Assembly (NCBI GenBank): GCA_024399495.1
Contig: JAKSNY010000005.1
Location: 62,001-126,000, forward strand
Direction of reading: 5' to 3'
Source: Paludibacteraceae bacterium
Lineage (GTDB): Bacteria; Bacteroidota; Bacteroidia; Bacteroidales; Paludibacteraceae
Length of the DNA stretch: 64,000 nt
Shown here piece after piece: positions 1-64,000 of the stretch. Position 1 is the first letter of the stretch. The number at the start of each line of letters is the position of its first letter. The notes beneath the pieces were generated by a model. That model saw nothing but the letters and a program-made list of their open reading frames with translations. It was not told where the DNA came from and did not search any database. Made by a program: the position numbers and the translations under genes.

Positions 1-273
1 CTTCCAGAATATAATAATCTTCAAGAGCTTAAAGACCACTATACACGTGGCGGTCTTGGAGATATGAAGGTTAAGAAGTTCTTAGGTCAGATTCTTGAAG
101 AGGAACTTGCACCAATCCGTGAACGCCGCAAGGAGTTTGCAAAAGACCCTGCCGCTGTTTATGAGATACTGCATAAGGGTAGCACTGCCGCTCGTGAGAT
201 AGCAGCCCGGACCCTTGATGAGGTTAAGGACGCCATGCGTATCAACTACTTTAAGGTGGGTTCTATTTATTAG
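1..273 (+). CDS. trpS: tryptophanyl-tRNA synthetase, C-terminal end (partial)
   Basis: Only the last 90 codons are present; the open frame runs from base 1 without a start. The translated end (LPEYNNLQELKDHYTRGGLGD, then LGQILEEELAPIRERR and GSTAAREIAARTLDEV) matches the helical C-terminal part of bacterial TrpS, the class I enzyme that charges tRNA-Trp in the cytosol. The catalytic HIGH and KMSKS regions lie outside the window, so they cannot be checked. The gene converges on feoB, and its last eight codons form one arm of a 24-bp perfect inverted repeat whose other arm touches the feoB stop. Confidence 0.85.
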   Translation, partial: LPEYNNLQELKDHYTRGGLGDMKVKKFLGQILEEELAPIRERRKEFAKDPAAVYEILHKGSTAAREIAARTLDEVKDAMRINYFKVGSIY

Positions 274-465
274 TCCGAGGCTGGTTTGAGGTTTGTTTTC
301 AGGAGATTACTGATATGAATGAGGGAGCATAGCGGGCTATGTAACCGAATGAATATTAGTAATATACAAAAACAAAGCCAAAGCAGACCGGAACAATAAA
401 AGAACTAACCAAACCTATAATAAACAAAAAAATTATAAAAAACTAATAAATAGAACCCACCTTAA
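251..465. repeat. 24-bp perfect inverted repeat around an imperfect hairpin between trpS and feoB
   Basis: Bases 251-274 and 442-465 are exact reverse complements. The left arm covers the end and stop of trpS, and the right arm reaches the feoB stop codon. Between them, roughly 276-334 and 336-395 form a second imperfect long stem whose tip is CATAGC-GG-GCTATG (328-341). The right side carries about 45 extra AT-rich bases. It could act as a bidirectional terminator for the convergent genes, a MITE-like insertion, or the trace of an inverted duplication. No gene is seen in 274-461. Confidence 0.6.
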
Positions 466-2843
466 ATAATCAGACTGCCTAATTGGTAGATTATAAAGCA
501 AACAACCCACGCTATAGTGGTGGAATAGAGAGCGGAGAACAGTGCCCATTTCCAGCTGCCGCTCTCTTGTTTTATTGCTATAAGGGTGGCTATACACGGG
601 AAATAGAGCAGTACAAACACCATAAATGTAAACGCCACAAGCGGAGTGTATAAAGGTGTGCCATCGGGTTTGGTTTGTGATAGCATAACATCTTCCAGCT
701 CATCACTCTCATCAGTACCTGTGTATAGTACTGAAAGTGTGCTTACAATTACCTCTTTTGCAGGCAATCCGGCAGCAAGGCTTACGCTCATTTTCCAATC
801 AAATCCAAGCGGTTCCATAACAGGCTCTATAAACTTTCCAATCTTGCCTATGAAACTTTGCTCCAGTTGTTGCTGAACCGTTATGTTGTTTGTCTTTGGT
901 CTTGGAAAATAACCTAACGCCCAAATAATTATAGAGGCAAACAGAATAATTGTACCCATCTTTTTTAGATACTGTTTTGATTTCTCCCACATGTGATGCA
1001 ATGCCGATTTTACAGTTGGCACACGATATGGGGGAAGTTCCATAACAAACGGTATGTCATCTTCCTTAAACAGAGTGCATTTCAGTATTCTTGCCATAAT
1101 AACCGCAATGACAATGCCTAAAAGGTATAGGCTCAGCATTACAAGCCCTGCGTGTTTTGGAAAAAATATGGCGGTGAATATAAGATATACAGGAAGCCTT
1201 GCACTGCAACTCATAAACGGTGTTACAAGCATAGTTATAAGGCGGCTGCTTTTGCTTTCAAGAGTTCTGGTAGCCATTACCGCAGGCACACTGCACCCGA
1301 ATCCCATAAGCATTGGCACAAAAGATTTGCCGTGCAATCCCATACGGTGCATTATCTTGTCCATAATAAACGCCGCCCTTGACAGGTAGCCAGAATCTTC
1401 CATCAGCGATATAAAGAAATATAGAATCAATATGTTGGGTAAGAATACTAATACACCGCCCACACCGCTTATTATTCCGTTTATCAGCAAGTCTTTAAGA
1501 GGTCCGTCTGCCATAGATGAGCCTATAGTGCTTGCAAGCCATTCAAAACCCGATTCTATCCAATCCATCGGGTACTGACCAAGAACAAATGTACACTCAA
1601 ACATTACAAGCATAAAGAGTATGAATATTGGGAATCCCCAGAACTTATGTGTTACCACTGCATCTATAACTTTGGTAGCCCTAAATGCATCTACCTCCCC
1701 CTCTTTATATGTCTCTGCCAATGCACCTTGTATAAATCCGTATTTGGCATTTATTATAGCACTCTCGCAATCCTCACCCAACTCATTCTCTATGTGAACT
1801 TTAACTTTATCTCTGTAAGAGATTATATCGGAGGCGTTACTAAGAGTTTTTATATAATCCTCAATCTCGCTGTCGCCCTCCATAAGTTTTACTGCATAGA
1901 AACGGCTTGATATAACGCCGTTAAAGTTATCAGACTTGTTGATAAGTTTGTTAAGGGTGTCAATGGCTTCCTGTAACTCACCACAATGGTTTATATGTAT
2001 ATGTCTTGATGTTGGCTCCGTATTGGTATAAACCTTTATTACCGTTTCAAACAACTCCTTTAGTCCGCTGTTTCCATTAAACCCTTCACTTGCCACAGTT
2101 GGTATTACGGGCATACCAAACATTGAACCTAACGCCTTTGTGTCAAGAGAAGCACCGCTTTTTTGTAACTCATCATACATATTCAGAGCAATGACGGTGG
2201 GTATATCCATATCAATCAGTTGGGTTGTAAGGTATAGATTACGCTCAAGGCTTGACGCTCCAACTATGTTTATTATTACATCGGGTGTGGATTTGAAAAT
2301 GTGTTTGCGAACATAAATCTCTTCAGGGGTGTAAGTTGAAAGAGAATAGGTTCCAGGCAGGTCAAATATATTGAATGAATAGCCTTCAAACTCAAAATGC
2401 CCCTCTTTTGCATCAACGGTGACACCTGTATAGTTGCCCACATGCTCGTGAGAACCCGATGCTATATTAAACAGCGATGTCTTACCAGCATTGGGATTGC
2501 CAATAAGTGCCACATTTATGGTTTTGCTTTTTTCTCCTGCAATGTGTCCCATAACCTCTGCCGTATCTTCAACCGAGCTTGGCAAATCGGTATGCTCTGA
2601 GCGTTGCAGTTCAGCCTCTTCTTCTGTAATAACCTCTACAAGGTCAGCCTCTTTTCTGCGTAGTGAGACCTCATAATCCATCAGTTTGTACTTGATAGGG
2701 TCTTTAAGCGGAGCGTTAAGCAACACATCAACCCTTTGTCCGCCCACAAATCCCATCTCAATAATACGCTTACGGAATTTGCCAGAACCGGACACCTTAA
2801 CTATTATGCCGCTTTTCCCTGTTTGTAATTCACTAAGTTTCAT
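462..2843 (-). CDS. feoB: ferrous iron transporter FeoAB fusion
   Basis: A 793-aa inner-membrane Fe(II) transporter. Residues 1-75 are an SH3-like FeoA domain fused to the front of FeoB, an arrangement common in Bacteroidetes. The G domain follows: G1 GNPNAGKT (115-122), the switch region VGNYTGVTVD, G3 DLPG (161-164) and G4 NMYD near 221. The C-terminal half is the polytopic FeoB core with Gate-type motifs (FVPMLMGFGCSVPA, GLPAKEVIVSTLSVLY). The ATG at 2843 follows the FeoA consensus. It overlaps the 3' end of the small Cys-rich membrane gene by 11 nt, so it is the last gene of a metal-transport operon starting near 4741. Confidence 0.95.
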   Translation of the reverse strand: MKLSELQTGKSGIIVKVSGSGKFRKRIIEMGFVGGQRVDVLLNAPLKDPIKYKLMDYEVSLRRKEADLVEVITEEEAELQRSEHTDLPSSVEDTAEVMGHIAGEKSKTINVALIGNPNAGKTSLFNIASGSHEHVGNYTGVTVDAKEGHFEFEGYSFNIFDLPGTYSLSTYTPEEIYVRKHIFKSTPDVIINIVGASSLERNLYLTTQLIDMDIPTVIALNMYDELQKSGASLDTKALGSMFGMPVIPTVASEGFNGNSGLKELFETVIKVYTNTEPTSRHIHINHCGELQEAIDTLNKLINKSDNFNGVISSRFYAVKLMEGDSEIEDYIKTLSNASDIISYRDKVKVHIENELGEDCESAIINAKYGFIQGALAETYKEGEVDAFRATKVIDAVVTHKFWGFPIFILFMLVMFECTFVLGQYPMDWIESGFEWLASTIGSSMADGPLKDLLINGIISGVGGVLVFLPNILILYFFISLMEDSGYLSRAAFIMDKIMHRMGLHGKSFVPMLMGFGCSVPAVMATRTLESKSSRLITMLVTPFMSCSARLPVYLIFTAIFFPKHAGLVMLSLYLLGIVIAVIMARILKCTLFKEDDIPFVMELPPYRVPTVKSALHHMWEKSKQYLKKMGTIILFASIIIWALGYFPRPKTNNITVQQQLEQSFIGKIGKFIEPVMEPLGFDWKMSVSLAAGLPAKEVIVSTLSVLYTGTDESDELEDVMLSQTKPDGTPLYTPLVAFTFMVFVLLYFPCIATLIAIKQESGSWKWALFSALYSTTIAWVVCFIIYQLGSLII

Positions 2844-3006
2844 AAGTTTTTATCCTTGTCCCTTGACCCTTGTCCCTTGACCCTTTCGGACACTCTTTGC
2901 AGTTATAAGGACATTTGTTTCTGCCCCTTATGGCATTATATATGCTTTTGCCAATGTAAATTACAGCGGCAAGCAATATTATTGATGTTGCTATTATCTG
3001 GAACAT
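2833..3006 (-). CDS. FeoB-associated Cys-rich membrane protein
   Basis: A 57-aa protein: one N-terminal membrane helix (ATSIILLAAVIYIGKSIY) followed by a short cytoplasmic tail with NKCPYNCKECPKG (CX3CX2C). This is the usual form of the FeoB-associated Cys-rich small protein encoded next to feoB, thought to assist Fe(II) uptake. I chose the ATG at 3006; an upstream in-frame TTG at 3024 would add six residues. It overlaps both the CDF gene and feoB, so translation is probably coupled. The extreme C-terminus is encoded by a tandem repeat (about 2854-2884) and is therefore likely variable. Confidence 0.75.
   Translation of the reverse strand: MFQIIATSIILLAAVIYIGKSIYNAIRGRNKCPYNCKECPKGSRDKGQGTRIKTYET
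2854..2884. repeat. short tandem repeat at the small gene/feoB border
   Basis: Two copies of a 14-base unit (TGTCCCTTGACCCT) in direct tandem. The repeat encodes the last residues (RDKGQGTRI) of the small Cys-rich protein and lies just upstream of the feoB ATG. It resembles the other short border repeats of this window. Confidence 0.6.
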
Positions 3007-3893
3007 ATATCTGAACAACTGCAATGTTTTGACTCTGTCTCTATTGTGGCGTGGTTTATATTATAAGACTCAAGTTTTTGCTTTACATTCTTTTTAACAG
3101 ATTCCGTATCAGAATCCCCTTTAATAACTATATGTGCCGTAAGGGCGTTTTGTGTTGTGCTTAATGCCCAAATATGCAGGTGATGGCAGTCTTCAACACC
3201 ATCAATCTCTTGAATTGCATTTTTAATCTGTTCTACATCAATTCCTTCAGGCACTCCGTCAAGTACCAAACGGAGACTGTCTTTCAGCAGTTCCCAAGTT
3301 GATACCACTATAATTACAGCAACTACAAGCCCTATTATCGGGTCTATTATATACCATCCCGTATATTTAATTACTATACCCGATACCACCACACCTACAG
3401 AAACAAGTGCGTCCATAGCCATGTGAAGGTAGGCACCTTTAACATTAAGGTCTTTGTCCTTGTCCTTAACAAAAAGCCAAGCCGTAACACCGTTTATTAT
3501 AACGCCTACAGCCGCTACTATAATTATAAAATTACCGTCAACAGGTTGTGGATGAGCAAATTTCTCTATGCATTCAATAACAATAAGCACAACTGCCACC
3601 ATTAGAATGACTGCATTTACAAGTGATACAAGTATAGTACCCTTACTTAATCCGTATGTGTAGTTTGATGTAGGTGCTTTTGATGCAAGAGTAAGTGCAA
3701 GCATGGCAAGAATAAGGCTTGCAGTATCTCCTAAATTATGACCGGCATCAGAAACAAGTCCAAGTGAGCCGGAAATAAAGCCTAGCACAAATTCAATAAT
3801 GACAAATGCGGCATTCAGTGCAATACCCCAAATAAAAGCCTTATTCAGATTCTCTGCATTTAGTGAATTATGATGATTACTATGATTATGCAT
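2994..3893 (-). CDS. cation diffusion facilitator (zinc-type efflux)
   Basis: A 299-aa CDF-family antiporter, probably exporting Zn(II) or a similar divalent metal across the inner membrane. The two metal-site helices carry SDAGHNLGD (D49, H52, D56) and HMAMD (H157, D161), matching the HxxxD pattern of Zn-specific CDFs such as ZitB/CzcD. The N-terminus is His-rich (HNHSNHH). Six membrane helices precede a cytoplasmic ferredoxin-like C-terminal domain (about 205-299). It starts 5 nt after the solute-binding gene and overlaps the small Feo-associated gene, so it belongs to the same transcription unit. The exact metal is not proven by sequence. Confidence 0.88.
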   Translation of the reverse strand: MHNHSNHHNSLNAENLNKAFIWGIALNAAFVIIEFVLGFISGSLGLVSDAGHNLGDTASLILAMLALTLASKAPTSNYTYGLSKGTILVSLVNAVILMVAVVLIVIECIEKFAHPQPVDGNFIIIVAAVGVIINGVTAWLFVKDKDKDLNVKGAYLHMAMDALVSVGVVVSGIVIKYTGWYIIDPIIGLVVAVIIVVSTWELLKDSLRLVLDGVPEGIDVEQIKNAIQEIDGVEDCHHLHIWALSTTQNALTAHIVIKGDSDTESVKKNVKQKLESYNINHATIETESKHCSCSDICSR

Positions 3894-3898
3894 AACTA

Positions 3899-4741
3899 TT
3901 ATTTCACTCCTGTATATTTCCTGTAAATTTTATTGTACTCCTTGCTCTCTAAGTATATGGCAAGCCATGTGTTTAGTGAGTCAAGCAGTGCAGGGTCTGA
4001 GGGGCTTACACCCCAGGAGTAGTTTTGGGTGAAACTTACGGCGGTGGAGCGGTCCACATTGGGGTACTCTTTTTGGAGTACCCTTGCCACAAACTCATCA
4101 CATACGCTATAGTCAATAGAGTGGTCTGATACAAGACGGAACAGCAGGTCATCGTTAGAGCCTGGAATCTCACGCAGATAGATGGTGTCTCCCATCTCTT
4201 TTTGCAAATGCTCTAATCTTTGCTTAAAAATGGAGCCAGGTACTATATAAACCTCTTTCTCCGCCAAATCAAGTTGGTTGGTGATGAACAGTGTGGTGTC
4301 TTTTTTGTTCCTTTTACGTTGAATAAGCATCTGCCTGCTGGTGAACACAGGTATGGTGTAGGCTATTTTATCTTTCATATCGTTATATACAGGTATGTGC
4401 CATACAAGCAGATCCACCTCATCGTTGTTAATCATAGTAATGGCATCCTGCAGGTTACGTTGCTCTATAAAGGTTACATTGAGACCATACTTTTTGGCAA
4501 ACTCCTCCACCATCTTTACTTGCAGACCTTCAAGACTGTCACACTCCACCATAGAGTCACATTGTACGGTAAAGTAACTCATCTTGTTGTCTTCCACTAT
4601 TACCTTCAATTCTCCGGAATTGAGAATTTCTTTAAAATCTCTATTATGGTAAGCGTATTTTGTCTTGACTATGGCTGATATGGCAACAAATGCCAGCACT
4701 ATAACAGAAAACGATAATAATGTAATAAGTTGCTTGTTCAT
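3899..4741 (-). CDS. periplasmic solute-binding (SBP family 3-like) protein
   Basis: A 280-aa protein with an N-terminal hydrophobic anchor (residues 5-26) and a two-lobed SBP_bac_3 fold like the N-terminal domain of MltF: GELKVIVEDNKMSYF, LEGLQVKMVEEFAKKYGLNV, DAITMINNDEVDLLVW and the closing segment about SWGVSPSDPALLDSLNTWL. There is no lytic transglycosylase domain, so it is not MltF itself. No permease or ATPase of an amino-acid ABC system is nearby; instead it heads the CDF-feoB operon. The ligand is unknown. Confidence 0.7.
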   Translation of the reverse strand: MNKQLITLLSFSVIVLAFVAISAIVKTKYAYHNRDFKEILNSGELKVIVEDNKMSYFTVQCDSMVECDSLEGLQVKMVEEFAKKYGLNVTFIEQRNLQDAITMINNDEVDLLVWHIPVYNDMKDKIAYTIPVFTSRQMLIQRKRNKKDTTLFITNQLDLAEKEVYIVPGSIFKQRLEHLQKEMGDTIYLREIPGSNDDLLFRLVSDHSIDYSVCDEFVARVLQKEYPNVDRSTAVSFTQNYSWGVSPSDPALLDSLNTWLAIYLESKEYNKIYRKYTGVK

Positions 4742-4752
4742 AATTAACTATA

Positions 4753-4772
4753 TTAACTTTCAACTTTCAATT
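4753..4772. repeat. AACTTTC-type heptamer repeat
   Basis: Short run of the 7-base unit AACTTTC ending in AATT, between the porin stop and the solute-binding gene. The same family recurs near 50632, 53274 (inverted), 54667 and 58714. Confidence 0.55.
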
Positions 4773-6785
4773 ATAAAAATTCCACGATAGACCTAATTTT
4801 AATGAAGTTGGATTTAGAGGATGGTGCGGAGTGGTAAAAAACTTATCCATAAATAAAGTTGAGAAATTGTACCACATAACAAAAAATCTGAATCGTTTAA
4901 GATGTAGGTTTACATATACGTTAAGTTCAGGGTAATTACCCACCAATGTTTTGTTTTGGAGATAGAACTGACCTGTTGCCGGCATATATGCGTTAGCATA
5001 ATATTCTGTATTGTAGCGGCAATCAACACCCATCTGAATTTTTAGAATTTTTTTCCATATAGCAAAAGAGGCATAGAAATTAGAGTACAGAGATACAAGA
5101 GGCAACGGTAGTACATCTTTATTTGATGAATATTGCACAACAGCTTTGTTTTCCCAATGGAACCACCACAAATGAAGATTGACCTTAGCCTCGCCACTTA
5201 CTATCTGTATAAAATCGTGGCATTGCTGAGGCATAGCCAAAGTATCAAAATAGATATGCTCCTTAAGCCCTTGCCAGCCTGCACCCACCTCAAAATCAAC
5301 CCATTTGTTAGGAATGCCTATTTTGCCGTAGCCCCGTGCGTTCCATTCATTATTAAAATTATTTTCCCAAATAAAGTGGTTAGAGTAGTAATGTTCATGG
5401 AAATAACTTGGATTGGTGCTTTTAATATGCCCCTCTGCATTTATTGTAAGACTACAGGTATTTAGCGGGATAATGGTGTTGAAATCTCCGTTTACGTTAA
5501 ATGCAAATCTCTTGTTGGAACCTAATATCAACGCTTCTCCCAAAACACCGAATGTGGTGTTTCCTTTACGTTTGAATAACTCACCGCCTACGCTTACTTT
5601 ACCTTCAGATTTCCAAGCATACGTGGAATCTGCTATCAAACGCATATTCTCTTCCCAATCAGCCTCTGCAAAAGCCCTTAGAGAAAATACCGCCCAAGGC
5701 TTGAAACCCTCGTTAAATGTAATGGAAAGCACATTGCGGATAAAATTAGTGGCAACGGTGTCTCTGGTACATTTATCAGAGTAAAAATTATTTGCATAAA
5801 ACCCCTCCGTTATGCTTCTCTCATAATAGCGTTTGTGTTTGCCCTCGTATTTAATGGCGTATGATAGTGTGGTGACAGGCACAAAAGTCTTTTTCTCACT
5901 GTCATCGGGGTCTATTTCATCATAACCTAAATGGTATTGGTTATCCATCCATAAATAATAAGAACGAAAAGTGGAGTAGGCATTATTGAGGTTTGTTTGT
6001 AGTATATAACTGTCTGTCATATTCTTTAAATCGCCGTCATTCTTTATGCCACCATTCTCATAATTCTTAAAATTATTAAGCCCCGCTATAAAATATAGGG
6101 AGTATTTCTCTCCCCGATAACTAAGATTGAAAGCCCCGTTTACATCGGTAGATGATTGGTTGTAGTACATTCCTCTTCCATACAGAAGGTCAAAACACAA
6201 TCCAAAATTAAGACGCTTGTTTGCGTTGATGGAAAAAAGTCCGTTAACCCTGTCCTCTGCATGTTGAGTGAAAAGCCCACCTGTATAGTACGATACATTA
6301 GTGTATGGAACTCTTGTGTTGTAAAAATAGACGTTTTCAACGCCTAAATAGTATGGTATGTAGGGTCTTAAGAAAATGTTATCGCCAGCAAGCATAGTAG
6401 TGGGACGTTCTGCAAATATAGCTGATTGGGCGGGTAGTCCTAAGTTTCCAAGCCATTCAGCCGCAATATATTTTTGATATACGGGGGTAGTTGCTGTCTG
6501 GTAATTAAGGTGCAATGTGTCTGGAATTGTAGGCATCTCAATGGCAGATGCCTCTGTGACGTGCCATGCTTTTAATGCCTCGCCTGCTGTAAGTTTGTCT
6601 ATTTTTGCAATAGCCTTTTCAATCTTGGTGCTGTCCGATTTTTCTGTTTGAATGGTGTCTGTTATCTCAATCTCAATACTGTCGGCAGGCATAGTCTTGA
6701 CTTTATTAGACTTGATTTTGCTGAATACGCTCTGTGGCAGAGTGATGGCCAACAGTAAAAACACTATGTACCTTTTGAATAACAT
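4767..6785 (-). CDS. putative outer-membrane porin (Porin_10-like)
   Basis: A 672-aa exported beta-rich protein. The ATG at 6785 gives a clean signal peptide (MLFKRYIVFLLLAITLPQSVFS); the open frame extends further upstream only into tgt. After a Thr/Ser/Lys-rich segment (about 30-70), the rest alternates aromatic and polar residues in many strands (GVENVYFYNTRVPYTNVSYYTGG, YSLYFIAGLNNF) and ends with a C-terminal Phe-Tyr-Asn strand (LGLSWNFYN). This fits the Bacteroidetes putative porin family next to tgt. A -7-like box (reverse complement TAACTTTG, 6804-6811) lies 18 nt before the ATG, so it may be transcribed separately from tgt. Confidence 0.8.
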   Translation of the reverse strand: MLFKRYIVFLLLAITLPQSVFSKIKSNKVKTMPADSIEIEITDTIQTEKSDSTKIEKAIAKIDKLTAGEALKAWHVTEASAIEMPTIPDTLHLNYQTATTPVYQKYIAAEWLGNLGLPAQSAIFAERPTTMLAGDNIFLRPYIPYYLGVENVYFYNTRVPYTNVSYYTGGLFTQHAEDRVNGLFSINANKRLNFGLCFDLLYGRGMYYNQSSTDVNGAFNLSYRGEKYSLYFIAGLNNFKNYENGGIKNDGDLKNMTDSYILQTNLNNAYSTFRSYYLWMDNQYHLGYDEIDPDDSEKKTFVPVTTLSYAIKYEGKHKRYYERSITEGFYANNFYSDKCTRDTVATNFIRNVLSITFNEGFKPWAVFSLRAFAEADWEENMRLIADSTYAWKSEGKVSVGGELFKRKGNTTFGVLGEALILGSNKRFAFNVNGDFNTIIPLNTCSLTINAEGHIKSTNPSYFHEHYYSNHFIWENNFNNEWNARGYGKIGIPNKWVDFEVGAGWQGLKEHIYFDTLAMPQQCHDFIQIVSGEAKVNLHLWWFHWENKAVVQYSSNKDVLPLPLVSLYSNFYASFAIWKKILKIQMGVDCRYNTEYYANAYMPATGQFYLQNKTLVGNYPELNVYVNLHLKRFRFFVMWYNFSTLFMDKFFTTPHHPLNPTSLKLGLSWNFYN

Positions 6786-6803
6786 ACGCACACTATAAAC
6801 GTG

Positions 6804-6811
6804 CAAAGTTA
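6804..6811 (-). promoter_or_regulatory. -7 box upstream of the porin gene
   Basis: Reads TAACTTTG on the minus strand, matching TAnnTTTG, 18 nt from the porin ATG. The -33 element would fall inside the tgt 3' end and is weak. Confidence 0.45.
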
Positions 6812-6829
6812 CTAAAAAAAGGTGAGATA

Positions 6830-7960
6830 TTAAAGCCTTTTGCTCAGATTGTCTATAATTGAGCGTTTCCACTCGCTGAAATCGCCTGAGATTATGTGCT
6901 TGCGAGCCTCTTTTACAAGCCAAAGGTAGAATGCAAGATTATGAATGGAGGCTATTTGCAGGGCAAGCAGTTCGTCGCTTATGGTGAGGTGTCTGAGATA
7001 GGCTTTGGTATAGGCGGAATCTACGTAACTCTCTCCATCGGGGTCAAGCGGCTCAAAACAGTCAGCCCATTTGGCGTTACGTATGTTTATGGTGCCGTTT
7101 TTAGTGAACAGCATTCCGTTACGTCCGTTACGTGTAGGCATAACGCAGTCAAACATATCCACGCCACGCTCTATGGCTTCAAGAATATTGGCAGGGGTTC
7201 CTACGCCCATAAGGTATCGGGGCTTGTCTGTAGGCAGTATCTCATTTACAACCTCTATCATCTCATACATCTTCTCTGTAGGCTCTCCTACGGCAAGTCC
7301 GCCTATGGCGTTTCCGTCCATATCCATTTCCGCCACCCGATGTGCAGACTCTCGTCTTAAATCGGGATATACGCACCCTTGGACAATAGGGAAATAACTC
7401 TGATGGTAGCCATATAGTGGCTCAGTCTCATTAAAATGTTTTATTCCTCTTTCAAGCCATTTATGCGTGAGTTCAAGAGATTTTTTAGCGTAGGCATAGT
7501 CTGCATCGCCAGGGCAGCACTCATCAAGTACCATCATTATGTCAGAGCCTATAATACGCTGTGTGTCAACCACATTCTCCGGGGTAAAGAGATGCTTGCT
7601 ACCATCTATATGAGAACTGAATGTAACACCTTCTTCTTTTAGTTTGCGTGTGTTGGAGAGTGAGAACACTTGAAATCCGCCACTATCTGTAAGTATAGGC
7701 TTATCCCAACCCATAAATTTATGCAGACCGCCTGCCTTGTGCAGTATGTCAAGCCCTGGTCTTAGGTACAGGTGGTAGGTGTTACCCAATATTATTTGAG
7801 CCTTTATGTCATCTTTCAACTCCCTTTGGTGTACCGCCTTAACGCTGCCCACAGTGCCTACAGGCATAAAAATAGGGGTCTCTATAACTCCATGGTCTGT
7901 AGTCAGCAGCCCTGCACGTGCATTGGTGGCTGAGTCTGTATGTATCAGGTTAAACTGCAT
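6830..7960 (-). CDS. tgt: tRNA-guanine (queuine) transglycosylase
   Basis: A 376-aa cytosolic TIM-barrel enzyme that exchanges guanine 34 of GUN-anticodon tRNAs for preQ1 in queuosine synthesis. Diagnostic segments: GNTYHLYLRPG, DKPILTDSGGFQVFSL (substrate Asp), GVTFSSHIDGS, the base-binding loop GGLAVGEP and GVDMFDCVMPTRNGR with the nucleophilic Asp. The C-terminal zinc site is unusual: the three Cys of the common DCDCYTC motif are Gly, Ser and Asp here (DPDGESYVDSAYTKAYLRHL), although the downstream IHNL His is kept. I believe other Bacteroidetes Tgt share this loss. A promoter box sits only 8 nt before the ATG. Confidence 0.93.
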   Translation of the reverse strand: MQFNLIHTDSATNARAGLLTTDHGVIETPIFMPVGTVGSVKAVHQRELKDDIKAQIILGNTYHLYLRPGLDILHKAGGLHKFMGWDKPILTDSGGFQVFSLSNTRKLKEEGVTFSSHIDGSKHLFTPENVVDTQRIIGSDIMMVLDECCPGDADYAYAKKSLELTHKWLERGIKHFNETEPLYGYHQSYFPIVQGCVYPDLRRESAHRVAEMDMDGNAIGGLAVGEPTEKMYEMIEVVNEILPTDKPRYLMGVGTPANILEAIERGVDMFDCVMPTRNGRNGMLFTKNGTINIRNAKWADCFEPLDPDGESYVDSAYTKAYLRHLTISDELLALQIASIHNLAFYLWLVKEARKHIISGDFSEWKRSIIDNLSKRL

Positions 7961-7968
7961 ATCGGGTA

Positions 7969-7976
7969 CAAAGATA
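7969..7976 (-). promoter_or_regulatory. -7 box of tgt (near-leaderless)
   Basis: TATCTTTG on the minus strand, ending 8 nt before the tgt ATG. Transcription would begin almost at the start codon. Confidence 0.5.
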
Positions 7977-7984
7977 GTGAATTT

Positions 7985-9277
7985 TTATAGAACAGGCTCA
8001 AAACTGAGCATATCGGCTGCAATGGTCAATGTTTCTACAGTATTGATTTTTTCCTTGACAAACGGAGTCTGTAATCTTACATAGTTTTCTGTAAACCCGA
8101 ACATCATACCATCTTTTTTAGTGGCTTCCCAAAGCACGCTACGCTCTGTGCCTACCTGACTGTTGTAGAATGCGGTTAATTGCTCTGCAGACCAATCCAT
8201 AAGCAATTTTACACGGCGTTTCTGCTCTGCAGGGCTTACTTTGTAAGGAATTTTAAGTGCCGCAGTGTTTGCCCTTTCAGAATATGGGAACACATGTAAT
8301 CTTGTGATTGGCAGTGATTTAATAAAATCAAGGCTCTCATTGAACAGTTCCGTGGTCTCACCACGCATACCGGCTATTACATCTACGCCAATGAAGGCAT
8401 CGGGTATGAGGCTCTTTATTTTTAAAATCTTTTCTGCAAAAAGAGCAGTATCGTATCTGCGATGCATAAGTTTAAGCATCTCATCAGAGCCACATTGTAG
8501 CGGAATATGGAAGTGAGGTGCAAAACGCTTGCTTGTGGCACAAAAATCTATTATTTCATCTGTAAGCAGGTCAGGTTCAATAGATGATATGCGGAAACGC
8601 TCCACTCCCTCCACATTGTCTAACGCTTTTATTAACTCTAAGAATGTCTCTCCTGTAGATTTGCCAAAATCCCCGATATTAACCCCTGTAAGAATAATCT
8701 CCTTGCCACCCATAGCGGCAACTTGCTCCGCTTGCTTTATTATATCTGAAATGGCACCGTTGCGGCTTCTGCCACGTGCAAACGGAATGGCACAGTATGA
8801 GCAGAAACGGTCACAGCCGTCCTGTATTTTAAGGAAATGGCGTGTCCTGCCCTCTGACGATACTGATGGATAGAATGGGGTGGTGTGTTTGCAGTCAGTT
8901 ACTTGTATTTTGGCTATTGATTGTTTGTCTTTTATTTTTTGTAACAGTTCAGGTATTGAGAACTTATCGTTTGCACCAAGCACTAAATCAACCCCTGGTA
9001 TTTGGCTTATTTCTTCAGATTTTAGTTGGGCATAGCAGCCTGTAACTATGATGAAGGCATTAGGGTGCTTGCGGTTTATGCTGTGAATGAGCTGCCGCCC
9101 CTTGCGGTCTGCCGCATCGGTTACGGTGCAAGTGTTTATTATGCAGACATCGGGCGATTCTGTGGCAGATGCCTTACTGAAACCTGCATCATAAAGCGTT
9201 TTTGCCAAATAAGATGATTCAGCAAAATTAAGCTTACAACCCAATGTGTAAAATGCAAGTTGACAGTTATACATCAT
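7985..9277 (-). CDS. mtaB: tRNA t6A37 C2-methylthiotransferase MtaB
   Basis: A 430-aa radical SAM methylthiotransferase that converts t6A37 to ms2t6A37 in tRNA. The N-terminal UPF0004 domain has three cluster cysteines (TLGCKLN, IINTCTV, VTGCYAQ). The radical SAM motif CDRFCSYC (CX3CX2C) follows, and a C-terminal TRAM-like region occupies about 370-430. The features favour MtaB over MiaB. Two adjacent ATGs (9277, 9274) lie inside a TACATCA-type repeat, so the start region has been shaped by that repeat. Confidence 0.92.
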   Translation of the reverse strand: MMYNCQLAFYTLGCKLNFAESSYLAKTLYDAGFSKASATESPDVCIINTCTVTDAADRKGRQLIHSINRKHPNAFIIVTGCYAQLKSEEISQIPGVDLVLGANDKFSIPELLQKIKDKQSIAKIQVTDCKHTTPFYPSVSSEGRTRHFLKIQDGCDRFCSYCAIPFARGRSRNGAISDIIKQAEQVAAMGGKEIILTGVNIGDFGKSTGETFLELIKALDNVEGVERFRISSIEPDLLTDEIIDFCATSKRFAPHFHIPLQCGSDEMLKLMHRRYDTALFAEKILKIKSLIPDAFIGVDVIAGMRGETTELFNESLDFIKSLPITRLHVFPYSERANTAALKIPYKVSPAEQKRRVKLLMDWSAEQLTAFYNSQVGTERSVLWEATKKDGMMFGFTENYVRLQTPFVKEKINTVETLTIAADMLSFEPVL

Positions 9278-9347
9278 ACATTATACATCATACATCGCTA
9301 CACAGTAGCGTATAATACATCATACATCGCTACGTAGTAGCGTATAT
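9272..9347. repeat. ATACATCATACAT / CGCTACnnnGTAGCG repeat block
   Basis: A block of ATACATCATACAT units alternating with small palindromes (CGCTACACAGTAGCG at about 9296-9310, CGCTACGTAGTAGCG at about 9328-9342). It lies between mtaB and the PAP2 gene, supplies the mtaB start codons and forms the last codons (IYTLLRSDV) and stop of the PAP2 gene. A related block ends tilS near 58679-58708. Confidence 0.7.
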
Positions 9348-10006
9348 ATCGGTTTTTCTCCCCAATCTTTGTAATAGAAAATAATATATGCAATGGCTAC
9401 TGACACAGAGCCTACAAATGCTCCTGAGAGTGTATCTTCTACAAAATGACAACACAGATATATTCTGGAGTATGCCCCTATAATTCCTACAATGAGAAAT
9501 GCCACCTGCCAACCTTTATACTTGCTTGGAAGTATGGCGGCAAGACACCCTACAAAAGCAAAGATGGCTGAGGTGTGTCCGCTTGGGAATGAATTATAGC
9601 CTCCAGGAATGGAGTAGAATTGTGATACTGAATCTATCAGCGGTCCAAGGTCAGCACTTGAGGGATCTAATGCATCGGTGAAAAAGGAGAGTGGTCTTGG
9701 TCTTGCAAAAGAGTATTTAAGTGGTTGGGTGATTACGACTGCAATGCATTGCCCTGCAAGAATAAACAAACCTTTTCTAAACCAAAATATCATTACGGCA
9801 ATGCCAATATAGCATGGCAGTCCGCCGCCAAGGTATGTGCAGTAGTAAAAGAATGTATCCCAAAACGGTGTGTGGTGGCTGTTAAGCATTAGAAAACCGT
9901 TTATAAGTCCGTTCTCAAATAGGAACAGCCCCATAATAAGTATGGTAAGCAGCATTCCGTACCAAAATAGGGCGTTGGCTTTAAGGTATTGTTTTAATGT
10001 TTTCAT
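9320..10006 (-). CDS. PAP2-family membrane phosphatase
   Basis: A 228-aa multi-spanning membrane protein with all three signatures of the type 2 phosphatidic acid phosphatase superfamily: KYSFARPRP (KX6RP), PSGHTS and SRIYLCCHFVED (SRX5HX3D). Such enzymes dephosphorylate lipid phosphates (undecaprenyl-PP, PgpB-like) on the periplasmic face; the exact substrate is not readable. The stop overlaps a dispersed repeat, so the last nine or so residues probably derive from the repeat. The start ATG overlaps the RNase H stop by 4 nt, indicating co-transcription. Confidence 0.88.
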   Translation of the reverse strand: MKTLKQYLKANALFWYGMLLTILIMGLFLFENGLINGFLMLNSHHTPFWDTFFYYCTYLGGGLPCYIGIAVMIFWFRKGLFILAGQCIAVVITQPLKYSFARPRPLSFFTDALDPSSADLGPLIDSVSQFYSIPGGYNSFPSGHTSAIFAFVGCLAAILPSKYKGWQVAFLIVGIIGAYSRIYLCCHFVEDTLSGAFVGSVSVAIAYIIFYYKDWGEKPIYTLLRSDV

Positions 10007-10635
10007 TTCCTCCCAAAATCAGCGGGTATCTCGCCCCAAATTTCCGTATGCCATTTTTTTATTGGGGTGGTGTAGGTATTCTCCTGTAACCACTTTTCCG
10101 CTGATTGTATCCGTTCAAAAACCTTTTGGTTATTTGGTGACGGTATTATTTTAGTATTGCATTTCTTCTTTCTGACCCAACTTTGTGCGGTGGCGGAATC
10201 GGAGTAGATAATAATGTCTTTAATGCCTTGCTTCTGTATTAGTGCAAGTCCGTGAACAATGGCGAGAAACTCCCCAATGTTATTTGTACCACACTTATAT
10301 ACAGGGCTTTGGAAAATAACTTCTCCTGTCTTTACATATACGCCACGGTACTCCATATCGCCAGGGTTTCCGCTACATGCCGCATCTACCGCAAGTGCAT
10401 TCTCTGTATATCCGCTTTTACGCTCCTCTGCACTTATTTTAGGCTGTTTTGGCTTGCCGGTAAGGAATTTATGCGGGTCACTTTTAAATGCAGCCTCCGC
10501 ACTATCCCTATCGGGGAATGATTTATATAACGCCCCCTCAAAACCCTGCACCTGCTCCTTGCAAGCCTCCCAAGAGCCAAACACCCCTGTCGCCCTGCCT
10601 TTCCACACTACATAATATTTTGCCTTGTATTTCAT
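10003..10635 (-). CDS. ribonuclease H with N-terminal viroplasmin domain
   Basis: A 210-aa RNase HI. Residues 1-50 (KYYVVWKGRATGVFGSWEACKEQVQGF...YKSF) form a caulimovirus-viroplasmin/RNase H1 hybrid-binding domain. The catalytic domain follows, with the acidic residues in LAVDAACSGNPG, NIGEFLAIVHGL and IIYSDSATAQSWV. It removes RNA from RNA-DNA hybrids in the cytosol. A TACCTTTG box (minus strand, 10656-10663) precedes the ATG, and the downstream PAP2 gene overlaps by 4 nt. Confidence 0.9.
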   Translation of the reverse strand: MKYKAKYYVVWKGRATGVFGSWEACKEQVQGFEGALYKSFPDRDSAEAAFKSDPHKFLTGKPKQPKISAEERKSGYTENALAVDAACSGNPGDMEYRGVYVKTGEVIFQSPVYKCGTNNIGEFLAIVHGLALIQKQGIKDIIIYSDSATAQSWVRKKKCNTKIIPSPNNQKVFERIQSAEKWLQENTYTTPIKKWHTEIWGEIPADFGRK

Positions 10636-10655
10636 TTAACAGAATTATTCAGCCA

Positions 10656-10663
10656 CAAAGGTA
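10656..10663 (-). promoter_or_regulatory. -7 box of the RNase H-PAP2 unit
   Basis: TACCTTTG on the minus strand, about 20 nt before the RNase H start. It is enclosed by a 7-bp inverted repeat, AGCCACA (10651-10657) and TGTGGCT (10678-10684). Confidence 0.45.
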
Positions 10664-10682
10664 GTAAAAACTATGATTGTGG

Positions 10683-12074
10683 CTAAATAATTTTGGTAAA
10701 TTTTAGTGTAAGGTACTTGAATCTGTATGGGGGTTCTGATTTTTCTGCGGTTTCTGTGAAGCCTAATGATTTTAATGTGTGCAGCGATGCGGTGTTATCG
10801 TGTTGTACTACTGCACAAAGGCGGCACGGCGATATGTTGTCTTTTACATATTGCAAAACTCTTTTAGCCACGGACGTAAGGTAGCCGCTGCCTCTATAGC
10901 CATCTAATGTCATAAGACCTGAGAACTCATACATTTGTATGCCGTCTGTAAGGTTGCAGATGGAGGCAAGTCTATTGCCGTACTCTTTATCGGGGTCAAA
11001 GGCACAAACTGAAATAAGTGTATCTCCGCTAAAAAGCCCTAAAACATAACCATCTTGCAGTAAGGTTTGTAACTCCTGTTCCGTATAGTTCTTGTACCAC
11101 AGTGGGTCTTTTAATGTGCTTATGCCGTTATTGTAGAAAGTCATAAGCATACTGTAGTCTGATGGTTTAAGCCTACGGAAATTATCTGTAAGCCAATATT
11201 TATCTGCCACTGTAGTGGGGTGGTAACTGAGTTTTGAGGCTCTCAGACCGGGCAATCCCATATCTTCTTGACGGTTAATGTATTGGCAGTTTTTAAAATG
11301 ATTTTCTGCAAATGTTTTGGCAAGAAATGAGTATGCTCCTTCATACCCGATGTCTGCCTTTTCATATAGCACTATAGCATTGCCTGTGGTCTGTATTTCC
11401 CCGATGGAAACGCCTGCCACAGTACCGTCAACACGCAGAATATCGCAGTAGAGTTCTCCGCTAAGTGCGGCGTTAAACCACTCTCTTGCAAGTGCAGCCT
11501 CTCTATTGACTGTGTTTTGGTGCTCATCGGGGTAAGGGTGGTCTGCCATCCATTTATCCTCAAAAGCATATAGTTCTGGCAAATCAGCCGCTGTAAGAGG
11601 CAGAAATGTGTAGTCGTATGTGTTCTGAAACTTGTGTATATGGTTGCGTTTGGCTTGCAAATGCTTGCCACTCATTGATATAAAATGCTCTGATTCATAG
11701 ATATACTCTGAATCGTCACGGTTTGTAACAGCGGTGTAGATGCCGTCTAATGTTTTTACAAGAGTATCCCTTGCCGCCATTATAGTGGAGCCTATCGGGA
11801 TTCTAACCATTGCCTCCGCCACCACCTTGTCTCTTGTATCATCGTAAACTTTTACAAGGGGAACCCAATATACAGTCTTGTCAAATGCTGAGGCTCGTAT
11901 ATATAGGGCGTTATCACACTCTGCCCATTCCGGATTATCAAACCACGATATGTAGGCGTAGTAAGAGTATTCACTGCCTGTATATTGCCAGCCTGTAAGA
12001 TACTCCTTTATCAGGTTTCTTGCACTATTGTCTATTTTACTGAATTCCATATTAAGATTTGGCAACCACTGCAT
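10683..12074 (-). CDS. two-domain GNAT acyltransferase (DUF2156 + GNAT)
   Basis: A 463-aa protein with two acetyltransferase-type halves. The first (about 20-290) resembles DUF2156, the C-terminal domain of phosphatidylglycerol lysyltransferases (NREAALAREWFNAALSGELYCDILRVDGTVAGVSIGE; INRQEDMGLPGLRASKLSYHP). The second (about 300-463) is a GNAT fold with the acyl-CoA loop RGSGYLTSVAKRVL and VVQHDNTASLHTLKSLGF. The acceptor is unknown. The ATG at 12074 overlaps the upstream transporter stop by one base (TAATG), which supports it; ATG 12050 (MEFSKID) is an alternative. Confidence 0.75.
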   Translation of the reverse strand: MQWLPNLNMEFSKIDNSARNLIKEYLTGWQYTGSEYSYYAYISWFDNPEWAECDNALYIRASAFDKTVYWVPLVKVYDDTRDKVVAEAMVRIPIGSTIMAARDTLVKTLDGIYTAVTNRDDSEYIYESEHFISMSGKHLQAKRNHIHKFQNTYDYTFLPLTAADLPELYAFEDKWMADHPYPDEHQNTVNREAALAREWFNAALSGELYCDILRVDGTVAGVSIGEIQTTGNAIVLYEKADIGYEGAYSFLAKTFAENHFKNCQYINRQEDMGLPGLRASKLSYHPTTVADKYWLTDNFRRLKPSDYSMLMTFYNNGISTLKDPLWYKNYTEQELQTLLQDGYVLGLFSGDTLISVCAFDPDKEYGNRLASICNLTDGIQMYEFSGLMTLDGYRGSGYLTSVAKRVLQYVKDNISPCRLCAVVQHDNTASLHTLKSLGFTETAEKSEPPYRFKYLTLKFTKII

Positions 12075-12976
12075 TAAGACTTGGCACTGCGGCTTGTCTG
12101 AACTATTGCCACGCCTGTAAATACAAGTATGGCGGCTATAACTTTAAGAATGGTTAGAGAGTCCATACCCACGTATATGCCTACGGCTGCCGTTATCATT
12201 GGTTGCAGATATGAGTACATGCTTACAAGGGTAGGGCGTATGCGTTGTTGTGCCACAGGAATAAGAAAATAAGATATAAATGTGGCACATATTATGGTAA
12301 ACATAAGGTAGCCGATGATGTTTGAGGGTATGGCTGTGTAATCAACACTCACTAAGTGGCTTGCAGAGAACGGCAGGCTCATTAGGGTGGAGAACAGGAA
12401 TATCCATTTCATAAACGTGACTACGCTGTATTTTGTTATAAGTGGCTTAAATACACCCAAATATAGTGCAAAGCAGATTCCGTTACATAGCATAAGCAGA
12501 ATGCCTTTAGGCTGGGTTGCCACGGCTCCTCCGCTATGTGTGGTGTTGAATATCAGTGTCAATACCCCGATGAAGCTGAGCAGTACGCCGCTGCACTTTT
12601 TTACGGTTATAGGCTCATGAATGGCTATGGCGGCTATTATCATTGTAAAGATAGGGGTGAGCGATGCCACTATTGCACAGTCAAATGGGGTGGTTATTTC
12701 AATGGCTGCAAGAAATACAATTTGGCAGAGGTAAAACCCCAACATTGAGGCGGCAAATATTTTAGGAAAATCCTTAATATCAACCTTCTCTTTAGGCAAG
12801 AACGCCGATGCTATCCAGAATAGCAGTGTGGCACCTACAGAGCGTAGAGTGAACACATCTACAGGTGTAAAGAATCCGCTTGTGGCTATGGCTCTGCAAG
12901 ATAGAATGTTGAACCCGAAAAATATGTATGCCACCGCTGCGGAGATATGCCCTATGGCTGTATCGCTGAGTTTCAT
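12074..12976 (-). CDS. EamA/DMT-family transporter
   Basis: A 300-aa inner-membrane protein with ten predicted helices in two EamA repeats (AAVAYIFFGFNILSCRAIA...; GILLMLCNGICFALYLGVFKPL...), the drug/metabolite transporter superfamily. The substrate cannot be inferred. It sits between the aldehyde dehydrogenase (1-nt gap) and the two-domain acyltransferase (1-nt overlap), so the three genes form one operon. Confidence 0.85.
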   Translation of the reverse strand: MKLSDTAIGHISAAVAYIFFGFNILSCRAIATSGFFTPVDVFTLRSVGATLLFWIASAFLPKEKVDIKDFPKIFAASMLGFYLCQIVFLAAIEITTPFDCAIVASLTPIFTMIIAAIAIHEPITVKKCSGVLLSFIGVLTLIFNTTHSGGAVATQPKGILLMLCNGICFALYLGVFKPLITKYSVVTFMKWIFLFSTLMSLPFSASHLVSVDYTAIPSNIIGYLMFTIICATFISYFLIPVAQQRIRPTLVSMYSYLQPMITAAVGIYVGMDSLTILKVIAAILVFTGVAIVQTSRSAKS

Positions 12977-12977
12977 C

Positions 12978-14354
12978 TTACTTCATCACCATTCTTACAA
13001 GTTTTTCCTTAAATGAACTATAAGGTTGATAGCGTATTGAAAGGTCTATCCAATTCTTTTTGTCAACTATGCTGCGGCGATGCGTGAACGCCTCAAAGCC
13101 TGCCTCGTTATGGTATGAGCCCATACCGCTCTCACCAACTCCGCCAAACGGCATATCAGTGGCAAGATGAATCATAGTGTCATTTATACAGCCGCCACCA
13201 AAATGGCAACTCTTCATTACTTTGGACTCTACAGCCTTGTCATTAGTGAAAAGATACAAGGCAAGCGGGTGTGGGTTGTCCTCAATGTATGATATTATAC
13301 TCTCCAAATCCTCATATTCAATTATAGGCATCACAGGTCCGAAAATCTCCTCTCCCATAATCTTGTCATCAAAAGTAACTCCGTCCATAACTGTAGGGGC
13401 TATTTGAAGTGTGGTAAGATTTGACACTCCGCCGTAAACTACTTTACTCTCATCAATTAGTCCAAGTATGCGGTCAAAGTGCTTGCGGGTTATTATTTTC
13501 CCGTAGTCCGGGTTGTTGATAGGGTCTATGCTGAATTGTCTTGTGATTTCCTCTTTAACGGCGTTAATAAATGCCTCTTTAACGCTTTTATGGCACAGAA
13601 TATAGTCAGGAGCCACACAGGTCTGTCCGCAGTTAAGGTATTTTCCAAATACAACTCTTCTTGCCGCTAACTTTATGTTTGCTGAGGCGTCAATAATGCA
13701 GGGACTTTTGCCCCCAAGTTCCAGAATGGTGGGAGTAAGGTGCTCAGCAGCGTGCTTTAGTACCACCTTGCCCACTGCTTTGCCTCCTGTAAAGAATATG
13801 AAGTCAAACTTTTGGTTCAGTAGAGATTGGTTCTCATCTCTGCCTCCCTTTACCATAGATACAAATTCAGGCGGGAACACTTCACTAATCATATCACACA
13901 ATACCTGACTTACTGTGGGAGCGTAGGCGGACGGTTTCAGAATAACGGTGTTCCCTGCTGCAATAGCGTAAATCAATGGTTCTAAAGTGAGCAAGACAGG
14001 GTAGTTCCACGGACTCATTATCAGTATGGTTCCGTATGGAGTGGCAGATGAGAAGCATTTTGAATGGAACTGCACAAGTGGCATTCTGTAGCGTTTGTCA
14101 GCCATCAGTGACTTCAGATGTTTAAGTGTCCATGTTATTTTTGATAGGGTGAGTCCTATTTCACAGACGTAACCTTCAAAAACACTTTTTCCCAAATCTG
14201 TTTTCAGTGCCGCACTCAAGGCACTCTCGTATTTGTAGATTCCATTCCTTAATGCAATGAGCCGGCTCTTTCTTACACTATAGTCAAGCGTACCACCGCT
14301 TCTGAAGTATTTTCTCTGACTCTCAACTAACGATTTTATCTCCTGTTCTGTCAT
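12978..14354 (-). CDS. aldehyde dehydrogenase (ALDH3-like)
   Basis: A 458-aa NAD(P)-dependent aldehyde dehydrogenase without a membrane anchor. Rossmann and catalytic motifs: MSPWNYPVLLTLEPLIYAIAAGN, FFTGGKAVGKVV, the general-base Glu in LELGGKSPCI and the nucleophilic Cys in NCGQTCVAPDYIL. Its length and the AYLRHL-free C-terminus (PFGGVGESGMGSYHNEAGFEAFTHRRSI) fit the short ALDH3 group acting on medium-chain aldehydes. ATG 14354 (MTEQEIKSLVESQRKYF) begins the conserved N-terminal helix; the frame stays open upstream but has no similarity there. First gene of the ALDH-EamA-acyltransferase operon. Confidence 0.9.
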   Translation of the reverse strand: MTEQEIKSLVESQRKYFRSGGTLDYSVRKSRLIALRNGIYKYESALSAALKTDLGKSVFEGYVCEIGLTLSKITWTLKHLKSLMADKRYRMPLVQFHSKCFSSATPYGTILIMSPWNYPVLLTLEPLIYAIAAGNTVILKPSAYAPTVSQVLCDMISEVFPPEFVSMVKGGRDENQSLLNQKFDFIFFTGGKAVGKVVLKHAAEHLTPTILELGGKSPCIIDASANIKLAARRVVFGKYLNCGQTCVAPDYILCHKSVKEAFINAVKEEITRQFSIDPINNPDYGKIITRKHFDRILGLIDESKVVYGGVSNLTTLQIAPTVMDGVTFDDKIMGEEIFGPVMPIIEYEDLESIISYIEDNPHPLALYLFTNDKAVESKVMKSCHFGGGCINDTMIHLATDMPFGGVGESGMGSYHNEAGFEAFTHRRSIVDKKNWIDLSIRYQPYSSFKEKLVRMVMK

Positions 14355-14439
14355 AGCAAGGATGTTGATATTAATATTGTGCGAAAATACAAAAAATTCA
14401 GAACATAGAGAGATTCTTTTTGTAAATTTGTGTAATCCT

Positions 14440-14471
14440 CCCACCCAAAAGCTTTTATGGGGCTGTTTTTA
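14440..14471. repeat. dispersed CCCAAAGGCTTTTATGGG hairpin, copy 1
   Basis: CCCACCCAAAAGCTTTTATGGGG plus a T-rich tail. Near-identical copies occur at 19340, 23760 and 25035, all in the same orientation. The palindromic core could terminate transcription, but the copies also bracket accessory genes. The rest of 14355-14658 holds only a short possible coding remnant. Confidence 0.65.
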
Positions 14472-14479
14472 GAAGTATA

Positions 14480-14617
14480 TTATGCTTTTCTGTCGTTTAT
14501 GGTCATTAAATCAAAATACATCATACGAGTATTTAAGACTTCACCCAAACGTAGATTACGAAATTTGTCAAACCCATAGTTAGAGAGCGGAACGTTGCAT
14601 AATAGTATCTTTTTCAA
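14480..14617 (-). CDS. 45-aa hypothetical ORF, possible gene remnant
   Basis: A short frame with a TTG start (14617) encoding MKKILLCNVPLSNYGFDKFR and continuing to DLMTINDRKA. The composition looks protein-like (DKFRNLRLGEVLNTRMMYFD) rather than random, but there is no ATG and I do not recognise a family. It lies between the ALDH promoter region and the accessory island, and may be a decayed gene end. Low certainty. Confidence 0.25.
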   Translation of the reverse strand: MKKILLCNVPLSNYGFDKFRNLRLGEVLNTRMMYFDLMTINDRKA

Positions 14618-14658
14618 TTATGTAAAATTTAAGGTAAAATAGTTTTTAAAAATAGTTT

Positions 14659-15882
14659 TTATAGCGGTCTGACTTGCTCCAACGGATTCCATTCTGCAGC
14701 CTCTATCAATTTACATACCTGTTCTTTAGAGATATCTTCATCAATATATGGCAATGAAATCTCACTCCCCAATTCATCATCATGCTTATATTTGTTTGGC
14801 AAAGGGGAAAGGCTTACCCAATCTTCCTCAAGAGCCATTTTATTTAATCTGGTAAGAGAGTCACATCGCAAGCCAATACCAGCTTCTTCCAAAGCCTCAA
14901 GCATATTCACCACATCTTCAGAATATCCATAAATGCTATATGAAAGTGAGAAGAACCACTTACCATTAGGTATGTCAGCGTCTTTGACATACCAAGAAAC
15001 TCCATTTTTAATAGGAGCAAGAGATATTCTTGCGTATGCAACATCAAGACAATGGTATGGGCTGTTTTCATCCATCCACTTTAGAAAATCTTTTTCCGAG
15101 TCAAGGTCAAGACCCTCTGTTTCAAAACCTTTGTTGTTATGTTTGAATACCTCAATGTCAGATAAGCCAGAGAAAAATTCTTTCTTTTGGTCTAAAAATG
15201 TATTCTTGGTGCAATATGCTTCATAAAGAATCCTCCATATATGCATATAGGTTCTGAGCGTCATTTTGTCATAAGTGATAATAGGCATACGTTCCATTTT
15301 GTTCACAATTGAAACCGCACGCTCTGGGTTGTCAAATGTTTTGTAAGTAGGACAAATCCTATTTAAATCCTTACGTCTGATTTTTCCTTTACGCTTCCTA
15401 TATGGCAGATTTTTTGCAACGTATGCATTATACTCATCGGGATTAATACAAATCTGGTCAACTAAAGCAGTAACGTATTTCTCTAATTTTTTTAATGCCC
15501 TACTAACATTCCCATAAAACACATCTGGTTTCCGTTCTTCGCGTACGAATCTTTGGCTTCGTAAATCAATAAATCGCCCTTCTTCGTTGGATAAAATCAT
15601 ATAATGCATCTCCTGATAGAGTCCCGTTAACAATACATACCAGTAGTTGTCGTTTTCGTCAACTTCCTCATCCCTGTATTTTTTAGAAGGAGCCTTTATC
15701 TCAATCCATAAATATCGTTTGTCATCATCACCCATTATTTCCAATCGGTTCAAAGTTTTCTCAATTCTTAACATCACTTCAAGCGATGCATCATCTACCA
15801 CAACTCCATTAAGATGGTTGTGACAATCCAGATACATGACCTCACGCAGGTCAGTGTATTTCAGTATTGGTAAATCTTTCAT
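14659..15882 (-). CDS. hypothetical protein, 407 aa
   Basis: Not recognised. A soluble, charged protein with no signal peptide or membrane helix. The N-terminal third contains beta-strand and acidic segments (KRYLWIEIKAPSKKYRDEEVDENDNYWYVLL), the middle is basic (LPYRKRKGKIRRKDLNR), and the C-terminal part is rich in aromatic and acidic residues (WYVKDADIPNGKWFFSLSYS). The IEIKAPSKKY segment is faintly like the core of nuclease-type folds, but I would not assign it. It follows the next gene by 25 nt on the same strand, probably as one unit in an AT-rich accessory island. Confidence 0.55.
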   Translation of the reverse strand: MKDLPILKYTDLREVMYLDCHNHLNGVVVDDASLEVMLRIEKTLNRLEIMGDDDKRYLWIEIKAPSKKYRDEEVDENDNYWYVLLTGLYQEMHYMILSNEEGRFIDLRSQRFVREERKPDVFYGNVSRALKKLEKYVTALVDQICINPDEYNAYVAKNLPYRKRKGKIRRKDLNRICPTYKTFDNPERAVSIVNKMERMPIITYDKMTLRTYMHIWRILYEAYCTKNTFLDQKKEFFSGLSDIEVFKHNNKGFETEGLDLDSEKDFLKWMDENSPYHCLDVAYARISLAPIKNGVSWYVKDADIPNGKWFFSLSYSIYGYSEDVVNMLEALEEAGIGLRCDSLTRLNKMALEEDWVSLSPLPNKYKHDDELGSEISLPYIDEDISKEQVCKLIEAAEWNPLEQVRPL

Positions 15883-15907
15883 TGTGTAATATATAAAATG
15901 TTCCTTT

Positions 15908-16570
15908 TTAATTTAATAGATTTTTATTTTGTGAAAATCTCTGTCGTTCACGTTCAATGATATCCTCAGCATTTCTTAGGAATCTTGTAACAAACTCATC
16001 ATTGCTTTTGTTAGATGCAGGTAAATCACGCTTGAACATTTCCAAATGTTCCTTTGCCCTCACGCAAGAATCTTCATCAATAAGCACCTCTGCACTTATT
16101 AATCCAGCCAAACCAAGATAGAGCATTCCTACTTCATCTAATGTGTCTATTATATTGATTTTGTTGCCCTTTGATGGTATAAAAGAGTATTCCAATTCAA
16201 TTATAGGATCTTGAATGTCATTGATGTCGATGTGTTTTGCCCAAGCACAGTAGTCTGTCTTTCCATTTTTATTAAACTGATTATGATACGCCCAACTGAA
16301 ACCAACATTGTAACCAGTGAGTCTCCTTTGGTCACAATCAATGATATATAGGTATTCCTCGTCGGAATGAATCCAATTCGTGTGTTCTGCAATACCTTCA
16401 TCTACAATAGACATAGTGAGTGAGTCCACATTGATTGTTTTTTCATTGATGTAGGTTTTTAGAAAATCTTTCAATTGTTTCCCCAATCCGTCAGGATATC
16501 CATCATAATGCTGATAAAGGTTTCTCATTGTGTTTTTGTCCTTTACGATAATTGCTGCTCTTGTTGACAT
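15908..16570 (-). CDS. hypothetical protein with STRAAI...YQHYDGYPDGLG motif
   Basis: A 220-aa cytosolic protein. The start ATG 16570 gives MSTRAAIIVKD, and the segment LYQHYDGYPDGLGKQLKDFL is a pattern I associate with small uncharacterised proteins of phages, plasmids and mobile regions. Later parts are acidic (SDEEYLYIIDCDQRRLTGYNVGFSWAYHNQ) and the C-terminus is a charged helix. No function is known to me. It is divergent from the sigma-like gene across a roughly 120-bp AT-rich spacer and is followed by the 407-aa gene. Confidence 0.6.
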   Translation of the reverse strand: MSTRAAIIVKDKNTMRNLYQHYDGYPDGLGKQLKDFLKTYINEKTINVDSLTMSIVDEGIAEHTNWIHSDEEYLYIIDCDQRRLTGYNVGFSWAYHNQFNKNGKTDYCAWAKHIDINDIQDPIIELEYSFIPSKGNKINIIDTLDEVGMLYLGLAGLISAEVLIDEDSCVRAKEHLEMFKRDLPASNKSNDEFVTRFLRNAEDIIERERQRFSQNKNLLN

Positions 16571-16665
16571 TGTTTTAGTTATATTTAATGATTGAATTTT
16601 CAGTACCCTCATTTATATAGTATGGAAAAACATTAAAAGGTTACAATAAAAGAAAAAAAATTTAC

Positions 16666-16673
16666 TATCTTTG
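16666..16673 (+). promoter_or_regulatory. -7 box of the sigma-like gene
   Basis: TATCTTTG in an AT-rich spacer, 15 nt before the ATG at 16689. The TTG within this box is not a credible start codon. Confidence 0.55.
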
Positions 16674-16688
16674 CGTAAAGCAATTTAT

Positions 16689-17543
16689 ATGAACCACTAT
16701 AATAACAATAGACCGGCAGAACTTCTTGAACTCATTTTGCGTGGTGACGAGCAAAGTGATGAAGTGATGTACTATGTATTGACTGAGCGTTTATATGACA
16801 GACTAAAGTCAAAGCACAATGTGCACAATACCATTCCTTGGGAGAATTTTGATGATGTGATTAATGATTTTTTCCTTTATCTCAGAGAGAGTAAAAGCTC
16901 AAAGCCATTTCAGATATTAAGCACAATAAAGAATAGTGATACTTTTGATGCATGGATAGTCAATACGTTTAGAAATTTCCTTACTGTCAGGGTATCGAGG
17001 ATTAATAAAACTTGTGATACAAAAGAGATTGTTTTTCAACAGTGCGATTCTAATGATAGGGAGAGGCTCTTTAGTAATGCCGCTACATTGATTGCATATT
17101 CACATCAGGAATTGGAACATAGGAATCAGTTCATCTTGCTTAGAACATTGCTTTCTCTTTTGGATAAGTCAAAGGCACTGCCCGATTCTGAAATGGCGGA
17201 GGCTATGGGCATGTCATACACTTTGTATCGAGTGACAACACACCGTATTATGCAGTACATTAAAACGTTTAACAGACGTATTGAGTCTGGTGAGACTCCA
17301 AATCTTGATGTTTACCACAAAGCAATGGCGGAAAACATATATAATGACTTTGATACTCTGTATCCTACATTGATTGGTTATTATAACGAAACGCTTGTTA
17401 AGCAGGATAAGGAGTCTTCAATTACGGCATTACGCAAGCGTCATTGTGGGCTTGTAGGCTATATGGCACATGAGAATCCCGCTCCATATGGTCATTCCTC
17501 CGCTTGGAAATTCTACATAAAACTATATAACATGGTGGGGTAG
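16689..17543 (+). CDS. sigma-70-like regulator (atypical)
   Basis: A 284-aa protein. The first 130 residues look like sigma region 2 (LLELILRGDEQSDEVMYYVLTERLYDRL; WENFDDVINDFFLYLRE; TFDAWIVNTFRNFLTVRVSRINK), and about 150-210 look like region 4 with a helix-turn-helix (ALPDSEMAEAMGMSYTLYRVTTHRIMQYI). A further 80-residue tail is not typical of ECF sigma factors. It is probably a transcription regulator of this accessory island, divergent from the two unknown genes. The start was chosen at ATG 16689 because the upstream TTG lies inside the promoter box. Confidence 0.6.
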   Translation: MNHYNNNRPAELLELILRGDEQSDEVMYYVLTERLYDRLKSKHNVHNTIPWENFDDVINDFFLYLRESKSSKPFQILSTIKNSDTFDAWIVNTFRNFLTVRVSRINKTCDTKEIVFQQCDSNDRERLFSNAATLIAYSHQELEHRNQFILLRTLLSLLDKSKALPDSEMAEAMGMSYTLYRVTTHRIMQYIKTFNRRIESGETPNLDVYHKAMAENIYNDFDTLYPTLIGYYNETLVKQDKESSITALRKRHCGLVGYMAHENPAPYGHSSAWKFYIKLYNMVG

Positions 17544-17564
17544 GTCAGCGTAAATGACTTTTGT

Positions 17565-17639
17565 AGCATATTGTTTTAATTTTATTTTTAAATCACATAT
17601 TTTATTCGTATCTTTGGGGCAAAATTAAAACAATATGCT
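17565..17639. promoter_or_regulatory. abiE operator: 19-bp inverted repeat around the promoter
   Basis: Bases 17565-17583 (AGCATATTGTTTTAATTTT) and 17621-17639 are exact reverse complements. The -7 box TATCTTTG (17609-17616) lies in the 37-bp loop, and the right arm covers the abiEi ATG (17635). Known AbiEi antitoxins repress their own promoter by binding inverted repeats, so this is a strong operator candidate. Confidence 0.7.
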
Positions 17640-18393
17640 TAAATATTTGCAGAAAATACAGCAAAAAAGAATTTTCAAGAAAGATGATATTGTGGCAATG
17701 ACTGACAATGTAAGGACTGCAGAATCTGTATTGTTATCATATCAAAAACTAAATCTTATTTGTAAAATTCGCCGTAATATGTATTGTATTAATAATTTAG
17801 CGACAGGACTACCTGACGTGTCCAAGTATGAAATTGCTTCAGCTATTTCATTAAATAGTTGTGTCGCGTACCATACAGCCCTGGAATATTATGGTTTGGT
17901 CCATCAACTATGGTCTGAAGTACATGTGTTGACAGATATTAAGTTTACTCCATTTGAATTTGACCGTTTAACATACGCACCTCATCTAAATAAATACAAA
18001 ATTGGCATAATAGAGCCAAGGTTTGAACGTGGTGTGCGTGTAACTTCATTAGAGCGAACTGTGATTGATTGTATCAGTCGAATAGATTTAGCAGGCGGAT
18101 ATGAGGAACTGTTACACTGCTTTGAGAGTCTTATGCAACTCAATGAAACTCAACTTGTCTCCATATTAAATGAATATAACATTCCTGTTATATGGAAAAA
18201 AGTAGGCTATGTATTAGAATCTATTAATAATCAAGTCCAATTGTCTAAACAATTCTTTAATTTATGCCATAAAAATGGGGGGAATGCCGTTAATTTTCTG
18301 ACTAACCCAAAGGAATGTACGCAATATGTGTGTGCTTGGAAATTATATGTACCTAAAATAATCAAATCCACATTTATCGATGAAATCATATAA
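17635..18393 (+). CDS. abiEi: AbiEi-family antitoxin (type IV TA)
   Basis: A 252-aa protein with an N-terminal winged helix (KYLQKIQQKRIFKKDDIVAMTDNVRTAESVLLSYQKLNLICKIRR) followed by the AbiEi core (SLNSCVAYHTALEYYGL; VTSLERTVIDCISRIDLAGGYEELLHCF). In characterised systems AbiEi neutralises the AbiEii nucleotidyltransferase without binding it and autorepresses the operon. Its gene overlaps abiEii by 14 nt. The promoter is embedded in a perfect 19-bp inverted repeat. Confidence 0.87.
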   Translation: MLKYLQKIQQKRIFKKDDIVAMTDNVRTAESVLLSYQKLNLICKIRRNMYCINNLATGLPDVSKYEIASAISLNSCVAYHTALEYYGLVHQLWSEVHVLTDIKFTPFEFDRLTYAPHLNKYKIGIIEPRFERGVRVTSLERTVIDCISRIDLAGGYEELLHCFESLMQLNETQLVSILNEYNIPVIWKKVGYVLESINNQVQLSKQFFNLCHKNGGNAVNFLTNPKECTQYVCAWKLYVPKIIKSTFIDEII

Positions 18394-19333
18394 TAAAAAT
18401 GACATTGCAATAATTGCCAATGAAACCGGATTCATCCGAGACCAACTGGAAAAGGTCATACGCCTTTCTGATATCTTACGTGATTTTTACGCCAATGATA
18501 TCCTTCGCAATTTATTGGTTCTAAAAGGAGGTACTGCTATTAATCTAACGGTATTCAACATGCCTCGTTTGTCAGTGGATATAGATTTTGACTATTCCAA
18601 CAATGTAGGTAAAAAAACAATGTTATCAGACAGGTTGCAAATATCATCTGAGATTCAGAGTATTATGCTTGCCAATGGATATACTCTCAATCCACATACA
18701 AAAACACCTCATTCCTTAGATTCATGGGTGTATGGATATACCAATGTAGGAAGCAATCATGATGTAATTAAAATAGAAATTAATTACTCTATGCGATGCC
18801 ATATGTTTTCACCTGTTAACACGTTTGTTAATGTGTCATTTCTTGAACCTTTCAATATTAACAGTTTGGCTCCTATTGAATTATTTGGAAGTAAAATCAA
18901 AGCACTAATTGAACGATGTGCATGCCGAGATGTCTATGATGTCAATAATATGATTCAATCCAAACTGTTTGAATCCGATTCTGAGCGTGATTTACTTCGT
19001 AAAACAGTGCTTTTTTATCTTTGTGTTGGTGGTAATTCTCTGCCAGCAGAATCAATAGATGTTACAAACATAAAAAGTATTAACTTTTCTCAGATTCGTG
19101 CACAGCTTATTCCCGTGCTAAAAAAGTCTGAACGTTTTGATTTTGAACAAGCGAAACAAAATGTATGTGATTATTTACAGTCACTAATGAAATACACAGA
19201 TAATGAACTTTCATTTATTACAAATTTCAATCGAGGGGTATATTCTCCAGAGTTGTTATTCTCCGATGCAGAAATTATAAATAATATTGCTAATCATCCA
19301 ATGGCATTGTGGAAATGCAGATTAAAAGCATAG
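18380..19333 (+). CDS. abiEii: AbiEii/AbiGii-type nucleotidyltransferase toxin
   Basis: A 317-aa nucleotidyltransferase-fold toxin. Motif I is LVLKGGTAINL (residues 47-56), and the acidic pair is RLSVDIDFDY (D67, D69), as in DNA polymerase beta-like folds. A later conserved segment is LAPIELFGSKIKALIERCACRDVYDVNNMI, the family region with the invariant Lys and Arg-Asp. The toxin arrests growth, probably by modifying an RNA, and AbiE can abort phage infection. All key residues are present, so the toxin looks intact. A hairpin repeat follows the stop within 10 nt. Confidence 0.88.
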   Translation: MKSYNKNDIAIIANETGFIRDQLEKVIRLSDILRDFYANDILRNLLVLKGGTAINLTVFNMPRLSVDIDFDYSNNVGKKTMLSDRLQISSEIQSIMLANGYTLNPHTKTPHSLDSWVYGYTNVGSNHDVIKIEINYSMRCHMFSPVNTFVNVSFLEPFNINSLAPIELFGSKIKALIERCACRDVYDVNNMIQSKLFESDSERDLLRKTVLFYLCVGGNSLPAESIDVTNIKSINFSQIRAQLIPVLKKSERFDFEQAKQNVCDYLQSLMKYTDNELSFITNFNRGVYSPELLFSDAEIINNIANHPMALWKCRLKA

Positions 19334-19339
19334 AATAGC

Positions 19340-19367
19340 CCCACCCAAAGGCTTTTATGGGGTTGGT
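19340..19367. repeat. dispersed CCCAAAGGCTTTTATGGG hairpin, copy 2
   Basis: CCACCCAAAGGCTTTTATGGGGTTGG directly after abiEii and directly before the stop of the convergent small membrane gene; it could serve both as terminator. Confidence 0.65.
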
Positions 19368-19502
19368 TTATTTGTCATACTTGTGCTCGTTGCGTAGTTT
19401 CTCGTAGGCATTGTCGCGTGCCTCAAGGAAGAAGTAGATGAAATATCCTACAACTATGGCTGCACATACTGTCGCTAAAATGTAAATCACTATATTGCTC
19501 AT
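19368..19502 (-). CDS. 44-aa single-helix membrane protein
   Basis: A small gene with ATG at 19502 and TAA at 19368. The product is MSNIVIYILATVCAAIVVGY followed by FIYFFLEARD and a charged tail (NAYEKLRNEHKYDK): one membrane helix and a short cytoplasmic part. It begins 27 nt after the 187-aa membrane protein gene on the same strand and ends exactly at a hairpin repeat, which supports a real gene. Function unknown. Confidence 0.5.
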   Translation of the reverse strand: MSNIVIYILATVCAAIVVGYFIYFFLEARDNAYEKLRNEHKYDK

Positions 19503-19529
19503 ATCAAGTTGTGTTTAATAAATAATTAA

Positions 19530-20093
19530 TTAGTTAAAATAATCGGGTAGTGCCACAAAGCACCAAAGTATGACAAGTCCAGCCCCAAGAATCACAAGAA
19601 TAACGGAGAACCAGTCAAACTTTACATCGCCGTTCTCATCAATGTAATGGGCAAGTTCTAATGACCTTGAATATCCGTTGCTCTTAATATCTGTTGCAGA
19701 TACTGAGATTGGAACCGTATTGCCCTCCCTGTCCATATAGTAAGCACAGATTCTCTGGTTCTGCCCATATTTGTAGGTGACTTTTAATCCATAGCCGTTG
19801 CCTATGGTGGCGGCGGTATCAACGCTGGTTATCCACTCATCCTCAATGCCGTAGAAACGGTTGTCCTTAAACGTAGCCTTAATGTTGTCCCACGTCTCAT
19901 CAAAAGAGCGGTCAACACGGGTTGCAAACCTGTCGCCGTCACTGCTTATACCAAAATACATTATTATAAAGCTTACCGCTCCAAATACAAATATCACCCA
20001 TACCATCGGGAGAAAAATCTCTCCCAATGATGATGCTACTGAAGAAAAGAAAATCTTAATTCTTTCTGAACGTGTTGGTTTGTAATTACTCAT
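19530..20093 (-). CDS. hypothetical two-helix membrane protein
   Basis: A 187-aa protein with a membrane helix near each end (about 28-48 and 162-182) and a roughly 110-residue extracytoplasmic middle (DGDRFATRVDRSFDETWDNIKATFKDNRFYGIEDEWITSVDTAATIGNGYGLKVTYKYGQNQRICAYY). I do not recognise a family. It starts 9 nt after the amidohydrolase stop, so it may be transcribed with the radical SAM cluster; whether it serves that pathway (export, immunity) is open. Confidence 0.6.
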   Translation of the reverse strand: MSNYKPTRSERIKIFFSSVASSLGEIFLPMVWVIFVFGAVSFIIMYFGISSDGDRFATRVDRSFDETWDNIKATFKDNRFYGIEDEWITSVDTAATIGNGYGLKVTYKYGQNQRICAYYMDREGNTVPISVSATDIKSNGYSRSLELAHYIDENGDVKFDWFSVILVILGAGLVILWCFVALPDYFN

Positions 20094-20102
20094 AATATGT
20101 AT

Positions 20103-20903
20103 TTACATTTCCCAAGGGTATGGTTCGTTTGATTGGATGTAGTTAGTTGCTTCAAGACCTGCATTGAAAAACAGTTTCTGATAGTTTGTAATGGATAATT
20201 TCACCCAATCATCATAGGACATTAGTTTCTTGGTTTCATCCACCAAAGAATTGTAGTATTGTGTCATATTTTGATTAGGATAGAAATAGTCTGGTAAAGG
20301 GTAGTCCGTTCCCCACATCATTCTGTCAACCAATCCGTTCTGAACCATTTTTGCAACGTTCTCTAATGGTGTAAAAGCAGTGTCTGCCCATGCGTTTGGA
20401 CATTTCTTCATAACTTCAATAGCCTCATCTGCAGGACGACTGTGTGCCAATATGAATGTTTGTTCAGGGTGCCTGTAGATAACATCCATATAACTGCCTG
20501 CGTCACTCTCTTTTCTGCCACCGGTATGGAACAGTAGCGGAACATTCAATGATTGTGCCAACTCTATAACCTTCTCAATGTTCTCTCCATTGGGGTCCCA
20601 ATTGCTGAAATAACCGTGAATTTTCAGACATTTCCACTCAATTCCACAATTTACAAATTTCTCAAGCCATCCATTGGTAAGCATAGCGGGGCTTATCCAC
20701 AGAACGGGTGTTATGTGCTCTTTGCCAATGCTTACAATTTCCTGCATTTCAGCAAAAGTTTTCTCATAATCTTCATTACAAATTGAAGATGAAGATACTG
20801 CAAACTTATCTACTCCTACACTAAGTAGAAAATCCAATACATCTTTTGGGGTGTAGTGCTTGTCTCTAAATTGACCGACGTGAATATGTGCATCGTGTAT
20901 CAT
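20103..20903 (-). CDS. amidohydrolase-family (amidohydrolase 2) enzyme
   Basis: A 266-aa TIM-barrel metal hydrolase. The N-terminal metal motif is DAHIHVG (HxH); FHTGGRKE and ILAHSRP provide the next His residues, and MMWGTDYPLPD holds the C-terminal catalytic Asp. This is the amidohydrolase_2 group, which includes decarboxylases and lactonases. It overlaps the radical SAM gene by 4 nt (ATGA), implying tight coupling, so it may hydrolyse or trim the modified peptide or a derived ring. That role is inference. Confidence 0.8.
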   Translation of the reverse strand: MIHDAHIHVGQFRDKHYTPKDVLDFLLSVGVDKFAVSSSSICNEDYEKTFAEMQEIVSIGKEHITPVLWISPAMLTNGWLEKFVNCGIEWKCLKIHGYFSNWDPNGENIEKVIELAQSLNVPLLFHTGGRKESDAGSYMDVIYRHPEQTFILAHSRPADEAIEVMKKCPNAWADTAFTPLENVAKMVQNGLVDRMMWGTDYPLPDYFYPNQNMTQYYNSLVDETKKLMSYDDWVKLSITNYQKLFFNAGLEATNYIQSNEPYPWEM

Positions 20904-22372
20904 AATTTCTGATTTTGTTTTGCCATATATTCTTCCACAACTTTCTTATTGAGGAATGCAACATCGCAGAAATGTTTGTTAATTTTGAACATATCGCCAT
21001 TACTCTCATTGTAGTTACGTACAAGACACATTGCACAATAACTTCTGGCTTCGCATTTCAGGCATTGAGGAAAATCACCTTGTGTAATACCTCTTATTTC
21101 ATTAAGTTTCTCTGATTTTTCCCAAATTTCACGCAATGGCTGTTTGTAAACATTACCTACTACCATAGATTGCCACCCGGCACACGGATACACATCTCCG
21201 TTCTCTGTAATACAGCAGTCGTTTATGCCAGCACCGCATAATGGCTGCTTAGACCAAGCCTCAAAATCAAACTTAATAGCATCTTCAATAGGCTTCTGTT
21301 TTAGCGTGGATTGTTTGTAGTCAATATCCCACTCTATAATATCCCTCAGTAAAGCCTCCGTTTCCTCTAACGATATTCGGTTTGCAAGATTGCTTGTGTC
21401 AAAATTTGCCTGAGCCATCATAATGTAGTCTGTCTGTGCCTTGCATTTTAGCGATTGAGCATATTTCAGCACTTCTGCGTAACCTCTGCAGTTGGCTTTC
21501 ATTACTGGGCAGGAAATCTGTACAGGAATGTCTGCTTTTACAAGTTTCTCTATTGCCGCTTTTGTTTTTGCGTGAGAACCTTTTACAGTGGTTATGAAAT
21601 CATGGATTTCAGGGTCCATGCTGTACAGTGATGTCTGTATTAGCGATACATTTGCAGCCTTGATAAATGGAATTTGCACATCCTTTAAGGCTATAAGATT
21701 TGACAGTATGGAAATCTGCATATCCTTTTCCCTGCAATACTGCATAATGCGGATAATATCCTTGTGCATAAACACCTCACCACCACTTAAAGTTACGTGC
21801 AGTCCGCCCATATCGGCAAACTCATCTATAAGAGAGAATACTTTTTCTATTGGCATATCTGCTCCGTCATTTTTCTTTTGGTTTGGGATGTAGCAGTGAA
21901 TACATCTCTCATTGCATCTGCTGGTTAACTCAAATTGTAGACCGTTAAGTCTTGGCTTTCTTTGCGTTGCCTCAAGCATAAAGTCTTGTGTGTATTGCTT
22001 TGGCTGCTGCTTGGTAAACTGACTGAAATCATCAACCAATGTTTTAGGGTTTTCCATTGAGTAACTGAAATCCAAATCCTTTTTATTCAGTTCTTCTTCT
22101 GTTTCTCCAGTTACAAGAAACAGGTGGTCTGCAAGGTCTGTAATAAAATCAGTGAATTTTTTGCGAAGTTTATCACAGGGTATGCTGTCTCCATAAAGAT
22201 TTTGCAGTCTTGCCACAATGTCTTCTAACTCTTGTGGTTTGCGTGAAATCTCTCTTAAGAAATCGGCTCCCGTCTCATTGTATGTCCTGTCATGGCGGGT
22301 CATCTGGTTTATTATATACCCACTTTCACCTATAAAGCGGATAAATGTGTTTTTGGTTTGGCGTAGTAGCAT
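20900..22372 (-). CDS. radical SAM/SPASM peptide maturase
   Basis: A 490-aa enzyme. Residues 5-95 look like a PqqD-type peptide-binding domain (YIINQMTRHDRTYNETGADFLREIS...PQELEDIVARLQNLYG). The radical SAM core begins at about 145 with CNERCIHC (C153, C157, C160) and continues with VTLSGGEVF. The C-terminal SPASM domain (from about 355) carries the auxiliary-cluster cysteines: PLCGAGINDCCITENGDVYPCAGW and then CLKCEARSYCAMC. The architecture is that of RiPP maturases forming Cys-, Cys-alpha- or C-C-linked products. The 41-aa Cys peptide two genes upstream is the likely substrate. Confidence 0.88.
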   Translation of the reverse strand: MLLRQTKNTFIRFIGESGYIINQMTRHDRTYNETGADFLREISRKPQELEDIVARLQNLYGDSIPCDKLRKKFTDFITDLADHLFLVTGETEEELNKKDLDFSYSMENPKTLVDDFSQFTKQQPKQYTQDFMLEATQRKPRLNGLQFELTSRCNERCIHCYIPNQKKNDGADMPIEKVFSLIDEFADMGGLHVTLSGGEVFMHKDIIRIMQYCREKDMQISILSNLIALKDVQIPFIKAANVSLIQTSLYSMDPEIHDFITTVKGSHAKTKAAIEKLVKADIPVQISCPVMKANCRGYAEVLKYAQSLKCKAQTDYIMMAQANFDTSNLANRISLEETEALLRDIIEWDIDYKQSTLKQKPIEDAIKFDFEAWSKQPLCGAGINDCCITENGDVYPCAGWQSMVVGNVYKQPLREIWEKSEKLNEIRGITQGDFPQCLKCEARSYCAMCLVRNYNESNGDMFKINKHFCDVAFLNKKVVEEYMAKQNQKL

Positions 22373-22387
22373 GATTATAAATATTTT

Positions 22388-22693
22388 TTATACTAAGGCG
22401 GCAATTACTTTATCGTCACTACCTACCAATTTGCTATTGTTTTTAATGATGAAACCAAACTTCAAGGATGTGTCTAATTTATATTCTCCCATAGGAAGTA
22501 GAATGCCCTGATTTTGTTTGCACAATGTTACTCGTTTCCATTCATGTTTTGGTTTCCCAATAATTCCGTGTAGTTCTTCAGAAAAAAACAACTCTCCAGA
22601 TTCTAAAGATGATGGTAAGTTTGTGCTTTCCCCAAGTATTGCTGCAATTGCACAAGAGTCGTTTGGTCGTAAAATATCTAATTTGTATAACAT
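22388..22693 (-). CDS. 101-aa protein of RiPP cluster A
   Basis: ATG 22693 gives MLYKLDILRPNDSCAIAAIL, then FFSEELHGIIGKPKHEWKRVTLCKQNQGILLPMGEYKLDTSLKFGFIIKN. No membrane helix or signal peptide. I do not recognise a family. It lies between the Cys-rich peptide and the radical SAM gene (15-nt gap to the latter), so it may be a partner protein, a modification-system accessory or a second substrate. In-frame upstream starts would run through the peptide gene in another frame and are rejected. Confidence 0.55.
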   Translation of the reverse strand: MLYKLDILRPNDSCAIAAILGESTNLPSSLESGELFFSEELHGIIGKPKHEWKRVTLCKQNQGILLPMGEYKLDTSLKFGFIIKNNSKLVGSDDKVIAALV

Positions 22694-22769
22694 ATTGTCG
22701 GGTTTTAGTAATAATAATTTAATTAAAATTGCCCACACTACCATGCGAGATAGTGTGGACAATGCGTGC

Positions 22770-22895
22770 TTAATATGCACGTTCGCAGTTTCGGCAGTAC
22801 TCTGGATATCCATTTCGATTGTCAGGACATCCGGCAGCATAACTTCCTGTAGGTGCATTCTTTGCATACAACTCTACTTCTTTGTAGTTTTTCAT
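22770..22895 (-). CDS. 41-aa Cys-containing precursor peptide candidate (RiPP A)
   Basis: A short gene, ATG 22895 to TAA 22770. The peptide starts MKNYKEVELYAKNAPTGSYA and continues AGCPDNRNGYPEYCRNCERAY. Cysteines are C23, C34 and C37 (CX10CX2C); there are also Tyr30, Tyr33 and Pro residues. A charged N-terminal half and Cys/Gly/Asn-rich C-terminal half give the shape of a leader plus core. It lies immediately upstream of the 101-aa gene and the radical SAM/SPASM gene with PqqD-like domain, the normal place for a maturase substrate. The assignment is by context and shape. Confidence 0.6.
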   Translation of the reverse strand: MKNYKEVELYAKNAPTGSYAAGCPDNRNGYPEYCRNCERAY

Positions 22896-22972
22896 AATAA
22901 AATAAATTTAAAAATTGTGCCAAACACTTTCAGGTGGTTTGGCTTGACCTTTAATTAGATAAGTTGTTTTAA

Positions 22973-23188
22973 TTACATGTATTTATCATCAATGAAAATT
23001 GCTGGATATCTATTATTGTCTTTGTCAATGTAACTATAGTCAGTATACTTGTACAATAATATGCCATTAGCATCTTTTCCTGTAACCTCTACACTCGTTA
23101 TGTCTTCTAGTTGAATACTTTTTTGAAAGTCTGAATTTGCATAACATGCTTTTAGTGTTACGGTGGTTGGTGTTTTAAATTTTGCCAT
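22973..23188 (-). CDS. 71-aa hypothetical protein, first gene of RiPP cluster A
   Basis: ATG 23188 gives MAKFKTPTTVTLKACYANSD followed by FQKSIQLEDITSVEVTGKDANGILLYKYTDYSYIDKDNNRYPAIFIDDKYM. It looks like a small beta-rich domain and is not recognised. It contains a single Cys (ACYAN). It is the first gene after the long structured leader and lies 77 nt before the Cys-peptide gene. It could be a peptide-binding partner or another substrate. Confidence 0.5.
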   Translation of the reverse strand: MAKFKTPTTVTLKACYANSDFQKSIQLEDITSVEVTGKDANGILLYKYTDYSYIDKDNNRYPAIFIDDKYM

Positions 23189-23656
23189 AATTTTAAATAT
23201 TTTTAAATTTCCCCTACTCACTTACATCGGCTTTTCGGGTTGCTCCGTTAAGATTGAATTGTTTGTTTGTTATACTTTACTTGCTGTATTTATCTCATTG
23301 GCATCTTCAAGTTTTATGTTCTCTTTCTCCTTTCAAGCGAATTGACTTTCTCTGTTCTTGAATTTCTATACCATCAAGACTTTTGGCAAAGAGTAGATGT
23401 AAACCTTCCTTATCAGAACAAACAAACCAAGAACTTTATTTAAGCGTGGACAAAAAAACGTACCACCTTTGTTTTATTCTTGTGTAACGCCCTCGTAAAG
23501 CGCAAATAGCGAATAAAAGCAAAAGCAGCACGCCTATAAAATGCGTACCAACAACTGCCAATTCATGCTATTTGTTTGTAAAGTTTACGAGGTTTTACAC
23601 AAAAAGAATTGGTATGTCAGTATAAATAATAAGGTTGTTCGCTAACTACCTGAGTG
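23189..23656 (-). ncRNA. structured long leader of RiPP cluster A (candidate cis-regulatory RNA)
   Basis: About 460 nt separate the promoter at 23657-23688 from the first ATG (23188). Three consecutive nested stems pair over 23482-23600: GTGTAA/TTACAC (23482/23595), CCTCGTAAA/TTTACGAGG (23491/23584) and CAAATAGC/GCTATTTG (23503/23567). Inside are GCAG/CTGC and ACGC/GCGT helices. No convincing ORF exists, only short coding-like fragments (FAKSLDGIEIQEQRKSIRLKGE at about 23330-23400 on the minus strand) that may be decayed gene pieces. It could be a regulatory leader, an independent ncRNA or a small mobile-element remnant. Confidence 0.45.
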
Positions 23657-23688
23657 CAAATATACGCAAATAAAAGTAATTTTGCAAA
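23657..23688 (-). promoter_or_regulatory. promoter of RiPP cluster A
   Basis: On the minus strand: TTTG (23685-23688), a 20-bp spacer and TATATTTG (23657-23664). A full match to the Bacteroidetes consensus. Confidence 0.65.
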
Positions 23689-23759
23689 CCTTTCCATATT
23701 ATTTTGCTGCCTTTGCCATTGTGGGCATCGGGTAGCAAAATTAGGAAATAGAGTAGTGC

Positions 23760-23787
23760 ACCCCAAAGGCTTTTATGGGCTTGTTTT
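23760..23787. repeat. dispersed CCCAAAGGCTTTTATGGG hairpin, copy 3
   Basis: ACCCCAAAGGCTTTTATGGGC with a T-rich tail, between the divergent RiPP A promoter and the ATPase gene. Confidence 0.6.
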
Positions 23788-23803
23788 GGTTAGTGGATTT
23801 GGT

Positions 23804-23852
23804 GGTTGTAACCGAAAAATAATAGTAAATTTATCGGTTATAACCGAAAAAT
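23804..23852. repeat. two direct GGTTnTAACCGAAAAAT repeats
   Basis: GGTTGTAACCGAAAAAT (23804-23820) and GGTTATAACCGAAAAAT (23836-23852), spaced 32 bp. The second is centred on the palindrome TCGGTTATAACCGA. They lie just upstream of the ATPase promoter, and may be operators or a small repeat family. Confidence 0.5.
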
Positions 23853-23863
23853 CTTCCAATATA

Positions 23864-23895
23864 TTTGTTTTTCTCACATAATGTAACTATTTTTG
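23864..23895 (+). promoter_or_regulatory. promoter of the DUF4143 ATPase
   Basis: TTTG (23864-23867), a 20-bp spacer and TATTTTTG (23888-23895), 20 nt before the ATG at 23916. Confidence 0.6.
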
Positions 23896-23915
23896 CCACA
23901 AAATACCATTATATT

Positions 23916-25031
23916 ATGATACAGAGATTATTGACAGATGTACTAAAGGCTTCATCCTTGCAAAAGATATATGTTATACTTGGACCTCGTCAAGTAGGCA
24001 AAACCACTATGCTGGAGCAATTGAAGCAGCCAAATGATTCCATACTGATGATGGATTGTGACAATTATGACGACAGGCTCTTGTTAGAGGATAAAACAAA
24101 AACGGAGCTGAATAATCTGATAGACGGTTATGATGTGGTTATGATAGATGAGGCTCAAAAGGTTACTAATATCGGACTGTCACTAAAAATGCTGGGAGAC
24201 TTGAAGTCAAGTGCCAGAATATATGTTACAGGTTCTTCATCGTTGCAACTTACCGATGAGATAAGCGAGCCGGCTACAGGACGTTTGCTTGAGTATAAAA
24301 TGTACCCGATGTCATTAACAGAGATGGCACAGCATACATCTAAAAAAGAAGAACAAAGGCTATTGCAGGTTCGTATGATATATGGTTTGTATCCTGAGGT
24401 GGTTACAAATCCCAAAGATGCCAGACAATTACTGCTGACCATAGCCAATAACTATCTGTATAAGGATATATTGGAGTACAAAGGTATAAAAAAACCGGAG
24501 TTGCTTAGAAAACTTTTGGTGGCTTTGGCACTTCAATTAGGCAACGAGGTCTCATATAATGAACTTAGCAATATGCTTGGTGTAGATAAGGAGACAGTGG
24601 AGAATTATATAGATTTGTTAGAGAAGTGCTTTGTTGTTTTCAGGCTAAACTCATATAGCGGGAACCTGCGGAATGAAATCAAAAAAGGAAAGAAAGTTTA
24701 TTTCTACGATAACGGGATACGCAATGCAATAATATCAAATTTTGCTCCGTTGGAATCACGCAACGATACAGGGGCATTGTGGGAGAATCTTATGGTATCA
24801 GAAAGAATGAAACATAACGAATATACAGGCAGTTATGCACAAATGTTCTTTTGGCGTACACAGAAACAGAAGGAGATAGATTTGGTGGAGTGGAAAGACG
24901 GTATGCTTGATACATTTGAGTTCAAGTGGAAGGAGGGTAAAACCTCACGTATGCCAAAGGATTTTGCATCGGCGTACCCAAATTCCACCTTCAAAACCAT
25001 AACACCTTCCAACTTCTGGGAGTTTGTGTAA
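23916..25031 (+). CDS. AAA ATPase with DUF4143 domain
   Basis: A 371-aa STAND-type ATPase. Walker A is GPRQVGKTTM near the N-terminus, and Walker B is DVVMIDEAQKV. A winged helix follows (LGNEVSYNELSNMLGVDKETVENYIDLLEKCFVVFRL), then the DUF4143 nuclease-like fold with KVYFYDNGIRNAIISNF and the restriction-enzyme-like core FFWRTQKQKEIDLVEW...TFEFKWKE (E-ID-EFKxK). Role unknown; many copies exist in Bacteroidetes genomes. ATG 23916 was chosen, as the frame upstream runs through its promoter. Flanked by hairpin copies 3 and 4. Confidence 0.85.
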   Translation: MIQRLLTDVLKASSLQKIYVILGPRQVGKTTMLEQLKQPNDSILMMDCDNYDDRLLLEDKTKTELNNLIDGYDVVMIDEAQKVTNIGLSLKMLGDLKSSARIYVTGSSSLQLTDEISEPATGRLLEYKMYPMSLTEMAQHTSKKEEQRLLQVRMIYGLYPEVVTNPKDARQLLLTIANNYLYKDILEYKGIKKPELLRKLLVALALQLGNEVSYNELSNMLGVDKETVENYIDLLEKCFVVFRLNSYSGNLRNEIKKGKKVYFYDNGIRNAIISNFAPLESRNDTGALWENLMVSERMKHNEYTGSYAQMFFWRTQKQKEIDLVEWKDGMLDTFEFKWKEGKTSRMPKDFASAYPNSTFKTITPSNFWEFV

Positions 25032-25034
25032 GTC

Positions 25035-25058
25035 CACACCCAAAGGCTTTTGCGGGCT
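25035..25058. repeat. dispersed hairpin, copy 4
   Basis: CACACCCAAAGGCTTTTGCGGGCT right after the ATPase stop and at the end of the convergent kinase gene. Placement fits a shared terminator. Confidence 0.6.
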
Positions 25059-26710
25059 TAAAATAGAGATTCCTCGTAGAATTCAAATTTATTAAAGAAG
25101 GTTCTTATCTGTTCTCCGTAGAAACCTATTGCTTTATAACCAAGTCTTACTGCATTGGCATCGGGGGAAAGCTTGCGAATGTCATCTAATTTATCGTGGT
25201 ATTTAATAATGTAGTTTTCAAGGGATCTCTTTGAGTTTTTAGTGTAAAGATTTTTATCTCTGCAAAATTCCACATACACATCGTGCATCATATTAAACAT
25301 AATCATAATGGAGTCTTTGTGATTGGACCTTTTAAAACTTACAGAATCTTCCTGAGACATTGCAAACCAAATGTTTGGGTCCGGTTTGGGTGGCTGGCTT
25401 TTTATGTTCTCTGATGTTTCCACTGCGTAGGGAAAGTCTTTAATGTGTCTTCCATACTTACTGGCGTATTCCTCATATAAATCGTCTAATTTTTTAGAGA
25501 GCCCTATTTCATGCGGAAAATTGTCTATAATGTACATTTGTGCGTCATAAAAAACTTTATTATCCCAACATTTATATGCGGCACGCTCCTTTATTTTACG
25601 TTCATTGGCACATTGCACCGCCTGTTGGTATAATTGCTCATATATCTTTACTACAGGGTCTTCAGTAACTGTATCTTTTGCAACGGTCTCTTCTTTTGTA
25701 ATGGTTTCTTCTTTTGTAACAGTTTGCTTTGTAACAGATTCTGTTTTAGAAACACTTTTTGGGGTGCTATGTCCGCTATCCTTATGTATAATGGGTTTTA
25801 TGGTGTCAATACTACTTATGGTATCCGTCTTAAAAACCGTATCTTTAACTATTACAGGGTTCACCTCTTCAGGTGTTGTGGTGGCAGTAGGGTGGTTGTT
25901 TGGAATGAACCACCAAAGTGCGGCGATGGCGATAATCATTAGCGGGAGCAGAAGTAGCAGTGCTCTGGCTCTGTCCGCCGCGGCAATGGCACTCTTAATC
26001 TCAGAAATGTTCCGGTATCGGCGTTTGGGGTTTGTACGCCTGCACTTGCGGCAAATAAATGCGTATCGGTGCGGAAATATTAACTTGATTATTTTGCCTA
26101 AGGCATAGATGTCTGTGGGTATATGTGTCTCACCGCCACTTGTCTGCTCAGGCGATGCATATTGCCTTGTGTAGCCTTGGCTTTTTTCTGTGTATGAATC
26201 TGAGTCAGACAATCCAAAATCTACAAGAACCGCACGGTTCCCCTCTTTTCTGACCATAAAGTTCTGTGGCTTTATGTCATTATGGACAATGCCTCGTGCG
26301 TGCAAATCCTCTACGGCTTCAAGAATATCATTAAGAATAAGTGTGCGGGTCTTGGCATCGGGGTTAGAACGTAAAAAAGTGCTAAGAGAGTCACCTTCAA
26401 TGTAATCAAGTTTCAGGTAGTAGCCAAGACTGTCATCGTGGAACATACCGTATGACTTGACAATATGTTTGCTGCTTGCCCCCGATAGTATGGTATGCTC
26501 TCTCTCTAACAGTGCTTTCTCCCTTGCGTAGTTGCCTTGAGCCTTGTTAATTGCCTTAATAAAATAGACTTTGCCGCCTACACTCTGCTTGTAGAGTTTA
26601 TGATTTTGAGACAGCGATTTAAGCTCAGTCAGTTGATTAAGCTCCAACACCTCCGTCATATCAGGTGTGGCGGAAGTTATTATTTCTGATGATTCACCTG
26701 TCTTTGCCAT
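25058..26710 (-). CDS. Hanks-type Ser/Thr protein kinase with periplasmic tail
   Basis: A 550-aa membrane kinase. The N-terminal kinase domain (about 25-260) shows LKLDYIEGDSLSTFL, the catalytic loop IVHNDIKPQNFM (HND in place of the usual HRD; Asp, Lys and Asn kept), DFGLSD and the activation segment ending in YASPEQ. A short Cys pair (CRKCRR) precedes the membrane helix ALLLLLPLMIIAIAALWWFI. The outer part holds a Thr/Lys/Val/Glu low-complexity stretch (TKQTVTKEETITKEET...) and a novel alpha-helical domain. ATG 26710 was chosen; the upstream TTG lies in the divergent promoter. The signal sensed is unknown. Confidence 0.82.
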   Translation of the reverse strand: MAKTGESSEIITSATPDMTEVLELNQLTELKSLSQNHKLYKQSVGGKVYFIKAINKAQGNYAREKALLEREHTILSGASSKHIVKSYGMFHDDSLGYYLKLDYIEGDSLSTFLRSNPDAKTRTLILNDILEAVEDLHARGIVHNDIKPQNFMVRKEGNRAVLVDFGLSDSDSYTEKSQGYTRQYASPEQTSGGETHIPTDIYALGKIIKLIFPHRYAFICRKCRRTNPKRRYRNISEIKSAIAAADRARALLLLLPLMIIAIAALWWFIPNNHPTATTTPEEVNPVIVKDTVFKTDTISSIDTIKPIIHKDSGHSTPKSVSKTESVTKQTVTKEETITKEETVAKDTVTEDPVVKIYEQLYQQAVQCANERKIKERAAYKCWDNKVFYDAQMYIIDNFPHEIGLSKKLDDLYEEYASKYGRHIKDFPYAVETSENIKSQPPKPDPNIWFAMSQEDSVSFKRSNHKDSIMIMFNMMHDVYVEFCRDKNLYTKNSKRSLENYIIKYHDKLDDIRKLSPDANAVRLGYKAIGFYGEQIRTFFNKFEFYEESLF

Positions 26711-26716
26711 TTCAGA

Positions 26717-26747
26717 TTGCAAAGTAAGTGGTTTTTGACTATCTTTG
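26717..26747 (+). promoter_or_regulatory. promoter of the 202-aa gene
   Basis: TTG (26717-26719), a 20-bp spacer and TATCTTTG (26740-26747), 17 nt before the ATG at 26765, in the divergent spacer with the kinase gene. Confidence 0.6.
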
Positions 26748-26764
26748 CAAAAAAAATTATAAAC

Positions 26765-27373
26765 ATGGCAACCTCAGTTCCAGCTTCAACCCCTTCAATA
26801 TCTGTTTTGATAAAGGCGGTGACTTCAAAATACAATGAAACCAAAAGTGCCGATGATAAGCCTTTGGATACCACAGAAGGCATTTTTACGCTTAAAGACA
26901 AGTATTTGAACGCTAAAATCAGCGATGACACCCTACGCCGTCTTTTGGGGCTTAAACCAGGTTATAAGAGTGTCCGTAAATTTACGCTTGATGTGCTGAG
27001 CCGTTATGTGGGTTATGCTGATTGGGAGGATTTTAATGCCCGTAACGCCGATGCAGAGGGCGTGCAGAGCTATATAAACACCAATAACGCCGATATTGTT
27101 TCTGCAAAACTTTCAGAAGGCGATAGGGTGGAACTTTCTTGGCTGCCCGATAGAAAATGTTTATTGGAGTATATGGGTGAGAATAAGTACAAGGTACTTG
27201 AAAGCATAAACTCCAGTACACTTGCAGAGTCTGACACATTATGTTTCAGTGCCGTTACATTAGGAGAACCGCTTAAGGCAGACAATCTGCAGAAAAGCGG
27301 AGTGGTCTATAAGGAGGTGATATTAGGTAAGAAAGACGGCATATCCTACGCCAAGAAAATAGGAACCCTGTAG
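26765..27373 (+). CDS. hypothetical protein, 202 aa
   Basis: A cytosolic protein. The N-terminal half is helical with a segment like a small DNA- or protein-binding fold (KISDDTLRRLLGLKPGYKSVRKFTLDVLSRYVGYADWEDFNAR), which I have seen in other Bacteroidetes hypothetical proteins. The C-terminal half is beta-rich (GDRVELSWLPDRKCLLEYMGENKYKVLESINSSTLAESDTLCF). It is divergent from the kinase with a 54-bp spacer and is followed after 2 nt by the DUF4249 gene. It may be a kinase-linked regulator; unproven. Confidence 0.6.
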   Translation: MATSVPASTPSISVLIKAVTSKYNETKSADDKPLDTTEGIFTLKDKYLNAKISDDTLRRLLGLKPGYKSVRKFTLDVLSRYVGYADWEDFNARNADAEGVQSYINTNNADIVSAKLSEGDRVELSWLPDRKCLLEYMGENKYKVLESINSSTLAESDTLCFSAVTLGEPLKADNLQKSGVVYKEVILGKKDGISYAKKIGTL

Positions 27374-27375
27374 AA

Positions 27376-28356
27376 ATGAGCCGCAAGTCATTTGTTGCAA
27401 TTATTTGGGCTATACTTTTAACATCGTGTACAGAAAAGTATGACTTTACGCTTAGCACTGCACCATCGCAGCTTGTAATTACAGGCTATGTATGTACAGA
27501 GCCGGGTCAGTACGCAATAAACATTTCACGCACAGGAGGTTACTTTAGTAATGACAGTCTTGCCGATGTACCGCCTGCCGATGTTTATATAAACGATGAG
27601 AAACTTACCCCTTGTGATACCATTCCAAACAAGTATCTTACTAAAGATGATTTCTGTGCCGCCTATGGTGGGGTGTATAACCTTAAAGTTGAGATAGATT
27701 TTAACGGCGATGGGATAAAGGAGACCTACACCGCTGAGGCTAAGACACCATATTTTGTACCCCTATCTGGTCTATTGCTACAGACATTGTCAAATGACCC
27801 CAATGGCTCACAGTTCCCTATGACAACCCTTATAACATTTCAAGACCCTAAGGGCATACCATGCTATTATGGGGCACATTTGTACCTTACCACAGCCAGA
27901 GATTCTGCCGACACTTATAACAGGTATCATATATCAAACACTCCGTCTAAGTATTGTCTTGGCACTGTTGACACCGAAGCCATAGATGGTCAGTTTGTGT
28001 TTTATCCTGCGTATATGGTATCAAAAAAACTGTTGCACAAACCACTTGATACACTAACCGTATATCCTAACGATACCATAGAGGTAGAGCTTAACTGCCA
28101 CACTAAAGACTATTTTACTTTTTTAAGTGACTGTGCAAGTTCAGCCAGTGGTTCCAGTCCTATGTTTATGGTGCCTGCCGGACCTATTAAGGGCAATATA
28201 AGTGGTGGAGCCATAGGGGCATTTGGAGTTTATACAGTATCAAGGAAAAAGGCTGTGGTTCAGTATAAGGAGGGGAGTTGGACAGATGAGCAGATGATTA
28301 AGCGTTTTGGCGTTCATTGGCGTAAACTGTTTTCTAAAGAGGAGGGTGGCAAATGA
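27376..28356 (+). CDS. DUF4249 outer-membrane lipoprotein
   Basis: A 326-aa lipoprotein with signal and lipobox AIIWAILLTSC (Cys18). The body matches the DUF4249 pattern: LVITGYVCTEPGQYAINISRTGGYFS...PPADVYINDEKLT, and FNGDGIKETYTAEAKTPYFVPL. Such proteins are encoded with TonB-dependent receptors and probably act as the surface partner in uptake, like SusD in other systems. The stop overlaps the receptor start by 4 nt. The ligand is unknown. Confidence 0.82.
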   Translation: MSRKSFVAIIWAILLTSCTEKYDFTLSTAPSQLVITGYVCTEPGQYAINISRTGGYFSNDSLADVPPADVYINDEKLTPCDTIPNKYLTKDDFCAAYGGVYNLKVEIDFNGDGIKETYTAEAKTPYFVPLSGLLLQTLSNDPNGSQFPMTTLITFQDPKGIPCYYGAHLYLTTARDSADTYNRYHISNTPSKYCLGTVDTEAIDGQFVFYPAYMVSKKLLHKPLDTLTVYPNDTIEVELNCHTKDYFTFLSDCASSASGSSPMFMVPAGPIKGNISGGAIGAFGVYTVSRKKAVVQYKEGSWTDEQMIKRFGVHWRKLFSKEEGGK

Positions 28357-30494
28357 GGCGGATTGCCACTATATTGTTATGTATGCTATTGCCATACTTA
28401 TGTAGCGTAGCCGCTACGCCTTTAGTGGATGAGAGTGACTCAATACGTATGGAGGGTACACTTGATGAAATCTCAGTTACGGCACTATCATCGCGTAAAA
28501 AACTTGATGTGCCGTCACTTGGGTTAGAGAAGCTTACAATACAACAGATAAGGCTTATGCCATCTATGTTTGGTGAGGTGGACGTTATTAAATCATTGCA
28601 GATGTTGCCTGGAGTGCAGTCCATGTCAGAGGGTTCATCGGCGTTCAGCGTGCGTGGCGGTGCCCCTGACCAGAACCTTATTCTGCTTGACGGTGCCACC
28701 ATCTATAATGCCTCTCACTTTTTGGGTTTTTTCAGCATTTTTAACAACGATATTATAGAGAATGCAGTGCTTCATAAGGGTGATGTGCCGGCTACGCAAG
28801 GTGGCAGGCTGTCATCGGTGCTTGAGGTTAATACCAAGGATGGCTGTAATGATAAACTGCATGGGCAGGGTGGTATAGGGCTTATATCGTCAAGAATACT
28901 GCTTGAGGGTCCGCTTGTAAAGGATAAACTTACCGCTTGGATTGGAGGTCGTGTGTTCTATGCGGGAATGTTTCTGCCGGCATTTAAAAAATTAAATAAA
29001 ACAGTAAGCAAGAGCCGCCTCACTTTTTACGATATTAACGCAAAACTGTCAGCCACACTCTCCGCCAAACACAGACTCTACATAACAGGATATGCCGGCG
29101 GTGACTATATGGCACTTAGCGGCACGGGTAAGTTTATGTATGCAAACTACTCAGCCACAGCCCGATGGAGTGCCATAGTGTCAGATAAATTCTATATAAA
29201 CACATCTTTTCTATCGTCATTCTATAACTATACTGGCAGTGGTAGCCTTAACGCCTTATCGGGTCAGTGGACATCTAAAATAAATGATTATGGTTTCCGT
29301 CAGGAATATACCTACAACCCCGATGTGCATAACAGCCTTAAAATGGGCTACCATTTATCATATAAATACCTTAAAAGCGGCGATACCAAGATAAATCAGG
29401 AAGGAATAGAGAATAGTATGGGTATAAGCATACCTGCAACTAACAGCCTTGAGACGGCACTATTTGTATCCAACGCACAGAAATACGGCATAGTTTCCCT
29501 ATCGTACGGACTGCGTGCATCTGTATTTAATAATATAGGTCCACAAACGGAGCCTGTTCTTAATGAGCGGCATCAGAAAAGCGGCTCCATTGATTATGGC
29601 AAGGGGCAGGTATATAACACCTATTGGAACTTAGAACCAAGAGCAGGAATTGCGGTTGAGTTCTATAAAGATATGTCACTTAAAGCAAGTTACTCACGTA
29701 CAGCACAGTACATACACCTTATGCAGACCTCTACAGCAGGCTCTCCGCTTGATGTGTGGAAAGTGTCAAGCCCTAACCTGAAGCCTGAGACTTGTGACCA
29801 AGTGTCGGCAGGGTATGTATGTAATTTCTTTAAAGACCAATTTCAGATAAGTGTTGAGGGCTACTATAAATGGCTTCACAATGTGGCTGATTTTAAGGAT
29901 TTTGCAAACGTAATGCTAAACAAGGACGTAGATGCAGAGATACTTAGCGGTAAGGGTAGGGCATTTGGTGTGGAGTTTATGCTAAGGCGTGATATTGGTA
30001 AGGTTACGGGGTGGGTTAGTTACACCTATTCACGCTCATTTCGCACCATAGACGGCATAAACAGCGGGCATGAATACTCATCTACGGCAGACCGTCCGCA
30101 TAGTGTGAATATATTTCTAAACTATAAGATAAACAAGTGGATAGACGTAAGTGCCGCTTGGGTGTATGCAACAGGACAGCCGTTTACCGCACCCGATGCA
30201 CGTTATGAGGTGCCCGATTTTGGAGACAAGGAGGTTATTCCGTTATATACGGGGCGTAACACCTATCGTTTCCCGGATTATCACAGATTAGACCTTGCGG
30301 TAACCTTTGACTTGAATAAGGGCATAAAAAAGCGTTATAACCACAATATAAACATTAGTCTTTACAATGTATATTGCCGTCATAACGCTTGGATGATGAG
30401 TTTTAAAACCAATCCTGAAACCAATGCACAGGAGGCAATCCTCACATACCTATTCTCTATAGTCCCGTCTATAACCTACAACTTGAGCTTTTAG
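28353..30494 (+). CDS. TonB-dependent outer-membrane receptor
   Basis: A 713-aa receptor with a signal peptide (MRRIATILLCMLLPYLCSVA). The TonB-box-like region LDEISVTALSS (about 36-46) is followed by the plug (VIKSLQMLPGVQSMSEGSSAFSVRGGAPDQNLILLDGATIYNASHFLGFFSIFN) and a 22-strand barrel ending in SIVPSITYNLSF. It lacks the N-terminal carboxypeptidase-regulatory-like domain that many Bacteroidetes receptors have. It pairs with the DUF4249 lipoprotein by a 4-nt overlap. The imported substrate cannot be read from sequence. Confidence 0.88.
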   Translation: MRRIATILLCMLLPYLCSVAATPLVDESDSIRMEGTLDEISVTALSSRKKLDVPSLGLEKLTIQQIRLMPSMFGEVDVIKSLQMLPGVQSMSEGSSAFSVRGGAPDQNLILLDGATIYNASHFLGFFSIFNNDIIENAVLHKGDVPATQGGRLSSVLEVNTKDGCNDKLHGQGGIGLISSRILLEGPLVKDKLTAWIGGRVFYAGMFLPAFKKLNKTVSKSRLTFYDINAKLSATLSAKHRLYITGYAGGDYMALSGTGKFMYANYSATARWSAIVSDKFYINTSFLSSFYNYTGSGSLNALSGQWTSKINDYGFRQEYTYNPDVHNSLKMGYHLSYKYLKSGDTKINQEGIENSMGISIPATNSLETALFVSNAQKYGIVSLSYGLRASVFNNIGPQTEPVLNERHQKSGSIDYGKGQVYNTYWNLEPRAGIAVEFYKDMSLKASYSRTAQYIHLMQTSTAGSPLDVWKVSSPNLKPETCDQVSAGYVCNFFKDQFQISVEGYYKWLHNVADFKDFANVMLNKDVDAEILSGKGRAFGVEFMLRRDIGKVTGWVSYTYSRSFRTIDGINSGHEYSSTADRPHSVNIFLNYKINKWIDVSAAWVYATGQPFTAPDARYEVPDFGDKEVIPLYTGRNTYRFPDYHRLDLAVTFDLNKGIKKRYNHNINISLYNVYCRHNAWMMSFKTNPETNAQEAILTYLFSIVPSITYNLSF

Positions 30495-30573
30495 ATATGG
30501 TTCTGATTCTGTATTCTAAAATAAGTTCAAAATCCTTGGTAGTGTGATTTGTTTTGTGTAAAAATCTACAAGA

Positions 30574-31872
30574 TCACATGTGTTCATTTAGGAGATAATA
30601 TAATGGCATTATCAACCTTGATATTATACTTCTTTTTTCCGTAATGATTTGAGCCGTACCTATTATTTCCCCTGTGAATTTTACCGGCTTGCCAGAAGAA
30701 AAAACAAGTTGTTCAGGAAAAGTCACTTCTACGGTATATGTATTATCATCAGGTATTAATGATATTGAATTTACGCTTCCTTGTAAATATCCGTATTCCA
30801 AATAAGGATATGCCTCGCTTTTAACAAGTACGAGTTGTCCCTTTTTTACTTTACCGGACCTGGCTATAGGGGTTTTAACCTTCCCTATAAAATTATTCAT
30901 GCTATCAGGTATTACTGCAAAAACATTATCCCCTGCATTAATGAATTGATTTTCTGTCCATACAGCGTTAAATGTAACTATACCATTATCATGAGCCATT
31001 AAAACATAATTTTGTTTCCATTGAGATATAACAACTTTCAACTCCTTATATGAAGACATTAGTTGTTGAATCAATTGATTGTGCTCCTGAGCATACTGAA
31101 ATGACAGCTTGTTACTGCTCTCCTGTAATTGGGACAACTCCACATTTTCCATTGATATGGATGTCCTTAATAATTGTTCGGCCTCTTTCTCTTCTAAAAG
31201 AGTGCTTTCCGCCAGTTCCATGTCTGCTGGTGATATGAGTTCTTTTTCAAATAAGTATTTCTCTCTATTATAAGTTTGTTGGGCTATCTCCAAATGTCTT
31301 TTCTTTAGAGTAAGTTGTTCCTTAAGATTTGAAATATATGCAATCTTTCCTGCTTTTTGTTTTTTTACAGAATTCTCTTCCTGCTCAATTAGATTTAGAG
31401 ATGTAAAATTATTGTACAATACAACTTTTTGCAAAAAATCAGAATAAGCCGCCTGAACATTACCCAAATTAAAAGAATCCAGTAAAATGGCTTCAGGGAT
31501 AACTATTTCAGGATGTATAACCACCAAATTTAGCAGAGAATCCAATTTTATGACATCTTCAGTAGTGGCGGTGTTTTCTAATACAGCAAGAATTTCAGTC
31601 CTATTTACGTAGTCACCGTTTTTCACGTACAATTTTTTAATTCGTTCACTGGTGTGAGCCACACTCCACACTGGTGGATTTTCGGCTGTTACCGTTATAG
31701 TTCCCTCTACTATGTCAGGATAACAAAATACAAAACTACCAATCAGCAACAACAAAAAAACAGAACAGAAAATAGTTATGCCATACCTGACAATACTGTG
31801 AGGCGGTTTGGTGAGTATTTCCTGTAACTCATCACTTTTGATTTCAATGGATTTTTCTACATCTTCATTCAT
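30574..31872 (-). CDS. HlyD-type membrane fusion protein (RiPP B export)
   Basis: A 432-aa periplasmic adaptor. One N-terminal membrane helix (about 30-52) is followed by a lipoyl-like half (SERIKKLYVKNGDYVNRTEILAVLEN), a long coiled coil (about 140-270) and the second half and barrel domain (NAVWTENQFINAGDNVFAVIPD...KVKKGQLVLVKSEAYPY). It bridges the inner-membrane ABC exporter to an outer-membrane channel, which is not encoded here. Spacing to the upstream C39 ABC gene is 14 nt. Last gene of RiPP cluster B. Confidence 0.88.
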   Translation of the reverse strand: MNEDVEKSIEIKSDELQEILTKPPHSIVRYGITIFCSVFLLLLIGSFVFCYPDIVEGTITVTAENPPVWSVAHTSERIKKLYVKNGDYVNRTEILAVLENTATTEDVIKLDSLLNLVVIHPEIVIPEAILLDSFNLGNVQAAYSDFLQKVVLYNNFTSLNLIEQEENSVKKQKAGKIAYISNLKEQLTLKKRHLEIAQQTYNREKYLFEKELISPADMELAESTLLEEKEAEQLLRTSISMENVELSQLQESSNKLSFQYAQEHNQLIQQLMSSYKELKVVISQWKQNYVLMAHDNGIVTFNAVWTENQFINAGDNVFAVIPDSMNNFIGKVKTPIARSGKVKKGQLVLVKSEAYPYLEYGYLQGSVNSISLIPDDNTYTVEVTFPEQLVFSSGKPVKFTGEIIGTAQIITEKRSIISRLIMPLYYLLNEHM

Positions 31873-31886
31873 TTTCAGATTGTTTT

Positions 31887-34082
31887 TTATAAATCCAACT
31901 GATTCTTGACCAATTTATAATAGGCTCCTTTTTTAGCACTCAATTCTTCATGTGTGCCTATTTCCACTATTTTACCCTTGTCTAAAACCACTATCTGATC
32001 AGCATCTCTTACAGTACTTAACCTATGAGCCACAACCACAGAAGTCCTGCCTTTGAAAAAAGATTTCAAATTATCTAAAATTTCACGCTCATTATTGGCA
32101 TCCAGTGAATTTGTGGCTTCATCAAAGAAAACAAACTGTGGATTTTTGTAAATAGCCCTTGCTATCAATATTCTTTGTTTCTGCCCTTGACTTAACCCAT
32201 GTCCTTCTGCACCTATTTTTGTATTATAAGATAATGGCAAAGACTCTATAAATTCATTTATATTAGCCATCTTTGCCGCTTTGTACAATTTTTCACTATC
32301 TATGGATTCTCCGCTTGGAGCAATATTGTTTGCTATGGTGTCAGAAAAAATAAACCCCTCTTGCATAACAACACCACATGATTTTCTCCATTGCCTTATA
32401 TTGTAAACATTCACATCATTATCACCCAACTTAATGTCTCCCTTATCTACAGGATAATATCTTAACAGCAATTTCAGCAACGTAGTTTTGCCACTACCGC
32501 TACAGCCCACTATAGCGGTCATCTTTCCTGTCGGGATGGTTAAATCAACTCCATCTATAGTCCATTGTCCAACAGAGGTCTTGTCATAGCGGAAACAGAC
32601 ATTGGCAAGAATCAAATCCTTGTCTTTCGGAACGCAAGTCAGTTGCGTTGCCTTTGAATCCTCGTTTTCCAAAGACTGAACCTCACTTAAACGGTCAAAA
32701 CTCAAACGGGCATCTTGCATTTGCCTCATAAAGCCTACAAGTTGATCTACCGGACTATTGGCTTGCCCTAAAATGTATTGAATGGCAGACATCATTCCCA
32801 ACGTCAAACTTCCATCTACAACAAGACTTGCAACTATTGCGGTAACAATAAGATTTTTAAAACTATTAATAAGAACCGCACCTGAGTCTTGGTATTGAGA
32901 CAAAGCCATTGATTTTACACTCAAGCGGAATAACTGTGCCTGAATACGTTCCCATTTCCATCGTTTTGATTGTTCGCACGCATTAAGTTTAATCTCTTGC
33001 ATACCGGATATCAGTTCTATCATATTGCTGCTGTTGGCTGACTCCTGATAGAAATTCTTTGTGTCCAACTCCGCTCTACGTTTCATAAAAAGTTTCACCC
33101 AAGAATAATACATGACACTGCCAACAGCAAATATCATGAAAATCAGTGGACTGTATAAAAACATAATAATGCTGAATACTACAAGATTAAACATAGAGAA
33201 TAAAATACTCAAACTTGAATTTGTAAGTAAATCCTGTATGCGGGACTGGTCGTTTATTCGTTGCATTATGTCACCGGTCATTTTGGTGTCAAAATAACCC
33301 ATGGGTAGTTTCATTAACTTTATAAGGAAATCTGACACCATAGAGATATTTACCCTTGTACCCAAATGAAGCAGTATCCACCCCCTAATAAATTCAACCG
33401 ATGTGCTGCTGATAACCAATATCAACTGGGCAATCAACACCAGATATATATAATTTATATTTTGAGAGGAAATACCATAATCAACTATTGACTGAGTGCA
33501 GAATGGTATAATCATTTGTATGGCACTGGCAAACATTAGGCTCAAGCATAACTGCACAATCAATCCTTTGTATGGTTTTAAATATTTGAATATATATAGC
33601 AGACTGCGTTTTTCATTTACATCATCTTCCTCGTAAACATAAAAATCAGGAGTTGGTTCCAATAACAGGACAACCCCTGTATTTACACCATTAATGCTGT
33701 TGTTTTCCCAACACTTACAAAATTCATCTTTTGTAAACTTCAATTTGCCCGATGCAGGATCTGCAACATACACCCAAAAGTCACCACCTTTCTTTTTTAT
33801 ATCATAAACAACCAAAAAATGGTTCTGTTTCCAATACACAACGCAAGGCATTGGAGCCTGACACAAAGTATCAAATGATATTTGAGCACCCACTGTCCTG
33901 AATCCTATACTTTCAGCAGCCTCACTGATACCAAGCAATGATACACCCTCATGAGTAATGTGTGATTTCTCACGCAATCCCTGTGCAGAATATAGCCGTC
34001 CGTAATGAGCCGCTATCATTCTCAAACATGTTGGACCGCAGTCCATTGCGTCTTGTTGCTTGTAATGGGGAAATTTTTGCAT
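31887..34082 (-). CDS. peptidase-containing ABC transporter (C39, PCAT)
   Basis: A 731-aa exporter that cuts leader peptides after a double Gly and exports the core. The N-terminal C39 peptidase has the catalytic Cys in DAMDCGPTCL (C15), His in QNHFLVVYDI and Asp in VADPASGK. The membrane domain spans about 170-450. The ATPase domain has Walker A GCSGSGKTT, signature LSQGQKQR and Walker B FVFFDEATNSLD. All catalytic residues are present. It lies 3 nt downstream of a DUF6734 gene, and the precursor with a GG leader is encoded two genes upstream. Confidence 0.93.
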   Translation of the reverse strand: MQKFPHYKQQDAMDCGPTCLRMIAAHYGRLYSAQGLREKSHITHEGVSLLGISEAAESIGFRTVGAQISFDTLCQAPMPCVVYWKQNHFLVVYDIKKKGGDFWVYVADPASGKLKFTKDEFCKCWENNSINGVNTGVVLLLEPTPDFYVYEEDDVNEKRSLLYIFKYLKPYKGLIVQLCLSLMFASAIQMIIPFCTQSIVDYGISSQNINYIYLVLIAQLILVISSTSVEFIRGWILLHLGTRVNISMVSDFLIKLMKLPMGYFDTKMTGDIMQRINDQSRIQDLLTNSSLSILFSMFNLVVFSIIMFLYSPLIFMIFAVGSVMYYSWVKLFMKRRAELDTKNFYQESANSSNMIELISGMQEIKLNACEQSKRWKWERIQAQLFRLSVKSMALSQYQDSGAVLINSFKNLIVTAIVASLVVDGSLTLGMMSAIQYILGQANSPVDQLVGFMRQMQDARLSFDRLSEVQSLENEDSKATQLTCVPKDKDLILANVCFRYDKTSVGQWTIDGVDLTIPTGKMTAIVGCSGSGKTTLLKLLLRYYPVDKGDIKLGDNDVNVYNIRQWRKSCGVVMQEGFIFSDTIANNIAPSGESIDSEKLYKAAKMANINEFIESLPLSYNTKIGAEGHGLSQGQKQRILIARAIYKNPQFVFFDEATNSLDANNEREILDNLKSFFKGRTSVVVAHRLSTVRDADQIVVLDKGKIVEIGTHEELSAKKGAYYKLVKNQLDL

Positions 34083-34085
34083 ATA

Positions 34086-35561
34086 TTAAGCCGTTTTTAT
34101 CACTTTATATAGAGCTAACTTTTTAAGAGATTCCTCTATCAAATTAAAAAAAACATTTATTACCTGTGTATCTGAACTTTCAACATAAGGCAACATATTG
34201 TTTTTTAAAGCATGTATAGTACATGGCTTTTCTAATAAAGAAAGAATTAAAACATCAATGTCTTCTATATCATATAATGAAAATCCAACAGTTGTATTCT
34301 CCGGCACTAATAGATTTATGTAATGACTACGCTTAAACTTCCAGTTTTCATAAATAGCCACACCAACTCTCTCATTTGAATTAATCAGTCCTCCCCAATC
34401 ATATTCAGACTCAATTATCTTGAAATACAACTCTCTTTGAATTAAACAGCTATTCCCATTTAAGAATATTTTTTCATAAGATTCACAAAAGTGATTGTCT
34501 CTACTCTCTATATAATTGATATTACAACCTTGTAAATAGTCACTTATCTCTTTTTTTATTTGGTTAAACTCCAAAAGTGCACCATCAAACTCAACGCTGT
34601 CATTCCTATCAATAGAATTATAGTATTCATTAAACTTTGAGAAATCAGCCACACCGGTCTTTTTTACCGGAAATGATTCTATTTCGCAGGAATTGTCACT
34701 ATATAATTTAAGAATTCTTTCAAAATATTCAGGGTATAGTTGTTTTAATTTATAGGCTACCTGAATGCATGAAAAGCGGTCTTTTTTATAACATCCTAAC
34801 ATGTGTATATAAGATCTCCCCTTTGGCGCTTCATATATGTCTCCCATCTGTTTATAACCGTTATCATTAATATGTTCCTTAAACAAACATTTAATATTGG
34901 CATACTTATGCTTTGCCATAACGTACAGCAAATGTTGTTCAAAAAAAACATTGAAATGATCAGCCGTAACATTTTGAAGTGATTTAACATTATTTAACAC
35001 GTATCTGAACGCTTCTTCTGTGTAATTTTTAAATAATGTTATATCATTTCCACCTAAGATTCCCGCATTTAAAGCACAGATTTGAATGCTATCGGTAAAA
35101 TCCTTTTTAACTGTTTGCGGAATATATGAGAAATTCTGCTCTATATAGTTTTGCATCTGTTTGTAGTATCCGGTTGCAACCTCTATGTTTTGAGCAAACA
35201 CGTCTGCACACAATAATGTTTCAGGCAGTTTTTCAAACAAATAGACATCACCATCTATATGAACAAACGGCTTATCCTGCAAACTGTATGTCCATAATTT
35301 AGGAAGAGCCCACAAATCTTTATGTGGTAAATTGAATTTTTTGGGAAATATTACGACATTTGCATAAGAAAGTCCCATCTTATCCACTAAAAAAGACGCC
35401 CCTTTCTCATCTGCATAAAGAGTAACGTCTCCATACAATTTCTGTAACTGAAGGAAACTGAGTGCCCACGACATCCAGTTATACTCTGACTTTACCCATC
35501 CAAAGGAATCCGTTAACGGATACTTCTCCTCTCCTATGTACATAGTTTGTATAACTTTCAT
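34086..35561 (-). CDS. DUF6734 glycosyltransferase-like protein fused to a C-terminal domain
   Basis: A 491-aa cytosolic protein. Residues 1-290 match DUF6734-type proteins and look like a GT-A glycosyltransferase: YNWMSWALSFLQLQKLYGDVTLYADEKG, DLWALPKLWTYSLQDKPFVH and a DxD metal motif HIDGDVYLFE (D103, D105), then LNAGILGGND. The remainder (about 300-491) ends in an RRE-like winged-helix pattern (DVLILSLLEKPCTIHALKNNM...VFFNLIEESLKKLALYKVI) that could bind the leader. A paralogue occurs at 38160-39056 without this extension. Proposed role: sugar or other modification of the precursor; unproven. Confidence 0.7.
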   Translation of the reverse strand: MKVIQTMYIGEEKYPLTDSFGWVKSEYNWMSWALSFLQLQKLYGDVTLYADEKGASFLVDKMGLSYANVVIFPKKFNLPHKDLWALPKLWTYSLQDKPFVHIDGDVYLFEKLPETLLCADVFAQNIEVATGYYKQMQNYIEQNFSYIPQTVKKDFTDSIQICALNAGILGGNDITLFKNYTEEAFRYVLNNVKSLQNVTADHFNVFFEQHLLYVMAKHKYANIKCLFKEHINDNGYKQMGDIYEAPKGRSYIHMLGCYKKDRFSCIQVAYKLKQLYPEYFERILKLYSDNSCEIESFPVKKTGVADFSKFNEYYNSIDRNDSVEFDGALLEFNQIKKEISDYLQGCNINYIESRDNHFCESYEKIFLNGNSCLIQRELYFKIIESEYDWGGLINSNERVGVAIYENWKFKRSHYINLLVPENTTVGFSLYDIEDIDVLILSLLEKPCTIHALKNNMLPYVESSDTQVINVFFNLIEESLKKLALYKVIKTA

Positions 35562-35648
35562 ACGATTATTGTAGTATTATAGGCAAATGTCAATTTATAA
35601 AAGCAAGCCTGGGGCACCCCAGGCTTGCAAACTAGCAAGATGTTTCTT

Positions 35649-35876
35649 TTATCTAGCGTATTTACGCTTTAATTCAGGAGTCATGCAACGGTTGGATCCG
35701 TAAGGAGCTCGTTCGCAAGTTGTGCCCCTACTACAATCGGCATTGCTGATGCAAGTAGTAGACGATTCCCAATCAAGACGGCCGGTAGCCCAGTTGTACC
35801 CACCGATAACATCTCTCATTTGCAATCTTGACAATTTGTTTTTCAAATCATTCAAATTAAACTTTAAATTTTCCAT
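35649..35876 (-). CDS. double-glycine leader precursor peptide with four Cys (RiPP B)
   Basis: A 75-aa precursor from ATG 35876; the frame upstream lacks any similarity. The leader MENLKFNLNDLKNKLSRLQM ends in RDVIGG (G25-G26), the Bacteroidales GG-type leader recognised by C39 exporters. The core of 49 residues begins YNWATG and holds four cysteines, C42, C48, C54 and C64 (CX5CX5CX9C), plus many Ser/Thr (SSTTC, SRGTTC) and a basic tail (KRKYAR). Four Cys and a VKOR-thioredoxin gene next door point to two disulfides; Ser/Thr-rich loops could carry sugars. Confidence 0.82.
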   Translation of the reverse strand: MENLKFNLNDLKNKLSRLQMRDVIGGYNWATGRLDWESSTTCISNADCSRGTTCERAPYGSNRCMTPELKRKYAR

Positions 35877-35962
35877 AATAAAATAAATTTTTTTTGGCAC
35901 CAAACCGCATGTGCCCGTTAAACAATTATTTACCATTAGCGGCTTGTTTTAATGGTATTTAT

Positions 35963-37549
35963 TTACTGTTTTGTTAAAAACTCCAAATCTTCAAGGTCAT
36001 ATTCATCAGGCATTTCAAAACCATTATAGTAAAAAGTGGGAGTGTGTATCACATTCATCTCATCACACCATTTTGACATATCAGAAATGACATCTCCTAT
36101 ATTGATATTCTTACATTCCTCAACGGGAAACATATCTAACAGCCTTTCAATACATTTTTCGTCTGAATTGTTTTTATACCAAAAAATTAAGGCTTTTTGT
36201 ATGGATTCCTTACCATATTTTTCAAAAATAGATACAAAGCTTTTTACTACCTTGTAAGATACATGTTGCTCATTGTTAGGAGTTATAAACACTATACGCA
36301 CATTAAGTGCAACACCCCTTTTCAACATATCCTCCAATTTTAAGTGTGCTCTTGCACATGCCCCACAGTAAGGGTTACATACCATAATTAACTCATCGCT
36401 GGATTGCTCATCACCCACGCAAATTCCATACTTTGGTTTTGCTGTTACAGAATTTTGTTTCTCTAAAATAGCATTAAATATGTTTTCATTGAATTTCAAT
36501 CTCTTATATCTATAGGTCTGCACCTTTAGTTGAATTTTTTCCAGTAAATGTGGTTTTAATATATACCATAGCAACAATGGTAAACTGTAGGATATACAAA
36601 TAGCACCTAATTCAGCGGTTATATTTTGGAAACTCAAATCATTCAGCATAATAATAGCAAAAACACCTTGGGAAAACAAAACCAACTGGACTAACAGGCA
36701 GAGCAGACACCATTGTTTCACAAAAAAACCTTGATATACCAATGAGAATACAATATACAATGAAGAACATATGGAGATGAAGAATAAAAAGTCATAATTT
36801 TTGCATACTAATGACAAAATAGTCCCACCTGCAAAATAGATAAAGCCAACTTCACTCCAACTCAACCAAGAAAACACATGTGAAGCCTTACTTCCAAGAA
36901 CAGCGGTACAACTTCCTTTAGGGATTGAAGAGCACACTTTGTGAAGAAGCGGATTGGTGTTATCTACATCATACGCCAAAAGCGATATAGAGAGTGCACC
37001 TCCTAATATCATAGTGGCAAAAATATAAGCAAATTCTAACGATACAGACTTGGACGGTAGCAGGCTATACACTCCAATACCTAAAATAAGAAGAAATAAT
37101 GCAGGCATTACAAATGTAAGACATTTTTGAACCACGTTTTGATAATAATTACTCTCTCCTGAAGATTCGCTTTTTTCAGCCAACAGGCATATACCGGTCC
37201 AAAGTTGCAAAAAGGCATCTGTTGAGTCTGTTTTATATCTATTATGGATTATATCATAGTATGTAACCTTATCGCTTGTGGTCTCTGTTACAACTGTAAA
37301 CGCCATTTCTCCATTAATATTCAGCTGTGCTATAAACGGAGTTGGCATCTTGGCAAGGTCTTTTTTATCTAATGATACAGAAGCATTATTAACATTCCAC
37401 TGTCTAAGAGAATCGCTTATGCCCAACAAAGTATCAGCATACGGATGACTTTCTATGGTCTTTATCACTGTTGAAAAAGAGACTTTCACATTCATCTTTT
37501 TTAACAGTTGATATGTCGCTACACATGTGTTTCTGTTATTAAAAATCAT
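35963..37549 (-). CDS. VKOR-thioredoxin fusion with degenerate C39-like domain
   Basis: A 528-aa membrane thiol oxidase. Residues 1-125 resemble a C39 domain: a Cys is kept (NTCVATYQLL), but the catalytic His before FTVV is replaced (EMAFTVVTE), so it probably binds rather than cuts leaders. The VKOR core (about 140-335) has the loop cysteines C206/C214 and active-site CLLC (C281, C284). The C-terminal thioredoxin-like domain has NPYCGAC (C395, C398). It would form disulfides in the exported four-Cys peptide using quinone. It lies directly upstream of the precursor gene. Confidence 0.85.
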   Translation of the reverse strand: MIFNNRNTCVATYQLLKKMNVKVSFSTVIKTIESHPYADTLLGISDSLRQWNVNNASVSLDKKDLAKMPTPFIAQLNINGEMAFTVVTETTSDKVTYYDIIHNRYKTDSTDAFLQLWTGICLLAEKSESSGESNYYQNVVQKCLTFVMPALFLLILGIGVYSLLPSKSVSLEFAYIFATMILGGALSISLLAYDVDNTNPLLHKVCSSIPKGSCTAVLGSKASHVFSWLSWSEVGFIYFAGGTILSLVCKNYDFLFFISICSSLYIVFSLVYQGFFVKQWCLLCLLVQLVLFSQGVFAIIMLNDLSFQNITAELGAICISYSLPLLLWYILKPHLLEKIQLKVQTYRYKRLKFNENIFNAILEKQNSVTAKPKYGICVGDEQSSDELIMVCNPYCGACARAHLKLEDMLKRGVALNVRIVFITPNNEQHVSYKVVKSFVSIFEKYGKESIQKALIFWYKNNSDEKCIERLLDMFPVEECKNINIGDVISDMSKWCDEMNVIHTPTFYYNGFEMPDEYDLEDLEFLTKQ

Positions 37550-37591
37550 ATCTATACAAAATCATCGACATTATTATTCTAAATAAGTTGT

Positions 37592-38173
37592 TTACCATAC
37601 ATTTTCAGCAATATCCACAGGCAGAATAACTTGTTGAGACAAAAAATGACGGCATAGCATAATTATATTTTCTAAAAGCAATGGATTTTCCTCTTTGTTA
37701 ATATCCAGCAATTTTAACAAACCATCTATTGAAAACTTCTCTCCTGTAGTTATTATCTGATGAAATACTGGGTTCTTAAGACTGTAACACAACTGTTTCA
37801 AATTATTGGTGCCTGTGGCTATATAAGAGGGTAACAGGTATATTACAAATTTTTTCCCTTGCGAATAATACACATCATTAGTCTCAAAGAAATCATCGGG
37901 GTCATCATACGTCTCAAATAATCCCCAATTACCATTTACGTATATGTACTTTAGATGTTTGTTTAAAATCAACTCTTTTTTACAAAAATCATCATCTGAT
38001 AATTTCAGCATTTCAAAGCAGGAAGCGACAAGCATACTCTCCTTGTCACAAAAATTATTATTGAATATATGATACATGGATTCCATGTAGTCATCACATA
38101 ACTTTTTATACTGCTGAAAATTACTGACAACAAAATCTTCACCAAACACTATCTCATTATTATTTAAAGTCAT
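37592..38173 (-). CDS. 193-aa hypothetical protein of RiPP cluster B
   Basis: A soluble protein starting 14 nt inside the upstream DUF6734 gene, so the two are translationally coupled. I see loose similarity in layout to the C-terminal part of the 491-aa DUF6734 fusion: an aromatic/acidic stretch (YIYVNGNWGLFETYDDPDDFFETND), KKFVIYLLPSYIA and a terminal helical region (LKQLCYSLKNP...LLENIIMLCRHFLSQQVILPV). It may be the split-off counterpart of that domain and serve as leader binder. No known family was recognised. Confidence 0.55.
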   Translation of the reverse strand: MTLNNNEIVFGEDFVVSNFQQYKKLCDDYMESMYHIFNNNFCDKESMLVASCFEMLKLSDDDFCKKELILNKHLKYIYVNGNWGLFETYDDPDDFFETNDVYYSQGKKFVIYLLPSYIATGTNNLKQLCYSLKNPVFHQIITTGEKFSIDGLLKLLDINKEENPLLLENIIMLCRHFLSQQVILPVDIAENVW

Positions 38174-39056
38174 TTGTCAGTTTATTGCTTTTGTATAAAT
38201 CAACAATTTTTTTATAGTACTCAGGAAATTCAAAAAACAATCTATACGCTATCTGCTCTCCTGTTGAATAGTCTCTTTTTGCCGTGCTCATTGCATGGAT
38301 AAAGTTCATAGACCTGCCTATTTCTGAAAAGTAGTTTTTGTATATGAAATCTTCTTTTGGATTATTAAATAAGCAACTGACTTTTTTATTGCTGTTTGAA
38401 CATATACAATAGAAAAGATATTGCTCATATATTGAGTTAAACATTCCTTTGTACCTTAACTTTGGTATATCAGGCAAATTCTCGTTAACAAATCTGAAAG
38501 CCTTTTCACTATATTCTCTAAAAAAAGTCACATCATTCCCACCTATAATGCCGGCGTTATATTCATTAATCTCCAAATTATTTGTCCTAAAGGTAAGTAT
38601 GTCATCAGGGATATAGCTCAAGTTGGATTCAACATCATTGTAATATGCAATATTTTGTTTGTAGTTGGACTCCTTGTGTTGAACCAATATATCAGCTGTT
38701 TCTATGTAAGACGGAAATCTGTCCCAAATATATGAGTCATAATCCACGTGAATAAACGGTTCTTTTTGAACGCTATATGCGTATATCTTACCTAATGCCC
38801 ACAAATCAGTGGAATACTCGTTCAACTCATCTAATTCTGTATATACGTTACTATATGGCAACCCCAATGTGTCAATCAATACTTTCTTGCCCGCTTTGTC
38901 GCAATATAAATCAATTTCCCCGTACTGCCTCTTGTAAGTCAAACAACTTAATGCCCAACTCATGTAAAAAAAGATTGGTTTGTTCCATCCTCCTATGACC
39001 CCTTTGTAGCAACCTGAATTAACAGGCTTGCTCCACAAACTATGTATTATCTTCAT
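38160..39056 (-). CDS. DUF6734 glycosyltransferase-like protein
   Basis: A 298-aa protein paralogous to residues 1-290 of the 491-aa protein: FFYMSWALSCLTYKRQYGEIDLYCDKAGKK, LPYSNVYTELDELN, DLWALGKIYAYSVQKEPFIH, the acidic motif HVDYDSYIWD (D105, D107) and YNAGIIGGND. The fold looks like a GT-A glycosyltransferase with a DxD site. First gene of RiPP cluster B, with a promoter 81 nt upstream (39137-39168). The substrate is probably the four-Cys peptide; the donor is unknown. Confidence 0.72.
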   Translation of the reverse strand: MKIIHSLWSKPVNSGCYKGVIGGWNKPIFFYMSWALSCLTYKRQYGEIDLYCDKAGKKVLIDTLGLPYSNVYTELDELNEYSTDLWALGKIYAYSVQKEPFIHVDYDSYIWDRFPSYIETADILVQHKESNYKQNIAYYNDVESNLSYIPDDILTFRTNNLEINEYNAGIIGGNDVTFFREYSEKAFRFVNENLPDIPKLRYKGMFNSIYEQYLFYCICSNSNKKVSCLFNNPKEDFIYKNYFSEIGRSMNFIHAMSTAKRDYSTGEQIAYRLFFEFPEYYKKIVDLYKSNKLTNDFK

Positions 39057-39136
39057 TTAAGAAATCTAATGCTTGATACGAAACACAATCGCATACAACC
39101 ACATTTTGTGAATGTGTAAAATGCAAAATTCGTGTG

Positions 39137-39171
39137 CAAAGTTACGATTGAATTTTATGGCAATCAATCGT
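39137..39171 (-). promoter_or_regulatory. promoter and possible operator of RiPP cluster B
   Basis: On the minus strand: TTG-containing -33 (39165-39168), a 20-bp spacer and TAACTTTG (39137-39144). An 8-bp inverted repeat ACGATTGA (39144-39151) / TCAATCGT (39164-39171) lies across the -33 side and could bind the adjacent XRE regulator. Confidence 0.55.
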
Positions 39172-39208
39172 TTGAAATGAATAGTAATCAATAAAAACTG
39201 AAAAATAG

Positions 39209-39436
39209 TCAATTTTTACAGTTGATTACGGAAGTGTAAAAGGCAAAAAAGTCCACTCCCAGGACAATAGATATTTTAAGAAGTTGGTCACAATCAATGC
39301 TTTTCCGGTTAAGCAGTTTGCAAATATTAGTATTGTCGCAGCATATTTGTTCTGCAAGCCATGTCTGTTTGCGTCCTTGTTTGGTCAGTTCTTCTTTAAT
39401 AAGAGAACCTATGTGAATATTGTTTGTTTGTACCAT
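39209..39436 (-). CDS. XRE-family helix-turn-helix regulator
   Basis: A 75-aa DNA-binding protein: IHIGSLIKEELTKQGRKQTWLAEQICCDNTNICKLLNRKSIDCDQLLKISIVLGVDFFAFY, a complete five-helix XRE/Cro-CI domain and almost nothing else. It lies just upstream of the RiPP cluster B promoter on the same strand, and an inverted repeat sits in that promoter, so it is the likely cluster regulator. Directly upstream of it is a strongly structured element. Confidence 0.78.
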   Translation of the reverse strand: MVQTNNIHIGSLIKEELTKQGRKQTWLAEQICCDNTNICKLLNRKSIDCDQLLKISIVLGVDFFAFYTSVINCKN

Positions 39437-39476
39437 AGTGTGAGGTTTGTTGCATTACTATGGTTTCATGGAAGGT

Positions 39477-39660
39477 GATGGTAAAAAAAGTGCGGGTACT
39501 TTTACCACGTTAACAGGAAGCCTAGGAGAAACCTGATGAGCCTGTAAAAGACACCCACACATAGTGTGAGTCAGGCTCATAGATTGCAGCTGGCTGTCTG
39601 CATCGTTTTTACCATCTCCTCGTCAAAAGAAACAGTTTCCTAGGCTTTTTCTTTAACGTG
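39477..39660. ncRNA. strongly structured intergenic element with competing hairpins
   Basis: Nested perfect stems: CACGTTAA/TTAACGTG (39506-39513/39653-39660), AAGCCTAGG/CCTAGGCTT (39518-39526/39639-39647), ATGAGCCTG/CAGGCTCAT (39536-39544/39572-39580) and CACAC/GTGTG. An alternative 11-bp stem pairs GATGGTAAAAA (39477-39487) with 39606-39616, competing with GGTAAAA/TTTTACC (39480/39500). It is upstream of the XRE gene on the minus strand. It could be an RNA with two folds, or a MITE with inverted ends. Only very short ORFs are present. Confidence 0.5.
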
Positions 39661-39690
39661 AAATATAGTTATGCCATTATGTATTATTAT

Positions 39691-40899
39691 TTATTCTAAT
39701 CCGTTCTTCAAAAATTGTCTGATATTAAGGTGAATTATGCCATTATTGTCAGTTCTTGAAACAAGAGGCGTCATTGATATGACATATTTTGGGTGACTGT
39801 CTTTTATTGTTGCTAAATTTCCAAATTCACGCATTCTAGTATCTTCGTTTGCAATTATATATGCAACTTGAACATATTTTGTCCCTTCATTGGATTTGGT
39901 GCATACAAAATCAATTTCTCCAGCACGTAGTTGCCCTACAGTAACTTCATAACCCAAATGTATAAGATGATTATACACTATGTTTTCCAATATTTTTTCT
40001 ATATCTTCATCTCGTGTGCCGCATGCAATTGCATTGCGTATTCCAATATCTTCAAAATAGTATTTGTCATTGCTCTCAAACAATCGTTTACCGTGTATGT
40101 CATATCTGTTAATCTTATGTAGCAGATATGACTCGCATAGCATTCTTATGTAATTTAACACCAATACTGATGTTACACTGGTGTCTTGAGATTTCATATA
40201 TTTTGATATGCTGGTGGCAGATATTATTTTTCCTGTATTATCTGCTAAAAATTTCAACAAATTCTCAAGAAATGCTGTATTCCTGATATTGTTTCTACTT
40301 ATTATGTCTTTTAGAAGTACGGTGCTATATACATCTGTTTGGTATTCATACGCATCATGTTCATCCAATCCAATTTTTATGATGCCTGGCAACCCACCAA
40401 AATTAATATAATGAGTAAGAGATTCATCGCTGTCTTGTAAATTGTGAAATTGCAGAAATTCCAAGTATGTAAGTGCTTGTATGTAAATTTCCTTGTATCT
40501 GCCACCTATTAAAGTGGTAAGTTCGCTGCTTAATAATTTGGAGTTGCTTCCGGTAATAATAATGTCAGTGTTTTCCTCTTTAATAAAACTGCGTAGTGAG
40601 CGTTCAAATTCCTGTATATCCTGTACCTCGTCAATAAGGATATAATTGTGTTTGTTTCGGCTTATCTTGCTGTCAATGTACGTATTAAGGTCAGTATATG
40701 TTTTGATTTTATCAAATGTCCTGTCTTCTTTATCAATGTATATTATATTTGAACTGACAATATTCTCCTTGCTTGTTTTGAATGTTTTTAGAATGGAACT
40801 TTTACCAACTCGTCTTTGCCCTGTAAGAACAATGATTCTCTCTTGCCCCAAGTATTTGTCTATCCGATTCAGGTAATATGTTCTGTTTATTAGATTCAT
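39691..40899 (-). CDS. AAA ATPase with DUF4143 domain (second copy)
   Basis: A 402-aa protein of the same broad family as the plus-strand ATPase at 23916. Walker A is LTGQRRVGKSSIL, Walker B is YILIDEVQDI, and the sensor-like segment is IIITGSNSKLLSSEL. The middle has a winged-helix region (ISATSISKYMKSQDTSVTSVLVLNYIRMLCESYLLHKI), and the DUF4143 end has KYYFEDIGIRNAI and the nuclease-like core QLRAGEIDFVCTK...KYVQVAY. It has its own promoter and is followed by the structured element. Function unknown. Confidence 0.85.
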   Translation of the reverse strand: MNLINRTYYLNRIDKYLGQERIIVLTGQRRVGKSSILKTFKTSKENIVSSNIIYIDKEDRTFDKIKTYTDLNTYIDSKISRNKHNYILIDEVQDIQEFERSLRSFIKEENTDIIITGSNSKLLSSELTTLIGGRYKEIYIQALTYLEFLQFHNLQDSDESLTHYINFGGLPGIIKIGLDEHDAYEYQTDVYSTVLLKDIISRNNIRNTAFLENLLKFLADNTGKIISATSISKYMKSQDTSVTSVLVLNYIRMLCESYLLHKINRYDIHGKRLFESNDKYYFEDIGIRNAIACGTRDEDIEKILENIVYNHLIHLGYEVTVGQLRAGEIDFVCTKSNEGTKYVQVAYIIANEDTRMREFGNLATIKDSHPKYVISMTPLVSRTDNNGIIHLNIRQFLKNGLE

Positions 40900-40923
40900 T
40901 TGTTATAGTTTTATAACACGATG

Positions 40924-40955
40924 CAAATATATTAACTTTTTATTTAATATACAAT
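40924..40955 (-). promoter_or_regulatory. promoter of the second ATPase gene
   Basis: On the minus strand: TTG in 40952-40955, a 20-bp spacer and TATATTTG (40924-40931). A small palindrome, GTTATAGTTTTATAAC (40902-40917), lies between it and the ATG. Confidence 0.55.
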
Positions 40956-41000
40956 ACAAATTGCAATCTTTTTACATATTTGTTTAATATAAAATACAAA
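40943..41000. repeat. two AT-rich direct repeats
   Basis: TTTAATATACAATACAAA (40943-40960) and TTTAATATAAAATACAAA (40984-41000), about 41 bp apart, upstream of the ATPase promoter. Confidence 0.45.
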
Positions 41001-41039
41001 AAACACAGGTTGGTTTTTGTTGCCAACCTGTGTTTTTTG
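40998..41039 (-). terminator. rho-independent terminator of the 199-aa gene
   Basis: ACACAGGTTGG pairs with CCAACCTGTGT with a 9-nt loop, flanked by A and T runs on both sides, so it could work in both directions. It lies 24 bp beyond the stop of the gene at 41063. Confidence 0.75.
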
Positions 41040-41062
41040 TATAAATCAGTTTGTTATGTGGT

Positions 41063-41662
41063 TTACTTTTGCATGTTTAAAAAGATATTGGCTATCTCTT
41101 CACCAAAGTTCTTGAACTCTGAATTCAGGACTTTTTCATAAGAGGTCATCTTTATGGAATAGTGCTTTTGCTTAAAAGAGAAACATTTCCCCGATGTGTC
41201 TTCAGCATACCCCGATATCTCTATATTCTGATTGCCAGCACCAAAACCAACCCATACACGTAGTGCACGGTTTCCCATATCCAAACTCTCAATATTCAGC
41301 TTAATTAGGATTTCATCGCTTTTTGGACTGACATCACTACTTGCAACCTTAACCTCTATATTTTTCCCTTTTAGTTCTTTTTCTATTTGTTTTTGAAATA
41401 CAGATGGTGCTGATGCAAGGGCTTTTTCTAATGCTGGATATTGGTTGTCGTCCTTATCGGGCCAAACCACTTTATCCTGACCGATAGGGAGAATGACTAT
41501 AGTTTTATAATTATCTATGTTTACTACTTTGGTTATATTGATATAATCAAGATAGTCGCACCAATCGTTATACTCTCCTGTGGCTATGGGTGTACTATTC
41601 TTTTTTGCACACAAAACTCCGCAACATAACATTGCGGAGATTATAAGAATGGCTTTTTTCAT
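41063..41662 (-). CDS. exported hypothetical protein (DUF4410-like)
   Basis: A 199-aa protein with a signal peptide (MKKAILIISAMLCCGVLCA). The mature part contains TKVVNIDNYKTIVILPIGQDKV, FQKQIEKELKGKNIEVKVASSD and NRALRVWVGFGAGNQNIEISGYAEDTSGK. The GFGAG segment and strand order are reminiscent of DUF4410, a family of exported proteins of unknown function; this is a resemblance only. It stands alone with a terminator downstream. Confidence 0.6.
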   Translation of the reverse strand: MKKAILIISAMLCCGVLCAKKNSTPIATGEYNDWCDYLDYINITKVVNIDNYKTIVILPIGQDKVVWPDKDDNQYPALEKALASAPSVFQKQIEKELKGKNIEVKVASSDVSPKSDEILIKLNIESLDMGNRALRVWVGFGAGNQNIEISGYAEDTSGKCFSFKQKHYSIKMTSYEKVLNSEFKNFGEEIANIFLNMQK

Positions 41663-41680
41663 TTTGTTTTAGTTTAATTT

Positions 41681-42436
41681 TTAGTCCTTGAACTTAGCAC
41701 AAATGAACTCACGGTTCAGGCGGGCAATGGCACTAAGTGGAACGCACTTAGGACATTCTGCAGCACATGCACCTGTGTTGGTACAGTTACCAAATCCAAG
41801 TTCGTCCATCTTGCCAAGCATAGCCTTAACACGGTTTGCAGCCTCAACCCTTCCTTGAGGAAGCAGTGCAAGTTGGCTTACCTTAGCGGCTACAAATAGC
41901 ATTGCGGAACCGTTCTTGCAAGCGGCGGCACACGCACCGCAACCAATACAAGAAGCGTTATCCATAGCCTCATCGGCGTTCTTCTTAGGAATAGGAATTG
42001 CATTGGCATCTGGTACACCACCTGTGTTTACAGAGACAAAACCACCTGCTTGTATAATCTTGTCGTATGCACGACGGTCAACCATCAGGTCCTTTATTAC
42101 AGGGAATGCGTTAGAACGCCATGGCTCTACTGTAATGGTCTCTCCATCGTGGAAGCGACGCATGTGAAGCTGGCAGGTTGTAACTGCACTGTCTGGTCCG
42201 TGTGGGTGTCCGTTAATGTATAGTGAGCACATACCGCAAATACCCTCACGGCAATCGTGGTCAAATACTACAGGCTCTTTCTTCTCAGAAATAAGCTGCT
42301 CATTCAGAACGTCCAACATCTCAAGGAATGAACTGTCTGTAGAGATGTTATTTAGTTTATATGTCTCAAAGTGTCCTTTTGCTTTGGGACCAGCTTGACG
42401 CCAAACTTTAAGTGTTATATTTATTGTCTTGTCCAT
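41681..42436 (-). CDS. frdB: fumarate reductase / succinate dehydrogenase iron-sulfur subunit
   Basis: A 251-aa electron-transfer subunit. 2Fe-2S site: [16 protein letters not shown]...TTCQLHM. 4Fe-4S site: [15 protein letters not shown]. 3Fe-4S site: [14 protein letters not shown]. It carries electrons between the flavin of FrdA and the membrane quinol site. In Bacteroidales the complex works mainly as quinol:fumarate reductase in anaerobic succinate production. It starts 6 nt after the frdA stop. Confidence 0.95.
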
Positions 42437-42442
42437 GGTGTT

Positions 42443-44470
42443 TTAATTTTTGTAGTTACGTGTTTTACGTTCTGTAAACTCATAATCAAGAGGCTCTTTA
42501 AGCATTACAGGCTCTTTGCCCTCACCCATATATTTCCAGCAAGATGCAAATGAGAATTTATCGTCCTGGCGTAATGCCTCACCTTCAGGTGTCTGGTACT
42601 CCTCACGGAAGTGTCCACCGCAAGACTCCTCACGCATAAGTGCGTCACGAGCCATAAGCTGACCTATCTCTATAAAGTCTGCCAAACGGATTGCTTTCTC
42701 AAGCTCAACGTTAAGGTCATCTGCCTTACCAGGAATATAGACGCTGCTCCAGAATAGTTTTCTGATTTCGTCAATTTTCTTGATGGCAGTCTCAAGACCC
42801 TCTTTGGTACGTCCCATACCTACGTAATCCCACATAACAAGACCAAGTTCACGGTGTATGCTATCTACAGAGCGTGTGCCTTGTATTGACATAAGTTTTG
42901 CAATCTTATCTTTAACGGCTTTCTCCGCCTCATCAAACTCAGGAAGGTCTGTACTCATACGTGGTACTGTAATTTGGTCTGCAAGGTAGTTTTGTATAGT
43001 GTATGGCAATACAAAGTAACCGTCTGCCAAGCCTTGCATAAGGGCTGACGCTCCAAGACGGTTGGCACCGTGGTCAGAGAAGTTAGCCTCACCTATACAG
43101 AACAGACCTTTTATAGATGTCATAAGTTCATAGTCAACCCAAATACCACCCATTGTGTAGTGAATAGCAGGGAATATCATCATCGGGTCTTCGTATGGAT
43201 TCTCATCAACTATTTTCTCGTACATTTGGAACAGGTTTCCGTATTTCTGTGCCACTACATCCTTACCCAGACGCTTAATGGCATCAGAGAAATCAAGGAA
43301 TACAGCAAGACCTGTGGCATTTACACCAAAGCCTGCATCGCAACGCTCCTTGGCTGCACGTGAAGCAACATCACGTGGAACAAGATTACCGAAAGCAGGG
43401 TAGCGGCGTTCCAAATAGTAGTCTCTGTCCTCTTCAGGAATATCACGTCCTTTAAGTTTGCCTGCCTGAAGTGCCTTTGCATCTTCAAGTTTCTTAGGTA
43501 CCCAGATACGTCCGTCATTACGCAGTGACTCTGACATAAGGGTAAGTTTTGATTGGAATGCTCCGTGAACAGGAATACAAGTAGGGTGAATCTGTGCGTA
43601 ACATGGGTTTGCAAAGTAAGCGCCTTTCTTATATATCTGCATGGCGGCTGAACCGTTAGATGCCATAGCGTTGGTAGATAGGAAGAATGTGTTTCCGTAA
43701 CCACCTGTGCCAAGTACAACTGCGTGGGCAAAGAAACGCTCAATTCTACCAGTTACAAGATTACGTGCTATGATACCTCTTGCTCTACCATCGATGATTA
43801 CAACATCAAGCATCTCGTAGCGAGAGTACATCTTAACCTTGCCCTTGCCAATCTGACGGCTAAGTGCTGAATATGCACCAAGCAAAAGTTGCTGACCTGT
43901 CTGACCTTTAGCATAGAATGTACGTGATACCTGAGCACCACCAAATGAACGGTTGTCAAGCAGACCGCCGTACTCACGTGCAAAAGGAACACCCTGTGCA
44001 ACGCATTGGTCTATAATGTTGTTAGACACTTCTGCCAAACGATATACGTTAGCCTCACGTGCACGGTAGTCACCACCTTTAATGGTATCGTAGAACAAAC
44101 GATAAACAGAGTCACCATCGTTCTGATAGTTCTTGGCGGCATTTATACCACCCTGTGCGGCAATAGAGTGTGCACGGCGTGGAGAGTCTTGGATACAGAA
44201 GTTAAGTACGTTGAAACCCATCTCTGCAAGTGATGCGGCGGCAGATGCACCTGCAAGACCTGTACCCACTACAATAACGTCAAGTTTACGCTTATTGGCA
44301 GGATTTACAAGTTTTTGGTGAGCCTTGTAATTGCTCCATTTCTCTGCAAGAGGACCTTCAGGAATCTTTGCGTCTATCTTCTCCTCAACTGCTTTAGCTT
44401 TTGGAGCGGCCTCCTTTACAGCCTCAACCTTTGGAGTGGCTGTTTCTTGAATATCTTTTTTAGTAGCCAT
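42443..44470 (-). CDS. frdA: fumarate reductase / succinate dehydrogenase flavoprotein
   Basis: A 675-aa catalytic subunit. The FAD site is [22 protein letters not shown], and the flavin-linked His is in [25 protein letters not shown]. Substrate-site segments include [11 protein letters not shown] and [15 protein letters not shown]; the C-terminal half is helical with [15 protein letters not shown]. The N-terminus has a 40-residue Ala/Lys/Glu-rich extension ([28 protein letters not shown] is its low-complexity core) not needed for the fold. It lies between frdC and frdB. Confidence 0.95.
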
Positions 44471-44501
44471 ATTGTTATGTTTTTATTTGTTACACATTAG
44501 A

Positions 44502-45182
44502 TTAAGCGGCACAAGCGGCTGTACCACAGCAGTTTCCTGCAATAAAGAAGTAAACTACAACTGCGGCGAACATAAGTACAACAAGTGTTGCAACTATATT
44601 GCTTATACATTTAATACGTGGCAGCCATATATTGTTGCTCCAGCCAAGAGTTTGCATCGAGCTCCATACACCGTGTGTAAGGTGGAACCACAATGAGAAT
44701 AGCCATACTATATAAAGTAAGGCGTAATACCACTGAGAGAAGGTGTATTTTATAAGCTCAACACCACTGGCAGGCTCCTCACCCATAATCTCTACAAGTT
44801 GCATTTTAGCCCAGAAATTGCAGAGGTGCAGAACTATACCAGCAAGGATTATGAATCCAAGCACAAGCATGTTCATTGATGACCACTCCACACCATTGGA
44901 ACGGTTAGAGACAGCATAACGTGCCGTACCTCTCGCCCTATAGTTCTGAACATTCAGAATTAAAGCGTAAAGAATGTGCAGACAGGCAAGAAATGCCAAT
45001 CCTGCAGTTCCTACTAAGGCATACCAATTAGCCCCTAAAAACTCGCAAATCATGTTGTAACCGTCTTCAGAGATGATGGCAACAAGATTCATAGTTCCGT
45101 GAAAGAGCAAAAAAAGCACAAGGCATGCACCTGTGATACTCATCACGAACTTCCTTCCTACAGAAGAATTAAATAACCACAT
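44502..45182 (-). CDS. frdC: fumarate reductase / succinate dehydrogenase cytochrome b subunit
   Basis: A 226-aa five-helix membrane anchor (B-type, diheme): SVGRKFVMSITGACLVLFLLFHGTMNL with a heme His, LAFLACLHILYALIL, IVLHLCNF, LFSLWFHLTHGVWSSMQTLGW and a final helix before CCGTAACAA. It binds quinol and two hemes. It is the first gene of frdCAB, with a promoter about 65 nt upstream. The C-terminal Cys/Ala-rich end is typical of Bacteroides homologues. Confidence 0.9.
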   Translation of the reverse strand: MWLFNSSVGRKFVMSITGACLVLFLLFHGTMNLVAIISEDGYNMICEFLGANWYALVGTAGLAFLACLHILYALILNVQNYRARGTARYAVSNRSNGVEWSSMNMLVLGFIILAGIVLHLCNFWAKMQLVEIMGEEPASGVELIKYTFSQWYYALLYIVWLFSLWFHLTHGVWSSMQTLGWSNNIWLPRIKCISNIVATLVVLMFAAVVVYFFIAGNCCGTAACAA

Positions 45183-45247
45183 ACTTTTAAAAGATTAAAT
45201 TATTAATAATTTTGATAGTTTAAGCAAACCAAAAATACAATAGGGTA

Positions 45248-45279
45248 CAAAGTTAGTGAAAAGTTTTTATATAATCAAG
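45248..45279 (-). promoter_or_regulatory. promoter of frdCAB
   Basis: On the minus strand: TTG (within 45276-45279), a 20-bp spacer and TAACTTTG (45248-45255). It overlaps the end of miaA and leaves a 5' leader of about 60 nt. Confidence 0.55.
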
Positions 45280-46152
45280 AACTTTTGCTTTATCTGATGG
45301 TGAAAACCAATTTATTGAGTCATCTCTGCCAAACCAAGTGAGTTGTTTTTTTGCATAATGGCGTGTGTTACGCTTAATTAGGCTGATTGCTTCATCTTTG
45401 GTGGCGGTTTTGCCGTCAAAATAGTCAAACCACTCCTTAAGCCCTACAGTGTTAAGTGCATTTAGGTGTTTAAGGTGATAAACAGACCTTGCCTCATCTT
45501 CCATACCCGATGCCACCATTTCATCAACCCTGTTGTTAATGCGTGAGTATAGCGGTTCCCTATCTAAATTAAGACCTATTTTTACAATACGGAAAGGTCT
45601 TTCTTTTTTATTTCCCGATAAAATTGATGAATAGGGTTTGCCACTAAACAAACAGACCTCTAAGGCGTGCATAACCCTTTTTGGGTTGCGTAAATCCACC
45701 TTATTGTACCATATCGGGTCAAGAAGACGTAGCATGGATGTTATGTAATCAAGCCCTTTGGTCTCATACATCTCATTAACGGTGCGGCGGGTTTCATCAT
45801 CTACACGTGGCACATCGTCCATACCACAGCATACGGCATCTATATACATCATGGAGCCACCCACCATAAGTGCAAAATCAGAGTGACGGAATTGCTCCTC
45901 TATGACTTCAAGAGCGTCCAACTCATATTGTCCGGCACTGTAGTAGTCTGTAATCTCTTTTACGGCAATAAAAAAATGTCGCACCTCATTCAGCTGTTGC
46001 TGTGTAGGTGCGGCTGTGACAATAGGAATGCCTTTGTATATCTGGCGTGAGTCAGCCGAAATTACCGGACAACCCAAATATTTTGCAATAGTTATGCTTA
46101 ATGCCGTCTTTCCTACCCCTGTAGGACCTAAAAGCACAAGCAAGGTTTTCAT
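45253..46152 (-). CDS. miaA: tRNA dimethylallyltransferase
   Basis: A 299-aa cytosolic enzyme that adds a dimethylallyl group to A37 of tRNAs reading UNN codons. P-loop GPTGVGKTALS near the N-terminus, catalytic region ISADSRQIYKGIPI, then FALMVGGSMMYIDAV and the tRNA-binding NTRHYAKKQLTWFGRD. ATG 46152 begins the family's N-terminus (MKTLLVLLGPTG). It follows the TnpR-like gene by 10 nt. Confidence 0.94.
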   Translation of the reverse strand: MKTLLVLLGPTGVGKTALSITIAKYLGCPVISADSRQIYKGIPIVTAAPTQQQLNEVRHFFIAVKEITDYYSAGQYELDALEVIEEQFRHSDFALMVGGSMMYIDAVCCGMDDVPRVDDETRRTVNEMYETKGLDYITSMLRLLDPIWYNKVDLRNPKRVMHALEVCLFSGKPYSSILSGNKKERPFRIVKIGLNLDREPLYSRINNRVDEMVASGMEDEARSVYHLKHLNALNTVGLKEWFDYFDGKTATKDEAISLIKRNTRHYAKKQLTWFGRDDSINWFSPSDKAKVLDYIKTFH

Positions 46153-46162
46153 TTGCAAAACA

Positions 46163-46720
46163 TTACAGATTATTTAAATCGTCATCAAAATTAAGGTCTG
46201 AAAAACTTTCGCTGTCAAGCTCGTCCATATCAAACTCCTCATCGCCGTAGAAATTCTCATCTATACTCAAATCTGATTTTGATGCGGATTTGCCAAAGTC
46301 ACTGAAATCCTCTATCTCATACTGCTCAGGTGGATTACCTATAGATGCTGAACATACAGCGTCCTGCAAATCCTTGCCTGGAACAACCTCTTTAAGCTCA
46401 ATAAAGAAAGAACGGTCTGCTACATTATCAAATGTGTAGAGCAGTTTCTGACCCTCATCACTTACAAGTTCGCTTATGACGGTGTCGTCCATTGTGTAGT
46501 TATCTACGTCCATACTTGTCTCCATCTCAAATAGGGATATCTCTTGTTCTTTCTCCCAATCATCGTTGCAGATAAAGAATGATGTGATGCCGTCTTTACT
46601 ATACTTAACGCTGTCAAGTATTGCATTGTGCAGGTCAATAAACTTGGCCTCTGAGTCGATTGAGATTTCTCTCATGAATTTATCGACTTCATTTGAAATT
46701 AGTACAAACTTGTAAATCAT
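46163..46720 (-). CDS. pRiA4b ORF-3 / IS1096 TnpR-like protein
   Basis: A 185-aa protein. The first 130 residues follow the pattern of the plasmid pRiA4b ORF-3-like family (YKFVLISNEVDKFMREISIDSEAKFIDLHNAILDSVKYSKDGITSFFICNDDW...ISLF), and the rest is a highly acidic tail (DENFYGDEEFDMDELDSESFSDLNFDDDLNN). Despite the TnpR family label, this copy sits in a stable Bacteroidales dnaA-miaA neighbourhood. It overlaps dnaA by 4 nt. Molecular role unknown. Confidence 0.7.
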   Translation of the reverse strand: MIYKFVLISNEVDKFMREISIDSEAKFIDLHNAILDSVKYSKDGITSFFICNDDWEKEQEISLFEMETSMDVDNYTMDDTVISELVSDEGQKLLYTFDNVADRSFFIELKEVVPGKDLQDAVCSASIGNPPEQYEIEDFSDFGKSASKSDLSIDENFYGDEEFDMDELDSESFSDLNFDDDLNNL

Positions 46721-48078
46721 ATTTTAAGCATTCTGTCAAGTTCTTCAATACCAGCCCTAAAACTCTTGTCTGTATCCATAAGGTCCTGCACTGTCTTGCA
46801 GGCATGGAGTACCGTTGCGTGATTCCTTTTGCCAATTGAAAGACCTATTGTTGTAAGAGAGTCCTTGGTCTTGAGTTTTGCAAAATACATAGCAACCTGA
46901 CGGGCTTGTACAATCTCACGTTTTCTGGATTCTGACAATAGGTTGTCAAGTGAAACGCCGTAATAGTCGCAGACAATATCACGTATATTCTGTACCGTAT
47001 ATTTCTTTTGTGAAGCGGAAACTATGTTGCCAATCACTTTCTTTGCCAACTCTATGTTTACACAGCGTTGGTTCATAGTGGATTGAGCCACAATAGAGAT
47101 AAGAGTGCCTTCCAAATCCCTAATGCTGTTAGTTACATTTTCCGCTATGTAATTAAGCACATTCTCAGAAATCTTTAAGCCGTCTTGCTCCACTTTGGCT
47201 TTTAGAATTGCCTTTCTGGTCTCAAAATCAGGTAACTCAATTTCTGCACTAAGTCCGCACTTAAAGCGTGTAAGCAATCTCTCTTCCATTCCTTCCAGTT
47301 CAGCAGGTTTCTTGTCACATGTGAATACAAGTTGCTTGCCTGTCTGTTGCAGATGATTGAAGATTTGGAAGAAAATGTTTTGGGTGTGAGCCTTGTTACC
47401 CTCGCCAAACTCTTGGATATCATCAACTATAAGTACATCCAATGATTGGTAATAGTTTATGAAATTGTTAACCTGATTGGTGCGTGATGCCTCTGTGAAC
47501 TGTAATTGGAAAAGGCTTGAGGATACAAACAGAACGCGTTTTTGTGGATGCAACTCCAATACCTTCAGACCTATTGCGTTTGCAAGGTGCGTTTTTCCTA
47601 CACCAGATTTACCGTATATGAACAGTGGGTTAAAGATATTCTTTCCAGGTTGGCTTGCAATATTGATGCCTGCCGTGCGAGGCAGTTTGTTGCAATCACC
47701 TTCTATAAAGTTGGAGAAACGGAATTTACCGTTAAGATTGCTTATAAATGATGATGACGCCACCTTGCTGTCCGGAATTATATTGGTGCTGAGTACATCG
47801 GTGTAGCCACTCTTCTTATTCTCCTTGTCAATAGGGTATCTGTAAGAGATTTTGGTCTCTTTGCCAAATACGCGGCAAATAGTTGCTTTTAAAAGTTCTG
47901 AATACTTCTCTTCCAATAACTCCTGAAAGAAAGCAGACGGAATTTCAATCAAAATGGTGTCTTCGGAATGTTTTAAGGGTACAATAGGGGAGAACCAAGT
48001 GTTGTATGCATTCTCATCTATGTTATCCTTTATTATCAAAAGACACTCATTCCACTGTTGTGTGATATCGGCACTCAT
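46717..48078 (-). CDS. dnaA: chromosomal replication initiator DnaA
   Basis: A 453-aa AAA+ initiator. N-terminal domain I (WNECLLIIKDNIDENAYNTWFSPI), a variable linker, then the ATPase with Walker A YGKSGVGKTHLANA, Walker B VLIVDDIQ and sensor segment RLLTRFKCGL. DNA-binding domain IV carries SLTTIGLSIGKRNHATVLHACK, the DnaA signature. It binds DnaA boxes at oriC to start replication. Upstream is a 290-bp AT-rich gap where I see no convincing cluster of consensus boxes. Confidence 0.96.
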   Translation of the reverse strand: MSADITQQWNECLLIIKDNIDENAYNTWFSPIVPLKHSEDTILIEIPSAFFQELLEEKYSELLKATICRVFGKETKISYRYPIDKENKKSGYTDVLSTNIIPDSKVASSSFISNLNGKFRFSNFIEGDCNKLPRTAGINIASQPGKNIFNPLFIYGKSGVGKTHLANAIGLKVLELHPQKRVLFVSSSLFQLQFTEASRTNQVNNFINYYQSLDVLIVDDIQEFGEGNKAHTQNIFFQIFNHLQQTGKQLVFTCDKKPAELEGMEERLLTRFKCGLSAEIELPDFETRKAILKAKVEQDGLKISENVLNYIAENVTNSIRDLEGTLISIVAQSTMNQRCVNIELAKKVIGNIVSASQKKYTVQNIRDIVCDYYGVSLDNLLSESRKREIVQARQVAMYFAKLKTKDSLTTIGLSIGKRNHATVLHACKTVQDLMDTDKSFRAGIEELDRMLKI

Positions 48079-48303
48079 TAGTCAAATTTTCTTTTGTTTT
48101 TCTGTGTTTTCCAAAAATTGCACTACAAATTTGAAAAAAAAATTTTGAAAAAAAAAACCATTTTTTATTTGGAAAATTGAAAAAAAATGCAATGTTTTGG
48201 ATTTTAGGTAGTTAGTGTAATATACAGAAAGTCAATACATTATAATTATCATAAAATTAAAGTCGTTGAACTCCACACTCTTATGAAATTATACAAAAAA
48301 TTG
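48079..48303. other. AT-rich non-coding gap upstream of dnaA
   Basis: About 225 bp with long A and T runs (48130-48190) and no ORF. One loose DnaA-box-like site (TTATACAAA, about 48292) has a mismatch. It may hold the dnaA promoter and possible DNA-unwinding sequence, but there is too little to call an origin. Confidence 0.4.
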
Positions 48304-48344
48304 CATAAAAAAGGGAACTTGTTACTAATCAGCAAATTCCCTTT
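48304..48344 (-). terminator. rho-independent terminator after mlaD
   Basis: AAAGGGAACTTG (48310-48321) pairs with CAAATTCCCTTT (48333-48344). In the minus direction the hairpin is followed by TTTTTT, 25 bp past the mlaD stop. Confidence 0.7.
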
Positions 48345-48369
48345 AAATGTTAAAAAATGTTAAAAAGTG

Positions 48370-49296
48370 TTATTTCTTTTCTTTTGATTTTTTATCCTTT
48401 GCACCAAAAAGTGAGAAGTGAACGTAACGTTTTGGATTCTCTTTTAGGTCAACAATCAGTGCATTTGCATTAAATGCTATAGAGTCAATATGATAGTATA
48501 ATTGTTTGTCGTTTATCAGCAACCCGATGGTGTTGTCTTTGCTGTTAAACTTGTTGGTGACAAGTTTAAGGTTGTTGATGGTGCTTTGAACTTCAGCCAA
48601 AATATTTTGTAAGTCTGCCTTGCTTATTTCTGTAGTTATCTTGTCTAAATTGCCTGTAACCCGTTTGGCATCTGAAAGTAAAGGCTTTACATCGCTGTCC
48701 ATCATAACGTTAAGTTTTTTAGATGCGTCTTTCAAGTTTTTTGTGGCGTTATCGGTGTTGGCAAGAATATTCTTAATCTCATTGCTTTGTATTATAGTAC
48801 GGACTGCTGTGACAGTAGAGTCTATATTAGGCATTAAAGACTCTATTGGTGGCAATAATGAAGATACTATCTCTGCAATCATACCACCCTTTACGGCACC
48901 TTCCAATGTATCGCCTTTATGGCAGAGTTCAGTACTCTTGCCTAAACGTAACTGAATGGCTTTATCCCCTAGAAGACCTGTCTCATAAACCTCTGCAATA
49001 GTGCCTTTAGGAACTGTAAGTTTCTTATCCACTGTGAGTTCAAGAGTTATAGGGGCTTCTTTTGTGTAATCAAAGAATATGTCGCTTACATGCCCTACCT
49101 GATAACCGTTTATCAACACATGGCTTGTCTTTACAATACCGTCAACTCTGTCGTATTGAACATAAAAAACGGTATCTGGTGTAAAGATATTGATACCCTT
49201 TAAAAAGTTAATGCCAAAATAGAGCATTCCTATGGCTAGAACTACAACAAGACCTATTTTAGTCTCCCGATTTAAAAATTTCTTTTTGTTTTCCAT
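48370..49296 (-). CDS. MlaD/MCE-domain lipid transport protein
   Basis: A 308-aa protein with an N-terminal membrane anchor (ETKIGLVVVLAIGMLYFGINFLKG) and one MCE domain (about 40-115: VFYVQYDRVDGIVKTSHVLINGYQVGHVSDI...VPKGTIAEVYETGLLGDKAIQLRLG). A long coiled-coil-like region follows (DNATKNLKDASKKLNVMMDSD...). It is the substrate-binding part of a phospholipid transport (Mla-type) system between the membranes. The permease and ATPase are not in this window. It lies 7 nt after the amidase stop. Confidence 0.87.
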   Translation of the reverse strand: MENKKKFLNRETKIGLVVVLAIGMLYFGINFLKGINIFTPDTVFYVQYDRVDGIVKTSHVLINGYQVGHVSDIFFDYTKEAPITLELTVDKKLTVPKGTIAEVYETGLLGDKAIQLRLGKSTELCHKGDTLEGAVKGGMIAEIVSSLLPPIESLMPNIDSTVTAVRTIIQSNEIKNILANTDNATKNLKDASKKLNVMMDSDVKPLLSDAKRVTGNLDKITTEISKADLQNILAEVQSTINNLKLVTNKFNSKDNTIGLLINDKQLYYHIDSIAFNANALIVDLKENPKRYVHFSLFGAKDKKSKEKK

Positions 49297-49303
49297 ATAA
49301 GGT

Positions 49304-50452
49304 TTATTTGTTTTTCAGAGTTTCTTTTACATTGACCCTTACTCCGTTCTTATAAGCGACAATAAAGGCACCCGTAAAATCTTTTTTTGCTGACTCACGC
49401 AATTGGGCAACCTTGTCATAATCTTCAGACGCACCTATAAAGTATTTGTAGGTGGAGGCTTCTTTAATCTCCTCTACGCCGCCATATCCTTTAAACACTG
49501 CGTCGCTTGGATTGCGTTTGGTTGAAGATACTAAAATTTGTATCTTGTATATCACTTTTGAGGGGTCAGTTACCACTACGGCAGGTGAAACGTTTACAGT
49601 GGAATCAGCCGTTACCGCAGTAGCGACCGCCACGGCGGGTGCAGGTTCCATGGTAGTTACAGAATCCTGGACAGTAGCGGGCTCTGTGGAGTGAGCTCCT
49701 TTTTTCTCTAAATTATGAATGTAAGCCATAAGTCCTTTGTAAATAGACTCTGCATTGGCTATCTGTTGGTCATCGTTATTAAGAGCCTTTTCCTCTTCCC
49801 TGTTAGAGATAAATCCTAACTCTATAAGAATGGACGGCATTGCAGTGGCACGTAACACAAGGAATCCTGCCTGACGTACGCCACGGTCTGTCCTTCCGCT
49901 TGCATCAACTAACTTGCTTTGTACAAAATCAGCACATTCAATACTGCGTTCCATGTATTGGTCCTTCATAAACTCAAACATAATGTAAGAGTCTGTGCTG
50001 TTGGGGTCAAATCCCTGATACTTGCTCTCGTGATCCTCCTCCAAAAGAATTACTGAGTTCTCAAGCATAGCTACGTCCATATTCTCTTTATTACGGGATA
50101 CGCCTAACGAGAACACCTCAATGCCCGTGGCACTCTTGTTTTTAGATGAGTTGGTATGGATTGATACAAATAAGTCCGCCTTGTTGCGGTTTGCTATTCT
50201 GGCACGCTCATTAAGTTCTATAAAAATATCCTTATCACGTGTGTAAATAACTTTAATTTCAGGATTACGCTCCTTTATCATATCACCTAAAAGGGTGGCG
50301 TGGCGTAAGTTGATGTTCTTCTCCTTAGAGAAAGAACCCACGGCACCGGCATCGTGTCCACCGTGTCCGGCATCTATCACGATTGTAAACGCAGACATAC
50401 TGATTGTGGTCATTAATGCCGCAATAGATAGTAATATTGATTTATAAGACAT
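49304..50452 (-). CDS. N-acetylmuramoyl-L-alanine amidase with SPOR-like end
   Basis: A 382-aa exported zinc amidase that cleaves the lactyl bond in peptidoglycan during division. Signal peptide about 1-21; the amidase_3 domain shows TIVIDAGHGGHDAGAVG (zinc His), LFVSIHTNSS (zinc His), KLVDASGRTDRGVRQAGFLVLR and SILIELGFISN (catalytic Glu). A Thr/Val/Ala-rich linker precedes a C-terminal SPOR-like domain (VIYKIQILVSS...YKYFIGASEDYDKVAQLRE). A TATCTTTG box on the minus strand (50476-50483) precedes the ATG. Confidence 0.9.
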   Translation of the reverse strand: MSYKSILLSIAALMTTISMSAFTIVIDAGHGGHDAGAVGSFSKEKNINLRHATLLGDMIKERNPEIKVIYTRDKDIFIELNERARIANRNKADLFVSIHTNSSKNKSATGIEVFSLGVSRNKENMDVAMLENSVILLEEDHESKYQGFDPNSTDSYIMFEFMKDQYMERSIECADFVQSKLVDASGRTDRGVRQAGFLVLRATAMPSILIELGFISNREEEKALNNDDQQIANAESIYKGLMAYIHNLEKKGAHSTEPATVQDSVTTMEPAPAVAVATAVTADSTVNVSPAVVVTDPSKVIYKIQILVSSTKRNPSDAVFKGYGGVEEIKEASTYKYFIGASEDYDKVAQLRESAKKDFTGAFIVAYKNGVRVNVKETLKNK

Positions 50453-50475
50453 AATTTGTGCTTTTTAACAAACTG

Positions 50476-50483
50476 CAAAGATA
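50476..50483 (-). promoter_or_regulatory. -7 box of the amidase-mlaD unit
   Basis: TATCTTTG on the minus strand, 23 nt before the amidase ATG. Confidence 0.5.
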
Positions 50484-50579
50484 GTGATTTTTTTGAAAAA
50501 TCCATATATATATGGTCTAATAGATATTAACAATGCAAAAAAATCCCTATTATATATCAATATACTCACGTAAAATACG

Positions 50580-50587
50580 TAACTTTG
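50580..50587 (+). promoter_or_regulatory. -7 box of lptD
   Basis: TAACTTTG, divergent from the amidase box. It contains a TTG that opens the lptD frame but is not a plausible start. Confidence 0.45.
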
Positions 50588-50631
50588 TACCTTTTGGGAA
50601 TTAACTTTACTTTCAGTCAGCTAACGCAGCC

Positions 50632-50649
50632 AATTTTCAACTTTCAATT
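50632..50649. repeat. AACTTTC-type heptamer repeat
   Basis: TTTTCAACTTTCAATT, a degenerate copy of the border repeat, touching the proposed lptD start. Confidence 0.4.
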
Positions 50650-53269
50650 GAACCGTAGTTTCCACATATTGTTAATGCTTCTTTGCGTAACTACACTGTG
50701 TTATGCCAAGAAGAAGGACTCGCCAGGTCTTACAAACGATGTTAAATACACCGCTAAGGATTCAATTGTAATGATTGGCTCTAAAATAGCGGAACTTTAT
50801 GGTGACGCTGTGGTGAATTATGAGAATTTGGAGTTAAAGGCGGCATATATCCGTTTGGAACTTGACAGCAGCATAGTTTATGCATCCGGAGTGGAGGATT
50901 CCACGGGTGCATTGACAGGCAAGCCTGTCTTTAAAGAGGGCGGACAGGAATATGAGGCAAAAGAGATGCGGTACAATTTTAAGACAAAAAAGGGTATTAT
51001 CAAGGGTACCGTGACTCAACAGGGAGAGGGCTATGTCACAGCCAATAACACTAAAAAAGTAGATGAGGATATACTCTGTATGAACGGAGGTAAATATACT
51101 ACTTGTGATGAGCATGACCATCCGCATTTCTATCTGTCACTTACTAAAGCCAAAATGAAACAAGGAAAATATATTGTATCGGGTCCCGCCTATATGGTGG
51201 TTGAAGATGTGCCTGTGCCGCTTGCCATACCGTTCGGTTATTTTCCTATAAACCAAACATACTCATCGGGTATATTGTTTCCGACTTTAGGAGATGAGTC
51301 TTCAAGAGGCTTTTATGGAAAGGGAATGGGATACTATTTTGCCATAAATGATTACGTTGACCTTGCTCTGACGGCGGATGTTTATTCCAAGGGCTCGTGG
51401 GCTTTGACATTAGCATCTAGTTATAAATGGAGATATAAGTTCAGCGGCTCATTTAATATGAGTTTTATGCAGAATATATACGGAGAGAAATATACCCCCG
51501 ATTATCGCAAGTCAAACGATTTCCGCTTATTATGGACCCATACGCAAGACCCTAAGATGAGCCCTAACACACAGTTCTCTGCCAGTGTCAATTTTTCTAC
51601 ATCAAGTTATGAGCAAAATAATGTGGATAGTTATTATAATCCCGCGCTTATTTCTCAAAACACAAAGAGCAGTACTGTAACGTTTACGCAAACCATTCCC
51701 GATACTCCTTTGACAATTTCAGCCAGCATGTCTGTAGCACAACGTACCAGCGACTCCACTCTTAACCTTACATTGCCGCAGCTTACTATGAGTATGACTC
51801 GTGTATATCCGTTTAAGCGTAAAAAGGCTATAGGTAAGGAGAAATGGTATGAGAAAATAGCGTTGTCATATAATATGAACATAAGCAACAGCATCACTTG
51901 CAAGGAGAGCAAGTTTCTGCACTCTAATTTCTTGCGTGATTGGAAAAACGGTATAAAGCATGAGATTCCTATTTCAGCGTCATTTACTATTGCCAAATAT
52001 TTGAATTTGAATATAAATCTCAGCAACTCACTTAAATGGTATTTTATGCGTATAGACCAACATTGGGAGGGGGATATGTCGGGTGTTGCAGTGGCTGATA
52101 CTTCATACGGATTTTACAATGTTTATAATTTCAGTGCCTCTGTAGGTTTGCAGACGCAGCTATTCGGATTTTTCACTCCTAAAGTTAAAAAAGGGAAAAA
52201 CGCTCCGGTGTTCCGCCATAAATTAGTGCCATCTGTATCCCTGTCTGTCGCTCCCGATTATGGTGCGGACGTATGGAAATATTGGGGTAGTTATCAAAGA
52301 CCTAATAAGGACGGTGGTATGTCAACCGTTTATTACGACAGATATTCAAGTGGTGTTTTTGGAGGTTCTCCGTCAAGAGGCATGCAGGGTATGGTCTCAT
52401 TCAATGTTGCAAATAATTTAGAGATGAAGTATTGGAGTAAGAGAGACACTACGGGGAAGCCTAAAAAAGTGACCCTTATAGATAATTTCTCGTTTGGCAG
52501 CGGTTACAATTTTGCGGCGGACTCGTTAAGATGGTCTAACATAAACATTAATTTACGACTGAAATTCTTCTCCCAGTTTTCTATGAACATAGATTTTGTA
52601 CTTGATCCATATACGTATCAATATAACGAGTATGGTGCAGTTACAAGGGTTAATGTCAGCCAAATTAAAAAGAATCATGTGCTTGGAAGGCTTATGAGTA
52701 CAGGCACATCATTTGGCTATACATTTAATAATTCAACATTTAAGAAGAAAAAGGATAATGAGAAGGAATCAAGTTCAAATGGAGAAGAAGAGAAGCAAAC
52801 ATCGGAGTTGGAGGATAATATAGCGTCAGTAGATCCATTACTTACACCTACAGAACGGCAGTTAAAACGCGAAAAATGGAAAAAGGAGGATAAGGAATAT
52901 AAGGAGTTCAAGATACCTTGGTCGCTATCTCTTAATTACAGTATCAGATATGGATACGATAAGTTTAATCCGAAGATAATGGAGTACGACCGTAAACTCA
53001 CCCACAATCTTAGCATATCGGGCAGTATAGATTTTACCCCAACTTGGCATTTCAGTTTATCTACCTACTACGATATCACAAACAAAAAGTGGAGTTATAT
53101 GAACTGCACCATATCAAAGGATTTACATTGCTGGCAGATGTCATGCAGTTTTGTTCCGATAGGAACATATACTACATATAACTTTATGATTGGTGTGAAA
53201 TCAACCTTGTTGCAGGATTTGAAATATACCAAACAGTCTGACCCGTCAAATAGGGTGACGTGGTACTAA
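50648..53269 (+). CDS. lptD: LptD/OstA-like outer-membrane LPS assembly protein
   Basis: A large (about 874-aa) outer-membrane protein. After the signal peptide comes an OstA-type jellyroll (KYTAKDSIVMIGSKIAELYGDAVVNYENLELKAAYIRLEL...MRYNFKTKKGIIKGTVTQ), followed by CMNGGKYTTCDEHDHPHFYL and a long beta barrel that ends near SDPSNRVTWY. It is expected to insert lipopolysaccharide into the outer leaflet. I propose TTG 50648 as start because it gives a good signal peptide (MNRSFHILLMLLCVTTLCYA); ATG 50675 gives a truncated one. A Lys/Glu/Ser loop sits near 52740-52900. Confidence 0.82.
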   Translation: MNRSFHILLMLLCVTTLCYAKKKDSPGLTNDVKYTAKDSIVMIGSKIAELYGDAVVNYENLELKAAYIRLELDSSIVYASGVEDSTGALTGKPVFKEGGQEYEAKEMRYNFKTKKGIIKGTVTQQGEGYVTANNTKKVDEDILCMNGGKYTTCDEHDHPHFYLSLTKAKMKQGKYIVSGPAYMVVEDVPVPLAIPFGYFPINQTYSSGILFPTLGDESSRGFYGKGMGYYFAINDYVDLALTADVYSKGSWALTLASSYKWRYKFSGSFNMSFMQNIYGEKYTPDYRKSNDFRLLWTHTQDPKMSPNTQFSASVNFSTSSYEQNNVDSYYNPALISQNTKSSTVTFTQTIPDTPLTISASMSVAQRTSDSTLNLTLPQLTMSMTRVYPFKRKKAIGKEKWYEKIALSYNMNISNSITCKESKFLHSNFLRDWKNGIKHEIPISASFTIAKYLNLNINLSNSLKWYFMRIDQHWEGDMSGVAVADTSYGFYNVYNFSASVGLQTQLFGFFTPKVKKGKNAPVFRHKLVPSVSLSVAPDYGADVWKYWGSYQRPNKDGGMSTVYYDRYSSGVFGGSPSRGMQGMVSFNVANNLEMKYWSKRDTTGKPKKVTLIDNFSFGSGYNFAADSLRWSNININLRLKFFSQFSMNIDFVLDPYTYQYNEYGAVTRVNVSQIKKNHVLGRLMSTGTSFGYTFNNSTFKKKKDNEKESSSNGEEEKQTSELEDNIASVDPLLTPTERQLKREKWKKEDKEYKEFKIPWSLSLNYSIRYGYDKFNPKIMEYDRKLTHNLSISGSIDFTPTWHFSLSTYYDITNKKWSYMNCTISKDLHCWQMSCSFVPIGTYTTYNFMIGVKSTLLQDLKYTKQSDPSNRVTWY

Positions 53270-53273
53270 TATA

Positions 53274-53347
53274 GTTGAAAGTTGAAAGTTAAAAGTTGAC
53301 AGTTGACAGTTAAGGAATTTATCGAATCACCGAATCACCGAATAACC
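53274..53347. repeat. 7-mer and 8-mer tandem repeats before slyD
   Basis: Five GTTGAAA-like heptamers (53274-53311), then three CGAATCAC-like octamers (53323-53347), filling the lptD-slyD spacer. Confidence 0.65.
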
Positions 53348-53357
53348 AATATATAGT

Positions 53358-53930
53358 ATGGAAGAAACTAAGAATTATTATTTTGCAGTAACCTACGATT
53401 TAAAGGTAGGGGAGGAACAGGAGTTAATGGAGAGTGCCACAGTGGAACGCCCATTGTGTTTCTACAGTGGACTTGGCATGATGCTTGACAGATTTGAGAA
53501 GGAGTTGCTTCCTCTCAATGTATGTGACAAGTTTGATTTCACCATTCCGTGTGCTGAGGCTTACGGAGAGTATGATGATGAGAATGTGATAGATTTGCCT
53601 AAATCCACATTTGAGATAGACGGCAAGGTAGATGACCGTGTGCTGTTTGAAGGCAATATAGTGCCTCTTTCAGATTCAGAGGGCAATCAGATAAACGCCT
53701 CCGTAGTTAAAGTGGGCAAAGATACCGTTACGGTGGATTTGAATCATCCGTTGGCAGGTGAGAATCTGCACTTTACAGGCTCGGTTATTGTGAAGCGAGA
53801 GGCTACGGCAGATGAGATTGCAAACTTTATGGCACAGCAATCGTGCGGTTGTGGCGGCTGCCATGGGGATTGCCACGGGGATTGCAATGGGGATTGCGGC
53901 AGTGATTGTGGAGGATGCCACAAGAGTTGA
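53358..53930 (+). CDS. slyD: FKBP-type peptidyl-prolyl isomerase, SlyD-like
   Basis: A 190-aa cytosolic protein-folding enzyme. The FKBP fold with inserted flap is visible: YFAVTYDLKVGEEQELMESATVERPLCFYSGLGMMLDRFEKELLPL, then FTIPCAEAYGEYDDENVIDLPKSTFE and TVTVDLNHPLAGENLHFTGSVI. The end is a metal-binding tail of eight cysteines with GDC units (from CGCGGCHGDCHGDCNGDC to CGGCHK), encoded by a 12-base tandem repeat (about 53865-53905). In SlyD such tails bind Ni(II)/Zn(II); the number of units may vary between strains. Confidence 0.9.
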   Translation: MEETKNYYFAVTYDLKVGEEQELMESATVERPLCFYSGLGMMLDRFEKELLPLNVCDKFDFTIPCAEAYGEYDDENVIDLPKSTFEIDGKVDDRVLFEGNIVPLSDSEGNQINASVVKVGKDTVTVDLNHPLAGENLHFTGSVIVKREATADEIANFMAQQSCGCGGCHGDCHGDCNGDCGSDCGGCHKS

Positions 53931-53935
53931 CAGTT

Positions 53936-54628
53936 ATGGAAGCAATAATAACAATAGATACATCAACTACAGTATGTTCTGTGGCTTTGGTTACGGAGAG
54001 TGAGTGCCTTGCCTATCGTGAGGACACATCGGGTAATAATCATAGCAAGGTGATAGGCGTATTTGTAAAGGAGATACTTGCTGAGGCTAAACGCCTTAAC
54101 GCCGATGTCAGGGCGGTGGCACTTAGCAAAGGTCCCGGTTCATACACAGGGCTTAGAATAGGAACATCATTTGCCAAGGGGTTGTGTTACGGAATGGATA
54201 TTAAACTTATTGCCATTCCTACGCTAAAGATAATGGCGGCACCAGTGGCTCAGATGCTAAAAGAGAGAGGCGAGACAGATTCTGTGATGTGCCCTATGAT
54301 AGATGCCCGCCGTATGGAGGTCTATAATGCATTGTATGACATGGATTTAAATGAGGTGTTGCCTACAGCCGCCACCATAATAGACGCAGATTCATTTTCA
54401 GAGCATTTGTCTGATAAGAAAATCTATTTCTTTGGCAACGGCAGCGGAAAGTGTAAGGAGACCATTGTCAGCCCCAATGCCGTATTTTTAGAGGGCGTTG
54501 CACCTCTTGCAGTAAATATGAGAGAGATGGCTTTTGAAGCCTATAACAATAACAGATTTGAAGATGTGGCGTATTTTGAACCATTCTATCTAAAAGAGTT
54601 CATCGCCACCAAAAGTAAAGGAGTATAG
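53936..54628 (+). CDS. tsaB: tRNA t6A37 threonylcarbamoyltransferase subunit TsaB
   Basis: A 230-aa protein of the ASKHA fold that partners TsaD/TsaE in t6A37 synthesis. ITIDTSTTVCSVALV at the N-terminus, NNHSKVIGVFVKEIL and SKGPGSYTGLRIGTSFAKGLCYG are diagnostic. The stop lies in an octamer repeat (54614-54667), which also supplies the last residues (KSKGV). ATG 53936 was chosen; it starts 5 nt after slyD. Confidence 0.92.
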   Translation: MEAIITIDTSTTVCSVALVTESECLAYREDTSGNNHSKVIGVFVKEILAEAKRLNADVRAVALSKGPGSYTGLRIGTSFAKGLCYGMDIKLIAIPTLKIMAAPVAQMLKERGETDSVMCPMIDARRMEVYNALYDMDLNEVLPTAATIIDADSFSEHLSDKKIYFFGNGSGKCKETIVSPNAVFLEGVAPLAVNMREMAFEAYNNNRFEDVAYFEPFYLKEFIATKSKGV

Positions 54629-54667
54629 GAGTATAGGAGTAAAGGAGTATAGGAGTAAAGGAGTATT
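54614..54667. repeat. octamer tandem repeat (AGTAAAGG/AGTATAGG)
   Basis: Six and a half units of an 8-mer mixing AGTAAAGG and AGTATAGG, across the tsaB stop codon and spacer. Confidence 0.7.
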
Positions 54668-54692
54668 AACTTTCAACTTTCAACTTTCAATT
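54667..54692. repeat. AACTTTC heptamer repeat
   Basis: TAACTTTCAACTTTCAAC and more, ending directly before the DUF4290 ATG (54693). Confidence 0.6.
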
Positions 54693-55325
54693 ATGAATAG
54701 TTTACCAAAACCACCCAAAGACCCCATCAAGCTTACTGAATACGGCAGAAATATTCAGAAGATGGTGGAGTACGCCATGACCATAGAGGATAAGGCGGAA
54801 CGTACCCGATGTGTAAACTCCATAATAGACACAATGGGCATATTCTTTCCACATCTGCGTGATGTAAATGACTTTAAACACAAATTGTGGGACCATCTTG
54901 CCATAATGTCAGACTATAAACTTGACATAGATTACCCATACGATGTGCCAAAAGAGCCGGAACGTGTAGTTCCTAATAAAGTTGCGTATCCAACTAACTC
55001 TCAGTATAAGAGACATTACGGTAAGTTTATAACCAAATTGGTTCAGTGTGCCGATAAACTTGAGGGCGAAGACCGTGAACGCTACATTATGGTGCTTGCA
55101 AACCACATGAAACGCTGTTATATGGTGTGGAATAAGGATGTAGTTGATGATGCCACCATATTAGGCGATTTATGTGAGATATCGGGCGGTAAAATAAACC
55201 TTACTAATTCAGGTGTAAGGCTAAAGACAGCAGAGGAGTTTGCACAGCAGCATAAGGCAATGCATTCTAACTCAAACGCAAAAAAATCAGCAAAAAGACC
55301 GTTTAATAATAAAAAGAAGAACTGA
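54693..55325 (+). CDS. DUF4290 protein
   Basis: A 210-aa cytosolic protein. LTEYGRNIQKMVEYAMTIEDKAERTRCVNSIIDTMG, DFKHKLWDHLAIMSDYKLDIDYPY and ILGDLCEISGGKINLTN are hallmarks of DUF4290, a family confined largely to Bacteroidetes and almost always next to murA. Function unknown. The C-terminus is a Lys-rich tail (KKSAKRPFNNKKKN). The stop overlaps the murA ATG by one base. Confidence 0.9.
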   Translation: MNSLPKPPKDPIKLTEYGRNIQKMVEYAMTIEDKAERTRCVNSIIDTMGIFFPHLRDVNDFKHKLWDHLAIMSDYKLDIDYPYDVPKEPERVVPNKVAYPTNSQYKRHYGKFITKLVQCADKLEGEDRERYIMVLANHMKRCYMVWNKDVVDDATILGDLCEISGGKINLTNSGVRLKTAEEFAQQHKAMHSNSNAKKSAKRPFNNKKKN

Positions 55326-56629
55326 TGGCATCATTTGTAATAGAAGGAGGACACCGCTTATGTGGGGAAATAACGCCGCAAGGTGCTAAGAACGAGGCAC
55401 TTGAGGTTATATGTGCCACATTGCTCACATCAGAGCCTGTCACCATAAACAATATCCCTGACATTGTAGATATACGCAATCTGATGGATTTGCTAAAGAA
55501 AATGGGGGTAGGTATAGTGCGTAACAGCAAAAACTCTTTTACATTTAAGGCAGAAAACATTGATTTTAATTACATAAACAGTGCCGATTTTTACAAGACA
55601 AGCAGCTCACTACGTGGTTCTGTTATGATAGTAGGTCCGTTGCTCGCAAGATTAGGCAAGGCTGTAATAGCCAAGCCTGGAGGCGATAAGATAGGCCGCC
55701 GCCGTCTTGACACCCATTTTGACGGACTTGTAAAACTTGGAGCGGTTTTTAACTATAATGCAGACAAACAGCTGTTTAACGTTAGTGCAAAGAGGCTTAA
55801 AGGTTGCTATATGCTACTTGAGGAAGCATCTGTAACAGGTACAGCAAATCTAATTATGGCTTCCGTACTTGCAGAAGGAACCACCACCATATATAATGCC
55901 GCGTGTGAACCGTATATACAGCAATTATGCAGAATGTTGGTGTCAATGGGTGCCGATATTAGCGGTATAGGCTCCAATCTGCTTACTATAAACGGAGTAC
56001 ATTCTTTAAGTGGTTGCACGCACACCATACTGCCCGATATGATAGAGGTGGGCAGTTTTATAGGAATTGCCGCTATGACAGGCTCTGAAATCACAATTAA
56101 GAATGTGTCTATCCGTAATCTTGGACTTATACCCGACAGTTTCCGCCGTTTGGGCATTAAGTTGGAGGTTAAGGGAGACGATATTTACGTTCCTGCCCAA
56201 GACGGTTTCTCTATAGAGTCTTATATAGACGGTTCCATAATGACCATTGCAGACGCTCCGTGGCCAGGTCTCACCCCAGATTTGCTTAGTGTAATGATTG
56301 TGCTTGCCACCAAGGCTAAAGGCAGTGTGCTTATTCACCAAAAGATGTTTGAGAGCCGTCTGTTCTTTGTGGACAAACTTATAGATATGGGTGCCAAAAT
56401 TATATTGTGTGACCCCCATCGGGCTACTATTATAGGGCTTGGAGACGCTTTCCATCTGCGTGCCTCCACTATGTCGTCGCCCGATATAAGAGCAGGTATA
56501 GCGTTGCTTATAGCGGCAATGAGTGCAGACGGTACCAGCACCATTCACAATATAGACCAGATAGACCGTGGATATGAGGATATAGACGGCAGATTAAACG
56601 CATTAGGTGCATCAATAAAAAGATTATGA
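55325..56629 (+). CDS. murA: UDP-N-acetylglucosamine 1-carboxyvinyltransferase
   Basis: A 434-aa cytosolic enzyme for the first committed step of peptidoglycan synthesis (PEP + UDP-GlcNAc). GGHRLCGEITPQGAKNEAL at the N-terminus, SSLRGSVMIVGPLLAR and LPDMIEVGSFIGIAAMTGS match. The active-site loop reads AKPGGDKIGRRRLD: the catalytic Cys of the E. coli enzyme (C115) is Asp121 here, the change known to give fosfomycin insensitivity. It is co-transcribed with DUF4290 (ATGA) and a lipoprotein gene. Confidence 0.95.
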   Translation: MASFVIEGGHRLCGEITPQGAKNEALEVICATLLTSEPVTINNIPDIVDIRNLMDLLKKMGVGIVRNSKNSFTFKAENIDFNYINSADFYKTSSSLRGSVMIVGPLLARLGKAVIAKPGGDKIGRRRLDTHFDGLVKLGAVFNYNADKQLFNVSAKRLKGCYMLLEEASVTGTANLIMASVLAEGTTTIYNAACEPYIQQLCRMLVSMGADISGIGSNLLTINGVHSLSGCTHTILPDMIEVGSFIGIAAMTGSEITIKNVSIRNLGLIPDSFRRLGIKLEVKGDDIYVPAQDGFSIESYIDGSIMTIADAPWPGLTPDLLSVMIVLATKAKGSVLIHQKMFESRLFFVDKLIDMGAKIILCDPHRATIIGLGDAFHLRASTMSSPDIRAGIALLIAAMSADGTSTIHNIDQIDRGYEDIDGRLNALGASIKRL

Positions 56630-57744
56630 AAAGAATACTTACATACATAGAGGTGCTTTGTATATCGGTGTTGGTGTTTACATCGTGTAGAGAGTCTGGG
56701 TTAGATGTTCGTAACGTGGAGGCTGAGTTTGAGCCTTATATACAGAAATTCTTTACCGATGCAGAGCGTTACGGCACTCCTATAAGTGATAAGAATGTGG
56801 TTATGAAATTTGCTAACCTTACTGACGGCAAGGCTGGAGTATGCTATATGAACCGTATTCCTGTCTATATAGAGATAGACAGGAATAATTGGAGTAAACT
56901 TACAGGTCCTAATGCAAGCAATGAGAAAGAGGACCTTATTTTCCACGAGATGGGGCATGGTTTCCTACGCCGCTACCACGATAATACAGAGTTGCAGAAT
57001 AAGGATTGGAAAACCATTATGTGTGGAGATGAATTACCCGATGGCAGAGGTCCCAACATAAACTACAGAGGTATGCGTAAGGAGTATTACATTAAGGAAC
57101 TCTTTACAAATACGTCTGAGATTCCGCAGTGGAGTACTTATAAACCCGATTTTTCCCATATACAAGAGTCTGTAGTGTTTAATGCCACATCATCAACTCC
57201 TAAAAATTGGTATATTGACAGTACTGAAACCATAGAGGCAAGAATAGATGAAGACCATTACCTTGTTAATAACAAAGGTGAAAATGGTGTGTACATTCCG
57301 TTAAAGAATAATGAGGTTCAAGACAGTATTTTTGACGTTACTAAGGATTTTTACTATGAAGCCAGCGTAAAGATTACATCTGATGTGGTTAATACACCGT
57401 CTTGTGGAATAGGGTTCTCCAATAAGAAATCAGGCTCCCAGAATATAAACCCTATGCACTATTTTGATTTTACAAAAGCCAAATACATAAATATAGGTGA
57501 GAACTCCTGTAAGTTTTCGTTTATTAACATATTTAAAGATGCCATTAACCCCGATGGCTACACTAAATTAGGCATACGTAAGTATAGAGACACTCTGTTT
57601 TACTACATAAACAATGAGTTTCTGTATCATAATGACCTTACAGACCTGCCTGTACAGGGCTATAATTTTGGATTTATTGTATCGGGTAACACCACCTTAA
57701 CTGTGGAGTATGCCACTGTAAAAAGTTCAGAGGCTACTAAATAA
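56626..57744 (+). CDS. lipoprotein with HExxH metallopeptidase motif
   Basis: A 372-aa lipoprotein with lipobox LVFTSC (Cys21). The first half has a zinc-protease motif FHEMGHGFLRRYHD (HExxHxxxxxxH) following a putative beta-strand/helix layout (AGVCYMNRIPVYIEIDRNNW). The C-terminal half (about 180-372) looks like a concanavalin-like beta-sandwich (YYEASVKITSDVVNTPSCGIGFSNKK...FGFIVSGNTTLTVEYA). No family recognised. Its start overlaps murA by 4 nt, suggesting a cell-envelope role. The target is unknown. Confidence 0.65.
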   Translation: MKRILTYIEVLCISVLVFTSCRESGLDVRNVEAEFEPYIQKFFTDAERYGTPISDKNVVMKFANLTDGKAGVCYMNRIPVYIEIDRNNWSKLTGPNASNEKEDLIFHEMGHGFLRRYHDNTELQNKDWKTIMCGDELPDGRGPNINYRGMRKEYYIKELFTNTSEIPQWSTYKPDFSHIQESVVFNATSSTPKNWYIDSTETIEARIDEDHYLVNNKGENGVYIPLKNNEVQDSIFDVTKDFYYEASVKITSDVVNTPSCGIGFSNKKSGSQNINPMHYFDFTKAKYINIGENSCKFSFINIFKDAINPDGYTKLGIRKYRDTLFYYINNEFLYHNDLTDLPVQGYNFGFIVSGNTTLTVEYATVKSSEATK

Positions 57745-57752
57745 ATAGTGTT

Positions 57753-58694
57753 ATGATACAAAAGGTGGCATCTTACATAGAATCTAACAGACTTTTACAA
57801 CCAGCTGATACTGTGGTGGTTGGCTTAAGCGGTGGTGCAGATTCAGTGTGTCTTGCCCATATCCTTATCAGGTTAGGCTATTCTGTTACGGCTGCCCATT
57901 GTAATTTCTCTTTAAGGGGTGCTGAGTCTGACCGCGATGAGGCGTTTGTTACATCTCTTTGCTCAGGGTGGAACATCTCTCTTGAGAAAATAAGGTTTGA
58001 CACCAATGCCTACGCATCGGTGCATAAAATAGGAACAGAAGAGGCAGCAAGAGAACTTAGGTACAGATGGTTTGAAGAGTTGCGTGTAAAACATAACGCC
58101 ACTGCCGTATGTGTGGCACACCATAGAGATGACAGCATAGAGACGGCACTGCTTAATCTTATTAGGGGTGCAGGCATTACGGGAATTTGCGGCATAAGGG
58201 CTAAGAACGGAAATATAGTGCGTCCGCTGCTATGCGTAAGAAGAAAGGAGATAGAGGAGTATCTGAAAAAAGAGGGGTTGCAGTTTGTTACTGATTCCAC
58301 TAATCTGGAGAGTGTATATAACAGAAATAAGGTTCGTAACATAATTATTCCTGAGATAGAGAAAATCAAGCCAAACTTTGCCGATACTATGACGGCTAAT
58401 ATGGAGAATTTCTCTGCCGTAGCCTCCATATATAATAAGGTGATAGAAGAGCAGAAGAAAAAGGTTATTACCGCCGATGGGGACGCTCTATACATAAATC
58501 TAACTCAGGTTCAGGAATTTATAGAGCCAGAGACCCTGTTGTTTGAACTATTGAAACCATACGGCGTTCATCCGCGTGAAATCCCCAAAATTCTCACTAT
58601 GGAGACAGGCAAAAGCGTCACCACACCATCTGCCACACTCACAATAAAGAGAATTAAAAAAGAGAGATATCTTTACGTAATGTATGATGTATAA
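57753..58694 (+). CDS. tilS: tRNA(Ile)-lysidine synthetase, C-terminally short
   Basis: A 313-aa enzyme that puts lysidine at C34 of the CAU-anticodon tRNA-Ile, making it read AUA. The PP-loop is GLSGGADS (residues 25-31), with HHRDDSIETALLNLIRG and STNLESVYNRNKVRNII also conserved. Typical Bacteroidales homologues I know are longer (about 430-450 aa), with a TilS_C domain after a TGK-type segment; here the gene stops at YLYVMYDV, and the stop falls in a TGTATGATGTATAA repeat. Domain 1 alone can be active in some bacteria, so it is likely still functional. Confidence 0.85.
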   Translation: MIQKVASYIESNRLLQPADTVVVGLSGGADSVCLAHILIRLGYSVTAAHCNFSLRGAESDRDEAFVTSLCSGWNISLEKIRFDTNAYASVHKIGTEEAARELRYRWFEELRVKHNATAVCVAHHRDDSIETALLNLIRGAGITGICGIRAKNGNIVRPLLCVRRKEIEEYLKKEGLQFVTDSTNLESVYNRNKVRNIIIPEIEKIKPNFADTMTANMENFSAVASIYNKVIEEQKKKVITADGDALYINLTQVQEFIEPETLLFELLKPYGVHPREIPKILTMETGKSVTTPSATLTIKRIKKERYLYVMYDV

Positions 58695-58745
58695 TGTATG
58701 ATGTATGAGAAAAACTTTTAACTTTCAACTTTTAACTTTCAATTA
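58679..58745. repeat. TGTATGATGTATAA block and AACTTTC repeat after tilS
   Basis: TGTATGATGTATAATGTATG (start about 58681), related to the 9272 block, containing the tilS stop. It is followed by degenerate AACTTTC/AACTTTT heptamers (58714-58745) up to the fba promoter. Confidence 0.6.
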
Positions 58746-58752
58746 ATTTTTA

Positions 58753-58760
58753 TATCTTTG
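58753..58760 (+). promoter_or_regulatory. -7 box of fba
   Basis: TATCTTTG, 41 nt before the fba ATG. Confidence 0.55.
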
Positions 58761-58801
58761 TGGTTTGAAAAAACAATTCACTTTATAATTACAATTAAAT
58801 T

Positions 58802-59797
58802 ATGGTATCTTACAAAGAATTAGGCCTTGTAAACACCAAAGAGATGTTTAAAGGCGCCATCAACGGAGGTTATGCCATACCGGCATTCAACTTCAACAAC
58901 ATGGAACAGATGCAGGCTATTATTCAAGCGTGCGCTGAGGTTAAATCACCAGTTATTCTTCAGGTATCAAGCGGTGCACGTAAGTATGCAAACCAAACTT
59001 TGCTACGTTACATGGCACAGGGTGCTGTTGAGTATGCAAAAGAACTTGGCTGGGAGAAACCACAAATCTGCTTGCACCTTGACCACGGTAACAGCTTTGA
59101 ACTGTGCAAGAGTTGCGTAGATATGGGCTTCTCTTCAGTTATGATAGACGGTTCAGCCCTTCCATACGAGGAGAACATTGCTCTTACAAAGAAAGTTGTA
59201 GAGTACGCTCACGCTCACGATGTAACAGTAGAGGGTGAACTTGGTGTTCTTGCAGGTGTTGAAGATGAGGTTTCAGCAGAGGCAAGCCACTACACACAAC
59301 CATCAGAGGTTATTGACTTTACAAAACGTACAGGTGTTGATTCACTTGCCATCTCTATAGGTACATCTCACGGTGCTAACAAGTTTACACCAGAGCAGTG
59401 CACACGTGATGAGAATGGTATCCTTATACCACCTCCACTACGTTTTGATATTCTTAAGGAGATAGAGAAGCAACTTCCTGGATTCCCTATCGTACTTCAC
59501 GGTTCTTCTTCAGTTCCACAAGAGTATGTTAAGATTATAAATGAGAACGGTGGTGCTCTTAAGGATTCAGTAGGTATTCCTGAGGATCAACTTCGTCAGG
59601 CTTCCAAGTCTGCTGTTTGCAAGATTAACATTGACTCTGACGGTCGTCTTGCTATGACAGCCGCTGTTCGTCAGTTCTTCAATGCAGAGCCATCTAAGTT
59701 TGACCCACGTCAATATCTTGGTCCTGCTCGTGAGGAGCTTAAGAAACTTTACATGCATAAGTGTGTAGAGGTGCTAGGCAGTGCCGGCAAGGCATAA
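58802..59797 (+). CDS. fba: fructose-bisphosphate aldolase, class II
   Basis: A 331-aa zinc-dependent aldolase of glycolysis and gluconeogenesis. GGYAIPAFNFNNMEQMQAI, CLHLDHGNSFELCKSCVD (zinc His), VEGELGVLAGVEDEVS, ISIGTSHGANKF and VLHGSSSVPQEY (zinc His) are diagnostic of class IIA/B enzymes. Its codon choice looks biased to C-ending and regular codons (GTTCTTCAGGTA) unlike its neighbours, as expected for a highly expressed gene. It stands alone with its own promoter and terminator. Confidence 0.95.
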   Translation: MVSYKELGLVNTKEMFKGAINGGYAIPAFNFNNMEQMQAIIQACAEVKSPVILQVSSGARKYANQTLLRYMAQGAVEYAKELGWEKPQICLHLDHGNSFELCKSCVDMGFSSVMIDGSALPYEENIALTKKVVEYAHAHDVTVEGELGVLAGVEDEVSAEASHYTQPSEVIDFTKRTGVDSLAISIGTSHGANKFTPEQCTRDENGILIPPPLRFDILKEIEKQLPGFPIVLHGSSSVPQEYVKIINENGGALKDSVGIPEDQLRQASKSAVCKINIDSDGRLAMTAAVRQFFNAEPSKFDPRQYLGPAREELKKLYMHKCVEVLGSAGKA

Positions 59798-59912
59798 ATT
59801 TTTGTTTTTCAACGGATTCTTTTCCTTTTTTCGCTCGGTCATTTAGCCCACTAAACTCCCTCGCTTAAAAGAAAAATTATCTCGTTGAAATTCCAAAAAT
59901 AACAAAAAGAAT

Positions 59913-59944
59913 TTCCTTCTCGGATTGAGAAGGAAGTTTTTTTT
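59913..59944 (+). terminator. rho-independent terminator of fba
   Basis: TTCCTTCTC (59913-59921) pairs with GAGAAGGAA (59927-59935) and is followed by a T8 run. The 115 bp before it hold another stem (TTTCAACG / CGTTGAAA, ends near 59815 and 59889). Confidence 0.8.
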
Positions 59945-59976
59945 GTTTAGAGTGAGCAACTGTTAGAAAAAATTTA

Positions 59977-59984
59977 TAAATTTG
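59977..59984 (+). promoter_or_regulatory. -7 box of the 552-aa secreted protein gene
   Basis: TAAATTTG, 30 nt before the GTG start at 60015. No clear -33. Confidence 0.35.
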
Positions 59985-60014
59985 TAAGTTGAAAATTAGT
60001 GCTTTGTTGTTAAA

Positions 60015-61673
60015 GTGAAAAGGCTGAACTTACATAAGCGTTTTTTTCTGTTGCTGCTGACGGTTTTGTTAGGGGCTACGGCAGATATGTATGCCTACAG
60101 GTACTTTTACATAATAAAAGACAGTGAGTGGTTTGATAATTTGGAAAATACTGAGATTGGGGCATTAGGACCAAATCCAGGGGGAGAGCATGCAACCGCT
60201 CCGTTTATTCCTTTAGCGGAAACTGATTCATGCGGAATGTACTATGTAGATGTGCCTGATTGGGATTGGGCGTTTCTTGTTAAAAAACGTAAAGGAGTAG
60301 CCGCTAAAAACTATGATGATGGGAATGCCATACTGTTTAGGGCGGCAGGTTATGATAACAAGAAAATGAATATGCTGTATGAGATTCAAGGGAGAAACGG
60401 CACTTCCCGGAGTATTATTTTATACAAGGATGTGCAGAAGCCCGCTCCTGAATACATATTTTACCGCATTCCAGGTGATAAGGCACAAAATGATTTCTTT
60501 TTTGATAACACCTATACACAATGGCCTGATATTTGGGTGTCGCTGGTAAAAGGGTGTGTATCGCCCGATATTGATATCAAGGATTATAATCTAAAAGAGC
60601 ATAACGCCTTTACCTTTAAGCTTACCAAAGAGTACCTTTTTGATATTTATGTCCAATATAATGTTTTAGGGTTTGAGAACAGTCCTAATTTCGGCACATT
60701 GTCATTCTTTAATTTTGACCCTACAGGCAGAGAGTTTATAGATCCTGAGAACGGCGAGGAGGCTGTATTAGGTGTCAAGCAGACTAAATGGCAGGGCACC
60801 CACTCCAGGGATATTATTGTTGTTCCTCAAACCAAAGATGAGAGCGGTAAGTGGACAGCAAAAATAGATACCATAAACTTTACACAATGGAATAACGGTT
60901 ACGGTTACACATTGGAGCCTCCTTATGCTGATTATGCATACAGACCACGCAAGATGGTAATTACCGCAGACCATTCTCCCATTATTACAGAAGATGAAGT
61001 TATAGTGCACCTGACACTTGAAACCGGACCGTTTGGCAAGGACGATAATCCTTTTTATGTGGATTATGATGACCCTACTATTCCTGAAGACCAAAGGAAT
61101 GAGGATATCCATTGGCTTAGGACTATGATAGATATGAATAAAAAAAGTCCACTCTATGGTGAGAAGGGATGGTGCTACATTCCCGTTGAGGGTGAGCCTT
61201 TATGGTATCATGATTGTGGTAAGACAATTACTGCTACTATTAAGAAAGAGGACCTTCCTGTATCTTTTGTGGCGGTTCGTATGGCGGATAGGAACGTAAG
61301 CTACTATGCTTCATCAAATGTCATCACATTTGATGATTGCTATCCGCAGCAGGTTACACTTGTATCTGACTCTGCAACCGCAGACCAGAAATTATGTAAG
61401 GGCGATGTTATGACTGAGGCTGAATATAAGGCGGCAGGAGACAAGACAGAAAGTATCGGTTGGCAGGTGAAGCCTGACGGAACATCGTGGATTACTGTAA
61501 ATAAGTCTGCCGATGCTATGAGTGCCACCGCTACAGGCACCCCTGATGCTGTGGGAGACTATACCGTAAAGTTTTATGGCGTAAGTACTGATGCAGAGGC
61601 TTGTGCTTCAGACACCCTTACCTTTAAAGTCTCTTCAATTCCCTCACCCGATGCACCAAAAGTTGATTGGTGA
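60015..61673 (+). CDS. large secreted protein, beta-sandwich modules
   Basis: A 552-aa exported protein with GTG start (signal MKRLNLHKRFFLLLLTVLLG...ADMYA). No enzyme motif was found. The body alternates aromatic strands (YRYFYIIKDSEWFDNLENTEIGALGPNPGGEH; DIWVSLVKGCVSPDIDIKDYN), with two Ig-like stretches at the end (VTLVSDSATADQKLCKGDVMTEAEYKAAGDKTESIGWQ; TPDAVGDYTVKFYGVST). It ends abruptly (SSIPSPDAPKVDW) with no recognisable type IX sorting domain. A related but distinct secreted gene follows after 105 bp. Confidence 0.7.
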   Translation: MKRLNLHKRFFLLLLTVLLGATADMYAYRYFYIIKDSEWFDNLENTEIGALGPNPGGEHATAPFIPLAETDSCGMYYVDVPDWDWAFLVKKRKGVAAKNYDDGNAILFRAAGYDNKKMNMLYEIQGRNGTSRSIILYKDVQKPAPEYIFYRIPGDKAQNDFFFDNTYTQWPDIWVSLVKGCVSPDIDIKDYNLKEHNAFTFKLTKEYLFDIYVQYNVLGFENSPNFGTLSFFNFDPTGREFIDPENGEEAVLGVKQTKWQGTHSRDIIVVPQTKDESGKWTAKIDTINFTQWNNGYGYTLEPPYADYAYRPRKMVITADHSPIITEDEVIVHLTLETGPFGKDDNPFYVDYDDPTIPEDQRNEDIHWLRTMIDMNKKSPLYGEKGWCYIPVEGEPLWYHDCGKTITATIKKEDLPVSFVAVRMADRNVSYYASSNVITFDDCYPQQVTLVSDSATADQKLCKGDVMTEAEYKAAGDKTESIGWQVKPDGTSWITVNKSADAMSATATGTPDAVGDYTVKFYGVSTDAEACASDTLTFKVSSIPSPDAPKVDW

Positions 61674-61714
61674 AACTACAGACCACAATTTTTTTTAAAT
61701 TTTTAGTGAAATCG

Positions 61715-61746
61715 TTTGCATAATATTTGTAAATTCATTATATTTG
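61715..61746 (+). promoter_or_regulatory. promoter of the following secreted protein gene
   Basis: TTTG (61715-61718), a 20-bp spacer and TATATTTG (61739-61746), about 32 nt before the ATG at 61779; consensus match. Confidence 0.65.
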
Positions 61747-61778
61747 CAAGATAATTTGGACGTGATGTGCAAATACTG

Positions 61779-64000
61779 ATGAAATTGTGCAAGTGTATTG
61801 TTTGCAGGTTACTGAGTGTAATTATGTTACTACTATGCTCGGTGGCAGTTTACGCTGATAACTGCAGCGGCAAGACTTTGTTTCTTTATACAGGCGGTAG
61901 CAGTTTGTGGGAGCAAGGTGGTGCGTGGTTTCAGTTATACTATTACGGTTCAAGCGGAAATGGCTGGGTTACAATGGAGAGTGTGCCTGATGAATATGGA
62001 GTGTATGCCGCTACCATACCATCAGGGAAAGATTATAATACAGTAATATTCTGCCGTACACAAGGCGGAAAGCCGTCAAAGGATTGGAATTATGTTTGGA
62101 ATCAGACATACGATTTAGCATATCAGGAATCCTCAAATTACTATTCCATTACAGGTTGGGGACCGGATAAGAAAAATTACGGAAAGTGGAACTCAAACCA
62201 CGCCTTAATTCAGCAAGGCTCACGCATATACTTTAATAATGCCAAGACTAATTGGGAAAATGTCTATCTTCAGATTGTATGCTCAAACAATAATATGACG
62301 GCGGGAGTGGATAATTACCATCCTAAAAATGACTGTGGTGACGCTAATAAGGGGAATGCTTTTTATAAGATGAAAAAGTATTGTGGCTCAATTTACTATA
62401 TTGACTTGCCACGCAACGCATACAAAGGACTTCTCACATTTGCTGACCAAGATTTACATGAATACAATGATTTGTATGCCTGTAGTTGTGTTTTGCATTA
62501 TGGTTGGACTGAAGACACTCCTTGCATAAATCCTACCGTTCGTAATATTGCAGGTACTGTACATGAGTGGTCTGGTGATTTAATGAAAAAGCCAGACAAA
62601 GGATTGAATGATGACCCAATGAACACGCTTTCTGTAACTCCAAATCCTGTAAATCCTGTGAAGCGTGATGACTATGTAACGCTAAAAGTTGAGAGTTCAC
62701 AAACTTGGAAATGGTATTCATCAACAGATGGTAAAACGTGGACAGAATGCACATCGTCAGCATCGGGAACTGGTAAAAACACACTTACAGTAAGACCAGA
62801 GCTTTCAACTTACTATCAGGTGCGTGATGCCGATAATATATGTAACGCAACTTACCGTGTTGAGGTTGATATTGCCTGTAAAGGTAACAGGACCACACTG
62901 CTGGATGTTGATTTTGACACAGATGCCTCAGGTAAATATTTTACGTCAGAGAGTAATCGCCGTGCCGCCATCAATTCCAAAGGAGAGTATATAAACACTA
63001 ATACTTATAGTTATTCTGGTGAGGGTAAGGAGATATTGGATGGTTTCTATTCCATTCTTGCAAATCCAAAGTATGGCGGTTGCGGAATCCAACAGACAGC
63101 CAAAACTTGTGAAGAGTCATCTTGCCTGCAAAATGTAAGAAGCGGGTGTTATGAAAATGAATATTGGTTTCTTGATATAAAAGACCACACACAACCTGCA
63201 GGAAAGATTGGTGGAATGCTTATGGCTAACTGTAAGGAAAAGGGTGAGGTAATATTCTCATATTCAACAGGAAAACTTTGTTCCAAGAACCTATATATGA
63301 CATTCTCCGCTTGGTTTGCCAATGCTACAAGACCTAATAGTGAGGAGAAACCTATTCCAATCAATGCCAAGATATTTATCAGGAATAAAACAAGAACAGA
63401 AGATATTGCTCACGTAAACATTGTGAATGTAGAGCCTGACGGTAAGTGGGTTAATGGAAGAACAGCATTCTTCTCAGGTGATAATGATGAACTTATTGTT
63501 GAGGTTGTCAACTATGGAGAGTCAGGTACGGGTAATGATATTCTTATAGATGACATAAGTTTTACGGCTTGTGTGCCAGAGGTTAAATTTAATCCTTATA
63601 CTACTGTTGATTGCGGCGTTATTACCACTATAACGGTTGTTCCTACTGGAATTGATGAGATTTTCCAGACCACACCATACTATTTATGGCAGCGTTATAA
63701 CTATACAACTGATAAGTGGGAGAATATTCCAAATGACCCGACTCCAGGCTCCGGCTCATATAAGGGTAGTGGTATAGGTAAGACAAAGTATGAGTTTAAT
63801 ATTCTAAAGGAGGTTGGAGGAAAAGACCCTCTGTTCCGTGTAATTCTTGCAGGAACAGAGGCTACCGCTAAAGACGTGGGTGCGGGAAATCCTCATAATT
63901 GCCCCGATTATGCTATGACAGATGAGATTAAAGTGGATTGCAAATGTTTAGAGCAACACATAACCAAAAGTTCGGGTAATGAAAATCAAAATGTATGTGA
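61779..64000 (+). CDS. large secreted multi-module protein (partial, cut by window end)
   Basis: At least 740 residues with no stop in the window. The signal peptide is MKLCKCIVCRLLSVIMLLLC through VAVYA. Residues about 30-130 and 145-250 look like tandem carbohydrate-binding-like beta sandwiches (LFLYTGGSSLWEQGGAWFQLYYYG; IYFNNAKTNWENVYLQIVCSNNN). Ig-like (TPNPVNPVKRDDYVTLKVESSQTWKWYSSTDGKTW) and jelly-roll-like (LLDVDFDTDASGKYF; FSYSTGKLCSKNLYMTFSAW...DILIDDISF) modules follow. Many Cys. Probably a surface-exposed adhesin or binding protein; the C-terminal sorting domain lies outside. Confidence 0.7.
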   Translation, partial: MKLCKCIVCRLLSVIMLLLCSVAVYADNCSGKTLFLYTGGSSLWEQGGAWFQLYYYGSSGNGWVTMESVPDEYGVYAATIPSGKDYNTVIFCRTQGGKPSKDWNYVWNQTYDLAYQESSNYYSITGWGPDKKNYGKWNSNHALIQQGSRIYFNNAKTNWENVYLQIVCSNNNMTAGVDNYHPKNDCGDANKGNAFYKMKKYCGSIYYIDLPRNAYKGLLTFADQDLHEYNDLYACSCVLHYGWTEDTPCINPTVRNIAGTVHEWSGDLMKKPDKGLNDDPMNTLSVTPNPVNPVKRDDYVTLKVESSQTWKWYSSTDGKTWTECTSSASGTGKNTLTVRPELSTYYQVRDADNICNATYRVEVDIACKGNRTTLLDVDFDTDASGKYFTSESNRRAAINSKGEYINTNTYSYSGEGKEILDGFYSILANPKYGGCGIQQTAKTCEESSCLQNVRSGCYENEYWFLDIKDHTQPAGKIGGMLMANCKEKGEVIFSYSTGKLCSKNLYMTFSAWFANATRPNSEEKPIPINAKIFIRNKTRTEDIAHVNIVNVEPDGKWVNGRTAFFSGDNDELIVEVVNYGESGTGNDILIDDISFTACVPEVKFNPYTTVDCGVITTITVVPTGIDEIFQTTPYYLWQRYNYTTDKWENIPNDPTPGSGSYKGSGIGKTKYEFNILKEVGGKDPLFRVILAGTEATAKDVGAGNPHNCPDYAMTDEIKVDCKCLEQHITKSSGNENQNVC

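Follow-up and report, generated by a model that had tools for sequence, protein, structure and literature searches.

A Paludibacteraceae gene cluster that probably encodes a glycosylated, disulfide-containing peptide, with DUF6734 proteins as candidate glycosyltransferases

Results

The window analyzed here is a 64,000-nucleotide stretch of DNA from a Paludibacteraceae bacterium (Bacteroidales). The open reading frame list and the Pfam search showed eight genes on the minus strand, in the order XRE-type gene, DUF6734a, a gene for a 193-aa protein, VKOR-thioredoxin, precursor, DUF6734b, C39 ABC exporter and HlyD. The preliminary description had placed the precursor, the VKOR-thioredoxin, the two DUF6734 proteins, the C39 ABC exporter and HlyD on one strand at 30574..39171 with an XRE gene upstream, and this observation was confirmed: all of the named genes are present on the minus strand. 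The small XRE-type helix-turn-helix gene, a candidate regulator of 75 aa, is also present (39209..39436), just beyond the range given and with a weak HTH_3 match (E 0.062). HTH-like genes were seen by eye near the relatives in loci L022, L023 and L048. Two features of the cluster had been overlooked: the gene for the 193-aa protein, and an N-terminal, degenerate C39 domain in the VKOR protein.

All features below lie on the minus strand. DUF6734a (38160..39056), a short-form putative GT-A glycosyltransferase, matched PF20508 at 3.4e-92, and DUF6734b (34086..35561), a long form with a GT-A-like domain (residues 1-290) and a C-terminal accessory domain (about 370-491), matched it at 1.5e-92; the two scores are 310.5 and 309.3 bits (cut-off 27). 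The 193-aa accessory protein is encoded between the DUF6734a and VKOR genes (37592..38173). The VKOR-thioredoxin disulfide oxidase with its N-terminal degenerate C39-like domain (35963..37549) matched PF07884 (7.6e-10), PF13462 (5e-6) and PF03412 (1.6e-10). The C39 peptidase-ABC exporter (PCAT; 31887..34082) matched PF03412 at 7.4e-32 together with ABC domains, and the HlyD-type periplasmic adaptor (30574..31872) matched PF13437 at 2.3e-12 and TIGR01843 with 93.7 bits, which is under the cut-off of the latter model.

A pattern match before DUF6734a, TAACTTTGC at 39136..39144, resembles a Bacteroidetes -7 promoter box, the consensus of which is TAnnTTTG. Because the window has many such sites (31 versus 18.25 expected), the box is weak evidence alone; a single promoter for the cluster is plausible. 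Directly 3' of the precursor gene is a strong hairpin of 11 pairs (35603..35628, z -2.90), which may lead to more precursor mRNA relative to the downstream genes.

The precursor gene (35652..35876) encodes a peptide of 75 aa, in which a leader ending in GG (residues 1-26) is followed by a core of 49 residues (27-75) with four Cys. When a profile built from 19 hand-picked leaders of other loci, many of them from VKOR loci, was compared with 1,819 six-frame stretches of the window, the precursor was matched at E 2.9e-6 and the next best stretch was not below 0.47. Since only the precursor was matched among the 1,819 stretches, the leader match is beyond chance. The leader residues V-4, M-7 and L-12 coincide with the positions at which LahT buries Val-4, Leu-7 and Leu-12 of its leader, as described in the available part of PMC6363468. 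The precursor scored 21.8 bits against TIGR04149 (cut-off 25), and the label 'rSAM-modified' of this model was not adopted, as the score is under the cut-off and a radical SAM match was absent among the cluster proteins. The likeness of the core to granulin (E 0.64) or to DX (E 0.0024, 18.7 bits versus a cut-off of 25) was too weak to be accepted. Across 393 genomes of the order, the search for core relatives returned the core itself and L116 alone (E 0.0023), and the latter was judged spurious by eye from the L116 reading frames.

In the VKOR-thioredoxin, Cys 206, 214, 281, 284, 395 and 398 are invariant in 24 aligned sequences, that of the window included. In the PDB, the VKOR profile matched ComA/PCAT chains at 3.4e-5 and one chain of the VKOR-thioredoxin type at 6.1e-5. 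The catalytic Cys and His are retained in all nine aligned exporters, including the C39 ABC exporter of the window. The catalytic C39 Cys is absent from all eight aligned fused domains (six on VKOR, two DUF6734 tails), and the C39 His column holds His in two of these eight, both VKOR rows (L050 and L076; 2/6 VKOR). The C39-like domain of the VKOR in the window lacks both catalytic residues. VKOR goes together with Cys-rich precursors: among the loci with a leader-profile match, a precursor with at least four Cys was found in 18/18 VKOR loci (window included) versus 4/8 non-VKOR loci (L036, L061, L070 and L082), with p 0.0047. For this comparison, the near copies L030, L042, L043, L090 and L095 were removed from 30 rows to leave 25, and the window was added to give 26; when L095, which also has such a precursor, was restored, precursors with at least four Cys were found in five of nine non-VKOR loci. 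The literature search found nothing joining vitamin K epoxide reductase, double-glycine and Bacteroides, and nothing related on vitamin K epoxide reductase with bacteriocin and Bacteroid.

DUF6734 is probably a GT-A glycosyltransferase, because its DxD, EQ and H-x5-K motifs are conserved and two distant relatives are fused to a family-8 glycosyltransferase. In alignment A3, which holds 63 sequences (DUF6734b of the window and 62 of the 68 long references), E208, Q209, H253 and K259 are conserved in 63/63 rows, as are H101, D103 and D105, whose invariance is partly built in because the peptide pattern of the scan requires these three and not the other four. DUF6734a retains the H/DxD/EQ/H/K motifs and falls into a four-row short-form set with L023, L094 and L025 (tree support 99/97). 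The AlphaFold2 model of DUF6734b is a confident alpha/beta structure (pLDDT 94.2, pTM 0.92). The two GT8 fusions are encoded by adjoining genes of one genome (L027). Their DUF6734 scores are low (66.3 and 64.3 bits), and in the tree they fall outside the remaining rows, on a very long branch. Comparison of the DUF6734 and GT8 profiles was weak (hhalign P 0.003 and 0.033), and the Pfam search of DUF6734a and DUF6734b gave no match at E<=1 to PF01501 (GT8) or to the SunS-type class (PF00535 or other GT2). No solved chain in the PDB was matched by the DUF6734 profile (best E 0.39), and nothing meaningful was found for kinship with GT32 (17 columns, P 0.026). In L022 and L024, GT2/GT7-type and GT32-type genes adjoin DUF6734.

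DUF6734 also probably acts on leader peptides, because two relatives have it fused to a C39-like domain without the catalytic Cys (L021, by Pfam with 31.8 bits, and L105, by our own profile only) and the VKOR of the window carries such a domain too. We infer from the sequences that the peptide would be glycosylated by DUF6734. The word DUF6734 was absent from the literature searched; Singh and Rao 2021, on glycocins beyond Firmicutes, could hold overlapping predictions.

The 193-aa protein had no Pfam match at E<=1. Its relative in L023 is encoded directly after a short DUF6734 (blastp 2.3e-5), and genes of L025 and L094 were assigned to the family by position, with an identity of 20-21%. The four-row alignment of this family matched DUF6734 positions 357-479 (hhalign E 2.2e-4, probability 45). 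The C-terminal part of the 193-aa protein and the C-terminus of DUF6734b may represent one and the same domain, and the 193-aa protein is a probable partner of DUF6734a.

DUF6734 loci were collected in one scan, whose query alignment came from the window and the Pfam-found loci; the 187 relatives were ranked by their similarity to that alignment, and the best 79 were used. Genome mining for DUF6734 beside C39 ABC genes, which the preliminary description had suggested, showed that 41 of these best 79 loci have a C39 ABC and/or VKOR gene within 8 kb on either strand. In the bacterium's own genome, 4/4 C39 domains above the cut-off and the sole VKOR fall in DUF6734 clusters, and a C39 ABC gene is found in the locus for 6/6 other members of the DUF6734b clade. 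The grouping of the cluster genes is not chance. In L052, an NRPS gene adjoins DUF6734. Tracts made only of S, T, G, A and C occur in 11/532 near same-strand proteins (9 loci) versus 4/751 others (p 0.016, with L030 and L098 left out), in favor of Ser as the target. In L034 and L038, which have a C39 ABC gene, the precursors beside DUF6734 are Cys-free; O-glycosylation is therefore favored over S-glycosylation, and the latter was set aside as the default or main reaction of DUF6734.

Discussion

On balance, we favor the reading that the cluster makes one secreted RiPP, a glycosylated two-disulfide peptide that would most likely be a bacteriocin. In the proposed mechanism, two kinds of domain would bind the leader: the degenerate C39 domain on VKOR, and recognition domains tied to the DUF6734 enzymes, fused in DUF6734b and supplied by the 193-aa protein for DUF6734a. 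In the cytoplasm, the DUF6734 enzymes would use a nucleotide-sugar to place sugar on Ser/Thr of the 49-residue core. The C39 ABC exporter would cut after GG and secrete the peptide via HlyD and through an outer-membrane channel whose gene lies outside the cluster, and on the periplasmic side the VKOR-thioredoxin would make the two disulfides.

The glycocin core is a helix-loop-helix with two nested disulfides, and the SunS/GccA transferases belong to the GT2 class. The preliminary description called the cluster glycocin-like, and as a working logic (GG leader, disulfide oxidase, glycosyltransferase-like enzymes and C39 export) this finds good support in the comparison across Bacteroidota. Like the glycocins of Bacillota (sublancin and glycocin F), the cluster appears to combine a double-Gly leader, a C39 ABC exporter, a thiol-disulfide oxidoreductase, a putative glycosyltransferase and a Cys-rich core with Cys pairs. 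On the other hand, its transferase is DUF6734, without a GT2 match and in two copies with an accessory protein, its oxidase is a VKOR-thioredoxin with a C39-like domain, its export is of the Gram-negative HlyD type, and its Cys-free relatives suggest O-linkage. Thus the cluster is not a member of the glycocins, because a SunS-type (GT2) match is absent. Glycocins from Bacillota are treated in the available part of PMC9576775.

More tentatively, and with the case about evenly balanced, DUF6734 could represent phylum-wide peptide O-glycosyltransferases allied to GT8, serving an undescribed RiPP class of Bacteroidota. The oxidase, the transferase and the exporter would then all read one GG leader via recycled, catalytically dead C39 peptidase domains such as those on VKOR and DUF6734, and the C-terminal accessory domain would either be part of the enzyme (in cis, as in the long forms) or come from a separate protein (in trans, from the 193-aa protein or LanC-like proteins). 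DUF6734 resembles GT8 of the LgtC type in the L027 fusion and in the motif order DxD, NxG, (D/E)Q, H-x5-K, but it is a separate Pfam family, and the profile similarity is too weak to prove kinship. The C39-like domains (CLD) of HlyB-type exporters likewise belong to the C39 fold family, lack the catalytic Cys and tether substrate, whereas the domain in the cluster is on the VKOR oxidase, and in two relatives on DUF6734, i.e. on modifying enzymes. If this is true, an unstudied Pfam family that occurs across Bacteroidota would gain a function, a glycocin-like peptide class made by new enzymes would exist in Gram-negative bacteria, and dead protease domains would have been reused as leader readers.

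It is rather unlikely that the modified peptide is real and has a signaling or a surface or structural role instead of killing. No immunity gene was recognized in the cluster, and several relatives have long Ser-Gly proteins and not bacteriocin-sized cores, both of which would suit such a role; however, similarly built systems (bacteroidetocins and glycocins) are antibacterial, and multiple precursors per locus, as in L042, suit weapons.

It is improbable that the product is simply a disulfide bacteriocin akin to the bacteroidetocins (class IIf, Bacteroidales), with DUF6734 as a GT-A-fold enzyme of another reaction on the peptide, e.g. nucleotidyl transfer. Four Cys, GG cleavage, a thiol oxidoreductase and a C39-type ABC exporter, all in Bacteroidota, are common to the cluster and the bacteroidetocins as presented in the available part of PMC6671954, and DxD also suits other nucleotide-using enzymes. 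The same part of that source gives bacteroidetocins a GG leader of 15-16 aa and a four-gene set with a 5-TM protein, whereas the leader here has 26 aa, the DUF6734 enzymes and the 193-aa protein are additional, and a separate 5-TM gene was not seen among the cluster ORFs (by eye, without TM prediction). The L027 fusion to GT8 also argues against another reaction.

The favored reading, a glycosylated peptide, also has to be weighed against glycosylation by DUF6734 of another target (lipid, capsule or lipoprotein), with its place in the cluster due to chance or as a passenger. The absence of both C39 ABC and VKOR within 8 kb in 38 of the best 79 of 187 loci would agree with this, but we give it little credence in view of the fusions to C39-like domains, the concentration of the own-genome C39 and VKOR genes beside DUF6734, and the LanB/LanC and radical SAM-SPASM neighbors in L048 and L094. 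Finally, it is very improbable that the cluster was acquired from Bacillota and is a true glycocin system whose transferase is of the SunS type: although the gene roles match those of sun/gcc clusters in the available part of PMC12457901 and the GC of the cluster is low, a GT2 match is absent in both DUF6734 proteins at E<=1, and by record titles the best 79 of 187 loci comprise 78 from Bacteroidota and one from Chlorobiota.

Composition of the cluster

The cluster comprises eight genes on the minus strand (window 30574-39436). Read in the direction of transcription, these encode a small XRE-type protein, DUF6734a (298 aa), a protein of 193 aa, a VKOR-thioredoxin protein of 528 aa, the 75-aa precursor, DUF6734b (491 aa), a C39 ABC exporter of 731 aa and an HlyD adaptor of 432 aa. 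Every gene named in the preliminary description is present, with the XRE-type gene falling just outside the range given there (30574-39171); the 193-aa gene and a degenerate C39 domain in the VKOR protein had been overlooked. The precursor does have the GG leader and four Cys ascribed to it, with a 26-residue leader ending in GG and all four Cys in a 49-residue core. A profile built from 19 leaders of other DUF6734 (PF20508) loci matched it with E 2.9e-6 among the window's 1,819 six-frame stretches of at least 20 residues, where no second match had an E below 0.47. Hydrophobic leader residues at -4, -7 and -12 fit pockets observed in the complex of the LahT peptidase, as far as the available text of PMC6363468 describes them. 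Judged by sequence comparison, the core is private; a search of 393 genomes from the order recovered nothing but the core itself and one match deemed spurious by eye. A hairpin after the precursor gene may yield more precursor mRNA relative to the enzymes.

Convergent with the cluster are a lipoprotein-like gene, which we take to resemble DUF4249, and then a TonB-dependent-receptor-like gene (27376-30494). AAA ATPase-like genes flank the region at 23865-25031 and 39691-40899; the latter is AAA_14/DUF4143 and the former is similar by eye. A radical SAM/SPASM-like protein (20900-22372; the best 25 of its 62 NCBIfam matches all under cut-off) is probably the "cluster A" of the preliminary description.

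Fold of DUF6734 and its accessory domain

The DUF6734 proteins had been proposed to be GT-A-like enzymes. Among 18 positions tested, 12 were identical in all 63 aligned long DUF6734 proteins, including H101, D103, D105, E208, Q209, H253 and K259, and DUF6734a keeps the same motifs. Because the peptide pattern of the scan that supplied most aligned rows requires H101, D103 and D105, only the remaining invariant positions count as free evidence. GT8 enzymes, LgtC among them, have their motifs in the same order: DxD, NxG, (D/E)Q and H-x5-K. At one relative's locus (L027), two adjacent proteins are fusions in which a true GT8 domain, scoring 59.5 and 55.1 bits against a cut-off of 24.3, is combined with a DUF6734 domain, scoring 66.3 and 64.3 bits against a cut-off of 27; in the tree these fusions lie on a long branch separate from the other rows. 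Direct profile comparison of DUF6734 with GT8 was weak (P 0.003 and 0.033, the latter with a mechanically collected GT8 set that may include wrong frames). In the confident AlphaFold2 model of DUF6734b (pLDDT 94.2, pTM 0.92), strands alternate with helices and the DxD follows a strand. We infer that DUF6734 adopts a GT-A fold.

In the tree of 95 rows, DUF6734a and DUF6734b fall in separate supported groups (99/97 and 100/100). The DUF6734b group has seven rows, and the loci of the other six all contain a C39 ABC gene and three contain VKOR.

Long DUF6734 proteins end in an extra domain (about 370-491). For 7 of the 19 listed short DUF6734 genes, its profile matched the very next gene, at loci L052 (E 1.6e-7), L061 and L067 (both 8.3e-6), L099 (3.4e-5), L060 (1.2e-4), L097 (5.7e-4) and L106 (0.0015), and more weakly L023, a member of the 193-aa family (0.016), and L072, L055 and L057 (0.11-0.22). 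The 193-aa protein itself matched its L023 relative (blastp 2.3e-5), and the family alignment, with L025 and L094 members added by position, matched the accessory-domain region (hhalign E 2.2e-4, probability 45). The matches in trans and the hhalign result indicate that the accessory domain is probably carried in cis by DUF6734b and supplied to DUF6734a by the 193-aa protein.

Distribution and neighbours of DUF6734

DUF6734 is uncommon in the order, with a match in 10 of 393 genomes and above cut-off in 8. A contig scan gave 187 confirmed relatives, of which the best retained make up 79 loci; their genes are mechanical ORFs, and the C39, VKOR and HlyD labels come from profiles made for this analysis. 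The mining for DUF6734 beside C39 ABC genes that the preliminary description proposed found an exporter within 8 kb in 31/79 loci, VKOR in 26/79, either in 41/79 and both in 16/79 (counted on either strand), and HlyD on the same strand in 22/79, all as raw counts. Neither C39 ABC nor VKOR lay within 8 kb in 38/79, some perhaps truncated at contig ends.

The genome that carries the cluster is 82.5% complete and contains four DUF6734 genes in three places; all four of its above-cut-off C39 domains and its sole VKOR lie at two of these, and a fifth C39 match, below cut-off, lies elsewhere. Among 16 genomes of the genus, high-scoring DUF6734 copies occur only in this one, and two further genomes each carry a single member with a lower score (76.7 and 50.2 bits). 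This restriction to 1 of 16 genomes, together with the low G+C of the cluster (34.6% versus 39.2% for the window), suggests that the cluster was gained horizontally.

A second RiPP-like cluster of the same genome (L021; contig C10, 4145-10548) contains a DUF6734 protein with a C-terminal C39-like domain (31.8 bits), beside a Cys-free GG precursor (63 aa), a C39 ABC gene, an HlyD-like gene and a membrane protein with an EExxxR motif, presumably CPBP-like. The DUF6734 tail at L105 also matched the C39 profile built here. The catalytic Cys is absent from all eight aligned C39-like domains (six VKOR, two DUF6734 tails); the His is retained in L050 and L076 and not in the window's VKOR. Aligned C39 exporters retain both residues in 9/9. 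In type I secretion transporters such dead C39 domains recruit substrates, according to the available text of PMC6363468.

Candidate sites of modification

For loci with a leader-profile match (near copies removed, window included), the precursor has at least four Cys at 18/18 VKOR loci versus 4/8 non-VKOR loci (Fisher p 0.0047, counting related loci as independent, as in all our statistics). At L034 and L038, DUF6734 and a C39 exporter accompany cores that are Cys-free and rich in Gly and Ser/Thr. Tracts of only S, T, G, A or C with at least five S/T occur in 11/532 near same-strand proteins (nine loci; one is the L038 precursor) versus 4/751 others (p 0.016). In Bacteroides and Dysgonomonas, proteins with long Ser-Gly (or Ser-Ala-Gly) tracts adjoin DUF6734 (L065, 13784-15001; L073, 13142-14062; L102, 8470-9408; L103, 14849-15253) and are possibly heavily O-glycosylated. 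Since Cys tracks the oxidase and Ser/Thr tracks DUF6734, O-glycosylation is the favoured reading of these sequences for DUF6734.

Proposed pathway and known systems

What the analysis observed is parts, motifs, fusions and associations. In the pathway we propose, dead C39 domains would bind the leader and sugar would be transferred to Ser/Thr of the core. Characterised VKOR homologues give a periplasmic-side topology, and the VKOR-thioredoxin protein would form two disulfides on that side. Cleavage would follow GG, with export via HlyD and an unlinked outer-membrane channel.

As far as the available text of PMC12457901 describes them, glycocin clusters contain SunA, SunS, BdbAB and SunT, whose roles are also filled here, but their transferase belongs to another family than DUF6734. 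Bacteroidetocins, in the accessible part of PMC6671954, likewise combine four Cys, GG, an oxidoreductase and a C39-type ABC transporter, but their leaders are 15-16 aa long and they include a 5-TM partner. According to a survey of RiPPs in Bacteroidales (PMC10352776), some strains have S-glycosyltransferase domains together with rSAM and LanC; the terms glycocin, vitamin K and DUF are absent from the survey's text as available. Our literature search found no mention of DUF6734.

Other contexts of DUF6734

DUF6734 also adjoins LanB and LanC (L048), radical SAM-SPASM (L094), DUF6625 (L040), and an NRPS gene with a LanC-like protein (L052), and is therefore not restricted to this cluster type. 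In Flavobacterium (L052, L055, L057) it accompanies an NRPS gene (C-A-T-C, as checked in L052) and a LanC-like 651-aa protein, and it may also serve nonribosomal peptides.

The third DUF6734 gene of the cluster's own genome (L020; contig C14, 7584-10871) lies with an M50-like membrane protease, whose N-terminus may, judged by eye, be PqqD-like, and with a protein resembling polyprenyl synthases. The Pfam matches of both neighbours fall just short of the cut-off, and no C39 gene was seen in this stretch. On the Emticicia plasmid pEMTOL02 (L117), DUF6734 occurs with two VKOR genes and two six-Cys peptides, near a lantibiotic dehydratase; this DUF6734 relative, with its VKOR and six-Cys precursor, is about 6 kb from a transposase gene.
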